Source: Candidatus Thioglobus sp. NP1 (GTDB taxonomy: Bacteria; Pseudomonadota; Gammaproteobacteria; PS1; Pseudothioglobaceae). Taken from it: 64,000 nucleotides of DNA. Position numbers and translations under genes: made by a program. Location of the stretch: positions 1,364,001 to 1,428,000 of the forward strand of contig NZ_CP023860.1 of assembly GCF_003326015.1 (NCBI RefSeq), in the 5' to 3' direction. Below are positions 1 through 64,000 of the stretch, piece after piece (position 1 is the first letter of the stretch; the number at the start of each line of letters is the position of its first letter). Under the pieces are notes generated by a model, which was not told the origin of the DNA, made no database searches, and saw only the letters and a list, made by a program, of their open reading frames with translations.

Positions 1-750
1 TTTCGCTCCCCCAAGGGCTTGACATCTCTTATCATGCGCAGTAGCAGTTTGGTATATATATTTTGCAATAGGCGTTGATCCTACAAAACTTACAGCTTGG
101 ATTCTTTCATCAGTCAGCAAAGTATCAACAGCTTCCTTGCCACCATTAACTACATTCATTACTCCTTTCGGTAAACCTGCTTCATTTAATAATTGAGCTA
201 CAAATAAGGCTGCGGAAGGGTCTCTTTCTGAAGGTTTTAATACAAAACAATTTCCACAGACTATAGCCATTGGATACATCCATAATGGCACCATTGCAGG
301 AAAATTAAATGGTGTTATTCCGGTCACAACTCCCAAGGGATGAAACTCACTCCATGAATCAATATTGCTTGAAATATTTTTACTATGTTCTCCTTTTAGA
401 AGTTGAGGTGCATAGCAAGCATATTCAACATTTTCTATACCTCGAGTTATTTCTCCAAGCGCATCATGTGCAATTTTTCCATGCTCCTCACCAATTAATT
501 GCGCTATTTTATTGATATTTTTTTCTAACAATTCTTTGAAACGAAACATAATTCTGGCTCGTTTGAGTGGTGGCGTTGCTCGCCATGCTGGAAAAGCTTC
601 TTGAGCAGCAGTTATAGCTTTTTCAACAGTATTTTTTGTAGCAATTTCTACTTGTTTACCAACCTCTCCTGTCGATGGATTAAATACATCTTGAGTAGGA
701 TCACCCATTGATACAAGTTCTCCATTAATAAGGTGTTCTACTAATTTCAT
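1..750 (-). CDS. mmsA: methylmalonate-semialdehyde dehydrogenase (CoA-acylating), N-terminal part
   Basis: Partial gene: 250 codons are visible and the reading frame stays open to the window edge, against about 500 residues for the family. The enzyme oxidises malonate or methylmalonate semialdehyde to acetyl- or propionyl-CoA with NAD. The visible part is the NAD-binding half of an aldehyde dehydrogenase, with the family's TPFNFPAMVPLWM stretch, a VLKPSE motif and the AVSFVGSTPIA segment. The catalytic cysteine lies beyond the edge. The start at 750 has a strong Shine-Dalgarno (AAAGGAG). It follows the transaminase gene by 14 nt on the same strand. That pairing (beta-alanine to malonate semialdehyde, then to acetyl-CoA) argues for beta-alanine degradation, although valine or inositol breakdown uses the same enzyme. 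Confidence 0.9.
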   Translation of the reverse strand, partial: MKLVEHLINGELVSMGDPTQDVFNPSTGEVGKQVEIATKNTVEKAITAAQEAFPAWRATPPLKRARIMFRFKELLEKNINKIAQLIGEEHGKIAHDALGEITRGIENVEYACYAPQLLKGEHSKNISSNIDSWSEFHPLGVVTGITPFNFPAMVPLWMYPMAIVCGNCFVLKPSERDPSAALFVAQLLNEAGLPKGVMNVVNGGKEAVDTLLTDERIQAVSFVGSTPIAKYIYQTATAHDKRCQALGGAK

Positions 751-764
751 TTCTTCTTTCTCCT

Positions 765-2084
765 TTAATGTAATTCTTTAATCGAGTCAGATATTGCACC
801 AACAACATCCTTTATTTGTTTTTCAGTTACTATAAACGGCAAGCCTAATTGAATAGTATCACCACCATATCGTACATAAAAGCCTTTATCCCAGCACTTC
901 ATTGCAATTTGATAGGGTCTTAATGCAGGTTCATTTTTAGCAGCCTCAATAGTAATTCCACCAGCCAGTCCGTAGTTACGAATATCTGTAATATATTGCA
1001 AACCTTTAAGACTATGAAGTTCTTTTTCAAATACTGGACTCATTTTTTTAACTCGCTCTATCAAATTATCATTCTTTAATATATCTAAACTTGCAATTGA
1101 TGCTGCACATCCTACAGGATGCGCTGAATAGGTATAACCATGAAATAATTCAATCAAATAATTTGGTGCTTTCGTATCCATAAAAGTTTCATAAATATTA
1201 TTATTCACTACTACACCACCAAGCGGTTGACTACCATTACTAACCTGTTTTGCAAAAGTCATTATATCTGGAGTAACTCCAAAAGCTTCGCCTCCTGTCT
1301 TCGCGCCCATACGGCCAAAGGCGGTTATCACTTCATCAAAGATTAATAAAATATCATTAGAGTCACAAATTTTACGAAGTTTCTCTAGATATCCTATGGG
1401 GGGTGGAAATACACCGGCAGAACCCGCCATTGGCTCTACAATTACTGCTGCAATATTAGAGGCGCCATGCAATAATATTTTATTTAATAAGTCATCAGCT
1501 AAATAATCTCCAACCTTAGGTTGGCCTTTGCTAAATATATTTTCTGGGAGAAGGGTAGATGATAAATGATCTGCTTCAATACCTTGTCCAAACATTTCTC
1601 TATTAGGACCAATACCACCAACACTAATCCCTCCAAAATTAACTCCATGATAGCCTTTTATCCTTCCAATCAAACGAGTCTTACCGACCTTTCCTTTATG
1701 TCGCCAATAAGCTCGAGCAATTTTTAGGGAACTATCTACTGCCTCTGAACCAGAACAAGTAAAAAAAACACGATCCAAATCTTTTGGAGTAAATTCAATA
1801 ATTTTATTTGCCAACTCAAACGATTTTTCGTGTCCAAATTGAAATGCAGGAGAGTAATCCAATGTCTCAATTTGTTTACTTACTGCCTCAATAATTTCAG
1901 GGCGAGAATGGCCTGCTCCACAAGTCCAAAGACCTGAAAGACCATCAAATATCTTCCTGCCTTTGTCATCTGTAAAGTAAGTATCTTTAGCCGAGACTAT
2001 CATCCGAGGATTTGCTTTAAACTCTCTATTACCACTATAAGGCATCCAGTGAGCATCATAATATTTAGGATTATTTTTTAACAT
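765..2084 (-). CDS. omega-amino acid:pyruvate aminotransferase (class III, PLP)
   Basis: 439-residue class III aminotransferase, full length. It probably moves the amino group of beta-alanine (or a similar omega-amino acid) to pyruvate, giving malonate semialdehyde and alanine. Visible features are SGSEA at 111-115 (phosphate binding), the DE pair at 250-251 in FDEVITAFGRMG, and the PLP lysine K279 in FAKQVSNG. The N-terminal stretch around HWMPYSGNR and DGLSGLWTCGAGH resembles the beta-alanine/omega-amino acid transaminase subgroup rather than ornithine or GABA enzymes. It lies between a cytosine deaminase and a malonate-semialdehyde dehydrogenase gene, which supports beta-alanine as substrate. 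Exact substrate preference cannot be read from the sequence. Confidence 0.88.
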   Translation of the reverse strand: MLKNNPKYYDAHWMPYSGNREFKANPRMIVSAKDTYFTDDKGRKIFDGLSGLWTCGAGHSRPEIIEAVSKQIETLDYSPAFQFGHEKSFELANKIIEFTPKDLDRVFFTCSGSEAVDSSLKIARAYWRHKGKVGKTRLIGRIKGYHGVNFGGISVGGIGPNREMFGQGIEADHLSSTLLPENIFSKGQPKVGDYLADDLLNKILLHGASNIAAVIVEPMAGSAGVFPPPIGYLEKLRKICDSNDILLIFDEVITAFGRMGAKTGGEAFGVTPDIMTFAKQVSNGSQPLGGVVVNNNIYETFMDTKAPNYLIELFHGYTYSAHPVGCAASIASLDILKNDNLIERVKKMSPVFEKELHSLKGLQYITDIRNYGLAGGITIEAAKNEPALRPYQIAMKCWDKGFYVRYGGDTIQLGLPFIVTEKQIKDVVGAISDSIKELH

Positions 2085-2175
2085 TTTTTATTCTCCTATC
2101 ATCTAAGGTATTTGACTTAACCCTTATAAATAATTATCTTTTTACCTTAAGCAGTTTTTCTTTTTATTATTATTC

Positions 2176-3453
2176 TTAGAGGGTCCAATCTATAATTCTG
2201 TTATCTTTCTCTCCATTTAATAATAGTTGGCTTTCTGTTGGATTAGCCTTTGCAATAATCTGGCCATTACGAATTACAAATAAACGTGCATTACATAAGC
2301 GTATAGCTTCAATTGGATTATTAGCCTGATGAATCACCAAATTAGCGTTGCAACCAACCTCAATGCCATAATTTTCGAGTTGCATTACTCTGGCTCCATT
2401 ATTTGTTATAGCTTGAAATATTTGGTGCATTTCTTGAACACCTGTCATTTGTCCAACATGTAATCCCATATTTGCAACTTCTAACATATCATGTTTGCCA
2501 AGGCTATACCATGGATCCATTACACAGTCATGGCCAAAAGCAACATTAATATTACTATTTAATAACTCTTTAACTCGTGTCATTCCTCTGCGTTTAGGAT
2601 AGAGATCATGACGACCTTGAAGGGTAATATTTATTAATGGATTAGCAACAACTTGTAATTCAGCCTCTTGTAATAATGGTATTAATTTGCTTACGTAATA
2701 ATTATCCATTGAGTGCATTGATGTTAAGTGAGAACCTGTTACTCTTCCCTCAAGCCCCAAACGATGAGTTTCAAAAGCTAGTGTTTCAACATGTCTAGAC
2801 ATTGGATCATCCGATTCATCGCAATGCATATCTACTAGTAAATCTTTTTCTGCGGCCAGTTCACATAATAATTTAATAGATAAAGAACCTTCATTCATAG
2901 TGCGTTCAAAGTGCGGAATACCACCTATAACATCCACACCTTTTTTTAATGCTCTATCAAGATTTTTAATAGAGTTTTTGTAGCGTAAATAACCATTTTG
3001 TGGAAATGCAACTAGCTGGATATCTATCCAATCCCGCATTTCTTTTCGTAACTCTAATAACGCCTCGACTGCAAGCAATCGATCATCACTTATATCTACA
3101 TGGCTCCGAATCGCCAAACATCCATTTGCTATTGCCCAATGACATAATTTTCGGGCACGTTTTTTTATAAGCTCTATAGTTAAATGTGGTTTTAGCTCAT
3201 CCCATAGTTGAATACCTTCAAGTAAAGTACCACTCTCATTAAATCGTGGCTGACCTAAAGTTAAAGTAGCGTCTAAGTGAAAATGGCTATCAACGTGACT
3301 TGGAGAAACTAGTTTATCGGTCGCATCAATAGTTTTGACTGCTTCACCAATTAGATTTCTATCAATAGCCACTATTTTTTTATTTTGAATAGCAATATCA
3401 AAATTCTTACGATCATCTGGAAGATTAGCGTGTTTAATAAGTATGTCGAACAT
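2176..3453 (-). CDS. codA: cytosine deaminase (amidohydrolase family)
   Basis: 425 residues. It should hydrolyse cytosine to uracil and ammonia in the cytoplasm. All six metal and catalytic positions of E. coli CodA are present at an offset of four residues: H57 and H59 (HFHLD), H210 and E213 (MHCDES), H242 (GSHLTS) and D309 (FGHDC). The GIPHFE and MDPWYSLG motifs of the family are also there. Its start overlaps the stop of the upstream permease gene as TAATG, so translation is probably coupled to the transporter. This links the BMP-type importer to pyrimidine bases. Related amidohydrolases act on other ring amines, so a different substrate remains possible. Confidence 0.88.
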   Translation of the reverse strand: MFDILIKHANLPDDRKNFDIAIQNKKIVAIDRNLIGEAVKTIDATDKLVSPSHVDSHFHLDATLTLGQPRFNESGTLLEGIQLWDELKPHLTIELIKKRARKLCHWAIANGCLAIRSHVDISDDRLLAVEALLELRKEMRDWIDIQLVAFPQNGYLRYKNSIKNLDRALKKGVDVIGGIPHFERTMNEGSLSIKLLCELAAEKDLLVDMHCDESDDPMSRHVETLAFETHRLGLEGRVTGSHLTSMHSMDNYYVSKLIPLLQEAELQVVANPLINITLQGRHDLYPKRRGMTRVKELLNSNINVAFGHDCVMDPWYSLGKHDMLEVANMGLHVGQMTGVQEMHQIFQAITNNGARVMQLENYGIEVGCNANLVIHQANNPIEAIRLCNARLFVIRNGQIIAKANPTESQLLLNGEKDNRIIDWTL

Positions 3454-4400
3454 TAGATACGATCTCCTTGTCTAAATGGCACTAATAATGCCTTGGGATA
3501 TGCTGCTTTACGTGCAACAAGCATCATCGCAACTATACTTAGGAAATATGGCATCATAGAAAATATTTGATATGGGATAACATCTGCACCAATTAATTGT
3601 GCCCTAACTTGTAACGCTTCAAATAATGCAAATAAAATTGCCCCCAAGAAGGCTTTACCAGGTTTCCAAGACGCAAAAATAACCAGCGCAATACAAATCC
3701 AACCTCTACCATTAATCATACCAAAATAAAACGCATCAAATGCAGACATAGTTAGAAATGCCCCTCCAATTGCCATCAAAGCACTCCCAACCATTACTGC
3801 GCCAGTACGAATTAAAAGTACATTAATACCTTGAGCCTCATTGGCAACTGGATTTTCACCTGCCATTCTAATTGTTAGACCAATTGGCATTTTATAAAGT
3901 ACGTAGAAAGTAACTATTACTAATATGTATGCTAAATAAGTTAATGCAGATTGGTTAAATAAGGCTGGTCCAAGAATTGGAATTGATGATAATACCGGCA
4001 CTTCAAATGCAATGAATGGGACAATTTTAGGTGGCGTAGTGCTAAATGGTATCAGCATTGTATATGCATAATAACTTATAGATGAGGCTAGTAAGGTAAT
4101 TCCAATTCCACTAACATGTTGAGACAAGCCAAGATAGACCACTAGTATGCTATGAAGAAAACCAAATAGCATTCCCACTGAAGCAGCAAACACAATCCCA
4201 CCCCATAGATCTCCACCTTGATAAACCCATATCCAACCAGCCATTGCTCCAATTGTCATTATGCCTTCAATTCCAAGATTTAATACACCCGCTCGCTCAC
4301 AAATTAATTCTCCTAATGTAGCAAAAATTAATGGGGTTGCAATCCTAATTACAGCAGCCCATAAGCCCGTTGTTAACATCATTTCAAATAATTCCATCAT
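3453..4400 (-). CDS. BMP-type ABC transporter permease (second subunit)
   Basis: 315 residues, inner membrane, BPD_transp_2 family. It is the second permease of a nucleoside/nucleobase-type importer (Bacillus NupQ/YufQ-like). The sequence has about eight to nine hydrophobic segments and the family motif GELICERAGVLNLGIEGIM near residues 30-50, plus AGENPVANEAQGI around 180-192. It begins two nucleotides after the upstream permease ends and its stop overlaps the cytosine deaminase start by one base, so all three are one transcript. Confidence 0.87.
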   Translation of the reverse strand: MMELFEMMLTTGLWAAVIRIATPLIFATLGELICERAGVLNLGIEGIMTIGAMAGWIWVYQGGDLWGGIVFAASVGMLFGFLHSILVVYLGLSQHVSGIGITLLASSISYYAYTMLIPFSTTPPKIVPFIAFEVPVLSSIPILGPALFNQSALTYLAYILVIVTFYVLYKMPIGLTIRMAGENPVANEAQGINVLLIRTGAVMVGSALMAIGGAFLTMSAFDAFYFGMINGRGWICIALVIFASWKPGKAFLGAILFALFEALQVRAQLIGADVIPYQIFSMMPYFLSIVAMMLVARKAAYPKALLVPFRQGDRI

Positions 4401-4402
4401 GA

Positions 4403-5455
4403 TTACTTACCCCACACAATACGATATCGTGTCAGCATTGCTCCAACTAGAACAGATAATAAAGAAATGGCTACTAAAATATCTGCGATATAGTTCGGTA
4501 TATCAACAGTTCGACTCATCGCATCGGCACCCACATAGATCGACGCTAGAAATATAGCTGAAATAATTACCCCTATCGGATGTAATTGTGCAAGCATAGC
4601 AACCGCTATTCCCGTATAGCCAAAACCTGGGGATAAAGTTAAAGTTAAATAGCCTTTCAATCCAGCAACCTCACTAACACCAGCCATTCCAGCTAATCCA
4701 CCACTAAAAAGAGCTACCATTAATACTGATTTATTAATCGAAATTCCATAGAAAGTTGAGGCTTGTTGGTTGTGTCCAACTGCACGTATTTCATAACCCC
4801 AAACTGTAAAGCGAAGTATAGCCCACATTACAACCGACATTACTATTGCCACAATTATTCCAAGATGCAATCTACTCTTAGCAACGATTGTAGGTAGAAC
4901 ACCATTATCAATAATTCTTGCAGCTTGAGGCCACCCCATTGCCATAGGGTCCTTCCATGGCCCTTCAAGCAACATATTTACAAATAGTAAAATTACAAAA
5001 TTCAGTAAAAGTGTAGTTACAACTTCATCCACTTTCATATGAGTTTTAAGAAGAACTGGTAACAACAAAATTAAACAGCCTGCTATAGCACCTGCAATAA
5101 ATAACATTGGTATCATGATTATTGAAGGCAGATCAATCATTCCTGTGCCTACTAGGGTTGCTGCCATAGCGCCACAATATAACTGTCCCTCAGCACCAAT
5201 ATTCCAAAATTTAGCTCGAAATGCTACAGCTGCAGCTAATCCAGTAAAAATTAATGGGGTAGCCCTTGCTAAGGATTCAGTAATTGCAAAAGTTGAGCCT
5301 AAAGAGCCTTTAATTAAAGCTATATAAGCAGTAACTGGAGATTCACCAGCCCAAATTATAAAAAAAGCACCAATAATAAAAGCAACTCCAATAGAAAGTA
5401 TGGGTAGTAATGCAATTAACCATAAAGGTGTGTTTCTTCTTGTTTTAAGCCTCAT
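4403..5455 (-). CDS. BMP-type ABC transporter permease (first subunit)
   Basis: 350-residue integral membrane protein of the BPD_transp_2 family, NupP/YufP-like. Visible signs are an N-terminal hydrophobic anchor, repeated hydrophobic helices, FWNIGAEGQLYCGA around residue 85, and KVDEVVTTLLLN near 140 (probable coupling helix region). Its start overlaps the end of the ATPase gene by 11 nt. Together with the ATPase and the second permease it should form the membrane part of an importer fed by the BMP-family binding protein at 6975. Substrate is inferred from the adjacent cytosine deaminase, not from the permease. Confidence 0.87.
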   Translation of the reverse strand: MRLKTRRNTPLWLIALLPILSIGVAFIIGAFFIIWAGESPVTAYIALIKGSLGSTFAITESLARATPLIFTGLAAAVAFRAKFWNIGAEGQLYCGAMAATLVGTGMIDLPSIIMIPMLFIAGAIAGCLILLLPVLLKTHMKVDEVVTTLLLNFVILLFVNMLLEGPWKDPMAMGWPQAARIIDNGVLPTIVAKSRLHLGIIVAIVMSVVMWAILRFTVWGYEIRAVGHNQQASTFYGISINKSVLMVALFSGGLAGMAGVSEVAGLKGYLTLTLSPGFGYTGIAVAMLAQLHPIGVIISAIFLASIYVGADAMSRTVDIPNYIADILVAISLLSVLVGAMLTRYRIVWGK

Positions 5456-6965
5456 GCAAACTATCCTCTTTCATTTCACCACTCATCATAAGACCAACTT
5501 GATTTATACTCACAGCATCAGTATCAAAAGGTCCTTGTAACCTTCCATTAAACATAACAGCGATACGGTCAGATAATTCAAAAATTTCATCTAAGTCTTC
5601 ACTAATTAGTAATACGCCTGCACCTTTCGTTTTAGCATTTATTATTTGCTGCTGAACAAAACTGATAGCACCTTCATCTAAGCCTCTTGCTGGTTTATTT
5701 GCAATGATAAAACGAGGATTATTAGATAGACTTCTTGCAAGGATTAACTTCTGAATGTTGCCACCAGACAACAATCTAGTTGAAGCAAACGGACCTTCGC
5801 ATCGAATATCATATTCTTTAATTAATTTTTCAGCATCTCTAACTGACTTCTTTTTGTCAATAATAAATCCTGATTTAGCCTTAGAGCGAAGCTCCTCGCC
5901 AAGGAAATTTTCCCATAGCTCCATTTCTCCTATGACGCCCTCTTTTGAACGGTCTTCTGGAATCCTTGCTACACCAGATTCAGTAAGATAACAGGGATCA
6001 TATTTTATCAAACTCTCTCCCAGTAACTTAAATTCTCCAGAGCTTGGAAAATTTAATCCTTGTAAGATTGAAGCTAGCCCGGCTTGACCATTACCTGCAA
6101 CTCCAGCCAAACCGATAATTTCTTTTTCATGTATCTTAAGATTGATATTAGAGAGTGGAGTTGATCCCTCAGTCACATCTAAACATACATTATTAAGCTC
6201 CACAACTGGCTTGCCTATTTTCAATTTTTTATATGCTGGTCGCGTAACTTTGCGTCCAACCATCATTTCTGCAAGCGATTCCTTGCTTGCCTCATTAGTG
6301 ACTACCTCTCCTACTAATTTACCTTGACGAAGAACTACAATTCGGTCACTAATTTCTAAGATTTCATTTAATTTGTGCGATATAAACATGATTGATAAAC
6401 CAGAATTTACCATTTCCTTGAGGACCTTGAAAAGCTGTTCAGTCTCCTGTGGAGTAAGAACTGCAGTAGGCTCATCAAGTATTAAAATACTTGCATCTCG
6501 ATAGAGTGCTTTTATTATTTCAACTCGTTGTTTTTCACCAACTGTTAAATCAGCTACTTTATCATCTGGGTTTATTAATAAGCCAAAACGTTTTGATAAT
6601 GCCTTAAGTTTTTTATAGGCTTGTTTTTTTTGACTCCAAAGTCTAGTTAAAGGCTCCGTGCCAAGAATAATATTTTCTAATACAGTGAGATTTTCTGCTA
6701 AAGTAAAATGCTGGTGAACCATACCAATCCCAGCATCTAATGATGCTCTTGTTGAGCCAGGCGTTAATCTCTGGCCTTCAACTTCGATAAAGCCTTTGTC
6801 ACAGATATAGTGTCCAAAGAGTATATTCATTAGTGTGGTCTTACCCGCACCATTTTCACCTAATAATGACAAAATTTCACCCTCACCAAGTGAGAGTGAA
6901 ATATTGTCATTTGCTACAACAGAACCAAAACTCTTACAAATTTTGGAAAATTGTAACTTCTTCAT
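5445..6965 (-). CDS. BMP-type ABC transporter ATP-binding protein (two nucleotide-binding domains)
   Basis: 506 residues with two fused ABC domains, NupO/YufO-like. Domain 1 has a canonical Walker A (GENGAGKTT, 36-44), a degenerate signature (LTVGEKQRVE) and Walker B ILILDEPTA. Domain 2 has a degenerate Walker A (GVAGNGQAG), signature LSGGNIQKL and an altered Walker B (FIIANKPARGLD). This asymmetry is usual for sugar and nucleoside importers of this class, in which only one site hydrolyses ATP well. The gene sits 9 nt after the binding-protein gene and overlaps the permease gene by 11 nt. Confidence 0.88.
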   Translation of the reverse strand: MKKLQFSKICKSFGSVVANDNISLSLGEGEILSLLGENGAGKTTLMNILFGHYICDKGFIEVEGQRLTPGSTRASLDAGIGMVHQHFTLAENLTVLENIILGTEPLTRLWSQKKQAYKKLKALSKRFGLLINPDDKVADLTVGEKQRVEIIKALYRDASILILDEPTAVLTPQETEQLFKVLKEMVNSGLSIMFISHKLNEILEISDRIVVLRQGKLVGEVVTNEASKESLAEMMVGRKVTRPAYKKLKIGKPVVELNNVCLDVTEGSTPLSNINLKIHEKEIIGLAGVAGNGQAGLASILQGLNFPSSGEFKLLGESLIKYDPCYLTESGVARIPEDRSKEGVIGEMELWENFLGEELRSKAKSGFIIDKKKSVRDAEKLIKEYDIRCEGPFASTRLLSGGNIQKLILARSLSNNPRFIIANKPARGLDEGAISFVQQQIINAKTKGAGVLLISEDLDEIFELSDRIAVMFNGRLQGPFDTDAVSINQVGLMMSGEMKEDSLHEA

Positions 6966-6974
6966 CAGATAATC

Positions 6975-7979
6975 TTAGTAAGTTGATTTTGGCTCGTTGT
7001 CATTAACTCCAACTACAAGACTACCACCTAAGATTTTTCTAGACATTTCTGCTACTGAGGTTTTAACATCACTTGCAATCCTACTATCAAACTCATAGTA
7101 TGGCGCTAGAGAAGCTCCACCTTTTTGCATCATTGTCCATTCTTTATAATCCTCAGCTGCAAAATTTCCTGCTTTAACTCTTGATATAGCATGATCAATT
7201 GCATTTTCCATATGCCATAAAGCTGAAGTGACAACAACATCTGTACCATTTTCCTCTTTATTCATATCATTGACGTTACCGAATGCAAGTATGCCTTTCT
7301 CTCTAGCAGCATCAACTACACCAGCTCGCTCTGCATAAAGGACATCTACACCTGCTTCAATTTGAGCAAATGCGGCTTCTTTTGCTTTTGGTGGATCGTA
7401 CCAAGAGCCGATAAAGCTAACTTTAAACTCAACATCTGGATTAACTGACCTTGCACCAGCCATAAATGCATGGAACAAACGGTTTACTTCACCAATCGCG
7501 TAACCACCTACCATACCAATTTTATTAGTTTCAGTCATACCACCGGCAATAATTCCCATCAAATAGCATGGCTCATGAATATAATTATCAAATACTGAAA
7601 AATTACCACCATGTTGTCCGCCATACCCACTTCCTGGGTCTCCCATTAAGTATGCTATATTTGGATAGTCATCTGCTACTTTTCGAGCCTCAGCACTAAT
7701 ACCAAATGCTTCACCAACTATAAGGTCTACTCCACTTTCAGAGTACTCCCTTAAAACTCTAACATAGTCTGTATTTGAAACTTTCTCTGAGTTTACATAA
7801 TCAATTTCACCTCTATCTGCTGCTGCCTGCAAAGCAAGATGTAATCTTGCATCCCATTTTTGTTGCAATGGCTGAGTATATACACCTGCAACTTTAATTT
7901 TGTCAGCAAAGACCTGCCCAGACAAAATAAAGCTAGATAAGGCAATGATTAATAGTTTACTTAAACTTCCTATTTTCAT
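6975..7979 (-). CDS. BMP-family periplasmic substrate-binding protein
   Basis: 334 residues. The N-terminus is a typical Sec signal (KIG, a hydrophobic run, then cleavage after VFA around residue 25). There is no lipobox cysteine, so the mature protein is probably soluble in the periplasm rather than a lipoprotein like BmpA/PnrA. The body has the BMP/PnrA fold signature (GEAFGISAEARKVADDYP, then KIGMVGGYAIGEVNRL). It is the first gene of the importer operon and has a good ribosome site (AAAGGAGT). It probably binds a nucleoside or base; the neighbouring cytosine deaminase favours a pyrimidine. Confidence 0.88.
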   Translation of the reverse strand: MKIGSLSKLLIIALSSFILSGQVFADKIKVAGVYTQPLQQKWDARLHLALQAAADRGEIDYVNSEKVSNTDYVRVLREYSESGVDLIVGEAFGISAEARKVADDYPNIAYLMGDPGSGYGGQHGGNFSVFDNYIHEPCYLMGIIAGGMTETNKIGMVGGYAIGEVNRLFHAFMAGARSVNPDVEFKVSFIGSWYDPPKAKEAAFAQIEAGVDVLYAERAGVVDAAREKGILAFGNVNDMNKEENGTDVVVTSALWHMENAIDHAISRVKAGNFAAEDYKEWTMMQKGGASLAPYYEFDSRIASDVKTSVAEMSRKILGGSLVVGVNDNEPKSTY

Positions 7980-8279
7980 TATTTACTCCTTTATTGTTTA
8001 TCAAATGTAATACATGAATAACTAAATAATGCATGTATTACCCCTCTCATTCAGCCTCAAAAAATAGATTGAGAGGCTAAACAATTTCTTGTTTCCAAGC
8101 CTTTTTTAATTTAACTCCCTTTGGATAATTCCGATATTGTTTCACATAATAACATAACAATAGATGACAATCATTAAGATAATTTAAGATGTTTTGTTAA
8201 TTAATTGAGTATTAAATGTCAATATGAATTATTTAATTAATCTTAAAAAAGACTGATTTATTATTGGCTTATTTACCTT
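7980..8279 (-). promoter_or_regulatory. structured leader/promoter region of the BMP transporter operon
   Basis: 300 bp without a gene between the thiolase and the importer operon. Read on the minus strand toward the binding-protein start, it contains three possible hairpins in a row: CTTG-GAAA-CAAG (8088-8099, GNRA tetraloop), AGCCTC/GAGGCT (8053-8078, able to compete with CCTCTCA/TGAGAGG at 8043-8076), and a perfect 9-bp stem TAATACATG/CATGTATTA (8008-8040) ending about 28 nt before the start codon. A TTGACA-like -35 box lies near 8217-8222 (minus strand) with only a weak -10. This looks like a regulated 5' leader. It does not match a riboswitch class that I recognise. Confidence 0.45.
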
Positions 8280-9464
8280 TTAAATTCTTTCAACTGCCAT
8301 TGCAACACCCATTCCACCTCCAATACAAAGAGTCGCAAGCCCTTTGTTGACTTTATCACGCTGCATTCCATGAAGAAGCGTTACTAATATTCTAGCTCCT
8401 GAGGCTCCTATCGGATGACCAAGTGCAATTGCACCTCCAGTTACATTAACTTTAGACTTATCAAATCCAAGAGAATCGTTAACTGACATAGCTTGTGCAG
8501 AAAATGCCTCATTTGCTTCTATTCTATCAACATCTGAAACTTTCCAGCCCGCCTTCTCAAGACATTTGGTACTTGCTGGAATTGGACCTGTACCCATAAT
8601 TGCTGGATCAACTCCTGCACTTGCATAGGAGACAATCCTAGCCATAGGCTTAAGTCTAAGTTCTTTTGCTTTGGCGAAACTCATAACCATTACTGCTGCA
8701 GCACCATCATTAATGCCTGATGCATTTCCAGCTGAAACAGTTCCGTCTTTTTTAAATGCTGGTCTAAGTTTTGAAAGTGTTTCTTCTGTAGTTCCATGTC
8801 TAGGATATTCATCGGTATCAAAAACAACATCATCCCCTCTTTTTTGTGGGATCAAGATTGGTGTTATTTCATCTTTAAAAAGATTTAATTTTTGGGCATT
8901 CTCAGCCTTTTGTTGTGATTCTAATGCAAACTGGTCTTGAGCTTTTCTGGTAAATTCAAATTTAGTAGCAATATTTTCGGCAGTTACGCCCATATGATAG
9001 TCATTAAATACACACCATAGACCATCTACGACCATTGTATCAACCATCTCCCAAGGACCCATCTTTTTACCCTCTCTTGACCTTGGAAGAACATGCCCTG
9101 AAAGACTCATATTTTCCTGACCACCCGCAATAACTATATCTGCATCGCCACACGCTATAGCCTGAAAGGCTAATTGAACTGCCTTTAAACCACTGCCACA
9201 AACCTTATTTATTGTCATTGATGGAGTTTCATAAGCCAAACCAGCAGCAATAGCTGCTTGGCGAGCTGGATTCTGACCACTTCCAGCGGTAAGAACTTGA
9301 CCCAAAATAACCTCATCAATCTGTGCTCTATCAACACTAGTTGAATCTAATAAAGACTTTATAACTTGAGCACCTAATTTATGTGCTGGAACTTTAGCGA
9401 GTAAACCACCAAATGACCCTATTGCAGTTCTTGTTGCAGCAACAATAACAATTTCTTGATTCAT
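8280..9464 (-). CDS. acetyl-CoA C-acetyltransferase (thiolase)
   Basis: 394 residues, full-length thiolase II type (AtoB/PhbA). It condenses two acetyl-CoA to acetoacetyl-CoA or runs in reverse. The nucleophile is C89 in [10 protein letters not shown], the [16 protein letters not shown] motif carries the active histidine near residue 350, and the C-terminal TLCIGGGMG carries the proton-transfer cysteine. No 3-hydroxyacyl-CoA or PHB genes lie beside it, so its pathway (fatty or ketone acid use, or isoleucine breakdown) is not settled by context. It has its own ribosome site (AAGGAGAATT) and no operon partner in the window. Confidence 0.92.
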
Positions 9465-9534
9465 CTTGAATAATTCTCCTTGATGGGTATTAAGTAATTA
9501 TAAAGCCAAGTAAATCATAAAGAGAGATTGCTTG

Positions 9535-10068
9535 TTAGGTTTTTATATTTTCTCTTTTTTTTCTTTTCTCTTTAAAAAAAGCCTTGTTAGCAATATAAAC
9601 TCGTTTTCTGACCTCACAGTAAACAATACTTTTATCTTTATTTGTTAATTTTGTAGATTTAATTATTTCAAACTCATCTTGCTCTTGAGCCTTTTTTTTA
9701 ATCTCATTAATCTCTTCATCAGTATAGATAAAATCTGCAAAAAGGTCCTCTTTTGCAGGTCTTCTAAAGAAAATTTCTGCAGCCTTGTCCCAAACAACAT
9801 ATTCGTCACCGATTAAATTCATTAGCTGAGTCATTGGAAATGGATCAACTGCTGAAAACATACTTCCACCAAAAATTGTGTTCACATAATTAGCGTTTTT
9901 ATAGCTGAAAGGGAGTTTAATTTTAATCTCCTTAAAATCTTCAGAAATATAAATTACTTTGGCAGTTGTCCTTCTATACATTGGAGATAAGTTCATCCCA
10001 TATTTAAGAACTTTTGATTTTCCAATAAATTTTGAAACTAACTCAGTAATTTTTTTATATGAAAGCAT
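9535..10068 (-). CDS. DUF4442 family protein (hotdog, thioesterase-like)
   Basis: 177 residues from the start chosen at 10068, which has a ribosome site (AAAGGAC) and excludes the tRNA-Asn gene; an upstream in-frame ATG at 10158 would begin inside that tRNA. The body (MYRRTTAKVIYISEDFKEI, then NYVNTIFGGSMFSAVDPF) matches the DUF4442/YiiD-C-terminal type of hotdog fold related to acyl-CoA thioesterases. The substrate is unknown. The C-terminus is very basic (KEKRKKRENIK). It is transcribed from the same strand as tRNA-Asn, 57 nt downstream, so read-through from the tRNA promoter is possible. Confidence 0.75.
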   Translation of the reverse strand: MLSYKKITELVSKFIGKSKVLKYGMNLSPMYRRTTAKVIYISEDFKEIKIKLPFSYKNANYVNTIFGGSMFSAVDPFPMTQLMNLIGDEYVVWDKAAEIFFRRPAKEDLFADFIYTDEEINEIKKKAQEQDEFEIIKSTKLTNKDKSIVYCEVRKRVYIANKAFFKEKRKKRENIKT

Positions 10069-10125
10069 TTTTAGTCCTTTGCTATAAATAAAAAAGACAT
10101 CCGAAGATGCCTTAGTCAAATAAAT

Positions 10126-10201
10126 TGGCTCCCTGACCTGGGCTCGAACCAGGGACAAACGGATTAACAGTCCGTTGCTCTACCAACTGAGCTATCAGGG
10201 A
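10126..10201 (-). tRNA. tRNA-Asn (GTT)
   Basis: Minus-strand cloverleaf of 76 nt with encoded CCA (10126-10128). Acceptor arms TCCCTGA/TCAGGGA pair fully, the anticodon loop reads CTGTTAA with anticodon GTT, and the T loop is TTCGAGC. A near-consensus promoter lies just upstream. Confidence 0.97.
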
Positions 10202-10211
10202 ATAGCGTGAG

Positions 10212-10240
10212 ATTATAACGAGCTATGAATTTTGAGTCAA
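10212..10240 (-). promoter_or_regulatory. sigma70-type promoter of tRNA-Asn
   Basis: On the minus strand TTGACT (10240-10235) and TATAAT (10217-10212) are separated by 17 bp, ending 10 bp before the tRNA 5' end. Spacing and sequence are nearly ideal for a sigma70 promoter. Confidence 0.8.
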
Positions 10241-10276
10241 TCAAATCTTTGCTTTTATACTTATTACTTAATATAG

Positions 10277-11527
10277 TTACTCTATATATCTCTCAAGGGC
10301 CTTACCAAACTCAGAGCATGATAGTAAAGTGGCATCATCAATAAGTCTTTCAAGATCGTAAGTGACAGTCTTATTTTTGATTGTCTTAGTCATTGCATTG
10401 ACAATTAAATCAGCGGCCTCTAGCCAACCCATATGCCTGAGCATCATCTCAGCAGAAAGAATCAATGACGAAGGATTAACCATATCCTTACCTGCATAGC
10501 CAGGGGCAGTTCCATGAGTTGCTTCGAATACTCCAACACTATCTGAAAGATTTGCTCCTGGAGCAATTCCAATTCCACCAACTTGGGCTGCTAAAGCATC
10601 AGAAATATAGTCACCATTAAGATTCAAAGTAGCAATAACTGAATATTCATTTGGACGAATCAGTATTTGCTGTAAAAATGCATCTGCAATACAATCCTTT
10701 ATAATAATGTCAGTTCCAGTATTAGGATTTTTAAAGCTACACCATGGACCACCATCAATATCTTGTGCTCCAAATTCATCTTTTGCTAACTGATAGCCTG
10801 TGTCGCGAAAAAGTCCCTCAGTAAACTTCATAATATTACCCTTATGAACTAAAGTGACTGAAGGCTTATCGTTATCAATCGCATATTGAATAGCTGCTCG
10901 AACAAGTCTTATTGTTCCTTCTGATGATACTGGCTTGATTCCAATTCCAGATGTCTCTGGAAACCGTATCTTTGTAGCACCCATTTCTTGCTGAAGGAAA
11001 TCAATTACTTTTTTAACCTCTTTAGAGTCCTTTGGAAACTCAATTCCTGCATAAATATCTTCTGAATTCTCTCTAAAAATAACCATATCAACTTTTTCAG
11101 GATGTTTAACTGGTGAAGGAGTTCCATCAAAATATTGGACTGGTCTTTGGCAAATATAAAGATCTAAAATTTGTCTAATTGCAACATTTAGCGACCTCAT
11201 ACCACCCCCAACAGGCGTTGTTAATGGTCCCTTTATTGAAACAGAAAACTCCTTAATAGCATCAACTGTCTCCTCAGGCAAGTACTCACCATAGATGCTA
11301 TCGGCCTTCTCACCTGCATATATCTCCATCCACTGTATTTCTTTTGTTCCGTTGTAAGCTTTTTTGACAGCAGTATCAACAATTTGTAACATTACTGGAG
11401 TGATATCGACACCTATTCCATCTCCCTCAATATAAGTTATGATTGGCTTATCAGGAACATTTAATACATTATCTGTTATTGAGATTGCCTCTCCAATGCT
11501 TGGGATAGTAATATTTTGATATGACAT
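10277..11527 (-). CDS. icd: NADP-dependent isocitrate dehydrogenase
   Basis: 416 residues, same length as E. coli Icd and closely similar along its whole length. It makes 2-oxoglutarate in the TCA cycle. Visible are the substrate/regulatory serine S112 in [10 protein letters not shown] (phosphorylated by AceK in E. coli), the [13 protein letters not shown] motif, the catalytic lysine context VHKGNIMKF, the metal-binding [10 protein letters not shown] stretch and [15 protein letters not shown] for the cofactor. It sits 16 nt downstream of rimI in a run with ilvA. Confidence 0.95.
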
Positions 11528-11543
11528 TTTTGTATTCTTTAGG

Positions 11544-11996
11544 TTAGATTTCTAGACGCATTATTATACCGTTTTCTGCACTTGAAAGTTTATTTGAGTT
11601 TGACTTATAGTAGTTTTTTCTGATGGAAATTTCCTTAAAACCTTGATTCAAATAAAAGGATATTGCTGATTGATTACTCTCTCTAACCTCCAGAAATACC
11701 TCTTCAATTAATCTATTTTTTAATTCTTTATACAAATAACTCATTAGCAAACTTCCATACCCTTTTCTTTGATTATTTGGATTGATGCCAATATTAAGAA
11801 TATCTGCAGTTTCGCTAGCTAACATTACGATTAAATAGCCAATAATATCTCCCTCATAAGTAGCAGAATAACAAAGGTTATTTGGGTTTTTAATACTCTC
11901 TTTAAGTTGAGTTTTAGTCCATGGATAACTCGAACTACTTGACTCTATAGAAACAATATTATCAAGCTGGCTTAAGTTAAGCTTATTAAAGGAAAT
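11544..11996 (-). CDS. rimI: ribosomal protein S18 alanine N-acetyltransferase (GNAT), non-canonical start
   Basis: The frame continues upstream of the only ATG (11825) with recognisable RimI sequence: [19 protein letters not shown] corresponds to the HIEQ...FPW region of E. coli RimI. It runs on through acetyl-CoA binding [11 protein letters not shown] and the RKNYY end. No ATG, GTG or TTG exists in frame between a TAG inside ilvA and this conserved block. The best candidate is ATT at 11996-11994, giving 150 residues (148 in E. coli) and overlapping the ilvA end by 11 nt. A CTG or ATA slightly upstream is also possible. RimI acetylates the N-terminus of S18. Identity is good; the start is uncertain. 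Confidence 0.7.
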
Positions 11997-13479
11997 ACTG
12001 ATAGGCTTTATTGTCAGTTTCGTTTTTATAGAAGTAGCCTAATTCATCAAATCTCACTTCTAGTTCGCTAACATCATCTACTTGAAGACCAATAAGGACT
12101 CTTCCAAAATCAGCGCCATGGTTACGGTAATGAAATAATGAAATATTCCATTTTGATTTTACTTTTTTTAGAAAATTTAAAAGGGCGCCAGGTCGCTCAG
12201 GAAATTCAAATCGATAGATAACCTCATTCTCAGCATTTGCATGACCACCAACCATATAACGAATATGTGTTTTAGCCATTGAGTTATCACTCATGTCAAT
12301 AACTTCAAATGACTTACCAAGCCTTGTTATTAACTTCTGTTTCTCAGACTCACCATTTGTTAATTTAATACCAACAAAAATATGAGCATCTTTTTTTGCC
12401 GAGAAGCGATAGTTAAATTCAGTAATTGAAGTATTATCAAGTAACTCACAAAACCTTAAAAAACTTCCTGGCTCCTCTGGAATTGTTACAGCAATAATAG
12501 CTTCATTTAGTTCACCTAAATCTGCTCTTTCTGCAATATATCTTAATCGATCAAAATTAACATTAGAGCCAGAAACTATCGAGACAATATTTTTATTTTT
12601 AAGTTTATGTTCTAATATATATTTTTTAACTCCTGCAGTTGCAAGCGCTCCAGCAGGCTCAGATACTGAGCGAACATCCTCATAAATATCTTTTATAGCC
12701 GCACACATCTCATCATTACTAACTAATACAACATCATCTACTGCCTCTTTTGCTATTTCAAATGGAAGAGCTCCAATCTGTTTTACAGCAACTCCATCAG
12801 CAAATCTTCCCACGTCATCAAGTATTACTCGTTCATTTGCTTCAAGCGCTTTATATAATGTTGGAGAGTCAATAGGCTCAACACCAATAACTTTAATATG
12901 AGGCGCATAATGTTTGATATAGCTTGCCATTCCTGAGATCAGACCACCTCCACCCACGGGTGAAAATACAAAATCAACTTTATCAAGCTGTGATAATATT
13001 TCCTTAGCAACTGTAGCCTGTCCTGCTATAACATCAAAGTCATCATAAGGACTAATGAAACAAAGATCTTTCTCAGCAACTAACTCTTTTGCATATTGAA
13101 ATGCATCATCATAAACATCACCATGGAGAATAACCTCTGCACCTAACTGCTGAACCGCTTGCACCTTTATTTTTGGAGTACTAGTTGGCATAACGATTAT
13201 AGCCTTTATATTTAATTTACTCGCTCCTAGAGCGACACCTTGTGCATGATTTCCAGCAGAAGAGGCGATAACACCTTTATTTTTTTCCTCATCAGTCATA
13301 GAGCTCATTTTTTGATAGGCGCCCCTTAACTTAAAGGAGTGAATAATTTGATCATCCTCTCGCTTTAAATAAACTTGATTTTCAAGACGCTTACTCAATT
13401 GAACTGCAATTGATAGCGGTGAAACTTTAGCAACTTCATAGACAGAACTATTATCTGCCAAGTCAACTAATGCACTCAT
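11986..13479 (-). CDS. ilvA: threonine ammonia-lyase, biosynthetic
   Basis: 497 residues. It deaminates threonine to 2-oxobutanoate, the first step of isoleucine synthesis. PLP lysine K50 sits in HSFKLRGAY, the SSAGNHAQGVALGA motif is near 73-86, and the glycine-rich phosphate loop PVGGGGLISG is near 174-183. Two ACT-like regulatory domains follow from about residue 325 (RYIAERADLGE onwards), so feedback control by isoleucine/valine is expected. It is the first gene of an ilvA-rimI-icd run; rimI overlaps its end. Confidence 0.94.
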   Translation of the reverse strand: MSALVDLADNSSVYEVAKVSPLSIAVQLSKRLENQVYLKREDDQIIHSFKLRGAYQKMSSMTDEEKNKGVIASSAGNHAQGVALGASKLNIKAIIVMPTSTPKIKVQAVQQLGAEVILHGDVYDDAFQYAKELVAEKDLCFISPYDDFDVIAGQATVAKEILSQLDKVDFVFSPVGGGGLISGMASYIKHYAPHIKVIGVEPIDSPTLYKALEANERVILDDVGRFADGVAVKQIGALPFEIAKEAVDDVVLVSNDEMCAAIKDIYEDVRSVSEPAGALATAGVKKYILEHKLKNKNIVSIVSGSNVNFDRLRYIAERADLGELNEAIIAVTIPEEPGSFLRFCELLDNTSITEFNYRFSAKKDAHIFVGIKLTNGESEKQKLITRLGKSFEVIDMSDNSMAKTHIRYMVGGHANAENEVIYRFEFPERPGALLNFLKKVKSKWNISLFHYRNHGADFGRVLIGLQVDDVSELEVRFDELGYFYKNETDNKAYQYFL

Positions 13480-13660
13480 AGAGCTCCTTTAAATAATCTT
13501 CGATGATAATGATACTCAGTATTAGCAACTGTATTATCAAATGTTGATTGATTTACTAAAATTACAAAAAAAAATATAAATAATAAGCTTCAAAAAAATA
13601 ATGATTGCTATTTTATGCAATTTTTGGTAAAAATTACCTTTTTTCTGAAAAGAAACAATA

Positions 13661-14074
13661 ATGACTACTGAACCAAACTTTAATGAGATACTTGCCTATA
13701 TTCCAAAAAAAGGTGAAGAATTTATGTCTAAAGGCCAACAAAAACACTTTATTCATAAGCTTAATGTATGGCGTGAACAGTTGGTTTTTGAAGCTGAAAA
13801 TACTATTAATCACATTCAGGAAGACTCTGCACCTGTTGCTGACATTAATGATAGGGCGACCATTGAAGAAGAATTTGCTCTTGAGCTCAGAACAAGAGAT
13901 CGTGAAAGGAAACTAATTAATAAAATTGATAAGACACTTCACCTAATTGATATGGGTGATTATGGCTACTGTAAAACTTGTGGTATTGAAATTGCTCTAA
14001 ATCGTTTAGAGGCTCGTCCAACAGCTGATAAATGTATAGATTGTAAGACAGTAGAAGAAAGAAAAGAAATATAA
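13661..14074 (+). CDS. dksA: RNA polymerase-binding transcription factor DksA
   Basis: 137 residues (E. coli 151). It binds the RNA polymerase secondary channel and acts with ppGpp. The coiled-coil tip residues D61, D64 and A66 (DINDRA) match the E. coli D71/D74/A76 set. The zinc finger has four cysteines C104, C107, C125 and C128, and RLEARPTADKCIDCKT is nearly identical to E. coli. The ribosome site is weak. Its stop is 3 bp from the convergent thiL stop, so no intergenic terminator separates them. Confidence 0.94.
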   Translation: MTTEPNFNEILAYIPKKGEEFMSKGQQKHFIHKLNVWREQLVFEAENTINHIQEDSAPVADINDRATIEEEFALELRTRDRERKLINKIDKTLHLIDMGDYGYCKTCGIEIALNRLEARPTADKCIDCKTVEERKEI

Positions 14075-14077
14075 CTC

Positions 14078-15019
14078 TTAGAAGTGCTTATATGAGTTAC
14101 TGGGGCCATCGTATCCTTTAATTTTTAATTTTTTAGTGTTATTTATAACACCAATTTTTGTAATTCTTACTTCACATAACTCTGATATCGATTTCAATAA
14201 TTGTTCTTGAGTTTTTGGGACTGTAAAACATAGTTCGTAATCATCGCCTCCACAAAGAGGGACTGACCAATCATTATTATTATTAACATAGTTTAAAAGG
14301 GATTTACTTAGGGGTAAGTTTCTGACATCAATTTCTGCACCAACATTTGATGCTTTTAAGATGTGTGATAAATCTTGCTCGAGTCCATCAGAAATATCAA
14401 TACATGAGTTAGCAATTTCCTTTAAAGCTTCTCCAAGATTAAGTCTTGGAAAAGGCCTATTTAGACTTATAAGCTCATCTTTAGTAGGTTCTAACCCACC
14501 AAAAATCTTCTTCAAACAATGAGCAGCATCACCAATATGACCAGATACATAAATAGTATCGCCAACTTTGGCATTTGATCTCAAGATTGCTTTTGAATTC
14601 TCAATAACTCCCATTATTGTTATTGAGATATTAAGAGGTCCTCTAGACGTATCACCTCCAATCAAACTTACCTTAAACATCTCAGAAGTAAGCTTAAGTG
14701 ACTCAGAGAAATCTTTAAGCCAAACTTGATCTAACTTTGGAAGGGTGAGTGCCAATGTAAAATATTTAGCTGTTGCGCCCATTGCAGCTATATCACTTAA
14801 GTTAACTGCAAGAGACTTATAAGCTATATCTGAGGCTGAAGTATCTTTAAAGAAGTGAACGCCTTCTGAGAGAATATCTGTTGAGGTAACTAATTGAAAA
14901 CCCTTGTTGATATTAAAAATAGCAGCATCATCTCCAATTCCAGTTGCAATTGTTGAGTCATTGAGTTGCCAATCAAAGTAACTTTGTATTAACTCAAACT
15001 CATTCATTATTTTATTCAC
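14078..15019 (-). CDS. thiL: thiamine-monophosphate kinase
   Basis: 313 residues. It phosphorylates thiamine monophosphate to the cofactor thiamine diphosphate. The N-terminal GIGDDAAIF motif and the STDILSEGVHF stretch (Mg-ATP site), LIGGDTSRG and DISDGLEQDL are typical of ThiL/AIR-synthase-like kinases. It overlaps the upstream HDAC-like gene by 8 nt, an uncommon partner (nusB, ribE or pgpA are more usual). thiC in the same window shows that thiamine pyrimidine is made de novo. Confidence 0.93.
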   Translation of the reverse strand: MNKIMNEFELIQSYFDWQLNDSTIATGIGDDAAIFNINKGFQLVTSTDILSEGVHFFKDTSASDIAYKSLAVNLSDIAAMGATAKYFTLALTLPKLDQVWLKDFSESLKLTSEMFKVSLIGGDTSRGPLNISITIMGVIENSKAILRSNAKVGDTIYVSGHIGDAAHCLKKIFGGLEPTKDELISLNRPFPRLNLGEALKEIANSCIDISDGLEQDLSHILKASNVGAEIDVRNLPLSKSLLNYVNNNNDWSVPLCGGDDYELCFTVPKTQEQLLKSISELCEVRITKIGVINNTKKLKIKGYDGPSNSYKHF

Positions 15020-15950
15020 TCAAACCTTTTAAATGAAACTTAATACATTCTGAAAGAGCCAAAAGGTCATACCCTCCTTCTAAAAAAGATATTATCCTGC
15101 CATTACTATAATGATTAGCAATATCAACTATCTCTTTAGTTAATGTATAAAAATCATTAGAATCCAAATTTACCGTAGCTAAAGGATCTCTTTTATGTGC
15201 ATCAAAACCAGCTGAAATTAAAATTACTTCAGGTTGAAATTGGCTGACATTTTTTAAAATCCTTTCTTTAAAAATTTTTAAAAAATCACTACTACTTGTT
15301 CCAGACTCAATTGGAGCATTAAATATATTTCCAACACCTGTTTCAGATTCTAAACCAGTTCCTGGAAATAGTGGATGTTGATGAATAGAAGCATAAAGAA
15401 CTGATTCATCATTATAAAAAATTTCTTGGGTACCATTTCCATGATGGACATCAAAATCAATGATGGCAATTCTTCCTACATCATATCTAGATTGTAAATA
15501 ACGCGCAGCAACAGCAACATTATTTATAAAACAAAATCCATTTGCTCGAATTGTTTCAGCATGATGGCCAGGTGGACGAACTGCACAGAACAACCTTTTA
15601 GAATTACCCTTCATCATTTCGTTTACTGCACCAATGCCAGCACCACAGGCTCTTAAGATCGCTTCTTTGCTATTACTACATAATAGTGTATCTGCGTAAG
15701 GCTCTTTTTCAACACCTACCAATCCATGACTGGGGATCATTGAAAAAAGTTCATCTAAATAAGACTGAGGATGAACAAGATTTATACTTTCAAAATCTGC
15801 TAATGGAGCTTCTTTTAGGGATATTGAAGGACTATTAATATCTTTAATTGAATTAAGGATACTCTCTAATCGCTCTTTTCTTTCAGGATGATTTTCACCA
15901 TTATCTTTGATGAGACAATCATTATGGGAGTAAACCGTTATATTTTCCAT
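15012..15950 (-). CDS. histone deacetylase family protein (acetylpolyamine/acetoin-utilisation type hydrolase)
   Basis: 312 residues, HDAC superfamily. Catalytic histidines H129 and H130 lie in RPPGHHAE, and zinc ligands D167 and H169 in DFDVHHGNG, followed by GFDAHKRDPLA. Such bacterial enzymes remove acetyl groups from small amines or proteins; substrate cannot be told from sequence. It overlaps thiL by 8 nt, so the two are co-translated, and it starts about 60 nt after nfuA on the same strand. Confidence 0.88.
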   Translation of the reverse strand: MENITVYSHNDCLIKDNGENHPERKERLESILNSIKDINSPSISLKEAPLADFESINLVHPQSYLDELFSMIPSHGLVGVEKEPYADTLLCSNSKEAILRACGAGIGAVNEMMKGNSKRLFCAVRPPGHHAETIRANGFCFINNVAVAARYLQSRYDVGRIAIIDFDVHHGNGTQEIFYNDESVLYASIHQHPLFPGTGLESETGVGNIFNAPIESGTSSSDFLKIFKERILKNVSQFQPEVILISAGFDAHKRDPLATVNLDSNDFYTLTKEIVDIANHYSNGRIISFLEGGYDLLALSECIKFHLKGLSE

Positions 15951-16010
15951 TCAATCCCTTATTCTTTTGATTTTAAAAATCTAAATTCTTAAAAAAAGTT
16001 TGAAAAAGAA

Positions 16011-16589
16011 CTACATATATGCGTTCTCTTTATGCGAATGGTCTGTTGCATCTAGGACAGCTTCTATCTCTGGATATAGCCCTATAAGCTGTTTTTCTAC
16101 ACCGTCTTTTAAAGTCATATTAACTGAGCTACAACCCTGACATCCTCCACCAAAATTAAGCACAACTTCATTCTTTTTTGTTATCTCCACTAAGTCTACA
16201 AAACCGCCATGAGAGGCTAAACTTGGATTAATCTCAGTGACAATCGTGAATAATATTTTTTCCTGAAGTGGCGCATCTTCCTTAGGAGCTTCACCCTTAG
16301 CATTAGGTGCGGTAATAGTTAATTTCTTATTAGTTCCATCAAGCTTGATAGCTACATGTGAATCTCTAAGATATTCATTATTACTTTTATCGATAAACAC
16401 ACTAAAGCCTACAAAGGGAAACTCATTATAACTTTCAGGTAGATCACTTTTAATACAAAAGTTAAATGTAACTGTTGCAACTGGCGTTCCTGCCTTTTCA
16501 ACATCGACCTTTAAGCCTAAATCTTTCTCATCCTGTTGCTCAAAAAGATCAGCAACATAAACTTCTGCTTCTTCTGTAATACTAAACAT
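16011..16589 (-). CDS. nfuA: Fe-S biogenesis protein NfuA
   Basis: 192 residues from the start at 16589, which has a perfect AGGAGG ribosome site and gives 192 residues against 191 in E. coli; a longer start at 16616 has none. NfuA carries 4Fe-4S clusters to client enzymes. It has a degenerate A-type N-terminal domain and a C-terminal NifU domain with C150 and C153 (GGGCQGCSS) as cluster ligands. The gene overlaps the end of panC by 8 nt and closes the obgE-proB-folK-panB-panC-nfuA run. Confidence 0.94.
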   Translation of the reverse strand: MFSITEEAEVYVADLFEQQDEKDLGLKVDVEKAGTPVATVTFNFCIKSDLPESYNEFPFVGFSVFIDKSNNEYLRDSHVAIKLDGTNKKLTITAPNAKGEAPKEDAPLQEKILFTIVTEINPSLASHGGFVDLVEITKKNEVVLNFGGGCQGCSSVNMTLKDGVEKQLIGLYPEIEAVLDATDHSHKENAYM

Positions 16590-17427
16590 TTGACCTCCTA
16601 AATACAATATTATCAATTAGTCGTGTTTCAGCTAATCTTATAGCTGATATTATAATAATTTCTTTGGTGTTAGTCGTGATTTGTTTAAGGTTATTTGCAT
16701 CGAGCACTTCTAAATACTCAACTTGAAATATATTACTTAGATTATTAAAAGCCTGCTGCCTTGATAATTCAATAGGCTCATCATTAATTATTAGTATTTT
16801 TAATTTAGTAAGTTGTTCAAATAAATTAGGTGCTAATGAACGATCTTTTTTGGTCAAATACTGATTTCTAGTGCTTTTTGCTAAACCGTCCTCATCTCTT
16901 TTAGTTGAAATTGAATGAATATCAACTGCCAAATCTAAATGGCTTACTAAAGATTTAATAATAAGAAGTTGTTGATAATCTTTTTCTCCAAATACAGCAT
17001 AACTTGGATTTACAATCTCAAATAGGCGCTTAACAACCTGTGCTACTCCATTAAAGTGAGATGGTCGAGAAATACCACAAAGTATTTTGCCTAAATCACC
17101 AACCTCATAATCAGTTGACATTCCATCTGGATAAACCTCGCTAACACTCGGTATAAATAGAACATCAACATTTTTTGCTTCCAGAAGAACTATATCGTTT
17201 GCGATGACCTCTGGATAAGTATCAAAATCTTCACTTTTAGAAAATTGAGTAGGATTAACAAAAATACTAACTACATTTATATCTGCAAGTTCTTCAGCTC
17301 TTGTTATTAAATCCAGGTGTCCATCATGCAGCCCACCCATAGTTGGAACTAATGAAACTTCTTGAGCATTCTTTCTGCAACTATTTAAAAAAGATTGAAG
17401 ATCAACCGCTTTATCAAATATTTGCAT
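16582..17427 (-). CDS. panC: pantothenate synthetase
   Basis: 281 residues. It ligates pantoate to beta-alanine with ATP. The TMGGLHDGH motif (HxGH class) is near 29-37, FVNPTQF near 57, and GEKDYQQL and STKRDEDGLAKSTRN (KMSKS-like) are present. Its start is coupled to panB through a TAATG overlap. The beta-alanine it needs could also come from the pyrimidine breakdown route suggested at the start of the window (inference). Confidence 0.95.
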   Translation of the reverse strand: MQIFDKAVDLQSFLNSCRKNAQEVSLVPTMGGLHDGHLDLITRAEELADINVVSIFVNPTQFSKSEDFDTYPEVIANDIVLLEAKNVDVLFIPSVSEVYPDGMSTDYEVGDLGKILCGISRPSHFNGVAQVVKRLFEIVNPSYAVFGEKDYQQLLIIKSLVSHLDLAVDIHSISTKRDEDGLAKSTRNQYLTKKDRSLAPNLFEQLTKLKILIINDEPIELSRQQAFNNLSNIFQVEYLEVLDANNLKQITTNTKEIIIISAIRLAETRLIDNIVFRRSNV

Positions 17428-18209
17428 TAATAGCTCTCACTTTTAGAAGGGAAGGTGCCTTCTTTAACCTCTCTAACAAAGGCAGAAACTGCTCCAGCAA
17501 TGGTACCTTCTGAATTCATAAAATTTCGAACAAAACGAGGCTGTTTTCCTGAAGTGATTCCAAGCATATCATAACAAACAAGTACCTGTCCATCACAGTC
17601 AATTCCCGCTCCAATTCCAATCGTGGGGATAATTAATTTTTCACTTATTTTTCTTGCTAAATTTCCTGGAATGCATTCAAGCACGAGAGCACTTATTCCA
17701 AGAGATTCCAGTAAAACTCCATCACTCAAAATTTTCTCAGCAGATTTATTATCTCGACCTTGAATTTTATATCCACTAGAATCTACAACAAGCTGAGGCT
17801 GAAGACCTAAATGTCCACAGACATTGATATTCTCTGAGATTAAGGCATTAATTACTTTTAGATGCTCACTACCACCTTCAATTTTAACCATATCAGCGCC
17901 CTTGGCAATTAATTGATTGGCATTTGCTACTGCAGAGTCAGCATTATTGTAACTTTCAAAAGGCATATCAGCAATTATTAAGGCTCGATTACATGCTTTT
18001 GATACGATTTCAGTATGGTATGACATATCACTCATCGAAACTGATTGTGTATTGCTTGAACCTTGTATGACCATTCCAAGTGAATCGCCAATTAAAATTA
18101 TATCCACACCTGAACCATCTATAAGACTTGCCATAGAAGCATCATAGGCTGTCAAACAGGTGATTTTTTGACCTTCCTTTTTAAATATTTTTAGTTCTGA
18201 GTGTGTCAT
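17427..18209 (-). CDS. panB: 3-methyl-2-oxobutanoate hydroxymethyltransferase
   Basis: 260 residues. It makes ketopantoate from 2-oxoisovalerate and methylene-tetrahydrofolate. Typical motifs are LTAYDASMA, ILIGDSLGMV (metal site), GADMVKIEGG and PTIGIGAGIDCDGQVLV. It overlaps folK by 4 nt (ATGA) and panC by 1 nt, so pantothenate and folate genes are co-translated. Confidence 0.95.
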   Translation of the reverse strand: MTHSELKIFKKEGQKITCLTAYDASMASLIDGSGVDIILIGDSLGMVIQGSSNTQSVSMSDMSYHTEIVSKACNRALIIADMPFESYNNADSAVANANQLIAKGADMVKIEGGSEHLKVINALISENINVCGHLGLQPQLVVDSSGYKIQGRDNKSAEKILSDGVLLESLGISALVLECIPGNLARKISEKLIIPTIGIGAGIDCDGQVLVCYDMLGITSGKQPRFVRNFMNSEGTIAGAVSAFVREVKEGTFPSKSESY

Positions 18210-18672
18210 AATTTAATTAAATCTGAAATATCAATTCTATCCACCAAACCCTTAATTGATCCGAATAAAGGAACTTTTAAATCTGCCTCAATCTCAAATA
18301 GAGGCACTAAAACGAAAGCTCTATTAGTCATCTCAGGATGAGGAATATTCAACCTATCATTTGAGATAATTTGCTCTCCATAGAGCAAAATATCTAAATC
18401 AATTGTTCGTGACCCCCATTTAACATCTCTAACTCTATGCTGATTTTCCTCTATTTGCTGACAAATTTCTAATAAATCAAGTGCGCTAAGTTTTGTTTCA
18501 ATTTTACATACTGCATTAATATAATTTGGTCCAGGTATATCCAAAAGTGGCTTAGACTTATAAAAACTGGATAAAGTCATGACTTCAATATCATTACATT
18601 CGCTTAAGCTATTTAAAGCACTTACTAGTTGAGCTTTTGGATTATCTAAATTTGACCCAAGACCAATATACG

Positions 18673-18679
<7 letters not shown>
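18206..18679 (-). CDS. folK: 2-amino-4-hydroxy-6-hydroxymethyldihydropteridine pyrophosphokinase
   Basis: 157 residues, full-length HPPK of folate synthesis. GLGSNL near the N-terminus, NAVCKIET, the RDVKWGSRTIDLDILLYG block (Mg and ATP ligands) and PHPEMTNRAFVLVPL are all present. It overlaps proB upstream by 7 nt and panB downstream by 4 nt. Confidence 0.94.
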
Positions 18680-20482
<1,803 letters not shown>

Positions 20483-20697
20483 TTAATATCTAAAGACTAA
20501 AATAACAAAAACATAATACAAAATAGTTGTTATAAAAGTTAACTGATAAAGCTATAATATTAGGCAATTATTATACCTTTTTTTCTTTATCAGCCCTAGT
20601 GAGGATTATCGAATCAAACTATAGAGTTTTTATTTTCTATTCGTTGCCACCTTTGAATTACAAATGAAAAACTCCTTATTAAAAAAAAATCTAATAA

Positions 20698-21954
20698 ATG
20701 AATAGGTTTATTTACACAATACTGATGTATCTCAGCTTGCCATTTGCTGTCCTTAGAATTTTAATAAAAGACAGTAAAAATAAATCTTGGAAGCAAAAGC
20801 TTAAAAATCAATTAGGCTATGTGAATAATCTTCAAGGGAAAGTAATTTGGATTCATTGCGTATCAGTAGGAGAATTTAATGCAGCTAAGCCACTAATTGA
20901 TCAATTATTAAAAAAATATCCTTCACATAAGCTGGTAATTACCACAACTACTATTACTGGTGCAGATGCAACAAAAAGTCATTATCAAAATAGAGTGATA
21001 CACTATTTTTTTCCTTTTGATTTACCCTTTATTGTAGGTTCCTTTATAAATAAAATTAATCCTATTACTTGTATTTTATTAGAGACAGAAATTTGGCCTA
21101 ATCTTATAAACAGTCTTAATAAAAAAGCTATCCCTGTAGTACTTATCAATGCACGTCTTTCGGAGCAATCTTTCGATAAATATCAAAGATTTTCCTCAAA
21201 ACTTGTTGAAAAAACTATCAATCAGTTTACGTTTATTGGCTCTCAAAATAATCCATCTAGGGAACGTTTTTTATCTCTTGGTGCGTCACCAGATAAGGTT
21301 ATTATGGTTGGTAATTTGAAGTTTGACAGTCATGAAAAAATTAACTCAGCTTTGGATGAAGAAATAAGATTAATAGTTGGTAAAAGAGATATTATAGTTT
21401 TTGCAAGCACTCGTAATGGGGAAGAAAATCAAATTATTCAAAGTTATAATAATCTCAAAGAAAAATTTGATGCTCTTCTATTTATCATCCCAAGACATCC
21501 AGAAAGATTTGATGAAGTTTTCAATATGGTTAGTAAAACTGGTCTCAAGGTTGCAAGGAGATCTGAAAATCTTCAATGTAGCAATATGGATGTGCTAATT
21601 GGTGACAGCATGGGTGAAATGATGGCCTATTATAAATTTTGTCATATAGCTTTTATTGGTGGTAGCCTCTCAAATACTGGAGGACAAAATATGCTTGAAG
21701 CTGCCTCAGCATCTAAACCTATAATTTTTGGCCCAAGTATTCATAACTTTGAGGAGGTTGCAAAGTCTCTTCTAAAGAGGAATGCCGCTATACAAGTTGG
21801 AAATTCTGATGAATTAATGCAAACTATTTCTGAATTACTTTTAGATAAAAAAAGACAATTAATACTTGGTAAAAATGCCAAATCTACCTATGAAAAAAAT
21901 CAAGGTTCAATTAATAAAGTTATAGAACTTATCACCCCTGTTATCGAATCTTAA
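20698..21954 (+). CDS. waaA: 3-deoxy-D-manno-octulosonic acid transferase
   Basis: 418 residues, GT30 family, membrane-associated. It adds Kdo to lipid A precursor, so the cell makes LPS. An N-terminal anchor is followed by WIHCVSVGEFNAAKPLI, the acidic LLETEIWPN motif, and C-terminal FIGGSLSNTGGQNMLE. There is no clear Shine-Dalgarno. A 13-codon reading frame (20664-20705, MKNSLLKK...) overlaps the start in another frame and might couple translation, but this is speculative. The 250 bp upstream, shared with divergent obgE, hold AT-rich sequence and no other gene. Confidence 0.93.
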   Translation: MNRFIYTILMYLSLPFAVLRILIKDSKNKSWKQKLKNQLGYVNNLQGKVIWIHCVSVGEFNAAKPLIDQLLKKYPSHKLVITTTTITGADATKSHYQNRVIHYFFPFDLPFIVGSFINKINPITCILLETEIWPNLINSLNKKAIPVVLINARLSEQSFDKYQRFSSKLVEKTINQFTFIGSQNNPSRERFLSLGASPDKVIMVGNLKFDSHEKINSALDEEIRLIVGKRDIIVFASTRNGEENQIIQSYNNLKEKFDALLFIIPRHPERFDEVFNMVSKTGLKVARRSENLQCSNMDVLIGDSMGEMMAYYKFCHIAFIGGSLSNTGGQNMLEAASASKPIIFGPSIHNFEEVAKSLLKRNAAIQVGNSDELMQTISELLLDKKRQLILGKNAKSTYEKNQGSINKVIELITPVIES

Positions 21955-21964
21955 ATAAGAGGAG

Positions 21965-24864
<2,900 letters not shown>

Positions 24865-24895
24865 TAAAACCTACTTAATAAAATAGAAGAAATTA

Positions 24896-25351
24896 ATGAA
24901 CCAGAAAAAAATATTTTATTTACTTTCATTAATTACAATATTTTTTGTTGGTCATTACTATTCACAGTTTAATAATAAGGCTGCTAATCCCGAAACTATT
25001 TCAATAAATACTGGGATTCCTATTGAGCAATATGATGACGATATATTAAATCTTCAATTACTCCTAGATGAGCATGATAGTCAGCTTATTTCAGCCCTTG
25101 ATAAACTTCAAATCACAAAGCAAAAACTTAATCTTTCATTAAGCAAGATACAAATACTTGAAAACGAATTAATTAAAATTAATAAAATATACAAACTAAA
25201 TGAAGTTGAATTAAAAGAAGCTAATATTCGAATTTTGAAAAGTAAAGATAATATAAATATATTTACAAAAATGTTAGCTGATACTGAGCTTGAATTGGAG
25301 CTTTCAAAATTTGAACTTGAACTTGCAGAAGATCGGCTTCACTCTCAATAA
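24896..25351 (+). CDS. membrane-anchored coiled-coil protein, function unknown
   Basis: 151 residues. One hydrophobic segment (residues 5-22, YLLSLITIFFVGHYY) near the N-terminus is followed, after a short linker, by a long Lys/Glu/Leu-rich helix with heptad-like leucines (residues 50-148), so a periplasmic coiled coil is likely. I recognise no family. It starts 31 nt after hemB on the same strand and may share its transcript. The coding sequence is very AT-rich, like its surroundings. Confidence 0.65.
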   Translation: MNQKKIFYLLSLITIFFVGHYYSQFNNKAANPETISINTGIPIEQYDDDILNLQLLLDEHDSQLISALDKLQITKQKLNLSLSKIQILENELIKINKIYKLNEVELKEANIRILKSKDNINIFTKMLADTELELELSKFELELAEDRLHSQ

Positions 25352-25371
25352 AATTTTCTAATTACATTTAT

Positions 25372-26037
25372 TTACGAATAATAATTAACTATCTCTGATA
25401 TATCTTCGCGAGATGTTCTATAAGTATTTATTGCTTTAGTTTTATCCTCATAACCAATAGCCATTCCACATAGAACAATTTTATCTTTATAGTATGATAA
25501 TTCATTTCGGACAATATCTGGATACTCACCAAGCGCGGCTTGTGGGCATGTTGCTAGACCATACTCAACGGCTGAAAGCATAATAGATTGAATAAACATA
25601 CCATAGTCCATAAAAGAGCCTTTCTCCATTGTTTTATCAATAAAAAAAAGTAATACGACAGGTGCATTAAATGCCTGATAATTTAATGCCCATTGATCTA
25701 ACTGTCTCTTTTTATCTTCTCTACTAATCTTTAATGTTGAATATAGTAATAAGCCACACTCTTTTCTTCTTCTTTTATATTGCCCCGCCCATTCTAATGG
25801 ATAATATTTATAGTCCATAGACCCTTTATTACCATCACGAAAAGCTTTTTCTAACTTAGTACATAAATTATCTTTACTAGCTCCAGTTAGAACCGCAACC
25901 TGCCAGGGCTGGGTATTTACTCCTGATGGTGCTGTTTTTGCCTGATTAATAATTTTATTTATTAGATCAATTGAAACATCTTTATCTAAAAAAGCTCTTG
26001 TTGATTTCCGTTTCTCTAAAGCAGTCTTAACATCCAT
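25372..26037 (-). CDS. nitroreductase family protein
   Basis: 221 residues, FMN-dependent oxidoreductase fold. The N-terminal RKSTRAF motif and the TAPSGVNTQPWQ stretch bind FMN. GLATCPQAALGEYPDIVRN is the usual C-terminal family region. The electron acceptor is unknown. It sits 23 nt after an EamA transporter gene, and both follow acs on the minus strand, probably as one transcript. Confidence 0.88.
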   Translation of the reverse strand: MDVKTALEKRKSTRAFLDKDVSIDLINKIINQAKTAPSGVNTQPWQVAVLTGASKDNLCTKLEKAFRDGNKGSMDYKYYPLEWAGQYKRRRKECGLLLYSTLKISREDKKRQLDQWALNYQAFNAPVVLLFFIDKTMEKGSFMDYGMFIQSIMLSAVEYGLATCPQAALGEYPDIVRNELSYYKDKIVLCGMAIGYEDKTKAINTYRTSREDISEIVNYYS

Positions 26038-26060
26038 AAATTACTCCATTAATTTTTTCA

Positions 26061-26945
26061 TTAGGTGTTGGCTGGTTTTGCATAAAGTACTATTATATTT
26101 CCAAAAATAATTAATAGAACACCAATTAAACCCACCCAACTCCACTGATAGTCTTCATAAAAGGTTGATAAAAGTAATGCAATTGTAGGAGTAAAAATAT
26201 TAACATAAGATGCCTTATCAGCACCTATATTTCCTACTAGTTTTAAATAAACACCAAACCCAATAGCTGACGCTACAACTGCTAAATATATAAGGGATGC
26301 AAGGTAGGTATAACTAGTATCTATACTTAAACTAATATCACTTATTGCTATGTAAGCTATTATTAGAATAGAACCATACAACATACTAAATGCATTACTT
26401 TGAACTAGTGGCATTTTTCGAGCTTGTAATTGACCAGATAATAACATTCCAATTGATGCAAAGAAAGTTGCAAGTAGCATCCAAAGAAACCCCTTAACTA
26501 CTCCTGACTCAAGTGACCATTGGGTTGCACTAATTTCATTTGAAAATATTATAGATAAACCAAATATTCCAACTATCGCACCAAAAAGAATTGGCAATCT
26601 TATGGGTTTTTTAAAAAAAATAAATCCATTAAAAACTGTAAATAAAGTAAGAGTTGAAAAGATAAGGCATATTAAACCTGAAGCTAAATAAAAGGTACCA
26701 AAGTATGCACAAACATAGTTAATGCAGAATAGAAAAAAACCCAATAGCAGCCAACTTACATGCTCTCTCCAAGAAAAAGAAAGCTTAAGACCACGAAAAT
26801 AACACCATACAAAAAGTATAAATGAGGCAAGTAAAAATCGCCACACTATTGACACCTGAGGTGCAACATCTCCTAATTGAAAAGTAATAGCAAACCATGA
26901 TGAACCCCAGGCAAGAAGAACAATAAAGTAAAGGGCTACATTCAT
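26061..26945 (-). CDS. EamA/DMT-superfamily transporter
   Basis: 294 residues with about ten hydrophobic segments in two EamA repeats, an inner-membrane exporter or permease of small metabolites. AWGSSWFAI at the N-terminus and the C-terminal NIFTPTIALLLSTFYEDYQ are typical. Substrate is unknown. It lies 34 nt after acs and 23 nt before the nitroreductase gene. Confidence 0.85.
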   Translation of the reverse strand: MNVALYFIVLLAWGSSWFAITFQLGDVAPQVSIVWRFLLASFILFVWCYFRGLKLSFSWREHVSWLLLGFFLFCINYVCAYFGTFYLASGLICLIFSTLTLFTVFNGFIFFKKPIRLPILFGAIVGIFGLSIIFSNEISATQWSLESGVVKGFLWMLLATFFASIGMLLSGQLQARKMPLVQSNAFSMLYGSILIIAYIAISDISLSIDTSYTYLASLIYLAVVASAIGFGVYLKLVGNIGADKASYVNIFTPTIALLLSTFYEDYQWSWVGLIGVLLIIFGNIIVLYAKPANT

Positions 26946-26979
26946 TTTTTGTAGTTAAAAATTTCTATGAAAAATGTTT

Positions 26980-28896
26980 TTATTTGACTCTATTTGAGAT
27001 CAATTCATCAACGACACCTGGCTCTGATAAAGTAGAAGTATCTCCTAGATTAGCGTAATCATCCTCAGCTATCTTTCTGAGTATCCGCCTCATAATTTTT
27101 CCTGATCTTGTTTTAGGAAGTCCTGGTGCGAATTGAATTTTATCTACAGTTGCAATCGGTCCAATCTCTTTTCTAACCAAAGCAACTAAATCTTTTTTGA
27201 GCTCATCATTACCCTCAGTACCAGCCATTAAAGAAACATAAGCATAAATGCCCTGCCCTTTAATTTCATGTGGCATTCCAACAACCGCAGCCTCACTGAC
27301 ATTGCTATGCAGGACCATTGCAGATTCAATTTCAGCAGTACCGAGACGATGGCCTGAAATATTTAATACATCATCAACTCTTCCAGTTATCCAATAATAA
27401 CCATCTGAATCTCTCTTAACACCATCGCCAGCAAAATATTTACCTGGATAGGTTGAAAAATAAGCCTCTATAAATCGAGAATGATTATTATAAAGAGTTC
27501 TCATTTGACCTGGCCAAGATCTAGCAAGGACTAGAACACCCGATGCTTCACCATCAAGAACCTCTCCTTTCTCACTTAAAACCTGAGGTTCAACACCAAA
27601 AAATGGTTTTGAAGCTGAGCCAGGCTTTAATGGAGTTGCATACGGCATTGGTGTAATCATATGACCTCCAGTTTCAGTTTGCCACCATGTATCAACAACT
27701 GGACATCTTTTTTCTCCAATAACATTGTAATACCACTCCCATGCCTCAGGATTTATTGGTTCGCCAACTGTGCCTAAAATCTTTAAACTGGATCTTGAGG
27801 TCTTATTAACAAGATCATCACCAGCACCCATTAATGCTCTAATTGCCGTTGGTGCAGTATAAAAGATATTGACTTGATGCTTATCTACAACCTGCCAAAA
27901 CCTAGAGGCATCTGGATAGGTAGGAATACCTTCAAACATGAGAGTTGTAGCACCATTTGCTAGGGGGCCATAAACAATATAAGAATGTCCTGTTACCCAG
28001 CCAACATCTGCAGTGCACCAATAAATATCCCCTTCTTGATAATCAAAAGTGTATTTATGAGTCATAGCAGCATAAAGTAAATAACCACCTGAAGTATGAA
28101 GCACACCTTTTGGTTTTCCCGTTGAGCCTGATGTATAAAGAATGAATAATGGATTTTCAGCATCAAACATTTCACAAGGAAAATCAGTTGAGGCATCTTT
28201 TACAAGCTCATGATACCAAACATCTTTATCATTCCACTTAACCTCTCCTCCAGTTCTCTTAACAACAACAATATGATCGACACATTCACAATCCTTTGTA
28301 GCTTGATCAACATTAGCTTTTAACGGTATAGATTTTCCTCCACGAACGCCCTCATCAGCAGTAATAACTAATTTACACTCACTGTCCAAAATTCTATCTC
28401 TTAGAGCGTCAGGTGAGAAGCCTCCAAATACTACTGAATGAATTGCTCCAAGTCTTGAACAAGCTAGCATAGCAATAGTCGCCTCAACAATCATTGGCAT
28501 ATAAAGACAAATTCGATCGCCCTGTTTAACACCTAGATCTTTCATACCATTTGAAAACTTACAAACTCTTTGATGCAGTTCTTTATAGGTTATCGATTCA
28601 CTTGTGTTTGGGTCATCCCCCTCCCAAATAATTGCAATCTGTTCGGCTCTTTCAGGAAGATGACGATCTAAACAATTATAAGAAACATTTAAAGTTGCGC
28701 CTTCAAACCAAGCAATTTTGCCTTTATTAAAATCTACATCTGAAACCTTATCCCATTTTTTATCCCAATCAATAAAAATTTCTGCTTGTTTTGCCCAAAA
28801 ATCATCAGGGTTATTAATTGAATCGTCATACATTAACTGATAAGTTTGTGCATTAATTAATGGTTTTTTATCACTGTGCATTATTGGATATGTCAT
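26980..28896 (-). CDS. acs: acetyl-CoA synthetase
   Basis: 638 residues. It activates acetate to acetyl-CoA with ATP. Core motifs are [11 protein letters not shown] (P-loop-like), [15 protein letters not shown] and the C-terminal [11 protein letters not shown], whose lysine is the usual acetylation control site. Length and order fit the AMP-forming Acs family. It has a good ribosome site (AAGAGGAA) and leads an acs-transporter-nitroreductase run. Confidence 0.95.
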
Positions 28897-28980
28897 TTAA
28901 TTCCTCTTAAGATAAAAACATCAAAAAATCCATGTTACCAAACTCGTTGTAAAGAGTTGTAAAAAAAATTGAATTGAACA

Positions 28981-29012
28981 AAAAAAAATGACGCAAAGCG
29001 TCATTTTTTTAT
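28981..29012 (-). terminator. bidirectional-looking intrinsic terminator after rpoZ
   Basis: Perfect 7-bp stem ATGACGC/GCGTCAT with an AAA loop (28988-29004), flanked by A-runs on the left and a T-run on the right. It terminates rpoZ transcripts on the minus strand and insulates acs. Confidence 0.85.
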
Positions 29013-29029
29013 AAAAAATTTAAGAAATT

Positions 29030-29374
29030 TTATTCGTCTTCTTCCTTAATAGCTAAATCATCACTTTCTTGCTTAGCATCCAGAGTTGTTTCAGAAAGCT
29101 CATCCTTGACTTCAGTCATCATAGCATCTTGTACTAATTTATCCTGAGCATTGAGTTCTTCTTCCATTGCATACTCTTCAGTAAGAATAGAAGCATCAAT
29201 TAATCCAGCTTCAATTTCTCTTAGAGCAAGAACTGTTGGCTTATCTTTGCCAACATCAAGTGTAGTTCTATATCCTTGAGAATTTAGTTGATGAGCACGT
29301 TTTGCAGCAACTAAAACTAATTCAAATCTATTTTCAACCTTATCTAAACAATCTTCAACTGTAACTCTAGCCAT
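29030..29374 (-). CDS. rpoZ: RNA polymerase omega subunit
   Basis: 114 residues (E. coli 91). It assists assembly of RNA polymerase. [21 protein letters not shown] and [15 protein letters not shown] are diagnostic. The C-terminal third (from about residue 70) is an acidic extension rich in Glu and Asp. gmk and spoT, its common neighbours, are missing; instead it is divergent from dnaQ. Confidence 0.95.
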
Positions 29375-29438
29375 AATCTTAATTAACCTATATAGATCAA
29401 ATGATAAAATGAGGCAATTTTACGTTATTATTGCTATT

Positions 29439-30104
29439 ATGGAAAGACTTATTGTAATGGATACTGAGACTACTGGAATTGATCCTAAAGAGGGCCATCG
29501 AATTATTGAAGTTGGAGCGGTAGAAATATCTAAAAGAGAAATAACAACTTCTGAGTTTCATAAATATGTTCAACCTAATCGAAATGTTGGAGACTCTGTA
29601 AATATTCATGGAATAACAGATAAATTTTTAATTAATAAACCACAATTTGAACAAATATCAGATGATTTATTAACTTTTATAGATGGGGCTACTCTAATAA
29701 TTCATAATGCTCCATTTGATTTAGGATTCCTCAATAATGAATTAAAAATTATTGGAATTAAGAAGAAAATTGAAGATTTGTGTCCAGTCATTGATACATT
29801 GGAGCTATCTAAAGAACAAAGACCTGGAACAATGCACAATCTAGATGCATTGTGTCGGCGTTTTGGAATTGATACTAGTGCGAGAACAAGGCATGGTGCC
29901 CTTCTTGATGCCCAAATACTTGCTCAAGTATATATTGCTATGACTGGTGGACAGTCGATTCTTTTTAATGAAGATGAAAACATAAAAGCACAAACAAGTG
30001 ACCCATTAATAGTATCAAAAATTTTAGAAAATAAAGACAATATAAAAGTTATTTATGCAAATGAAGAAGAAGTTGAAACTCATAATAACTACTTCAAAAA
30101 CTAA
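29439..30104 (+). CDS. dnaQ: DNA polymerase III epsilon subunit (3'-5' proofreading exonuclease)
   Basis: 221 residues from the start chosen at 29439 (MERLIVMDTETTG), which aligns with E. coli DnaQ; an in-frame ATG at 29409 would add ten residues, and neither has a clear ribosome site. Exo I is DTETTG, Exo II VIHNAPFDLGF and Exo III HGALLDAQILAQVY. The C-terminal tail that contacts DnaE is present but diverged. The rpoZ-dnaQ gap is only 64 bp. rnhA, often its neighbour, lies elsewhere at 58146. Confidence 0.93.
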   Translation: MERLIVMDTETTGIDPKEGHRIIEVGAVEISKREITTSEFHKYVQPNRNVGDSVNIHGITDKFLINKPQFEQISDDLLTFIDGATLIIHNAPFDLGFLNNELKIIGIKKKIEDLCPVIDTLELSKEQRPGTMHNLDALCRRFGIDTSARTRHGALLDAQILAQVYIAMTGGQSILFNEDENIKAQTSDPLIVSKILENKDNIKVIYANEEEVETHNNYFKN

Positions 30105-30151
30105 TGATAAACCGATAACTTAAATAGAGTGTTTTTGCGGTAAATTAGGGA

Positions 30152-30179
30152 TTGACTAAGAAGTCTATCACAGTATAAT
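30152..30179 (+). promoter_or_regulatory. sigma70-type promoter of the Pro-Arg-His tRNA cluster
   Basis: TTGACT (30152-30157), 16-bp spacer, TATAAT (30174-30179), ending 10 bp before tRNA-Pro. No other promoter-like sequence is evident between the three tRNA genes, so they are probably one transcript. Confidence 0.85.
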
Positions 30180-30189
30180 TACACACCTT

Positions 30190-30266
30190 CGGAGTGTGGC
30201 GCAGTCTGGTAGCGTATCTGGTTTGGGACCAGGTGGTCAGAGGTTCGAATCCTCTCACTCCGACCA
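30190..30266 (+). tRNA. tRNA-Pro (TGG)
   Basis: 77-nt cloverleaf with encoded CCA. Acceptor CGGAGTG/CACTCCG pairs fully, the anticodon loop is TTTGGGA (anticodon TGG), the T loop is TTCGAAT. First of three tRNAs. Confidence 0.97.
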
Positions 30267-30315
30267 AATTATATAATTAAAGTGCAAGCCTAGACTTTAT
30301 TAAAGCAAAGTTATT

Positions 30316-30392
30316 GCGCCCATAGCTCAGCTGGATAGAGCAACGGCCTTCTAAGCCGTAGGTCATACGTTCGAATCGTATTGGGCGCACCA
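30316..30392 (+). tRNA. tRNA-Arg (TCT)
   Basis: 77-nt cloverleaf with encoded CCA. Acceptor GCGCCCA/TGGGCGC, anticodon stem ACGGC/GCCGT, loop CTTCTAA with anticodon TCT. Confidence 0.97.
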
Positions 30393-30407
30393 CTTTTTAG
30401 ATATTAT

Positions 30408-30484
30408 GGCGGGAATAGCTCAGTTGGTAGAGCCCCGGATTGTGATTCCGGTTGTCGCGGGTTCGAGCCCCGTTTCTCGCCCCA
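30408..30484 (+). tRNA. tRNA-His (GTG)
   Basis: 77 nt including encoded G(-1) at 30408 and CCA. Anticodon stem CCGGA/TCCGG, loop TTGTGAT with anticodon GTG, T loop TTCGAGC. A short stem TATTAGG/CCTAATA (30490-30510) follows it directly. The 3' two-thirds and this stem are duplicated, in decayed form, at 33607-33675. Confidence 0.97.
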
Positions 30485-30583
30485 CTTCCTATTAGGGATT
30501 CAGCCTAATACTCAACTAAAAAAAAGTCAAAAAGTTCTTTTGCGTGCTCTTTTGGGTGCACCCTATTAAGGTATAGTAGTTTT

Positions 30584-32077
30584 ATGAAGAAACTATTCCT
30601 ACTTTTAATACTACCCTTCTTCTCATTCCAAAGTTTAGCGGGCTCTTGTCCTGATGGCAGTGATCCAGTAAAGAGTGTCTCTGAAGATAGTTCTTATTAC
30701 GTCTACAACTGTGGTAGTGCTATTAATGAGCAATTATCTTCTTCTAGTTCAAACACAAAAGCAGTAGCGGGTATTAATATTGTGAATGACCCCAATATTC
30801 ACTTTTTCAAGCCACCACAAAAGCCATATCCCACAGGTAAATTATATTGGTTTGGACGGTTGTGGCAGATGGCAGATTTTAATAAGGATGGATATAGTGA
30901 TGTTCTTTACATAGGCACTATGAATCCAAATAATGTTGAATGGACTGGGGAAGATACTGGTGGGCTTTGTGGTGGTGGAGCTTGTAAAGGCAATAAACCA
31001 TTACCATCATTGTTTTTGGGTGATGCAAAAGGCAAACTTACCTACGTACCTCAGCTACTAATTGATAAACGTGAAGATAGTGGAATGTCACTGGGAAGAC
31101 AGCTTCTTGTTGCTGATTATAATAATGATAGTATTCTTGATTTTTATATCGCAGATACTGCAGTTGGTACACATAACGGTTTTAGGGATAGCTATTTTTT
31201 AAGTCAATCTAATGGTACTTGGCTGGAATCATCAAAAACACACCTAAGCCACTCTAATTTTGAAGTATTTAACCATGGCGCCGCAACGGGTGATATTGAT
31301 AATGATGGCGATATGGATGTTGTTATTACTGAAACTAACTGGAAAACAGGAACAGCTTTATGGTGTTTAATAAATGATGGAACAGGTTATCTAAATAAAC
31401 GTAAGTGTGGAGGTATTTTTTCTTTTGCCCTAGAACTTGCTGATATCGATGGTGATGGTTATTTAGACGTATTGCTAGGGGCACACGAATTTGAGAAAAG
31501 TATAGACTTCACAGGTATTGTTTGGAATGATAGTACGGGTAATTTTTATAAGCATAACAATACCCGCTTACCTCAACATAAAAAGAAATGGGGCACAGTG
31601 CCTGAAGTTTCAGCAGCTGATTTGGATAATGATGGTGACCTAGATATTGTATACAGTAGAGCTGGTGTTTTATATGTAGGCACAGCAATACAAGTCATAG
31701 AAAACTTAGGCAACAAGAGGTTTAAAGATCACGGAATATTTCCTTTAGTTGAGGCACCAGATGACTTCAAACCAACTCACGAAGGAAATGAATGGAATGA
31801 TTTTATTGAGGATATTCGATTTAGAGATCTGGATAAAGATGGAGATATCGATTTATATTTATCAAGCTCTATGTCACTTAAGACTGACGGTATGGTTTTA
31901 CTAAATCAGGGTGATTTTGATTTTGAGTTATTACTCCCTAATGCTGCTAAAAAGTATGTAACAATTGACTCCAAAACTCCCACATCTATAAGTGAAGAGG
32001 AAAAGGCAGAAGAGCAAGCAGTGTTAGATGAAATCGAGGCATTTGAAGCAGAACTTGCAGCAGAACTTGGCAAGTAA
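30584..32077 (+). CDS. secreted FG-GAP/VCBS repeat protein
   Basis: 497 residues. A Sec signal peptide (residues 1-19, cleavage near SLA-G) is followed by at least six calcium-loop repeats of DxDxDG type starting at D98, D178, D237, D287, D346 and D415 (e.g. DIDNDGDMD, DLDKDGDID). This is the FG-GAP/VCBS beta-propeller pattern of integrin-like surface or secreted proteins, often adhesive. The C-terminus (from about 465) is a Glu/Ala-rich helix. No sorting or autotransporter domain is visible. It lies between tRNA-His and its decayed copy, so it may be acquired DNA. Base composition looks less AT-rich than its neighbours (by eye). Confidence 0.8.
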   Translation: MKKLFLLLILPFFSFQSLAGSCPDGSDPVKSVSEDSSYYVYNCGSAINEQLSSSSSNTKAVAGINIVNDPNIHFFKPPQKPYPTGKLYWFGRLWQMADFNKDGYSDVLYIGTMNPNNVEWTGEDTGGLCGGGACKGNKPLPSLFLGDAKGKLTYVPQLLIDKREDSGMSLGRQLLVADYNNDSILDFYIADTAVGTHNGFRDSYFLSQSNGTWLESSKTHLSHSNFEVFNHGAATGDIDNDGDMDVVITETNWKTGTALWCLINDGTGYLNKRKCGGIFSFALELADIDGDGYLDVLLGAHEFEKSIDFTGIVWNDSTGNFYKHNNTRLPQHKKKWGTVPEVSAADLDNDGDLDIVYSRAGVLYVGTAIQVIENLGNKRFKDHGIFPLVEAPDDFKPTHEGNEWNDFIEDIRFRDLDKDGDIDLYLSSSMSLKTDGMVLLNQGDFDFELLLPNAAKKYVTIDSKTPTSISEEEKAEEQAVLDEIEAFEAELAAELGK

Positions 32078-32080
32078 ACC

Positions 32081-32112
32081 TCACTCACTCACTCACTCAC
32101 TCATTCATTCAT
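32081..32112 (+). repeat. tetranucleotide repeat (TCAC)5(TCAT)3
   Basis: Immediately after the stop codon of the FG-GAP gene: five exact copies of TCAC (32081-32100), then three of TCAT (32101-32112). It is the only such microsatellite noticed in the window. Confidence 0.95.
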
Positions 32113-32170
32113 GATTATTGATATGTCACTAGAAGATATTGTTGCATAGTAAGGCTTTGAGATATCTCTT

Positions 32171-33259
32171 TTAAGATGCTTTAAAAATATAAATTTTTCC
32201 ATCAATCCAGTTATCACCCTCTTTCCTCAATCTCACGTTATGAGAGTCAACTAATTTAAATCCATTTGAGGCAATATCTAAGATGTAACTTTCTGAGTGA
32301 GCATAGCGCGAACTTTTTAAAAGAGAATAACCTTCATCTTCTTGAATTTCAATTGAAAATATAAATAAAGAATTTTCATTACAAGACTTCTTTACTGCAG
32401 TAAAAAAATTTGTTGGCTCACCAATATATATAAACACATCTAGAGCAATAAACAGGTCAAATTTTTCCTCTAATAATTCTAACTGTTCAACAATATCACC
32501 AACTATTAAATTATCATAAACATCTAATTCTCTCGCTTTGTCTATCATATTTGAAGAGAGGTCAATTCCTGTTAAATTATCACTAATTTGCCTCAAATCA
32601 TGACCTGCCAGCCCAGTACCACAACCCAAATCAATTACTTTTTTAAAATTAGACCTCGAATTATTTGACTTATAAATAAATTCTTTAATAATAAAGGGAA
32701 GTTTGTATTGAAGTTTTTCTACTAAAGAATCATTAAATTTTTGAGCATAATCATCAAATAAATTTTTTACATACTCTTTAGGAGGCTCTTTACTTGTATT
32801 TCCAGTAAGTGAATTAATCATATGTTGAGGTATAGCGTAGTTTGGCTTCAGTGCTAGTGCTTTTTCATAATTCTGAATAGACATGTCAACCTCTCCAAGA
32901 GTTGCATAGCAACCACCAATCATATTAAATAGAAGTGCATCTTTGGGACTATTCTTTATTAATATTTCTAGCAAGTCTAATGCATCTGGAATTTGTCCTT
33001 TGGAAAAAAAATAAATAACGCTAAGAATTTTGTTAGTATGATTAACAGCAAACTCTGGCTTGATATTTACTACCTTTTTATAACTTCTTACTGCCATATC
33101 TAGCTGACCAAGCTTATGATTTGATTGGCCTAAATTATAATGAGCTTCACAATAGTTTGGTTTTATTGAAATAGCCTTCTCATAGAGGCTAATTGCCTTA
33201 TCAAATTGACCTAAACTAAAATAACTATTACCCCTTTTATTGAAAAATATATGCTTCAT
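32171..33259 (-). CDS. TPR repeat protein fused to a SAM-dependent methyltransferase
   Basis: 362 residues. The N-terminal half (about 1-150) holds tandem TPR units, e.g. FFNKRGNSYFSLGQFDKAIS and YNLGQSNHKLGQLDMAVRS, and a third around 112-145. The C-terminal half (about 160-362) is a class I methyltransferase with motif I DLGCGTG (210-216) and motif II GIDLS (231-235). The target is unknown; TPRs suggest a protein partner. It lies on the opposite strand to the FG-GAP gene inside the tRNA-His-bounded segment. Confidence 0.82.
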   Translation of the reverse strand: MKHIFFNKRGNSYFSLGQFDKAISLYEKAISIKPNYCEAHYNLGQSNHKLGQLDMAVRSYKKVVNIKPEFAVNHTNKILSVIYFFSKGQIPDALDLLEILIKNSPKDALLFNMIGGCYATLGEVDMSIQNYEKALALKPNYAIPQHMINSLTGNTSKEPPKEYVKNLFDDYAQKFNDSLVEKLQYKLPFIIKEFIYKSNNSRSNFKKVIDLGCGTGLAGHDLRQISDNLTGIDLSSNMIDKARELDVYDNLIVGDIVEQLELLEEKFDLFIALDVFIYIGEPTNFFTAVKKSCNENSLFIFSIEIQEDEGYSLLKSSRYAHSESYILDIASNGFKLVDSHNVRLRKEGDNWIDGKIYIFKAS

Positions 33260-33704
33260 TTTTATGATTTTAGATTAAGAATAATATTGTTAGATTAAAT
33301 TTTTTTTTGAAACACTATTCTAATCTAACAATAATAAAAAATACTAAATTTCAAATTTAACTCAGCTTCCTCGATTCACTAGTTAGCTAAAAAGGTGGTT
33401 GCCCCCTTATCTATAGCCATTTTTTTATTATAAAAAACGCACCTTTTTGCCTGCTCTTGAGTGTATTTTGAACTATAAAAGTGACTTTAATTCTGTATAC
33501 TACCCATTGATTATTTATGGACTGATTGTCCTTTTTTAATTGTAGGTATGGGCTTTGTGTATTTGTATCCTTTAAGTCAGCAAAGGGTCGCGCAAAGAAG
33601 TGAAGCTAGAGCCCCAGATTGTGCTTCCAGTTGTTGTGGGTTTAAACCCCGTTTTTCGCCCCACTTCTTATTAGGATCTAGATTAATAAAAAAGAGACTT
33701 TCAA
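33260..33704 (+). other. 445-bp gene-free region with inverted repeats and a tRNA fragment
   Basis: No convincing reading frame. It contains a perfect 12-bp inverted repeat ATTGTTAGATTA/TAATCTAACAAT (33286-33297 and 33321-33332), just upstream of the TPR-methyltransferase start, with a T-run in the loop. It also holds a 9-bp inverted repeat AAAAAGGTG/CACCTTTTT (33389-33397 and 33440-33448) and the decayed tRNA-His copy near its right end. It looks like degraded junction DNA plus the promoter region of the minus-strand gene. Confidence 0.6.
33607..33675 (+). pseudogene. decayed 3' fragment of tRNA-His (possible attachment site)
   Basis: Aligns without gaps to 30428-30496 (tRNA-His from the D-arm end through CCA plus 12 downstream bases), with 59 of 69 positions identical. 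Nine of the ten differences are G-to-A or C-to-T, i.e. toward AT. The 5' third of the tRNA is missing, two anticodon-stem pairs are broken and the T loop is TTTAAAC, so it is not functional. The arrangement (one whole tRNA, one 3' fragment as direct repeats) is that of attL/attR of an element integrated in a tRNA gene. Confidence 0.85.
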
Positions 33705-34649
33705 TTGATAAAAAAAATACTCAATGACAATCAAATAGTCAGATTTTTTAAATTACAAAGCTTTCAATCTAAAGCAATAACTTTAAATATCTTATCCATA
33801 GTTTTTTTTTCCATAATGGTTATTTTTATTCGAAAGGCAGCAGAAAACCTTCATATTCTTGAAGTTGTTTTTTTCAGAAACCTTTTAGCTTTTGTAGTGA
33901 TGATTCCAATATTAAAATCTACAGGCCTTTCTGCTATAAAAATGAATAATACTAAATTATTTTTTATGAGAGGTTTTTTTGGTGCTATTGGAATGCTTGC
34001 AGGCTTTACCTGCTTAACTTTAATACCGCTTGCTCAAGCTACTGCAATTAGCTTCTCAAAACCAATATTTATAACAATTGGCGCTACTATTTTTTTAGGT
34101 GAAATAATTAAAGCCAGAAGAATTGCCGCAATCATTATTGGCATTATTGGAATGCTAATAATTGTTCAACCCGGGGTCAATACATTTTCGTTTGGAATAA
34201 TACTTGCGATAATTGCAGCTTTAGCTCACTCAATGAACGCCTTAATTGTTAAAAAACTTACTCTCACTGACACCCCTCAAGCAATTATTACATGGATGGT
34301 AATAATTCTTATTCCTATTACTTTTATTCCAGCTATTCCAGTATGGGAGTGGCCAAGTTTAGAGACTTGGCTATACCTTTGGGGAATTGGCATTGTAGGA
34401 ACTCTTGCACATTTCACATGGACTAAATCCTACTCTATGGCTGAAATTACCAGTCTGGAACCAGTTGAATTTATAAAATTGCCAATTATGGCTCTATTTG
34501 GATGGATGATTTTTTCAGAAATTCCAGGTACTTGGACTTGGATTGGAGGGTTGATAATATTTATATCAACAATATACATAAGTCATCGAGAGTCAAAGGC
34601 TTCAAACTCTCTTAAGCCAAATGATGGCGCTCAAGAGCCAAAACTTTGA
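33705..34649 (+). CDS. EamA/DMT-superfamily transporter
   Basis: 314 residues, about ten hydrophobic segments in two EamA repeats, inner membrane. The start is TTG at 33705, since no ATG lies in frame before the first helix; AAAGAGAC upstream may serve as ribosome site. Motifs such as RNLLAFVVMIPIL, AHSMNALIVKKL and SLEPVEFIKLPIMALFGW fit the family. Substrate unknown. It begins about 30 bp after the tRNA-His fragment, so it marks the right flank of the possible island. Confidence 0.85.
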   Translation: MIKKILNDNQIVRFFKLQSFQSKAITLNILSIVFFSIMVIFIRKAAENLHILEVVFFRNLLAFVVMIPILKSTGLSAIKMNNTKLFFMRGFFGAIGMLAGFTCLTLIPLAQATAISFSKPIFITIGATIFLGEIIKARRIAAIIIGIIGMLIIVQPGVNTFSFGIILAIIAALAHSMNALIVKKLTLTDTPQAIITWMVIILIPITFIPAIPVWEWPSLETWLYLWGIGIVGTLAHFTWTKSYSMAEITSLEPVEFIKLPIMALFGWMIFSEIPGTWTWIGGLIIFISTIYISHRESKASNSLKPNDGAQEPKL

Positions 34650-34729
34650 TAGCTCTTAATCCTGTATTTTTTATAAGTTGAACTATAATTGGTATACTAG
34701 TTTGAGATTAAATTTAAATTGCAATTAAC

Positions 34730-35146
34730 ATGACTTCTTACAAAGTATTTGAACATCAAAAAAAATCCCTTAAAATTGTAAAAGTCGGCTTTGCTTGGTT
34801 AGCACCCTTCAACCCTATTTGGCCATTATTTAGAGGTTTATGGCTCATTTTTGTTTCATACATTTTTGTAATTCTTATTCTTGCGGGCATTGACTTTGAG
34901 CTATACGGGTTTGATGGCTATATAGATATTAAAAATTCTAATAATTTACAATTAGTTTTTTTTATTATCCAAATTGTTTTATTAATATCTCCTGGATTTA
35001 AAGGAAATAAATGGACCGAAAATAATTTAATAAAAAAGGGTTATGTTTTTTCATATGCAATAAAGGCTACAAATATAAAACATGCTTTTGAATTAATTAG
35101 TAATGAAGAGACTAATAAAGAAAATATCGAAAAGGAATCAACTTAG
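34730..35146 (+). CDS. DUF2628 family membrane protein
   Basis: 138 residues. The N-terminal pattern (Y-KVFEHQ, then VGFAWLAPFNPIWPLFRGLW) and the later GNKWTENNLIKKGY motif match the DUF2628 family of small inner-membrane proteins of unknown function. Two to three hydrophobic segments are visible. A terminator follows immediately. Confidence 0.72.
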   Translation: MTSYKVFEHQKKSLKIVKVGFAWLAPFNPIWPLFRGLWLIFVSYIFVILILAGIDFELYGFDGYIDIKNSNNLQLVFFIIQIVLLISPGFKGNKWTENNLIKKGYVFSYAIKATNIKHAFELISNEETNKENIEKEST

Positions 35147-35149
35147 TGC

Positions 35150-35196
35150 AAAAAAAATCCCACACAAGTTGATTAAAACTTAAAGTGGGAATTTTT
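35150..35196 (+). terminator. bidirectional terminator between convergent genes
   Basis: Stem TCCCAC (35158-35163)/GTGGGA (35185-35190), with inner AAGTT/AACTT pairing, flanked by an A-run on the left and TTTTT on the right. It serves the DUF2628 gene (plus) and the small lipoprotein gene (minus). Confidence 0.75.
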
Positions 35197-35210
35197 AATA
35201 AATCAAGTTT

Positions 35211-35357
35211 TTAAAAAATACTTGTTATTGCACCCCAAATACCACCAACTACTGATCCAACTCCATTAACTGCTGCTGCAGGAACTGCCATAACAGTATC
35301 CATACAACCACTTGCTAATAATGCCACTACAGCAATAAACAAAAATCTTAATTTCAT
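35211..35357 (-). CDS. small lipoprotein (48 aa)
   Basis: Short minus-strand gene, below usual length cutoffs: MKLRFLFIAVVALLASGCMD... with a clean lipobox LASG-C (cysteine at residue 18). The mature part of about 30 residues contains a glycine-zipper-like GVGSVVGGIWGAI. A good ribosome site (AGGAGA, 7-8 nt before ATG) supports translation and a terminator lies downstream. Size and layout recall entericidin-type lipoproteins, but sequence likeness is weak and no function is claimed. Confidence 0.75.
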   Translation of the reverse strand: MKLRFLFIAVVALLASGCMDTVMAVPAAAVNGVGSVVGGIWGAITSIF

Positions 35358-35536
35358 CGTTAAATCTCCTAAATTGATTAAATATTATTATAAAGTACTT
35401 TAAATTAACAAAACAATCAAATATTAACTTTATTCTCCAAAAAAAATTACACTTTGACACATAAAAAAGAAACTTATGCTAAATAAAGCCTTGTATCGTT
35501 ATAATTGATTTAAATAATTTATTAAAAAAAATTAAA

Positions 35537-36043
35537 ATGCGTAAATATTTAAATATAGTTTTGTTTTCTTCCTTGGTACTATTTATTAATAATTTAAATG
35601 CTGATTCTCTTTCAGAAGAGGCGGCAAAAAAAGGGATTAATGAAACATGTGGATTATATTTAAATCAAATTGAAGAATCTTATGGCTTAAATGGCTTAAA
35701 CATAACATTCGTAAATCCAAATAATCCATCAGAATATCCTTCACTTCATATTTCATCTAAAAAATATAATAATGGTAGCTCAACATTTGCTGCAACATTA
35801 GTTCCTGATGGTGAATATTGTTATTTATCAACTATAGTTGTTACTGCAATTCAAAATCAAAGTTGTAATGAAATTGCTGAGCTTAAATTACAAGAAGATC
35901 CTGAACTTCAGTCATCCTCTTACTCGGAGAATGACTATAATATATTAACTCCAATTGATAACAGCTATCAAATTATTCTTACAGCTTCTGGAGAGGGAAG
36001 TTGCACGATGTCAGAAATCAGAATGCTCTGGCCAGGTCGATAA
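35537..36043 (+). CDS. secreted protein, function unknown
   Basis: 168 residues. A Sec signal (residues 1-22, cleavage near LNA-D) is followed by a mature region with four cysteines (C38, C95, C107 and C158 approximately), so disulfides in the periplasm are plausible. No family is recognised. It stands alone, about 100 bp before htpX and 180 bp after the small lipoprotein gene on the other strand. Confidence 0.65.
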   Translation: MRKYLNIVLFSSLVLFINNLNADSLSEEAAKKGINETCGLYLNQIEESYGLNGLNITFVNPNNPSEYPSLHISSKKYNNGSSTFAATLVPDGEYCYLSTIVVTAIQNQSCNEIAELKLQEDPELQSSSYSENDYNILTPIDNSYQIILTASGEGSCTMSEIRMLWPGR

Positions 36044-36144
36044 TTTATAAATTAATTAAATTTAACAAAACTCTTTGAAATTTTATAAATTTTATTTAAT
36101 TCTTTCTATAATATGATTTTAAATTAACAAATTAGAAAATTAAA

Positions 36145-37038
36145 ATGCAAAGAATCTTTCTCTTTTTAGTTACAAATATTGCTATCATGATTATTCTTAG
36201 TATTACACTAAGAATTCTAGGGGTTGAAAGCCTTCTTGCTCAAAATGGTAGCGATTTAAATATCAACGCTTTAGTAATTTTTTCTGGAATTTTTGGTTTT
36301 GGAGGAGCCTTTATATCTTTAGCTATTTCAAAATGGATGGCTAAAAGAATGACAGGGGCAAAAGTTATTGAAAGTGGATCTAATAGTACAGAAAAATGGT
36401 TACTTGAAACGGTTAAAGCTCAGTCTAAAATTGTTGGTATCAAAATGCCTGAAGTTGCTATTTTCCCTTCTCCTCAGATGAATGCTTTTGCAACTGGAGC
36501 TAGCAAAAATAATGCATTAGTTGCAGTCTCCCAAGGCTTACTAGATTCTATGAGTAAAGGTGAAATAGAAGCTGTATTAGGCCATGAAATGAGTCATGTT
36601 GCTAATGGAGATATGGTAACTCTTACATTAATTCAAGGAGTTGTTAATACCTTTGTTATTTTCTTCTCAAGAGTTATTGGGCATGTGGTTGACAGAGTAA
36701 TATTAAAAAATCAGCGTGGTCATGGAATTGGATACTTTGTAACTACAATATTCGCCCAGATTGTTTTATCAATATTAGCCAGTATTGTTGTTATGTATTT
36801 CTCAAGAAAAAGAGAATTTGTTGCTGATACTGGTGGTGCAGACCTTGCTGGCCATCAAAATATGATTAATGCACTTAAAAGGTTAGCACAAAGAGAGCCT
36901 GAACCCCTTCCAGAACAATTAGCTGCTTTTGGAATCGGTGAAAAACGTAAAACTGGTAAATCTCAATTATGGTCATCTCACCCGCCCTTAGAGGATAGGA
37001 TTAGAGCCTTAGAAGAGCGCTCAAAAAACTCTAAATAA
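36145..37038 (+). CDS. htpX: membrane zinc protease HtpX
   Basis: 297 residues (E. coli 293). It is a quality-control protease of the inner membrane. Zinc motif HEMSH at 147-151, third ligand in the REFVADTGGADLAG stretch, two N-terminal helices and two more around 160-210. SSHPPLEDRI closes the domain. It is 4 bp from map and likely co-transcribed with it. Confidence 0.95.
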   Translation: MQRIFLFLVTNIAIMIILSITLRILGVESLLAQNGSDLNINALVIFSGIFGFGGAFISLAISKWMAKRMTGAKVIESGSNSTEKWLLETVKAQSKIVGIKMPEVAIFPSPQMNAFATGASKNNALVAVSQGLLDSMSKGEIEAVLGHEMSHVANGDMVTLTLIQGVVNTFVIFFSRVIGHVVDRVILKNQRGHGIGYFVTTIFAQIVLSILASIVVMYFSRKREFVADTGGADLAGHQNMINALKRLAQREPEPLPEQLAAFGIGEKRKTGKSQLWSSHPPLEDRIRALEERSKNSK

Positions 37039-37042
37039 ATTT

Positions 37043-37828
37043 ATGGCTATATCTATTAAGAGTCCAGAACAGATTGAAAAGATGCGAATTGCTGGAAGAC
37101 TTGCTTCTAGTGTATTAGAAATGATTGGTAAATATGTTGTCGTAGGAGTAACCACAGAAAAACTTGATCAAATATGTCATGACTTCATAGTTAATGATCT
37201 TAAATCAATACCAGCACCTCTTAACTATAATGGTTTTCCTAAATCTGTTTGTACATCAGTTAATAATGTTGTTTGTCATGGGATTCCAGGAGAAAAAAAA
37301 TTAAAAAAAGGTGACATAATAAACATCGATATAACTATTATCAAAGATGGTTTTCACGGTGATACTTCTAAAATGTTTATGGTTGGAAAACCAAGTGTTA
37401 AGGCTTCTAGAATTTGTAAGATTACTCAAGAGTGCCTTATGCTTGGCATCCAACAAGTTAAGCCTGGTATTCACTTAGGTGAAATCGGTAAGGTAATTGG
37501 TACCCATGCAAAAAGTAAAAATTGCTCTGTTGTTAAGGATTATTGTGGTCATGGTATTGGACTTGGTTTTCATGAATTACCCCAAGTAATTCACTATGAT
37601 GATGGAAAAATTGAGCAAAGTCCAATTTTAGAATCTGGAATGACTTTTACTATTGAACCCATGATAAATCTTGGTGGGTATGAGGTTATTACTTCAAAAA
37701 TAGATGGTTGGACAGTTACAACTAAAGATCGCTCTCTTTCAGCTCAGTGGGAGCACACAATTCTTGTAACTGAAACTGGTTATGAAATTTTAACAATTCG
37801 TGAAGAGGAAAAATCTCAGCATCTATAG
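37043..37828 (+). CDS. map: type I methionine aminopeptidase
   Basis: 261 residues. It removes initiator methionine. Metal ligands are the two aspartates in INIDITIIKDGFHGDTS, the histidine in GHGIGLGFHE, and the glutamates of FTIEPMIN and QWEHTI. In many gammaproteobacteria map pairs with rpsB/tsf or glnD; here it follows htpX. Confidence 0.95.
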   Translation: MAISIKSPEQIEKMRIAGRLASSVLEMIGKYVVVGVTTEKLDQICHDFIVNDLKSIPAPLNYNGFPKSVCTSVNNVVCHGIPGEKKLKKGDIINIDITIIKDGFHGDTSKMFMVGKPSVKASRICKITQECLMLGIQQVKPGIHLGEIGKVIGTHAKSKNCSVVKDYCGHGIGLGFHELPQVIHYDDGKIEQSPILESGMTFTIEPMINLGGYEVITSKIDGWTVTTKDRSLSAQWEHTILVTETGYEILTIREEEKSQHL

Positions 37829-37906
37829 AATAAGCATTCGAGTTACATACTGACAAGCAAGCTTGTGCTAAAATAGCACTTTTTCTAGACTAACTTTTTT
37901 GGTTCT

Positions 37907-38524
37907 GTGAAGCGCTTAAGAAATTATTTCATATCCGGGCTTTTATTTTGGATTCCCTTAGCTTTAAGTGTTCTAGTTATCAAGTTCTTTTTAGAAGTTG
38001 TAAATAGTCTTGTTCCTGCTAGATTTCTTCCTGAAGCCTTTTTAAATATTGATACCACTATTCCTGGTTCAGGAATACTTATTGTAATATTAGTTATTCT
38101 GACAACAGGGATTTTTGTAACAAATATTTTAGGTCGTAAATTATTCGCATTATGGGAAAGGGCCCTTAATAGAATTCCAGGCTTTAGAAACATCTACAAT
38201 GCCTTAAAAAAAGTATCTACAACAATGCTGAACTCATCTAGTGAGAACTTCAGAAAGGCATTTTTGATTCAATATCCAAGCAAAGGAATTTGGGTCATTG
38301 GACTTCAGTCAGGGGATTATAAATCTCAAGCACAGGAAATTATAGGTGAAGAGATTATTAATCTTTTTGTTCCTACTACACCTAATCCAACATCAGGTTT
38401 TTTTGTTATGATGCCTATCAAAGATGCAATAGAACTTGATATGAGCGTCGAGGATGCTTTTAAATTAATTATATCTGCAGGTGTTGTCACGCCTGAAGCA
38501 GTGAGTATAAAGGAAGATAAATGA
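37907..38524 (+). CDS. DUF502 family membrane protein
   Basis: 205 residues, GTG start at 37907. Two N-terminal helices (residues about 8-30 and 50-72) and the [18 protein letters not shown] motif identify the DUF502 family; its role is unknown. It overlaps aspS by 4 nt, a pairing seen in other gammaproteobacteria. A TGCTAAAAT extended -10-like box lies near 37867-37875. Confidence 0.85.
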
Positions 38525-40275
38525 GAACACATTTCTGTGGTGAACTTAACAAAAAAAATCTAGACCAAGATGTTACTCTTTGTGGCTGGGTTAATAGAAG
38601 AAGGGATCATGGTGGTGTTATTTTCTTAGATATAAGAGATAAAAAAGGACTTGCTCAGGTAGTAATTAATCCTGAAACTATTGATACTTTTAAATTAGCT
38701 GAAACTATCAGAAATGAATTTGTTCTTAAGATTACTGGAAAAGTCATAGCTCGAGATAATGAAATGATTAATAACAAAATTTCAACAGGTGAAATCGAGG
38801 TTTTAGCAAATCATATTGAGATCTTAAATGCATCAAAACCAATTCCATTTCAACTCGACTCAATGGAAACTTCTGAGGAAGTTAGACTTAAGTATCGTTA
38901 TTTAGATCTTCGGAGGGAGGAAATGCAAAAAAGACTTCGACTCAGATCTAAAGTAACTCACTTTATGCGTGATTTTATGGATAAAAATGACTTCTTAGAT
39001 ATTGAGACTCCTTTTTTAACAAAAGCTACTCCAGAGGGTGCAAGGGATTATCTTGTTCCATCAAGAACACATGAAGGAGGTTTTTTTGCTTTGCCTCAAT
39101 CTCCTCAACTTTTTAAACAATTGTTAATGATGTCCGGTTTTGAAAGATATTACCAAATAGTTAAGTGCTTCAGAGATGAAGATTTAAGGGCTGATCGTCA
39201 ACCTGAATTTACTCAACTTGATGTCGAAACATCTTTTATGAATGAAGACGAAATAACGTCTCTTATGGAAAATATGATAAGAGGACTCTTCAAAGATCTA
39301 GGTGATATAGATTTACCTAATGAGTTTCCAACAATTACTTACCATAATGCAATTAAGCTATATGGAGTTGATAGACCAGACATGAGGATTCCTTTGCAAA
39401 TGGTTGATGTTAACGAAATAATGGAAAAAGTAGAATTCAAAGTTTTTTCTGGACCTGCAAATAGTGAAAATGGTAGAGTTGCAGCACTTAAAGTACCAGG
39501 TGGAGCTTCAATTAGTAGAAAGCAAATTGATGACTATACAAAATTTGTAAGTATTTATGGTGCCAAAGGTTTAGCCTATATAAAAATAAATGATGACGGC
39601 CCATCTTCACCAATTATTAAATTTCTTGGGGATGAGGTAACTCAAAAAGTTATTGATTTAACTGGGGCTAAAACTGGTGATATTATCTTTTTTGGAGCTG
39701 ATAAATCTAAAATTGTAAATGAAGCACTAGGAAGTTTAAGAGAAAAGCTAGGTAATGATTTAAAGCTATTTAATAAAGAATGGGCGCCAATTTGGGTAGT
39801 TGACTTCCCAATGTTTGATGAAGCTGATGATGGAACGTTTAATGCTATTCATCACCCTTTTACAGCTCCTAGCGTTAGTACTGAAGCACTATTAGATAAT
39901 CCTGGAAAGTCACTCTCACGTGCATATGATTTAGTTATTAATGGATCTGAGGTTGGTGGTGGCTCTATTAGAATTCATCAAAGTGACATGCAAAAAACTG
40001 TTTTAAAACTGCTTGGAATTGGAGATGAAGAAGCTAGAGAAAAGTTTGGATTCCTTCTTGATGCTCTTGACTATGGCTGCCCTCCTCATGGAGGAATTGC
40101 TTTTGGATTAGACAGGTTGGTTATGACTCTTAGTAAAACTGAGTCTATTCGTGATGTCATTGCCTTCCCTAAAACACAAACAGCTGCATGTTTATTAACA
40201 GATGCACCGTCTAGCGTTTCTAAATCTCAACTTAAAGAATTAAACATAAAGGTAACTCTACCAACGAAAAATTAA
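38521..40275 (+). CDS. aspS: aspartyl-tRNA synthetase
   Basis: 584 residues, bacterial class II type. An OB-fold anticodon domain ([15 protein letters not shown] near 21-35) is followed by motif 2 [16 protein letters not shown], the bacterial insertion (GAD) domain, and motif 3 [12 protein letters not shown]. It is translationally coupled to the DUF502 gene and lies 2 bp before nadA. Confidence 0.96.
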
Positions 40276-40277
40276 TA

Positions 40278-41246
40278 ATGCAAAGCATAGAAATAGATCT
40301 TTCAATTGAAGATTCGATTAAGCAAGCCTTAAAGAATAATAATGCGACCTTGGTTGCTCATTATTATGTCAGCTCAGATCTCCAAAAACTAGCTGAAGAC
40401 TCAGGTGGAATAGTTTCAGACTCTCTTGAAATGGCAAGGTTTGGGCAAAACTCTGATGCTGATACAATTGTCGTTGCAGGTGTTAAATTTATGGGTGAAA
40501 CTGCTAAAATTTTATCTCCTGAAAAGAGAGTTCTCGTTTTAGATGATCAAGCTAACTGCTCTCTAGATTTATCATGCCCAATAAATGAGTTTTCTGCCTT
40601 TTGTGACCAAAATCCTGATCATGTAGTTGTAGTTTATGCAAATACCTCTGCAGAGGTTAAGGCTCGAGCAGACTGGGTAGTAACCTCAGGTAGTGCATTA
40701 AAAGTAGTTCAGAAATTACATAGTGAAGGCAGGAAAGTTCTTTGGGCTCCTGACAAACATCTTGGACATTATGTTCAATCACAAACTGGCATAGAAATGT
40801 TAATGTGGGATGGGGCTTGTATTGTTCATGAGGAATTTAAAGCTGAAGGTCTTAAAAGTTTAATGAAAATAAATCCAAATGCAGGTGTTCTTGTTCATCC
40901 TGAATCACCTAAAGAAGTTATTGCACTTGCTGATGTTGTTGGCTCAACTACTCAATTAATAGATGCTGCTGCATCAAGAACTGAAGACATGTTTATAGTA
41001 GCAACAGATAATGGTATTTTTCATAAAATGAAGCAAATTGCTCCTAATAAAAAGTTTATCGAGGCTCCTACAATGGGTGAGGGGGCAACCTGTCAATCAT
41101 GCGCTCATTGCCAATGGATGGCAATGAATAGTCTAGAAAAATGTTTAGAGGCACTGAATACAGGAAAAAACGAAGTGCATATAAATAGAAGCATTATAGA
41201 AAAAGCACAACATTCTATTCATCGATTGCTAGAGTTTACTAAATAA
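40278..41246 (+). CDS. nadA: quinolinate synthase
   Basis: 322 residues. It makes quinolinate from iminoaspartate and DHAP for NAD. Cluster-ligand cysteines are expected in [12 protein letters not shown], in [12 protein letters not shown] and in the terminal [20 protein letters not shown] and the [10 protein letters not shown] stretch are typical. It lies between aspS and yebC, where it is not usually found, which suggests a local rearrangement. Confidence 0.95.
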
Positions 41247-41266
41247 TTTTAATATATTAAGAAGAT

Positions 41267-42007
41267 ATGGCTGGTCACAGTAAATGGCACAATATTCAAC
41301 ATAGAAAAGGTGCACAAGATGCTAAGCGTGGAAAAGTATTCACTAAACTTATTAAAGAAATAGTTATAGCTGCCAAAATGGGTGGTGGAGTCCTTGAAAA
41401 TAACCCTTCATTAAGGGCTGTAATTGATAAAGCCCTTGCTGCAAATATGAAGCGAGATACAATTGAAAATGCTGTCAAACGTGGCTCTGGAGATTTGGAA
41501 GGTGAAAATTATGAAGAGATTCGCTATGAAGGTTATGGCTTAGGTGGAACTGCAATTATGGTTGATTGCCTAACAGATAATAAAAATAGGACTGTTTCAG
41601 ATGTAAGACATGCCTTTTCTAAGCATGGTGGAAATTTAGGTACAGATGGTTCAGTTTCTTATATGTTTTCAAAGCAGGGTTTCATAAGCTTTGCTTCTGG
41701 TGATGAAGATCAAATTATGGATATTGCTATCGAATCAGGTGCTGAAGATGTTTTAATTAACGGTGATGGCTCAATTGATGTGGTTACAACTCCAGAAAAT
41801 TTTTTTCCAATTAAAGACGCTTTAATTGATGCTAATTTGACTCCAGACCATTCACAAATAACTATGGAGCCCTCAAGCAGAATTGAGCTTAATCTGGAGG
41901 ATGCTGATAAGTTTATGAAGCTCATTGATAGACTTGAAGATCTTGACGATACGCAAGAGGTTTATCATAATGCGGAGATCTCTGATGAATTAATGTCACA
42001 ATTATGA
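41267..42007 (+). CDS. yebC: YebC/TACO1-family regulator or translation factor
   Basis: 246 residues, full length. [18 protein letters not shown] and the [20 protein letters not shown] segment are diagnostic. Members act as transcription regulators or help ribosomes through proline-rich stretches. In gammaproteobacteria it usually precedes ruvC-ruvA-ruvB; here purL follows with a 4-nt overlap. Confidence 0.95.
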
Positions 42008-45000
42008 TTGCAACTCATTCGAAGATACACGCGCTTCGAAGCTTTAAAGTAAATTCTCTAAATCAGAGTATTAAATTAAAAACTCCAAATTTAGAAATAC
42101 TAGCTACTGAATTTATCCACTTCATTGATCTATATGAGAAACTTACTTCTAAAGATCAATCTAAGCTTGATAAACTTTTAAATTATGCGCCTCAACTAAT
42201 TAGTACTTTTGATAATGACAATATAATAGTTACCCCCCGTCTGGGAACTATATCCCCATGGTCATCAAAAGCAACTGATATAGTAAATCTATGCGGCTTA
42301 AAAGGAATCAAAAGGATTGAGCGTGGAGTTATTTATCATTTCAACAGAAAAATTTTACAGTTTGAACTCCCACAAATCCTAGATATTATCATAGATAAGA
42401 TGACTGAATCTCATCTTGAAAATCATAGTAATGCTGATTCACTTTTCAATGAACAAGAGCCAAAAAAGTTCTCTAATATTGATATTCTAAGTTCAGGTAA
42501 ATCAGCTATTGAAGAGTCTAATGGTGAGCTTGGATTAGCGTTAAGTGATAATGAGATAGACTATCTATACAATCAATTTAGTAAATTAAATAGAAATCCA
42601 AAAGATATTGAATTAATGATGTTTGCTCAAGCTAATTCTGAGCATTGTCGACATAAAATTTTTAATGCTGACTGGACAATTGACTCGGAAGAACAGGCGA
42701 TTTCATTATTTGGAATGATCAAAAATACTTACCATCAAAATCCTAGCGATCTACTTTCAGTTTATAGTGATAATTCTGCGGTCATGAGTGGATATAGATC
42801 AACTTTCTTTGAACCTGATAAAAATGGTTTATATAAATCCACTCAATTCAATAAGGCTGTATTAATGAAAGTTGAGACTCATAACCATCCTACTGCTATT
42901 GCGCCAATTCCTGGAGCTGCAACTGGATCTGGTGGTGAAATCCGAGATGAAGGAGCTACAGGAAGGGGCTCTAAACCAAAAGTAGGTCTTTGTGGGTTTT
43001 CAGTATCCAACTTAAAAATACCTAACTCTCTTAATGTCTGGGAAAAAGATTATGGAAAGCCTAAACATATTGCTTCAGCTCTGGATATTATGATAGATGC
43101 ACCCCAGGGAGCAGCAGCATTTAATAATGAGTTTGGAAGACCAAATATATGTGGTTACTTTAGAACCTATGAACAAAAAACTCAAAATAATCAAGTTAGA
43201 GGTTATCACAAACCCATTATGCTTGCAGGTGGAGTAGGAACTATAAGAGAAGACCATGTTGAAAAAGGCTCTATTTCTGCTGGTGACATAATTATTGTAT
43301 TAGGCGGCCCAGCAATGTTAATAGGCCTTGGTGGAGGTGCAGCATCTAGTGTTGGTAGTGGAGATCAAAATGAAACACTTGATTTTGCCTCTGTCCAGCG
43401 TGCCAATCCTGAAATGCAAAGACGCGCTCAAGAGGTTATTAATACGTGCACGAATCTAGGTAGTGATAATCCAATAGTTTCAATCCATGACATAGGTGCT
43501 GGCGGACTCTCTAATGGTATCCCAGAACTTGTGAATGATTCAAAAAAAGGAGCAAACCTTCATTTAAGAGAAATTCCAAATGATGAAAAAAAGATGTCTC
43601 CAATGGAGATATGGTGTAACGAATCTCAAGAAAGATATGTTATTGCTATTAAATCCAAGAGTCTTAAACTCTTTAAGGAAATATGTATAAAAGAGAGAGC
43701 ACCATTCTCTGTATTAGGTGATGCAACTGAAAATCGGCATTTAACTCTTAACGATTCATACTTTGATAATAAACCAATTGATCTTTCTATGTCATTACTT
43801 TTTGGCTCAACTCCAGTAACTCAGAAAAATGTTAAAACGGTCCCACATATCGAAAAAGAATTTAATACCAGTAATATTGATTTTACTGAAGCTTTAGAGC
43901 GTCTTCTTAAATTACCTACTATTGCTAGTAAGAATTTCTTAATTACAATTGCTGACAGATCGGTAACAGGTTTAGTTGCAAGAGATCAAATGATAGGGCC
44001 ATGGCAAGTTCCAGTTGCAGACTGTGCAATATCACTATCTGACTTTAATGGTTACCAGGGAGAGGCAATGTCAATTGGAGAGAGAACACCTTTGGCACTG
44101 ATTAATTCCGCAGCAGCTGCAAGAATGAGTGTTGGAGAATCTCTTACTAACCTGATGAGCATATATGTTGAAGATATTAATCATATAAACTTATCTGCTA
44201 ATTGGATGTGCGCAAGTGGCTTTCCTGGAGAAGACGCAAAATTATATGCAGCTGTAAAAGCTATTGGTATGGAGCTTTGTCCTGATCTTGGGCTAACTAT
44301 ACCCGTTGGAAAAGATTCAATGTCAATGACAAGTAGGTGGCATGAAGAAAATGAAGAGAAATCAGTCACTGCCCCACTCTCACTGATAATAAGTGCATTC
44401 TCTAAAATTCCTGATGCAAGAATTCAAATTACTCCTTTATTAGATATTTCTATTGAATCAGAACTCTTTTTAATAGATCTTGGACTTGGTAAAAATAGGA
44501 TGGGTGGGTCCTGCTTAGCTCAAGTATTTAATCATGTTGGTAATTTAACCCCAGATCTTGATGATCCAAAACTATTTGCTAACTTCTTTTCACTTATTAA
44601 CCAACTTAATAAGGAGAGTTTAATTAACGCCTATCATGATCGCTCTGATGGAGGAGCAATGATTTCTTTACTAGAAATGGCATTTGCATCTCATTGTGGT
44701 TTGGAAATCAATGTTTCTAACCCAATATCTGAACTATTTAATGAGGAGTTAGGTTGTGTAATTCAGATTTCTAAAAAAAATCAAGGCGAAGTCATTAACA
44801 GATTTAAACAAAATGGGCTGGATTCATATATTAAACCTATTGCCAAAATCAACAGCTCAGATGAAATCAAAATCTATCATAACAATAAGTTAATTTTTAC
44901 AGAGAAGCGAGAAGTACTTCATCATAATTGGTCTTCAACTTCATATGAAATATCTAAATTAAGAGATAATCCTATATGCTCAGAATCAGAAAATAATCAA

Positions 45001-45843
45001 TTACTTGTCAATTCTGAAGGCCTCCAAGTTCAAACTAGCTTTGATATTAATGAATCTATTAGTGCACCCTTTATTAATAGTGGAAAAAAGCCAAGGGTTG
45101 CAATATTACGGGAACAGGGAATTAATGGGCATATAGAAATGGCGGCTGCTTTTTCAAAAGCTGGCTTTGATGCAATTGACGTTCACATGAGTGAAATTCT
45201 ATCTAAAAAAATAAAACTTTCTCAGTTCCATGGGATGGTTGCTTGTGGTGGTTTTTCATATGGAGATGTTTTAGGAGCTGGGAGAGGCTGGGCTAACTCA
45301 ATTTTATTTAATAATCAGGTAAAAGATGAGTTTAGAGAATTTTTCAATAGGAAAGATAGCTTTAGTTTAGGAGTATGTAATGGTTGTCAAATGCTTTCAA
45401 ATCTCAAAGAAATAATACCTGGATCTGAGAATTGGCCTACTTTTGAGCGCAACACTTCTGAGCAATTTGAGGCTAGATTTACGAGTGTTAAAATTCAAAA
45501 GACAAACTCTCTCTTTTTTCATGATATGGAAGACTCCATTATGCCAATAGCAATAGCTCATGGAGAGGGTAAAGCTCAGTTTACTAGCAAACTAAATAAC
45601 AAAAACATTGCTATTAAATACGTAGATTATCATGGTGATAGTTCCCAGATTTATCCACATAACCCAAATGGATCAGAAAATGCTGTTGCCAGTGTTTGTA
45701 ATGATTCAGGAAGAGTAACCCTTATGATGCCTCATCCTGAACGTGTTTTTAGGTCAATTCAAAACTCATGGCATCCAAAAGAATGGGGAGAAAGATCTCC
45801 CTGGATGAGAATGTTTGAAAATGCCAGAAAATGGGTTGGCTAA
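42004..45843 (+). CDS. purL: phosphoribosylformylglycinamidine synthase (large fused form)
   Basis: 1279 residues (E. coli 1295). N-terminal PurS-like part, two AIR-synthase-like halves ([20 protein letters not shown] near 290) and a C-terminal class I glutaminase with catalytic cysteine in [10 protein letters not shown] and the HPERVFR triad end. It makes FGAM in purine synthesis. It overlaps yebC by 4 nt. Confidence 0.97.
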
Positions 45844-45873
45844 TAGCTTATGAAATTTTAATTACATAGTTGA

Positions 45874-46533
45874 ATGACACCCCATAAAATAATTAAGAGT
45901 AAGAGAAAGACGTTAAGCCTTTCAATCAATGAGAATGCTGAACTTATTGTGCGTGCACCCAATCAAATATCAAATAAAAAAATTGAAGAGTTTATTATTG
46001 AAAAATCTAAGTGGATTAATAAAAATAAGAACTTAATGCAATCTCGTATTAATGAGATGAACGATAGTGATAGTGATTATCTTTTTTTAGGCAACATTTA
46101 TCCATTAATTAAAGTTAATGAAGATCCTAATAAAATTGATTTTAATGGCACAGAATTTATTACTTCTATTGAAAACCAAGATAAATTTAAGTCATCTCTA
46201 AAGTCTTGGTATAAGATAAAGTTCAAAGAGATAGCTATTCCAAGACTTAATTATTTTTCAGATAAATATAATTTGAAAATTAATCAAGTCCGTTTTAAAA
46301 ACCAAAAAACACTTTGGGGCTCATGCTCTTCTAAAAATAATATAAATCTTAATTACCTATTAGTGATGGCACCTATGATAGTTATTGATTACGTAATAAT
46401 TCATGAACTCGTTCATACTGTTCATAAAAATCATTCAGAAAATTTTTGGAATGCCGTTGAAGTAATAATGCCAGATTATAAAAAAGCTAAGAAATGGTTA
46501 AATAAAAATGGTTATAAATTAAGAAACTTATAG
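45874..46533 (+). CDS. YgjP-like metallopeptidase (DUF45/M48-like)
   Basis: 219 residues. Zinc motif HELVH followed by KNHSENFWNAVE near the C-terminus, and the WGSCSSKNNINLNYLLVMAP block, identify the YgjP/UPF0758-unrelated DUF45 group. No signal peptide is seen, so it is probably cytoplasmic. Substrate unknown. It lies 30 nt after purL. Confidence 0.82.
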   Translation: MTPHKIIKSKRKTLSLSINENAELIVRAPNQISNKKIEEFIIEKSKWINKNKNLMQSRINEMNDSDSDYLFLGNIYPLIKVNEDPNKIDFNGTEFITSIENQDKFKSSLKSWYKIKFKEIAIPRLNYFSDKYNLKINQVRFKNQKTLWGSCSSKNNINLNYLLVMAPMIVIDYVIIHELVHTVHKNHSENFWNAVEVIMPDYKKAKKWLNKNGYKLRNL

Positions 46534-46534
46534 T

Positions 46535-46861
46535 CTATTTATTATAACTTTCAACTGCTTCTTCCATAGCAGCTTTCAATGAATCTTGCTCTGCCATTTC
46601 AATAATAATATCACCACCACCAACTAACTCAGAATTGAAATAAATTTGTGGGAATGTTGGCCAATCAGCAAAATCTGGTAGGCTCTGAAATACTTCTTGA
46701 TCTTCAAAAACATTGACAAAAGCAAACTCAACACCAGTTGAAGCCAAGGTTTGAGAAGCGCGAGCAGAAAAACCGCACTGAGGAAACTGAGGGGTTCCCT
46801 TCATATAAATCACAATAGCAGCACTATCAACCTGTTTTTGAATTTTTTCTAATACGTCCAA
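46535..46861 (-). CDS. grxD: monothiol glutaredoxin (Grx4 type)
   Basis: 108 residues. Active site CGFS with C29 in PQFPQCGFSA; TFPQIYFNSELVGGGDI binds glutathione. These proteins carry 2Fe-2S clusters. With nfuA it forms part of the Fe-S delivery set of this window. Confidence 0.95.
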   Translation of the reverse strand: MDVLEKIQKQVDSAAIVIYMKGTPQFPQCGFSARASQTLASTGVEFAFVNVFEDQEVFQSLPDFADWPTFPQIYFNSELVGGGDIIIEMAEQDSLKAAMEEAVESYNK

Positions 46862-46933
46862 TTTAACACTCCAAATATTTTTTATTACTATTTTAGTATA
46901 GTATCAAGCTCACTGTGATGATACATTCAACAA

Positions 46934-47524
46934 TTAATGTTTAATTGCTTGCGAAACAACATACTTTTGCCCTTGCTTTAATTTTTTATAGTTTCCAAAT
47001 ACTGATTTAAAGTTACTCTTAATAAAATCTTTAAGGCCATTAATTGAAACAATAGTAATTTTGCCACCAGGTTTTAAGGAATCCAGAGCATCATAAAGAA
47101 CTATTGAGAGTTGCTCACGGCCAACTTTTGCAGGAATATTTGAAATAATCTGATCAAACTTTATATCATCAGGGACTTCATTAAAGGCATCTGATAGATA
47201 GGCATTTACATTAGTAAGATTGTTTAATTTTGCATTCAAATTAGTAAGTTCTACTGCCACAAAATCCTTATCAATCATATGAATATGCCCTTTTGAACAA
47301 TGCTTTGCAAGAGCAAGCCCTATTGGACCATAACCACAACCTAAATCAAGGCAAACATCATCTTCATTTACACTTAGATACTTCATTAAAAGCATGGTCC
47401 CATCATCAATTGCCCTTGGACTAAATAATCCCCATCTAGTATGTAAACTAAGATTGTAATCAAATAAATTTACATCAAGAATTATGTCTTTTTTTAACTT
47501 TAAAATGTCTTTACGTTCAAACAT
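46934..47524 (-). CDS. RsmC-like class I methyltransferase
   Basis: 196 residues. Motif I DLGCGYGPIGLALAKH (near 61-76), an acidic motif II MIDKD, and ISNIPAKVG in place of the NPPF motif of 16S/23S guanine methyltransferases. This resembles the C-terminal domain of RsmC/RlmG without the N-terminal pseudo-domain. N-I-P-A instead of N-P-P-F is unusual for base-amine methylation, so the target is uncertain. It lies 4 bp after trhO. Confidence 0.78.
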   Translation of the reverse strand: MFERKDILKLKKDIILDVNLFDYNLSLHTRWGLFSPRAIDDGTMLLMKYLSVNEDDVCLDLGCGYGPIGLALAKHCSKGHIHMIDKDFVAVELTNLNAKLNNLTNVNAYLSDAFNEVPDDIKFDQIISNIPAKVGREQLSIVLYDALDSLKPGGKITIVSINGLKDFIKSNFKSVFGNYKKLKQGQKYVVSQAIKH

Positions 47525-47528
47525 TGAT

Positions 47529-48470
47529 TTACCTTTTTTTAATTTTATTTGAAATTATTTTATGAGCCTCATCACCAATATGACTTTCTCCTCGAGCCTT
47601 TGCCAGTTGGACTTGTTTTTCTCTTTCTCGATATCGACTTATCTGAGAAGTATTTTTAGATCCATAACAACGCGGGCATGAAGACCCTTTTTCAAAGTGT
47701 GGATGAGCCATATCCTCCTCTGTAATTGGAAACCTACAAGCATGGCACTGGTCGTATTTACCCAACTCAAGGTTATGTTTAACCGCAACTCTGTCATCAA
47801 AAACAAAGCATTCACCCTCCCATAAACTCTTATCTTCTTGAACCTCTTCTAGGTATTTTAGAATACCACCCTGCAAATGATAAACATTTTTAAATCCCTC
47901 TGACTTTAAATAGGCCGTGGACTTTTCACATCGGATTCCACCCGTACAAAACATTGCAATTTTTTTATTTCTATATTTTTCTAAATTAGTTTTGCTATAA
48001 CTTGGAAACTCTCGAAAAGTTTCTGTATTTGGATTAATAGCACCTTTAAAGGTTCCAATCTCATATTCATAATTATTACGAGTATCAATTAAAACAACTT
48101 CAGGATCATTTATGAGTTCATTCCAATCTGATGGCTTAACATAAGTTCCAGATGAATAAAGAGGATCAATATTTGAAATCCCTAAGGTAACAATCTCTTT
48201 TTTTAACTTAACTTTGAGTCTTTTAAATGGTATTTTTTTACTATAAGAATATTTATGCTCCAGATTATTAAGTCTTTGATCTAATCGAAGATAATCAAGG
48301 ACCTTATTAATACTTTCTTTTTCACCAGATATTGTTCCATTAATTCCTTCTCTTGCAAGTAATACCGTCCCTTTGATATCAAGAGACTGCATAAATCTCT
48401 TTAAAGGTTCTTGTATTTTTTCAAAATCATCAAGTCTAGCAAATTTATACAGAGCACAAACTGTTAGCAT
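47529..48470 (-). CDS. trhO: tRNA uridine 5-oxyacetic acid hydroxylase (rhodanese family)
   Basis: 313 residues, TrhO/YceA type. It hydroxylates U34 of certain tRNAs. The rhodanese domain has cysteines C175 and C181 in FCTGGIRC, and the C-terminus carries a cysteine-rich CHACRFP...CPRC pair. [12 protein letters not shown]-like [12 protein letters not shown] near 38-49 is diagnostic. Confidence 0.93.
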
Positions 48471-48596
48471 ATTAATTAAAAATAAAAATAATGTAATAAT
48501 TTTACTAGCCAGTAATATTGTTTTAAGTCTTTTTTAGAGAATCATAAAAGCTTAAATACAACTCTTTGGCTTAAGTATTTTCAATTATGAGGAGTG

Positions 48597-48602
48597 TATA
48601 AT
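48597..48602 (+). promoter_or_regulatory. -10 box (TATAAT) upstream of dxs
   Basis: A TATAAT preceded by TG lies 45 bp before the dxs start, in a 177-bp gap shared with divergent trhO. No good -35 is seen at 17 bp. Confidence 0.4.
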
Positions 48603-48647
48603 GTCTCCCTTTGCTCGACATCATTAAGCTGAACAATTAACTCAATA

Positions 48648-50450
48648 ATGCTAGAAAATATTCAAAAACCAAGTGATATAAAAGGCCTTAGCATTGAAGA
48701 ATTAAATATTCTTGCTGACGAAATTAAATCATTTCTTGTAGATAGTCTTGAGAAGACTGGAGGTCATCTTAGCTCCAATCTTGGGACAATCGAATTGACC
48801 TTAGCCATGCATTATGTTTTTGACACACCAAATGATACTTTTGTTTGGGATGTTGGTCATCAAGCATATACGCATAAAATTCTTACAGGCAGGAAAGAGT
48901 TAATGTCTACATTACGTCAAAAAGATGGCTTGTCAGGGTTTACCAAAAGAAGTGAAAGTGAACATGATGCATTTGGTGCTGGTCATTCCTCAACGTCTAT
49001 AAGTGCAGCTCTTGGAATTGCAATTGCAAACCAACTTAAACAAAATTTAGACACTTCTATAGCAGTTATTGGTGATGGTGCGTTGACAGGTGGTATGTCT
49101 TTTGAAGCTCTTAATCATGCAGGCGATACTGATGCTAATCTTCTAATAATTCTTAATGATAACGATATGTCTATCTCAAAGAATGTTGGTGCCTTAAGTA
49201 AATACTTAACCAGACTAATTTCTGGAAAAATTTATTCAACTATGAAGTCTAAATCTCTGAAATTTTTGGAAAGACTCCCAAATGTTCAAAAATTTGCAAA
49301 GCGATCAGAAGAGCATTTAAAAGGCATGTTTTTGCCAGGAACATTATTTGAGGAATTGGGTATTGACTATTTTGGACCAATTGATGGTCATGATATTTCA
49401 ATATTAATTAAGACTCTTCAAAATCTAAAAAATCTTGAAAAACCTCGAATACTTCATATTATTACAAAAAAAGGGCATGGCGTTAAAGCTGCTGAAGATA
49501 ATCCTTTAAAATTTCATGGTATTTCTCCACCATCAAGTTCAACTAATAATTTTCCAAGTTATAGCAGTGTTTTTGGTGAATGGCTTTGTAATACTGCAGG
49601 AAATGATGAAAGACTTATTGGGATTACACCTGCCATGTCTGAAGGATCTGGTATGGTTAACTTCTCGAATAAGTTTCCTGAGCGCTTCATTGATGTTGCA
49701 ATTGCTGAGCAGCATGCAGTTACTCTTGCTGGAGGAATGGCGACAAAAGGATTAAAACCTGTGGTAGCTATTTACTCAACATTTCTTCAACGAGGATATG
49801 ATCAGTTAATTCATGATATTGCCCTTCAAAATCTAAATGTTATTTTTGCAATTGATAGAGCTGGACTTGTTGGTGCAGATGGAGCAACTCATGCAGGAAT
49901 CTTTGATATAAGTTTTTTAAGATGTATTCCAAATATAGTTATTTTGGCTCCTAGCTCCTCTATTGAAATGTACAAGGCGCTTAATGCTTCTCATAATTTA
50001 AATGGGCCTGTTTGTGTTAGATTCCCAAGAGGCAAGTCATCAGTTGAAGATTTTGTTACAGATGATGAAATTGAAATTGGAAAAGCTCATATTATAAGAA
50101 CTGGTATTGATATTGTAATTTTTGCTTTTGGAAATATGGTAGAGCCATCAATGATTGCTGCAGAAGAGGTTAATGCAACTGTTATTGATATGAGATTTAT
50201 TAAACCTTTGGATGAAAAATTAATTATTGAACTTGCAAGTGTTAATAAAAAACTGATTTCAATTGAAGATAATGTAATTTCTGGTGGTGCTGGAAGTGCA
50301 ATCAATGAAGTGCTTCAAAAGAATAGTATCAAAACTCCACTCCATATCCTTGGTGTTCCAGATTTTGTTACAGAACATGGATCACAAAAAGAGCTTTATG
50401 AGCTTTATGGCTTAAATGCCAAACACATTATCAAGGTTTGTAAAAGTTAA
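48648..50450 (+). CDS. dxs: 1-deoxy-D-xylulose-5-phosphate synthase
   Basis: 600 residues (E. coli 620). First step of the MEP isoprenoid pathway, TPP-dependent. GHLSSNLGTIELT, the TPP site GDGALTGGMSFEALNHAG, and AEQHAVTLAGGMA with the conserved glutamate and histidine are all present. ispG of the same pathway lies close by at 50919. Its stop overlaps the next ATG as TAATG. Confidence 0.95.
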   Translation: MLENIQKPSDIKGLSIEELNILADEIKSFLVDSLEKTGGHLSSNLGTIELTLAMHYVFDTPNDTFVWDVGHQAYTHKILTGRKELMSTLRQKDGLSGFTKRSESEHDAFGAGHSSTSISAALGIAIANQLKQNLDTSIAVIGDGALTGGMSFEALNHAGDTDANLLIILNDNDMSISKNVGALSKYLTRLISGKIYSTMKSKSLKFLERLPNVQKFAKRSEEHLKGMFLPGTLFEELGIDYFGPIDGHDISILIKTLQNLKNLEKPRILHIITKKGHGVKAAEDNPLKFHGISPPSSSTNNFPSYSSVFGEWLCNTAGNDERLIGITPAMSEGSGMVNFSNKFPERFIDVAIAEQHAVTLAGGMATKGLKPVVAIYSTFLQRGYDQLIHDIALQNLNVIFAIDRAGLVGADGATHAGIFDISFLRCIPNIVILAPSSSIEMYKALNASHNLNGPVCVRFPRGKSSVEDFVTDDEIEIGKAHIIRTGIDIVIFAFGNMVEPSMIAAEEVNATVIDMRFIKPLDEKLIIELASVNKKLISIEDNVISGGAGSAINEVLQKNSIKTPLHILGVPDFVTEHGSQKELYELYGLNAKHIIKVCKS

Positions 50451-50935
50451 TGAAAAAGATTTTTAATAAGTACAGTCTTAAACCTGAGCAAGTTAATCTA
50501 GGATGGTTCAATAAATATTTACATAAAGAAGTAATATGGAAATGGAATAAGCAAACAATCTCTAGAGCATTTGCTATTGGACTCTTTTGTGCATTTATTC
50601 CTCTCCCAATGCATACATTATTAGCAGGAATTTTAGCTATAGCTTTCTCCGCAAATATTTTACTTGCAATGTTTTTAGTTTGGATAAACAATCCAATTAC
50701 AATGGTTCCTATTTATTTCTTTGAGTATAAATTAGGCTCCTCAATTATTGGTATTGAAATGGACCCTAATATCAATTTTTCTCTAAATTATTTTATTGAT
50801 AATCTTGCAACTGCAACATTTGCAATTTGGGCAGGAGGAATAATTGTATCTTCCTTAATCGGAATTATTGGATATGCGTGTATTATCTCTATTTATAAAT
50901 ATAAGGCATTAAAAAGACTTAAACATTGGAAATAG
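50450..50935 (+). CDS. DUF2062 family membrane protein
   Basis: 161 residues with three hydrophobic segments (about 45-62, 68-88, 120-150). The [20 protein letters not shown] motif identifies DUF2062. Function unknown. It is translationally coupled to dxs through TAATG, and its last 17 nt overlap the convergent ispG end. Confidence 0.82.
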
Positions 50936-52001
50936 GGATGCGCCTTCTTATATTAGCCTCAAGTGTGTCAACTAAGGCTTTATTATCAACCTTACTGTGA
51001 GTTTTTCCATCAATATATAGTAAATTTGGTGAACCGCCAGTTACTCCAACACTAACCTCTTTAGCCTCACCAGGCCCATTAACAACGCAACCAATGACAG
51101 CTACATCAATTGGATCAGTAATGTCCTCTAAGCGTGACTCAAGCTCATTTACTACTGAAATAACATCAAATTTTTGTCTTGAGCACGATGGGCATGCAAT
51201 TAAATTAACACCTTTTTTTCTTAAATTGAGTGATTTTAAGATATCAAAGCCAACCTTTATTTCATCAACTGGATCTGAAGCAAGCGAGACCCTAATAGTG
51301 TCTCCAATACCTTCGCTTAATAAAATCCCCATTCCAATTGATGATTTAACTGCCCCAGAACGAAATGATCCAGCTTCAGTTATACCTAAATGCAGAGGAT
51401 TCTCAATCTGTGAAGCTAATTGTTGATATGCAAATACTGTCATGAAAACCTCAGAAGCTTTAAGGGAGACCTTATAGTTATTAAAATCCAGTTTATCAAG
51501 TATATCAATATGCCTAAAAGCAGACTCCACCATAGCCTCTGGGGTGGGCTCAGTATATTTTTTTTGTAAATCTTTTTCTAAGGAACCAGCATTAACGCCA
51601 ACACGAATTGGTATTCCATTATCTTTTGCTGCAGCAACAACCTCTTTAATTCTATCTTCTTTACCAATATTTCCTGGATTAATACGTAAGCAATCTGCTC
51701 CATATTTAGCTACCTTTAAAGCAATCTTATAATCAAAATGAATATCGGTAATTAATGGAACATTAACATTTTTTTTAATTTTTTTGAAAGCTTCAGCAGC
51801 CTCCATAGTTGGTATTGAAACCCTGACCAAATCAGCTCCTGCATTCTCAAGAGAGAGTATTTGAGAAACTGTAGATTCAACATCACAAGTATCTGTATTT
51901 GTCATACTTTGAACACTAATTGGTGCGCCACCACCAATAGCTACGTCGCCTACAAATATCTGCCGAGAAACTCTTCTTTTAATTTTGTGTGTTTGTTTCA
52001 T
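50919..52001 (-). CDS. ispG: 4-hydroxy-3-methylbut-2-enyl diphosphate synthase
   Basis: 360 residues. Fe-S enzyme of the MEP pathway. The N-terminal [20 protein letters not shown] block binds substrate and the C-terminal [11 protein letters not shown] with a later cysteine ([12 protein letters not shown]) binds the 4Fe-4S cluster. It overlaps the upstream small membrane-protein gene by 23 nt. Confidence 0.95.
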
Positions 52002-52272
52002 AGGTACTTATAACTTCATCAAGGTTTTCAGTTTTACTCTCAACGTTTGGTATTGAATTTGATTCATCAGATTCACCAATAACGGTATCTTGAATTTCAA
52101 CTAGAGAACTAGGCTTGCTAATAATTATTGATTTTGACTTACTTTTACCAAGATCTATATCTTGAAAATAATACCAGATACTACCAAAAATTAAAAAAAA
52201 CAAAAATAGCCAAATTAACCTTCTAAGAATTGGCTTCCTCTTTCTAGGATAGTAATTGATTCCGTCCAGCAT
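51979..52272 (-). CDS. small single-pass membrane protein, function unknown
   Basis: 97 residues. A basic N-terminus ([13 protein letters not shown]) precedes one helix (residues 19-37, [18 protein letters not shown]), then a Ser/Glu/Asn-rich tail, presumably periplasmic. It overlaps rlmN by 29 nt and ispG by 23 nt. In many gammaproteobacteria the slot between rlmN and ispG holds pilF/rodZ. The basic-helix-low-complexity order fits a RodZ middle section, but the HTH domain is absent. A reduced RodZ is speculative. Confidence 0.6.
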
Positions 52273-53338
52273 TTCGTCTACTCTTATCTAGTACTTTTCC
52301 AGCAAGTTGACCACAGGCTGCATCAACATCATCACCCCTAGTTCGCCTTGTTGTCGTTCTGATTCCAGAACGAAATAAAACATCTTGGAATTTATCAATA
52401 GTACTCTCTTTTGAAGTCTGATATTTGGTTTCTGGAAATGGATTAAAGGGGATTAAATTTACCTTAGCTGATTCGCCTTTAAACCAATAATTTAGCAGTT
52501 TTGAAAGAGATCGAGCATGCTCAACAGAATCATTAACTCCTTCAAGCATAACATATTCAAACAATACATGTCTCTCTTGAGTCCCAGCATTTAAATAATA
52601 ATGACAAGCCTTCATTAGCTCTTTAATTGGATATTTTTGATTAATTGGAACAAGGACATCTCTTAATTCATCATTAGAAGCATGCAAAGAAATAGCCAGA
52701 CTAACTGGGACCTTGTCTGACATTCTCAATAATGCGGGAACGATACCTGAAGATGAAACAGTCACTCGCCTCCTAGATAGTCCAAAGGCCCAATCATCTA
52801 ATAAAAGCTCACAAGCATCATATACTGGGCTTTCATTAAGTAAAGGTTCGCCCATTCCCATAAATACAACATTAGAAATACGTTTTTTTGATTCTTTTAG
52901 GTGATTCTGAGCAATTAATACTTGTGCAATAATTTCATACGACTTTAAATTTCGGTTAAAACCTTGATATCCAGTCGAACAAAAAGTGCAAGCAAGTGCG
53001 CAGCCAACCTGAGAAGAAATACACAATGTCCCTCTGTCTTTTTGAGGAATATAAACTGTTTCAATATGATTTTCTTCACCTAGCTTAATTACCCACTTGA
53101 TAACGCCATCTTTTGAGTTATTTATGGAGACAACCTCTGGCAATTCTAATGATGCTATTGCTCTAAGTTTTTGTCTCAAATCCTTTGAAAAGTTATGCAT
53201 ATCATCAAAATTACTTGCACCTTGATGATATATCCATTGCATAATTTGCTTTGTACGAAATGGTTTTTCGTCTAAGTCAGAAAAAAACTTTTTAAACTGT
53301 TCTTGTGTAAGACCTAATAAGTTTTGTTTTTCTAACAT
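52244..53338 (-). CDS. rlmN: dual-specificity 23S rRNA/tRNA adenine-C2 methyltransferase
   Basis: 364 residues, radical SAM. Cluster cysteines in CALACTFCSTGYQGFNRNL (CX3CX2C), the mechanistic cysteine in the C-terminal VDAACGQLAG, and an earlier acceptor-cysteine region are consistent with RlmN. It modifies A2503 of 23S rRNA and A37 of some tRNAs. It follows ndk, the common order. Confidence 0.95.
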   Translation of the reverse strand: MLEKQNLLGLTQEQFKKFFSDLDEKPFRTKQIMQWIYHQGASNFDDMHNFSKDLRQKLRAIASLELPEVVSINNSKDGVIKWVIKLGEENHIETVYIPQKDRGTLCISSQVGCALACTFCSTGYQGFNRNLKSYEIIAQVLIAQNHLKESKKRISNVVFMGMGEPLLNESPVYDACELLLDDWAFGLSRRRVTVSSSGIVPALLRMSDKVPVSLAISLHASNDELRDVLVPINQKYPIKELMKACHYYLNAGTQERHVLFEYVMLEGVNDSVEHARSLSKLLNYWFKGESAKVNLIPFNPFPETKYQTSKESTIDKFQDVLFRSGIRTTTRRTRGDDVDAACGQLAGKVLDKSRRNAGRNQLLS

Positions 53339-53361
53339 ATAAAGAAATTATCTCTAGTTAA

Positions 53362-53787
53362 TTATCTAGTTCTTGGGCAAACACCATCTTCACCAAAGAA
53401 GTAAGCTATTTCAATAGCAGCATTTTCTTGAGAGTCTGAACCATGGACAGCATTCTCATCTAAAGATTCTGCAAAATCAGCTCTAATAGTTCCAGAATCA
53501 GCTTCTTTTGGATTAGTAGCACCCATTATTTCACGATGCTTAGAAACTGCATTCTCACCTTCAAGTACCTGAATCATTACTGGCCCAGATGTCATAAAAC
53601 TCATTAAATCATTAAAAAAAGGTCTATCTTGATGCACAGCATAAAAGCCTCCAGCCATGTCCTTATCCAAATGAATCATTTTGGATGCAAGAATTTTAAA
53701 ACCAGCATTTTCAAAGCGTGAATATATTTCACCAATTACATTCTTAGCTACTGCGTCTGGCTTAATTATTGATAAAGTTCGTTCCAT
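53362..53787 (-). CDS. ndk: nucleoside diphosphate kinase
   Basis: 141 residues. Catalytic histidine H115 in [22 protein letters not shown] at the N-terminus is typical. It balances NTP pools. It has a good ribosome site (TTGGAGGATA) and precedes rlmN on the minus strand. Confidence 0.96.
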
Positions 53788-53895
53788 GAATATCCTCCAA
53801 ATATCTAAAAAGCGGCTATTTTACCATGTGGATTAATATTTCTTCAGTTTAGAAATAAAAACGATTTACTTCTTACAAAATAGTTATTAGCTTAT

Positions 53896-55209
53896 TTATT
53901 TTTTTAAAGCTCTTTGACGTCTATAGTAGTCAAATAAATCATAAACTCTAAAGTAGATCGTTGCTAATGGAAGAAACCAAGGTATCCCAAAATAATAAGG
54001 GCGAGTTTGAAGTGATATTTCTTCAAAGACAGTAACTCTTTTTTCTGGATTTAGAATTTTTAAAGCAGCTTTATGACCAAGATATGGTGCCATAGCAACC
54101 CCATTCCCACAGTATCCTAAGGCTGCATAAACACCATCATTACAATCAAGACTTGGTAGCTTACTATAATTAAATCCAGTGAATCCAGTCCAACAATGAC
54201 TTATCTTCACTGTTTCTAGGCTAGGGAAAATTTCCAACAACATCTTTCTAATAATTGGTAATGCTTCTTCAGCAGATACAGCGTGCATTGCTGCTCTAGT
54301 TCCAAGCATAATTCTGCGACCACATGGAGTTGGGCGATAGTAGCAGTATCTTTTTCTAGTTTCTACGATACAATTCGAACCAGGCAAGAGTGCCTGGACT
54401 TTTTCAACACCAATGTCTTCAGTAGTAATTATAAAACTTGGAACTGGCAGAACTCTTCTAGCTAAGTATTTGGAAAGATTATTACGAGTATATCCATTCG
54501 TAGCCATCAGAACATCACTACATAAAATTGATCCTTTTATAGTAGATATCTTAAATGTATTATGTTTAGCATTAGACTCACGTTTCACATCAAATACTTC
54601 AGACTCTCCATAGACTTTTGCACCTGCTTTAATAGCAAGCTGAAGTAATCCATAATGAAATTTTCTGGGCTGAACAGCACCATGATCCTTAAAGAGTTGA
54701 CCTCCAAAGTATAAATCAGTTTTAATGGATTCAGGCATCTTTTCAGGGTTAATCATGTTTGAATTAAAATTCTCAATAGATTGTAATTTTTTTAAATTAC
54801 TTGACATATCAATCTGGTCTTTAGGTAACCATGCTGTTCTTAATCGACCGCATAATTGTAATTCACATTCAATTTGATTTTCTTGAATTAAGTTAGTGGT
54901 AAAAGCTAGAGAGGCATTTGCCTCTTGATGTAATTGAGAAGCTATCTTTGGACCATATTGACGAGTTGCATCATCTGTTGAAACTTTATGCCCTGATCCT
55001 AGCATTCCACCATTTCTAGTACTTGCACCATAACCAATAGCTGCAGAATCAACTACTATTACACTTTTACCTGCTTTTGATAATGTTAGTGCAGCACTTA
55101 GACCTGTGAAGCCAGCACCAATAACAACAACATCAGATGAAAAAGGAAATTCTTTTTCATTTTTAAATTGCGGTTGCTCATCCCACCAATAAGGAGAAAA
55201 TTTGGTCAT
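53896..55209 (-). CDS. FAD-dependent amine/amino-acid oxidoreductase (DAO family)
   Basis: 437 residues. FAD-binding GAGFTG at 31-36 with VVVDSAAIGYGASTRNGGM soon after; the C-terminal GYCGNGVAMAPYLG closes the FAD site. The overall pattern resembles PuuB/OrdL-type oxidases of gamma-glutamylputrescine or secondary amines. The hydrophobic PWFLPLATIYFRVYDLF near the end may associate with membrane. It overlaps the upstream hydrolase gene by 4 nt. Confidence 0.82.
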   Translation of the reverse strand: MTKFSPYWWDEQPQFKNEKEFPFSSDVVVIGAGFTGLSAALTLSKAGKSVIVVDSAAIGYGASTRNGGMLGSGHKVSTDDATRQYGPKIASQLHQEANASLAFTTNLIQENQIECELQLCGRLRTAWLPKDQIDMSSNLKKLQSIENFNSNMINPEKMPESIKTDLYFGGQLFKDHGAVQPRKFHYGLLQLAIKAGAKVYGESEVFDVKRESNAKHNTFKISTIKGSILCSDVLMATNGYTRNNLSKYLARRVLPVPSFIITTEDIGVEKVQALLPGSNCIVETRKRYCYYRPTPCGRRIMLGTRAAMHAVSAEEALPIIRKMLLEIFPSLETVKISHCWTGFTGFNYSKLPSLDCNDGVYAALGYCGNGVAMAPYLGHKAALKILNPEKRVTVFEEISLQTRPYYFGIPWFLPLATIYFRVYDLFDYYRRQRALKK

Positions 55210-56195
55210 AACCTTCCATTTAAACTCGTTCTAAAAAAATTAACCACTTTATCAGAAAACTCCTGAGAATACATATACTTTATATCAGAGTGCCCAGCAT
55301 CTTCTGGAAACCAAGTAAGTAAATTAGCATTTTTTTGGGCACCAAGAATTTTCATGTCAATAGTGTGATGAGGCAATACTCTTGTATCAGCAGTTCCATG
55401 CATAGCAAAAATTGGCCTATTCATATGATTTATAAACGCTAGTTTAGGTGATAACTCTAAAAAGTCTTCATTACCAAATATTTCAGCCGCCCAAATTGCT
55501 CCCTGAGCTAACCATGATGGATAGCCCTCTCTTTGAAGCTCTTCTTTAATTATTATATTAAGGTCAAGATAGCCATTGTCTAGAACCAAGGATTGAATTC
55601 GTTTATCCATTCCAAAAGCTATAGCTGCAGTTGCTGCCCCCATAGAATCTCCATAAATCCCAATACTTTTATTTTCGAAGCCTTGTTCTTTAATAAGCCA
55701 ATCTACACTTGCGATAACATCTTTATATTCCTTAGTACCAAGACTTACCTTGCCATCTTCAATGGTTGATTTACCATGATCTCTCAAATCAAATAACAAG
55801 ACATTAAAGCCACTATGATTCAACATACCCGCAACTAACAACATATCAGGATCAAACTTACTAATTCTAAGCCCATGTGTGACCATAATTACTGGAGCAT
55901 CTCCAGGACCTTCTTTACTTATTGGAATCCACCAAGCATCAATTTGGATACCTTCATCTCCACCCTTGAATTGCTTATGCTCCCAATATTGAACAGCAAA
56001 TTTTTCAAATGGAAAGTTTGATATTTCTTCATTATCTTTAAAACTACTGGGAGTATTCTCACAGTTATTTGCACATCCTGGTTCAGCTCTTGCGAGTGTT
56101 GAATATATAAAATAACCAATACCAATATATGTTGAAGCTAATAAAACAATAATTATTAAAAAAATTGAAATTAACTTAATATTAAAATTATTCAT
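55206..56195 (-). CDS. membrane-anchored alpha/beta hydrolase
   Basis: 329 residues. One N-terminal helix (about 7-31) without a clear cleavage site puts the catalytic domain in the periplasm. Nucleophile S184 in YGDSMGAA, oxyanion region THGLR near 106, acid in HGTADTRV and histidine in AGHSDIKYM. Two cysteines (C41, C45) follow the helix. Substrate unknown. It is co-translated (ATGA) with the FAD oxidoreductase. Confidence 0.8.
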   Translation of the reverse strand: MNNFNIKLISIFLIIIVLLASTYIGIGYFIYSTLARAEPGCANNCENTPSSFKDNEEISNFPFEKFAVQYWEHKQFKGGDEGIQIDAWWIPISKEGPGDAPVIMVTHGLRISKFDPDMLLVAGMLNHSGFNVLLFDLRDHGKSTIEDGKVSLGTKEYKDVIASVDWLIKEQGFENKSIGIYGDSMGAATAAIAFGMDKRIQSLVLDNGYLDLNIIIKEELQREGYPSWLAQGAIWAAEIFGNEDFLELSPKLAFINHMNRPIFAMHGTADTRVLPHHTIDMKILGAQKNANLLTWFPEDAGHSDIKYMYSQEFSDKVVNFFRTSLNGRL

Positions 56196-56208
56196 TTTTT
56201 TTGAGCAA

Positions 56209-56240
56209 TAAAAAAAGGCGCCTAAGCGCCTTAATTTAAC
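56209..56240 (-). terminator. intrinsic terminator of the HU gene
   Basis: 7-bp stem AAGGCGC/GCGCCTT with a 4-nt loop (56215-56232); on the minus strand it is followed by a run of T, directly downstream of the HU stop. Confidence 0.88.
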
Positions 56241-56256
56241 TATCTATAAAGCTTTT

Positions 56257-56529
56257 TTAATTACAAGCTTCTTTCAATGCTTTACCAGCTTTAAAAGCTG
56301 CAACGTTTGAAGCTTTAATTTGAATTGTTGCTCCAGTTTGTGGGTTGCGACCAGTACGAGCTGCGCGACTTCTGACAACGAAGCTACCGAAACCAGTAAG
56401 TTGAACACCATCACCACTAGCCATTGCTGAAGTAATAGCACCAGTTGTTGCATTTAAAGCTCTTGCTGCATCAGCCTTTGATAAGTTAGCACCTGAAGCA
56501 ATTGCATCTATTAATTCTGATTTATTCAT
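56257..56529 (-). CDS. HU-family DNA-binding protein
   Basis: 90 residues from the ATG at 56529 (GGAGAG ribosome site); a TTG six codons upstream is ignored. Histone-like nucleoid protein. [34 protein letters not shown] and the [13 protein letters not shown] end are diagnostic of HU. It stands alone with its own terminator; a TATAAA box sits about 70 bp upstream. Confidence 0.95.
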
Positions 56530-56707
56530 TTTAATTCTCTCCAATAAAAGTTTGTTAAAAAAAAGATGAAGCGAAAGAGGTTATTTTTTATACCTGTTTC
56601 AGGAGGAAAGAATCATAAGAAACAATCTGCCTCCAACGCCTGATCTAGTGGTTATTGTACTATCAAAATAAAGTTGTTTGAAAAATAATTTAAAAAAAAA
56701 TTAAAAT

Positions 56708-57184
56708 TTACCGATTGTTGTCTTTTAATGCTCTTGCTTTATCGAGCTTCCAATCCCTATCTTTGATATCTTGACGTTTATCATGGCCCTTTTTTCCTTT
56801 AGCTAAGCCGATCTCTAATTTTACTCGACCTCTAGCCCAGTATAATTTCAATGGCACAACTGTAGCGCCCTTTTGAGTAATTTTTTCTCGGAGTCGATTT
56901 ATCTCGAGCCTATTAAGAAGTAATTTTCTAGTTCTAATTGGATCACAATCGACATGACTTGATGCTGAATTAAGTGGAGATATATGCGCTCCAAAAAGAA
57001 AGAGTTCATTACTCTTATAGATAACATAACTTTCTTTAATTTGAACTTTATTATCTCTCAAACTTTTAACTTCCCAGCCTTGTAAACTTAGACCAGCCTC
57101 TAAGGTTTGTTCGATAAAATAGTCATGCCTAGCTTTTTTATTTAAAGCGATTGTATTTAAATTATCTTTTTTATTTTTTGCCAT
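56708..57184 (-). CDS. smpB: SsrA-binding protein
   Basis: 158 residues (E. coli 160). It loads tmRNA onto stalled ribosomes. [33 protein letters not shown] and the C-terminal [17 protein letters not shown] are diagnostic. The ATG shares two bases with the divergent ratA ATG (CATG at 57182-57185). No ribosome site is visible, so a leaderless or very short leader is possible. Confidence 0.96.
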
Positions 57185-57614
57185 GCATCATATTTCAAAA
57201 AGTGCTATTGTTCCATATTCACCTCAGCAAATGTTTGAGCTAGTTAATAATATTAATGACTACCCTCAATTCTTAAACTGGTGTGATTCTTCATCTATTT
57301 TAAATCAAACTGAGAAACAAATCACTGCCTCGGTAAAGATTAATACAGGTGGAATGAACCAGTCATTCTCAACACTCAATACATTAACACCCTTTAATTC
57401 AATTAAGATGCAATTACTTGAAGGTCCTTTTGAGCAGCTTTCAGGTGAATGGCAGTTTGAAGCTCTTGGAAAAAATGCAACAAAAATTCATCTAACACTT
57501 CAGTTTAAATTTAAATCATTACTGGTTGATATGGCTGTTTCTCCAATCTTTAAAAAAATAGCAAACTCTCAGCTTGATGCTTTTACTTCTAGAGCAAAAG
57601 ATATCTATGGCTAG
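57183..57614 (+). CDS. ratA: RatA-type START-domain protein (COQ10-like)
   Basis: 143 residues. [20 protein letters not shown] matches E. coli RatA at its internal start MPQISRTALVPYS. The family binds ubiquinone-like lipids, and RatA was reported to block 70S assembly. smpB-ratA divergence is common, but here the start codons overlap by two bases. No Shine-Dalgarno is visible; TATTTT at 57172-57177 could be the -10 of a leaderless transcript. Confidence 0.9.
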
Positions 57615-58137
57615 ACTAGTTGCTTTTAATAAGCCATATGGCGTTATATGTCAATTTAGTGGGGAAGTAAATACTCTTGCAAAGTATATTAAAATTTCTG
57701 GTATTTATCCAATAGGAAGATTGGATAAAGATTCAGAAGGACTAGTTATCTTGACTGATGATGGGAAACTTCAAAATAAAATTTCTCATCCAAAATATAA
57801 AAAATCTAAAACTTATATTGTGCAAGTTGAGGGGCTAATTAATAATAATGCATTGATTGCTCTTAATAATGGTGTTCAACTTAAAGATGGAATTAGTAAG
57901 CCTGCAAATGCTAAATTAATTGAAAAACCATCATGGCTATGGAGTAGATCTCCACCTATTAGATCTAGAAAAAACATCCCCACGTCATGGATTGAAATTT
58001 CAATTACTGAAGGGAAAAATCGTCAAGTTAGAAGGATGACAGCTGTCGTTGGGTTTCCTACTTTAAGACTTATAAGAACTAGTATTGATAAATGGAATTT
58101 AAATGATTTACCCTCTGGCTCTTATATGAGACTCTAG
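57607..58137 (+). CDS. rluE: 23S rRNA/tRNA pseudouridine synthase, RluE-like
   Basis: 176 residues from the ATG at 57607, which overlaps ratA by 8 nt and begins just before the FNKPYGVICQF block; E. coli RluE has a longer N-terminus. The catalytic aspartate lies in GRLDKDSEGLVILT, and WLWSRSPPIRSRKNIPTSW and GKNRQVRRMTAVVGFPTLRL are close to RluE, which makes pseudouridine 2457 in 23S rRNA. Confidence 0.9.
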   Translation: MARLVAFNKPYGVICQFSGEVNTLAKYIKISGIYPIGRLDKDSEGLVILTDDGKLQNKISHPKYKKSKTYIVQVEGLINNNALIALNNGVQLKDGISKPANAKLIEKPSWLWSRSPPIRSRKNIPTSWIEISITEGKNRQVRRMTAVVGFPTLRLIRTSIDKWNLNDLPSGSYMRL

Positions 58138-58145
58138 GTTTGCAA

Positions 58146-58586
58146 TTATTGACTAATTTCATCCATAGCTTGATTTGCCAAAAGGTCAGCCATATCATTT
58201 CCTGGATCGTCACTATGACCTTTAACCCATATCCAATTTACTGAGAATTTTTGATTGAGTGTATCAAGTTGTTTCCATAGGTCAACATTTTTTACTGGTT
58301 TTTTATTTGCAGTTTTCCAGTTCTTAACTTTCCATCCTTCAATCCAATCATTAATCCCTTGAATTACATATTTTGAGTCAGTATATAAATCAACATTAAT
58401 ATCACTTGACTTAATTGATTCTAGAGCCCTAATAGATGCAGTAAGCTCCATTTTATTATTGGTAGTATTTAACTCAGAACCTTTGAGTTTTTTATCATGA
58501 TCTTTATAACGAAGCCAAACTCCCCAACCACCAATTCCAGGGTTTCCACGGCATCCACCATCTGTATATATTACAATTTTTTCCAT
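58146..58586 (-). CDS. rnhA: ribonuclease HI
   Basis: 146 residues. Catalytic residues D9 ([11 protein letters not shown]), the glutamate in NNKMELTA, the aspartate in [11 protein letters not shown] and the last acidic site in HSDDPGND. It removes RNA from RNA-DNA hybrids. It starts 3 nt after the amidotransferase gene ends, an unusual partner; dnaQ, its usual divergent neighbour, is far away. Confidence 0.95.
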
Positions 58587-58589
58587 AAT

Positions 58590-60362
58590 TTAAGTATCTA
58601 TATTAATTTGCATCCAATACTCAAGAAGCGCAAGATGCCACAACCTTGACCCATTCAATGAAGTCATATAATCCCTTGGTGAATTAATCACTTTATTGAT
58701 ATATTTTTGGTCAAATATACCTCTATTGATGCAGGAACTTGATGAAAGTATATCAGACATAAATTCTAAAAAATCACCTTGAACGTACTTCAAAGCAGGC
58801 ATTGGAAAATAACCTTTCTTTCTATCAATTACTGAACTAGGTAGAAGTTGTCGAGCGATTTGCTTAAGTGGATATTTCCCCTCTTCTTTCATCTTTAATG
58901 ATGGTGGAATCTGTAAAGCCCACTCGACAAGATCTGTATCCATAAATGGTACTCTCGCTTCAAGACCCCATGCCATAGTCATATTATCTACTCGCTTAAC
59001 AGGGTCATCAACTATTAATCTTGTCATATCAGTACGAAACACTTTATCAATAAAGCTATCTGCCCCAGGCTTTGAAAATTCTTTAGTTAACCATTTGTTT
59101 GTATGGTCTTCCCCCTGATAAAAAGGCATAACAGTCTGCAAAAATTCATGATGAGGTCTATCAACATAATGCTTTGAAAATCTTTCAACCTCATCGCCCT
59201 GCTCTTTGAACATCCTTGGATACCAGAAATAGCCAGCAAATGCCTCATCAGCTCCTTGACCAGATAAGACAACCTTAGTTTGTTTTGATACTTGCTCAGA
59301 GAGTAAGTAAAAAGCAATTGCATCTTGACCAACCATCGGTTCAGACATATTTTTTATTGCTTCAGAAAGTCTTGGTAGTACCTCTTTATTGCTCAATAAA
59401 TATTTCTTATGATTAGTCTGAAACTTAGAGACTATTTGATCTGAATACTCAAATTCACTACCATTTTCATCATCAATATCTTCAAATCCAATAGAAAAAG
59501 TCCTAATGTCTTTATGGCCTGACTCCTTCAGAAGTGCGACAATAAGAGAGGAATCAAGGCCTCCAGATAATAAAACCCCAATAGGGACATCTGAAGCCTC
59601 CATTCTTTTAGTCACTGCTTTAGAAAGGAGTTCATGTGTTCTTGTAATATAATCATCCTCAGAAATATTACTTTCATATCTGGAAGCATTTGGATACCAA
59701 TAGCTTTGCTCGTCTACAATTCCATTTTCATTTAATATAATAAAAGTACCTGGTCTTAATTTTTTAATTCCATTAATAATAGTATTTGGAGCAGGAACAA
59801 CACCATGCAGTGATAACTGCTGCTGTAAGGCAATAGGATTTATACTTTTATCAAGATTTTGAGTTAATAATGCTTGACTGTTTGAAGCAAAGGTAAAAGC
59901 TTTATCAGTCAAATTATAGTAGAGAGGCTTGATTCCCATTCGATCTCTTGCTATAAAAAGATTTTTTGATAAGCTATCCCAAATTGCAAAAGCAAACATA
60001 CCATCTAAGTGTTTAACACAGTCCTTTCCCCAGAAATGGTATGACTTAATAATTACCTCAGTATCTGAACTAGAAAAAAAACTATAACCTTTATCAATTA
60101 ATTTAGAACGGAGTTCTTTATAGTTATAAATTGTGCCATTAAAAACTAGTGTTAAATTTAAAGTATTATCTTTCATTGGCTGGGAGCCAGAATTAGATAA
60201 ATCAATAATACTTAATCTCTGATGACCAAAACCAACAGAGCCCTCAAACCATTGTCCACTTGAATCTGGACCTCTTCTCGAGAGTTTACTCATCATATTT
60301 TTTATAGAATTTGAAGAAGGAGTTCCTCTATCAAATCTTAATTGACCACAAATACCACACAT
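58590..60362 (-). CDS. asparagine synthase-family amidotransferase (NAGGN type)
   Basis: 590 residues. N-terminal class II glutaminase with C2 (MCGICGQ), and a C-terminal ATP-pyrophosphatase domain with LSGGLDSSLIVALL. Details point away from housekeeping AsnB: GFEDIDDENGSEFEYSD, MSEPMVGQDAIAFYLLSE and SGQGADEAFAGYFWYP resemble the amidotransferase that makes the osmolyte N-acetylglutaminylglutamine amide (NAGGN). The partner N-acetylglutaminylglutamine synthetase gene is not adjacent. It could instead be the cell's asparagine synthase. Length matches the NAGGN group (about 590). Confidence 0.78.
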   Translation of the reverse strand: MCGICGQLRFDRGTPSSNSIKNMMSKLSRRGPDSSGQWFEGSVGFGHQRLSIIDLSNSGSQPMKDNTLNLTLVFNGTIYNYKELRSKLIDKGYSFFSSSDTEVIIKSYHFWGKDCVKHLDGMFAFAIWDSLSKNLFIARDRMGIKPLYYNLTDKAFTFASNSQALLTQNLDKSINPIALQQQLSLHGVVPAPNTIINGIKKLRPGTFIILNENGIVDEQSYWYPNASRYESNISEDDYITRTHELLSKAVTKRMEASDVPIGVLLSGGLDSSLIVALLKESGHKDIRTFSIGFEDIDDENGSEFEYSDQIVSKFQTNHKKYLLSNKEVLPRLSEAIKNMSEPMVGQDAIAFYLLSEQVSKQTKVVLSGQGADEAFAGYFWYPRMFKEQGDEVERFSKHYVDRPHHEFLQTVMPFYQGEDHTNKWLTKEFSKPGADSFIDKVFRTDMTRLIVDDPVKRVDNMTMAWGLEARVPFMDTDLVEWALQIPPSLKMKEEGKYPLKQIARQLLPSSVIDRKKGYFPMPALKYVQGDFLEFMSDILSSSSCINRGIFDQKYINKVINSPRDYMTSLNGSRLWHLALLEYWMQINIDT

Positions 60363-60407
60363 AAACTCAAACCTTAATATTAATTTCTAATTCAAAACAA
60401 CCACATA

Positions 60408-60440
60408 TTGACAAAATACTCTTTAGTGTATTTCTATAAT
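60408..60440 (+). promoter_or_regulatory. possible leuC promoter elements
   Basis: A perfect TTGACA (60408-60413) and a perfect TATAAT (60435-60440) lie upstream of leuC, but the 21-bp spacer is too long for a normal sigma70 promoter. Either one box pairs with a weaker partner or an activator adjusts the spacing. Confidence 0.4.
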
Positions 60441-60495
60441 TGAAGTTACCTTTGAAATGTAAAATAGTCATTTTATCAAGTATTAGTTAGTAATA

Positions 60496-61899
60496 ATGTC
60501 AGAAACTCTTTACGACAAACTAATGAGGGCTCATATAGTTCTTGAACAGGATGGTGCAACCCTTATTTATGTTGATCGGCAACTCATTCATGAGGTCACT
60601 TCTCCTCAAGCATTTGAAGGCCTTTCTATTTCAGGAAGAAAAGTTTGGCGCAACCAATCAAATCTTGCTGTGCCTGATCATAATGTACCAACAACTGAAA
60701 GATCAAGTGGAATAAGTAGTATTAGTGATCCTGTATCTAGGCTTCAAGTTGAAACCTTAGATAAGAATTGTGAAATATTTGATATTGAAGAAATAACAAT
60801 GAATGATATTCGTCAGGGGATTGTCCATGTAATGGGACCTGAACAAGGAGCAACTCTTCCAGGGATGACTATTGTATGCGGTGACTCACATACAACAACT
60901 CATGGGGCTCTAGGAGCTTTAGCATTTGGGATTGGCACCTCAGAAGTAGAACATGTTTTAGCAACTGGGTGTCTTTGGCAAAACAAAGCTAAGAATATGA
61001 AAATTGAAATTAAAGGTGATCTACATAATGATGTTAGTGCCAAAGATTTAGCTTTGTATGTAATTGGAGAAATTGGAACTGCCGGTGGAACTGGATTTGC
61101 AATTGAATTCTGCGGAACCGCTATAGAATCAATGAGCATTGAAGGAAGAATGACTCTTTGTAATATGTCAATCGAAGCAGGAGCAAAAGTTGGTATCGTA
61201 GCTGTTGATAACAAAACAATTGATTATGTAAGAGGCAGACCATTTGCTCCTAAAGATAAAAATTGGGATTTAGCACTTGAATATTGGAGAACACTTCATA
61301 GTGATGAAGGCGCAAATTTTGATGAATCAATTGTTATAGATGCAAGCATTATTAAGCCTCAGGTTACTTGGGGAACATCGCCAGAAATGGTAGTTGATAT
61401 AAATGGATCAACGCCTGATCCAGAAAAAGAAAAGGATCTAGTAAAAGCAGAAAGTATTCGTAATGCCCTAAAATATATTCATCTAGAACCAAATACTTCA
61501 TTAAGTACAGTTTCTATAGATAAAGTTTTTATTGGTTCTTGCACGAACTCAAGAATTGAAGATCTTCGAATGGCAGCTTCAGTTGCTAAGGGTAAAAAAA
61601 TTGCTAAAAATATCAAGCTTGCCCTAGTTGTTCCGGGTTCTGGTCTTGTAAAGCAACAGGCTGAAGCTGAAGGTCTTGACCAAATTTTTACTGATGCTGG
61701 TTTTGAATGGCGTGAACCAGGATGTTCAATGTGTTTAGCAATGAATGCTGACAAATTAGAGCCAGGAGAAAGATGCGCAAGTACTTCAAACAGAAACTTT
61801 GAAGGTAGACAAGGACAGGGTTCCTTTACTCACCTAGTTAGTCCAGCAATTGCAGCAGCTAGCGCTATTGCAGGTCATTTTTCAGCAGTGAAATCATGA
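60496..61899 (+). CDS. leuC: 3-isopropylmalate dehydratase large subunit
   Basis: 467 residues. Aconitase-family enzyme of leucine synthesis. Cluster cysteines are in [14 protein letters not shown] and GCSMCLAMN, and [12 protein letters not shown] is the substrate motif. It overlaps leuD by 4 nt. leuA and leuB are not in the window. Confidence 0.96.
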
Positions 61900-62510
61900 A
61901 AAAATTTACGTCATTAAGCTCAATTGCTATGCCACTTGATCGAGCAAATATAGATACAGATGCAATTATTCCAAAGCAATTTTTAAAATCAATTAAACGA
62001 AGTGGTTTTGGACCAAATCTTTTTGATGAATGGCGTTATTTAGATCATGGAGAAGTAGGAATGGATAATTCAAAACGTCCTATTAATCCTGATTTTGTTT
62101 TAAACAATCCAGTCTTTAAAGGTGCAAAAATTCTATTAACTAGAAGAAATTTTGGATGTGGATCATCTCGAGAACATGCACCATGGGCTCTAGAGGATTT
62201 TGGATTTCGTGCAATAATTGCTCCTAGTTTTGCCGATATTTTTTACAATAATTGCTTTAAGAATGGCATTCTTCCAATTGTTTTGAGTCATGATATTGTT
62301 GATAGTTTATTTAGTTATTCAGGTGAAATAGTCATTGATCTTCAAGATCAAACAGTTACCACAGAAAGTCAGGTATTTAATTTTGATGTTGACCCTGAAA
62401 GAAAGCGAAGACTTCTTCATGGTCTTGATGATATTGGTTTAACATTACAATATGAAAATCAGATTCGCTCTTTTGAAAACAATCACTTTAATAAGTTTCC
62501 CTGGTTATGA
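61896..62510 (+). CDS. leuD: 3-isopropylmalate dehydratase small subunit
   Basis: 204 residues. [18 protein letters not shown] and [15 protein letters not shown] are diagnostic of LeuD. It forms the heterodimer with LeuC, and both ends overlap neighbours by 4 nt (leuC, ruvA). Confidence 0.96.
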
Positions 62511-63100
62511 TTGGTCATCTTAAAGGTCAAATAATTAGTAAAAATCCACCTGAAATCTTGCTAGAAGTTTCTGGTATTGGTTATGAGCTACTTTGTCCAA
62601 TGTCAACATTTTATGAACTTGGAAATTTAAATGATGAAATCTTACTTTTTACTCATCTTAGTATTAAAGAGGATGCTCATACTTTATTTGGATTCATCTC
62701 AAAAGATGAAAAAAATATTTTTCGAGAGTTAATAAGAGTAAATGGTGTTGGCCCTAAAGTAGCCCTTGCAATATTATCACACCTAGCTGTTCCATCACTT
62801 ATTGAATGTATTGCTAATGAAGACTCTGATCTTCTAGCAAAAACTCCAGGGATTGGAAAAAAGACTGCTTTAAAGCTCATTGTTGAACTTCAAGATAGGT
62901 TAAGTAAGGTCGAACTAACTAGCTCTTCTATTTCAAACAATGCAATTCAAAAGAGTAGCAACCCTAATACTCAGCAAGCTATTGAAGCACTTCAATCGCT
63001 TGGTTTCAAAACTAAGGAGGCCAATAATATGGTTTCAAAAATTAAAGACAAAGACCTTTCAACAGAGCAGCTTATTCGCCAAGCTCTTCAAAACAAGTAA
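62507..63100 (+). CDS. ruvA: Holliday junction branch migration protein RuvA
   Basis: 197 residues. N-terminal OB fold ([10 protein letters not shown]... [11 protein letters not shown]), two helix-hairpin-helix motifs ([13 protein letters not shown] and [16 protein letters not shown]), and the C-terminal RuvB-binding domain ([16 protein letters not shown]). It is translationally coupled to leuD. ruvB and ruvC are not beside it. Confidence 0.95.
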
Positions 63101-64000
63101 TTATCCAACTGCCTTTTTTCTTGAAAACTTCGCTCGTATCCTTCCAAGCATATTAATAAAGTCATGATTCATCAAATACATACATGGCAGGAGAATAAGA
63201 GTCAGCACTGTTCCAAATATTAATCCATAACCAAGAGCAAGAACCATTGGCTGCAAGAATACATCTGTTCCACCAATACCATAAGCAAGAGGCAAAACAC
63301 CAGCCATTGTTGTAAGTGTCGTAAGGACAACTGCTCTTAAACGATCTCGAGAACCTCGAGCTATCCAAACAATTTTATCTTCAAGTTCTGCACTCTTTGC
63401 CTTAATATAGTTTAAATGACTCACCATCACCAAGGAGTCATTTACAATCACCCCCATCAAAGCTAATGAACCAGTCAATGCAAAGAAACTTAGTGGCTCA
63501 CCATGAAAATAAAATGCCCAAACAACTCCAATTAAAGAAAATGGAACTGCGGCCAATACAAGCATTGGTTGTGAGTATGAATTAAAGAGTATTGCTAGTA
63601 AAAGATAAATACCACATATTGCTACAACAAAAGCCCTCAGAAAATCTTGAAGCGAATCAATAGACTCTTGTGCTCCTCCAGCAGTAATAATTGATACTTG
63701 AGGAAAATCAACTGAAACATTAAGCTCTTTCAAAGCCTGGGCCAATATTATTGCCTTAGAAGGTGGTCGGCCTCCTCCTCTTGCTTTTGGAGCCTCTTCA
63801 GGCTTTTGGGCTATGGATTCATCTTCAATTGAGTTTTGATTTTGGCTTTGATCTTGCTCAACATTACTTGGCCTACCTCTAGGGCGCCCATCAGCAATAC
63901 TTGCTGTAACTTTAATAGAGCGATCTCCATCTAAATGGTTATAGTCTGGCTCACCTGCAATCTCTCGAAGTGCTGAGAACTGACTCATAGGAATTGAATT
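63101..64000 (-). CDS. RND-family efflux transporter permease, C-terminal part
   Basis: 300 codons visible; the frame continues past the right edge, and the ATG at 63988 is internal. It is the C-terminal part of an AcrB/hydrophobic-efflux RND protein (full size about 1000). The last periplasmic part (KVTASIADG region) is interrupted by a Pro/Arg/Gln/Glu-rich low-complexity stretch (residues about 33-77 of the visible part). The final TM bundle follows, with LLAILFNSYSQPMLVL, FALTGSLALMGVIVNDSLV and TTLTTMAGVLPLAYGIGG. Its end is convergent with ruvA with no gap. Confidence 0.88.
   Translation of the reverse strand, partial: NSIPMSQFSALREIAGEPDYNHLDGDRSIKVTASIADGRPRGRPSNVEQDQSQNQNSIEDESIAQKPEEAPKARGGGRPPSKAIILAQALKELNVSVDFPQVSIITAGGAQESIDSLQDFLRAFVVAICGIYLLLAILFNSYSQPMLVLAAVPFSLIGVVWAFYFHGEPLSFFALTGSLALMGVIVNDSLVMVSHLNYIKAKSAELEDKIVWIARGSRDRLRAVVLTTLTTMAGVLPLAYGIGGTDVFLQPMVLALGYGLIFGTVLTLILLPCMYLMNHDFINMLGRIRAKFSRKKAVG

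Follow-up and report, generated by a model that had tools for sequence, protein, structure and literature searches.

The locus lies in a Pseudothioglobus-type genome of 1.69 Mb, within an analysed stretch of 64,000 nucleotides that is referred to here as the window. An intact tRNA-His (GTG) gene, preceded by genes for tRNA-Pro (30190) and tRNA-Arg (30316; both ARAGORN), is followed by an element left end (LE1), two protein-coding genes, an element right end (RE), a displaced 3′ copy of the tRNA (att′) and an EamA-type transporter gene (Table 1). The two genes between the tRNA copies, on opposite strands, are as described in an earlier sequence-only reading of this DNA. The first encodes an FG-GAP repeat protein whose N-terminus suggests secretion, and for which no relative was found among solved structures at E up to 0.001; the second encodes a methyltransferase with TPR repeats. 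The comparison of composition proposed in the same reading gave no clear separation of the segment from its surroundings.

Table 1. Features of the tRNA-His locus (window positions).
Feature	Position	Strand	Basis or remark
tRNA-His (GTG), intact	30409..30484	+	ARAGORN; integration target, 3′ half = att core of attL
Element left end LE1	30485..30564	+	nhmmer end model; directly after tRNA-His
Direct arm-type repeat in LE1, first of two	30537-30547		CTTTTGCGTGC
Direct arm-type repeat in LE1, second of two	30549-30559		CTTTTGGGTGC
FG-GAP repeat protein, cargo	30584..32077	+	497 aa; Pfam FG-GAP_3, 2.3e-26
TPR-repeat methyltransferase, cargo	32171..33259	-	362 aa; Pfam TPR and Methyltransf_11
Element right end RE (type A)	33339..33606	+	nhmmer end model; runs into att′
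Arm-type repeat in RE	33444-33454		TTTTTGCCTGC
att′ (attR)	33607..33675	+	displaced, decayed tRNA-His 3′ copy and ~12 bases following it
EamA-type transporter	33705..34649	+	right of att′

The displaced copy aligns with 30428-30496 without gaps and is identical at 59 of 69 positions; counted by eye, nine of the ten changes are G/C to A/T and one is A to C, which bears out what had been read from the sequence. It is also the best match to tRNA-His and its flank in the whole genome after the tRNA itself (86%, E 1e-16), so a chance likeness is excluded. Neither ARAGORN nor Rfam (28000-36000, E up to 1) calls a tRNA at att′. The segment is thus bounded by direct repeats formed from an intact tRNA and a displaced 3′ fragment, which is the attL/attR geometry that had been proposed and is characteristic of tRNA islands. 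The displaced copies of relatives, among the matches listed, start at about tRNA position 13, 20 or 29 and continue through the 3′ end.

The two element ends were located with nhmmer models. That for LE1, built from 10 copies all taken from other genomes, has a single match in the 64 kb (81.6 bits, E 2e-24), against a top score of 8.5 bits in 20 shuffled windows. The RE model, built from four other genomes with that of the window left out, matches 33339-33627 (195 bits, E 3.4e-59), and its sole other match is that of its att tail to tRNA-His itself (21 bases, E 0.0032). The window RE is 82% identical to those of G005 and G020 over ~340 bp, att included. The possibility that a second type of left end (LE2) follows att′ on the right was considered and rejected, as the model matched only at E 0.88. 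Both ends contain arm-type repeats that are putative integrase-binding sites. The arm 11-mer with one mismatch occurs twice in the window, a count reached in 10 of 100 shuffles; a looser pattern with up to two mismatches finds 27 places, three of them with at most one mismatch, all in LE1 and RE. Alone, the arm repeat is weak evidence.

The tRNA-His site could be read in 20 of 29 genus genomes; the other nine (G010-G013, G017, G021, G024, G030 and G032), which gave no strong tRNA-His match among the matches listed, were left out. On contig C158 of G008 the right side is inverted and the copies lie on the other strand; this site was counted as occupied. Three of the 20 (G014, G015 and G019) are empty: tRNA-His and the conserved right neighbour have no gene between them, and neither the LE1 nor the RE model matches at the site. 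In G020, the occupied sister of G015 and G019, the sequence that follows the displaced copy on the right can be aligned with that flanking the single tRNA-His of those two genomes. Most relatives read carry different cargo at this position, and a homologue of the methyltransferase is found there in eight of the 20. These empty sites and the varied cargo, together with LE1 and RE at the tRNA copies, demonstrate the insertion by comparison.

The empty sites do not have the exact form that had been anticipated, with tRNA-His joined straight to the transporter, since the transporter is missing there too. It is absent from the site in the empty genomes and also in G007, G015, G018, G019 and G020, five genomes that carry it elsewhere, and an alignment inspected by eye places a more decayed att-like stretch before it in G023, G025 and G027. 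The transporter is probably the cargo of an older unit, and the hotspot therefore reaches beyond the coordinates first proposed. Because the transporter varies between species, the conserved neighbourhood resumes only at ~34730.

An integrase gene adjoins tRNA-His in G009, G026 and G027. The integrase of the relatives belongs to PF00589 and phrog_1, and att at this locus is a tRNA 3′ end. In G027 and G026, and in truncated form in G020, LE1 at tRNA-His is followed by this gene (int1), which encodes 347 aa in the species of G027; ends of the same kind in sister species thus enclose a tyrosine integrase. Across the family, 10 of 83 genomes have LE1, at 13 places in total. At three of these an int1 reading frame comes next (one truncated), and at two a short int1 relic follows immediately (contig C32 of G026, and G025 by alignment to G026); the remainder hold the FG-GAP gene (2), one transporter unit (2) or other or unclear sequence (4). 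Junction alignment places the FG-GAP gene of the window in the slot that the integrase holds in autonomous relatives. The segment itself contains no integrase gene, as had been observed, and an integrase relic was rejected, none being found by tblastn with int1 in 30481-33720 (best E 0.48).

Taken together, the end models, att copies, empty sites and flank match make it very probable that 30485-33606, with its attL, attR and cargo, is an integrated and decayed unit belonging to a Pseudothioglobus element family whose tyrosine integrase is specific for tRNA-His. In the proposed mechanism int1 would attach to the direct arm repeats of the two ends, LE1 and RE, and carry out recombination between the 3′ half of tRNA-His and the identical sequence of a presumed element circle. 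Recombination would restore tRNA-His at the left and leave the displaced 3′ copy at the right, and repeated insertion at the tRNA would shift older units rightwards to give an array. The window unit, having both ends and two cargo genes and lacking an integrase, would be served in trans by int1-bearing elements. It is probably immobile now, because its displaced copy has decayed.

Units of this integrase-free kind also occur in more than one species. G027 carries, second in its array, an FG-GAP unit with the same LE1 junction, at which the integrase is absent in both genomes; the shared tract is 89.8% identical over 1.7 kb and starts at tRNA-His position 13. Divergence at 4-fold sites is 0.22 (40/180) for the FG-GAP gene against 0.56 for core genes, which suggests exchange of the gene after the two species had separated. 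The FG-GAP divergence from the window is however low for every one of the 14 genomes compared (0.19-0.44), and a slow rate at the 4-fold sites of this gene could account for some of the 0.22. Similarly, G005 and G007, whose core genes are 78% identical, share an integrase-free LE1-transporter unit at 99.2% over 1,423 bp from tRNA position 20 onwards, with 4-fold divergence of 2/131 against 508/834 (0.61) for the core. The displaced copy before the transporter in G005 carries a different right end (type C), and the elements bounding this place therefore differ between the two genomes. These two cases indicate that integrase-free units pass between species, either by integrase acting in trans or by homologous recombination. 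The methyltransferase has a different history (4-fold divergence from the window 0.59 to G027 and 0.29 to G005), and the window segment may therefore be two fused units.

The sequence-only reading had offered a fossil, a passenger mobilized by an outside integrase, or a duplication. The evidence leans towards a unit that already lacked an integrase when it spread, and its arrival or spread as a passenger served by int1-bearing elements is the reading we somewhat favour; our confidence in it was lowered slightly by the low FG-GAP divergence from all 14 genomes. Rather less likely is that an int1-bearing element integrated here and later lost its integrase by deletion between LE1 and the cargo, the unit never having moved without one. 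Such loss does occur, as the relics in G026 and G025, the truncated gene in G020 and a broken one in G004 attest, and both att′ and RE show decay in the window, but the segment retains no int1 relic and G027 has the same integrase-free junction before an FG-GAP gene apparently exchanged after the split. Exchange of cargo by homologous recombination at the tRNA-His/att/LE1 repeats and the conserved flanks, with no integrase in the recent events, is improbable. On the left, the shared tracts do begin within the tRNA-His/att stretch, which is near-identical in all copies, and their right borders lie off att, just past the FG-GAP gene in one tract and inside the next gene of G005 in the other (the G027 unit has only a partial right end); such borders are as compatible with homologous recombination or a later deletion as with site-specific integration. 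Against this, each unit holds the first place in one species and the second place in the other (FG-GAP in the window and G027, the transporter in G007 and G005), as would be expected from serial insertion at the tRNA. A tandem tRNA-His duplication that later decayed, with no mobile element involved, for which full-length second copies in G007 and G035 might speak, is refuted for this locus because an RE sequence common to four other genomes, rather than the tRNA 5′ half, precedes att′.

A prophage or phage satellite was considered and rejected: neither phage genes, nor the element ends or near integrase relatives in viral contigs, were found. PHROG gave no match for the FG-GAP protein and only families of unknown or general function for the methyltransferase. 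Three exact end patterns occurred in none of the IMG/VR contigs (three scans), where integrase relatives are at most 35% identical. Two IMG/VR contigs of unconfirmed viral nature carry FG-GAP relatives (63% and 53%); Terminase_6N gave no match in either and the control of the Gp23 search matched nowhere, and they were therefore not used as evidence of a phage route. A phage-collection search with 30100-34700 matched 1,135 records, and among the 20 listed it is the tRNA stretch that matches.

Variable islands without a visible mobility gene are common in small-genome marine bacteria. At the present locus the ends of a unit can be read, a matching integrase is found at the same tRNA in sister species, and an integrase-free unit can be seen to have passed recently from one species to another. 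Genes that would otherwise be 'orphan' island genes become part of a testable system with one integrase, defined ends and a defined target, and the ends offer a route to further units. Tentatively, a cassette-like system on tRNA-His may be envisaged, in which small integrase-free units with standard ends (att, LE1 and RE with arm repeats) are inserted serially and exchanged between species, the integrase being supplied in trans by few autonomous members. Integrative elements that target tRNA genes are known in general; the literature searches turned up no report of the Pseudothioglobus tRNA-His site.

Among known systems, the Islander tRNA-gene islands with tyrosine integrase (PMC4383910) are alike in the regenerated tRNA at one end, the displaced fragment at the other and integrase relatives at the same site, whereas the window unit is 3.1 kb, integrase-free and of a kind repeated with shared ends at one tRNA. 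Tycheposons, as described in PMC10872708, share the border tRNA, a tyrosine recombinase in autonomous relatives, cargo genes and marine bacterial hosts; they measure 4-200 kb, and the window unit is smaller, lacks a tyrosine recombinase and lies at tRNA-His. In Ca. Methylopumilus, the additive flexible genomic island fGI-2 (PMC10872708) likewise combines variable cargo with several copies of the 3′ end of a single tRNA gene, but with 20-base repeats at tRNA-Lys(ctt), where Pseudothioglobus has longer att copies and defined left and right ends. Finally, CALIN, the integrase-less integron cassette arrays (PMC11389934), would work in a similar way provided that integrase-free units in arrays are served in trans by an integrase, with the differences that att in the window is a tRNA gene end, that the integrase of the relatives is phage-type and that units may hold several genes.

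The window lies on a single 1.69-Mb contig (G000:C1, positions 1364001-1428000). The displaced copy of the tRNA-His 3' part matches the corresponding stretch at 59 of 69 positions, and nine of the ten differences within it are changes from G/C to A/T. It receives no tRNA call and is the best genome-wide match to tRNA-His and its flank, the tRNA itself excepted (E 1e-16). Both the decayed copy and the bias of its changes, as proposed in a sequence-only reading, are therefore borne out.

Coordinates of features in the window, elsewhere in its genome (G000) and at related loci
Feature	Location	Coordinates	Remark
tRNA-Pro	window	30190	start
tRNA-Arg	window	30316	start
tRNA-His	window	30409-30484
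Stretch aligned to displaced copy	window	30428-30496
Left end LE1	window	30485-30564
FG-GAP protein	window	30584-32077	+ strand
FG-GAP N-terminus	window	30584-30760	~60 residues
TPR-methyltransferase	window	32171-33259	- strand
Right end RE	window	33339-33627	long model
Displaced tRNA-His copy	window	33607-33675
EamA-type transporter	window	33705-34649
tRNA-Lys element	G000:C1 (L181, L182)	957252-973217	outside window
Integrase of tRNA-Lys element	G000	957409-958422
Displaced tRNA-Lys copy	G000	973156-973217	98% over 62 bp
Integrase C-terminal fragments	G000	962434-962535; 973331-973504
RE and att copy	L150 (G026 C1)	5955-6100	contig also has tRNA-Lys
RE and att copy	L134 (G006 C19)	2098-2243	contig has tRNA-Pro(GGG)
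Second full-length tRNA-His	L135 (G007)	14005-14080	ARAGORN
Second full-length tRNA-His	L156 (G035)	12331-12408	ARAGORN
FG-GAP gene near tRNA-Ser(GGA)	L164 (G024)	7871-9507
FG-GAP gene near tRNA-Ser(GGA)	L192 (G019)	14206-16521

Of 83 genomes searched in the family, 29 belong to the genus Candidatus Pseudothioglobus. The tRNA-His site could be retrieved and mapped in 20 of them; the remaining nine gave no strong tRNA-His match. The relatives are mostly represented by draft or metagenome assemblies; several of these are interrupted at copies of the tRNA-His 3' part (att), and contig order in genomes G005, G025 and G026 was deduced. At three sites (G014, G015, G019) the right neighbour (at about 34730 in the window) is the first gene after tRNA-His, and no element end was detected there. 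Eleven genomes (G000, G005, G006, G007, G008, G009, G020, G025, G026, G027, G028) carry a displaced copy at the site or start with one near a contig start. Five (G016, G018, G022, G023, G031) have extra genes with no second copy by blastn at E up to 0.001, and the sole feature in G029 is a left end of a second type. The order in G020 is tRNA-His, LE1, a truncated integrase gene (int1), other genes, RE of type A, the displaced copy and the homologue of the 34730 gene. Sequence 3' of this copy aligns with that 3' of the single tRNA-His in G015 and G019. On these alignments the relation is that of attB to attR expected of insertion, with end types as in the window; together with the gene-free sites, it upholds the insertion for which a comparison of relatives had been proposed. 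On contig C158 of G008 (L136) the hotspot's right part has the opposite orientation relative to tRNA-His, owing either to a misassembly or to a genuine inversion between copies of att. A second full-length tRNA-His lies beside the site in G007 and G035.

A small set of distinct end sequences (types A to D) precedes the displaced copies, and a common left end follows many of these copies as well as the occupied tRNA-His itself. Models built without the window's genome, from ten copies for LE1 and four for RE type A, detect both ends in the window (81.6 bits, E 2e-24, and 195 bits, E 3.4e-59, respectively). The only other long-RE match there is its att tail on tRNA-His (E 0.0032), and 20 shuffled windows under default filters gave at most 8.5 bits (LE1) and 7.1 bits (RE). 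RE extends about 270 bp to the left of the displaced copy, and the stretch including att is 82% identical to G005 and G020. LE1 contains two direct CTTTTGCGTGC-like repeats and RE one, as does G020 at the same place in RE; taken alone, this repeat is a weak signal. Of the 83 family genomes, 10 contain LE1, at 13 places in all, and five contain RE type A, at five places. Because LE1 was not found in G015 and G019, it is more than the sequence in which the tRNA operon natively ends. RE and att copies of the tRNA-His type also occur on two contigs unjoined to the tRNA-His site (L150, L134).

FG-GAP and methyltransferase genes are both at the site in two of the 20 genomes (G000, G027). The methyltransferase is there in eight, frameshifted in G023; its closest relative in the genome scan is 91% identical, on a P. 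aerophilus contig. The transporter is at the site in G000 and, by the tree, in a clade of G005, G023, G025, G026, G027 and G031. It is absent from the site in G007, G015, G018, G019 and G020, all scored on contigs spanning tRNA-His to the 34730 homologue, and all five carry it elsewhere. The element proposed at 30408-33675 is thus one unit of a hotspot that is longer than those coordinates.

Proteins matching PF00589 lie directly 3' of tRNA-His in G027, G026 and G009; in G020 the integrase beside tRNA-His is truncated, and in G005 a contig end interrupts it. By position the family also adjoins tRNA-His in G080 and, as a pseudogene, G041. In G004, of another genus, a 3.7-kb contig holds the tRNA-His 3' end, a broken int1, an FG-GAP protein and a 25-base piece of tRNA-His. 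At E up to 1e-40 the family is present in 13 of 83 genomes and four of 11 genera. Its members also adjoin tRNA-Lys (G000, G018, G021), tRNA-Arg (G007) and tRNA-Pro (G020), which suggests that several tRNA genes are used. An apparently complete element of this family lies at tRNA-Lys in G000. No integrase relic was found in the window segment, in agreement with the absence first noted.

Shared tracts bear on whether the unit may have travelled without an integrase. In G027 an int1 element adjoins tRNA-His, and behind it stand a second att, LE1 and the FG-GAP unit. From position 13 of tRNA-His through FG-GAP, window and G027 are 89.8% identical, and the junction from LE1 to FG-GAP is integrase-free in both, with about two dozen extra bases in G027. 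FG-GAP differs at 40/180 4-fold sites (0.22) and seven core genes at 438/782 (0.56), a contrast that points to an exchange later than the separation of the species. FG-GAP divergence is low against all 14 genomes compared (0.19-0.44), and a slower-changing gene may also account for it. A clearer case is the att-LE1-transporter stretch, in second position in G005 and first in G007, which is 99.2% identical over 1,423 bp and differs at 2/131 4-fold sites, where core genes differ at 508/834. A purely site-specific route for these tracts is opposed by the right borders of both the FG-GAP and transporter tracts, which do not lie at att, and by the displaced copy of G005 at the window's position, which has a right end of a different type. 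The methyltransferase (divergence 0.29 to G005, 0.59 to G027) has a history different from that of FG-GAP; two units may therefore have been fused in this segment. The fragments of right ends that adjoin cargo genes in G027, G026 and G031 are in keeping with such fusion events.

Among the named matches in a Pfam scan of 20 proteins of these arrays, mostly cargo, are FG-GAP, an OmpA-type barrel, a pentapeptide protein, a surface adhesin, an autotransporter with Ig-like domains, EamA, redoxin and cytochromes. Several resemble secreted or surface proteins, a hint that the cargo would alter the cell surface. Among eight proteins scanned against PHROGs, integration families were matched by the integrase only; three, including the pentapeptide protein and the methyltransferase, matched families whose function is unknown or general, and four had no match. 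Sequences like the FG-GAP N-terminus (38-74% identity) stand at the start of many other open frames in the genus, as though a common secretion module had been attached to varied protein bodies. FG-GAP relatives occur amid nucleotide-sugar genes on IMG/VR contigs L225 (50 kb, 63%) and L226 (46 kb, 53%), candidate viral contigs in which no terminase was found. FG-GAP genes near tRNA-Ser(GGA) in G024 and G019 mark a possible further tRNA site for this cargo.

In open-licence literature on tycheposons and on islands, integrases and mobile genetic elements of Thioglobus, Pseudothioglobus and SUP05, no description of this tRNA-His site appeared in titles or abstract starts among the matches listed. 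Arctic Pseudothioglobus genomes are reported in PMC12421898, the accessible part of which does not contain the terms tRNA and integrase. As far as the available portions of the texts go, repeated tRNA-Lys ends at an additive island, and tycheposons, are described for Methylophilaceae (PMC10872708), and integrase-free cassette arrays are described as hitchers, with tycheposons counted among proposed phage satellites (PMC11389934).
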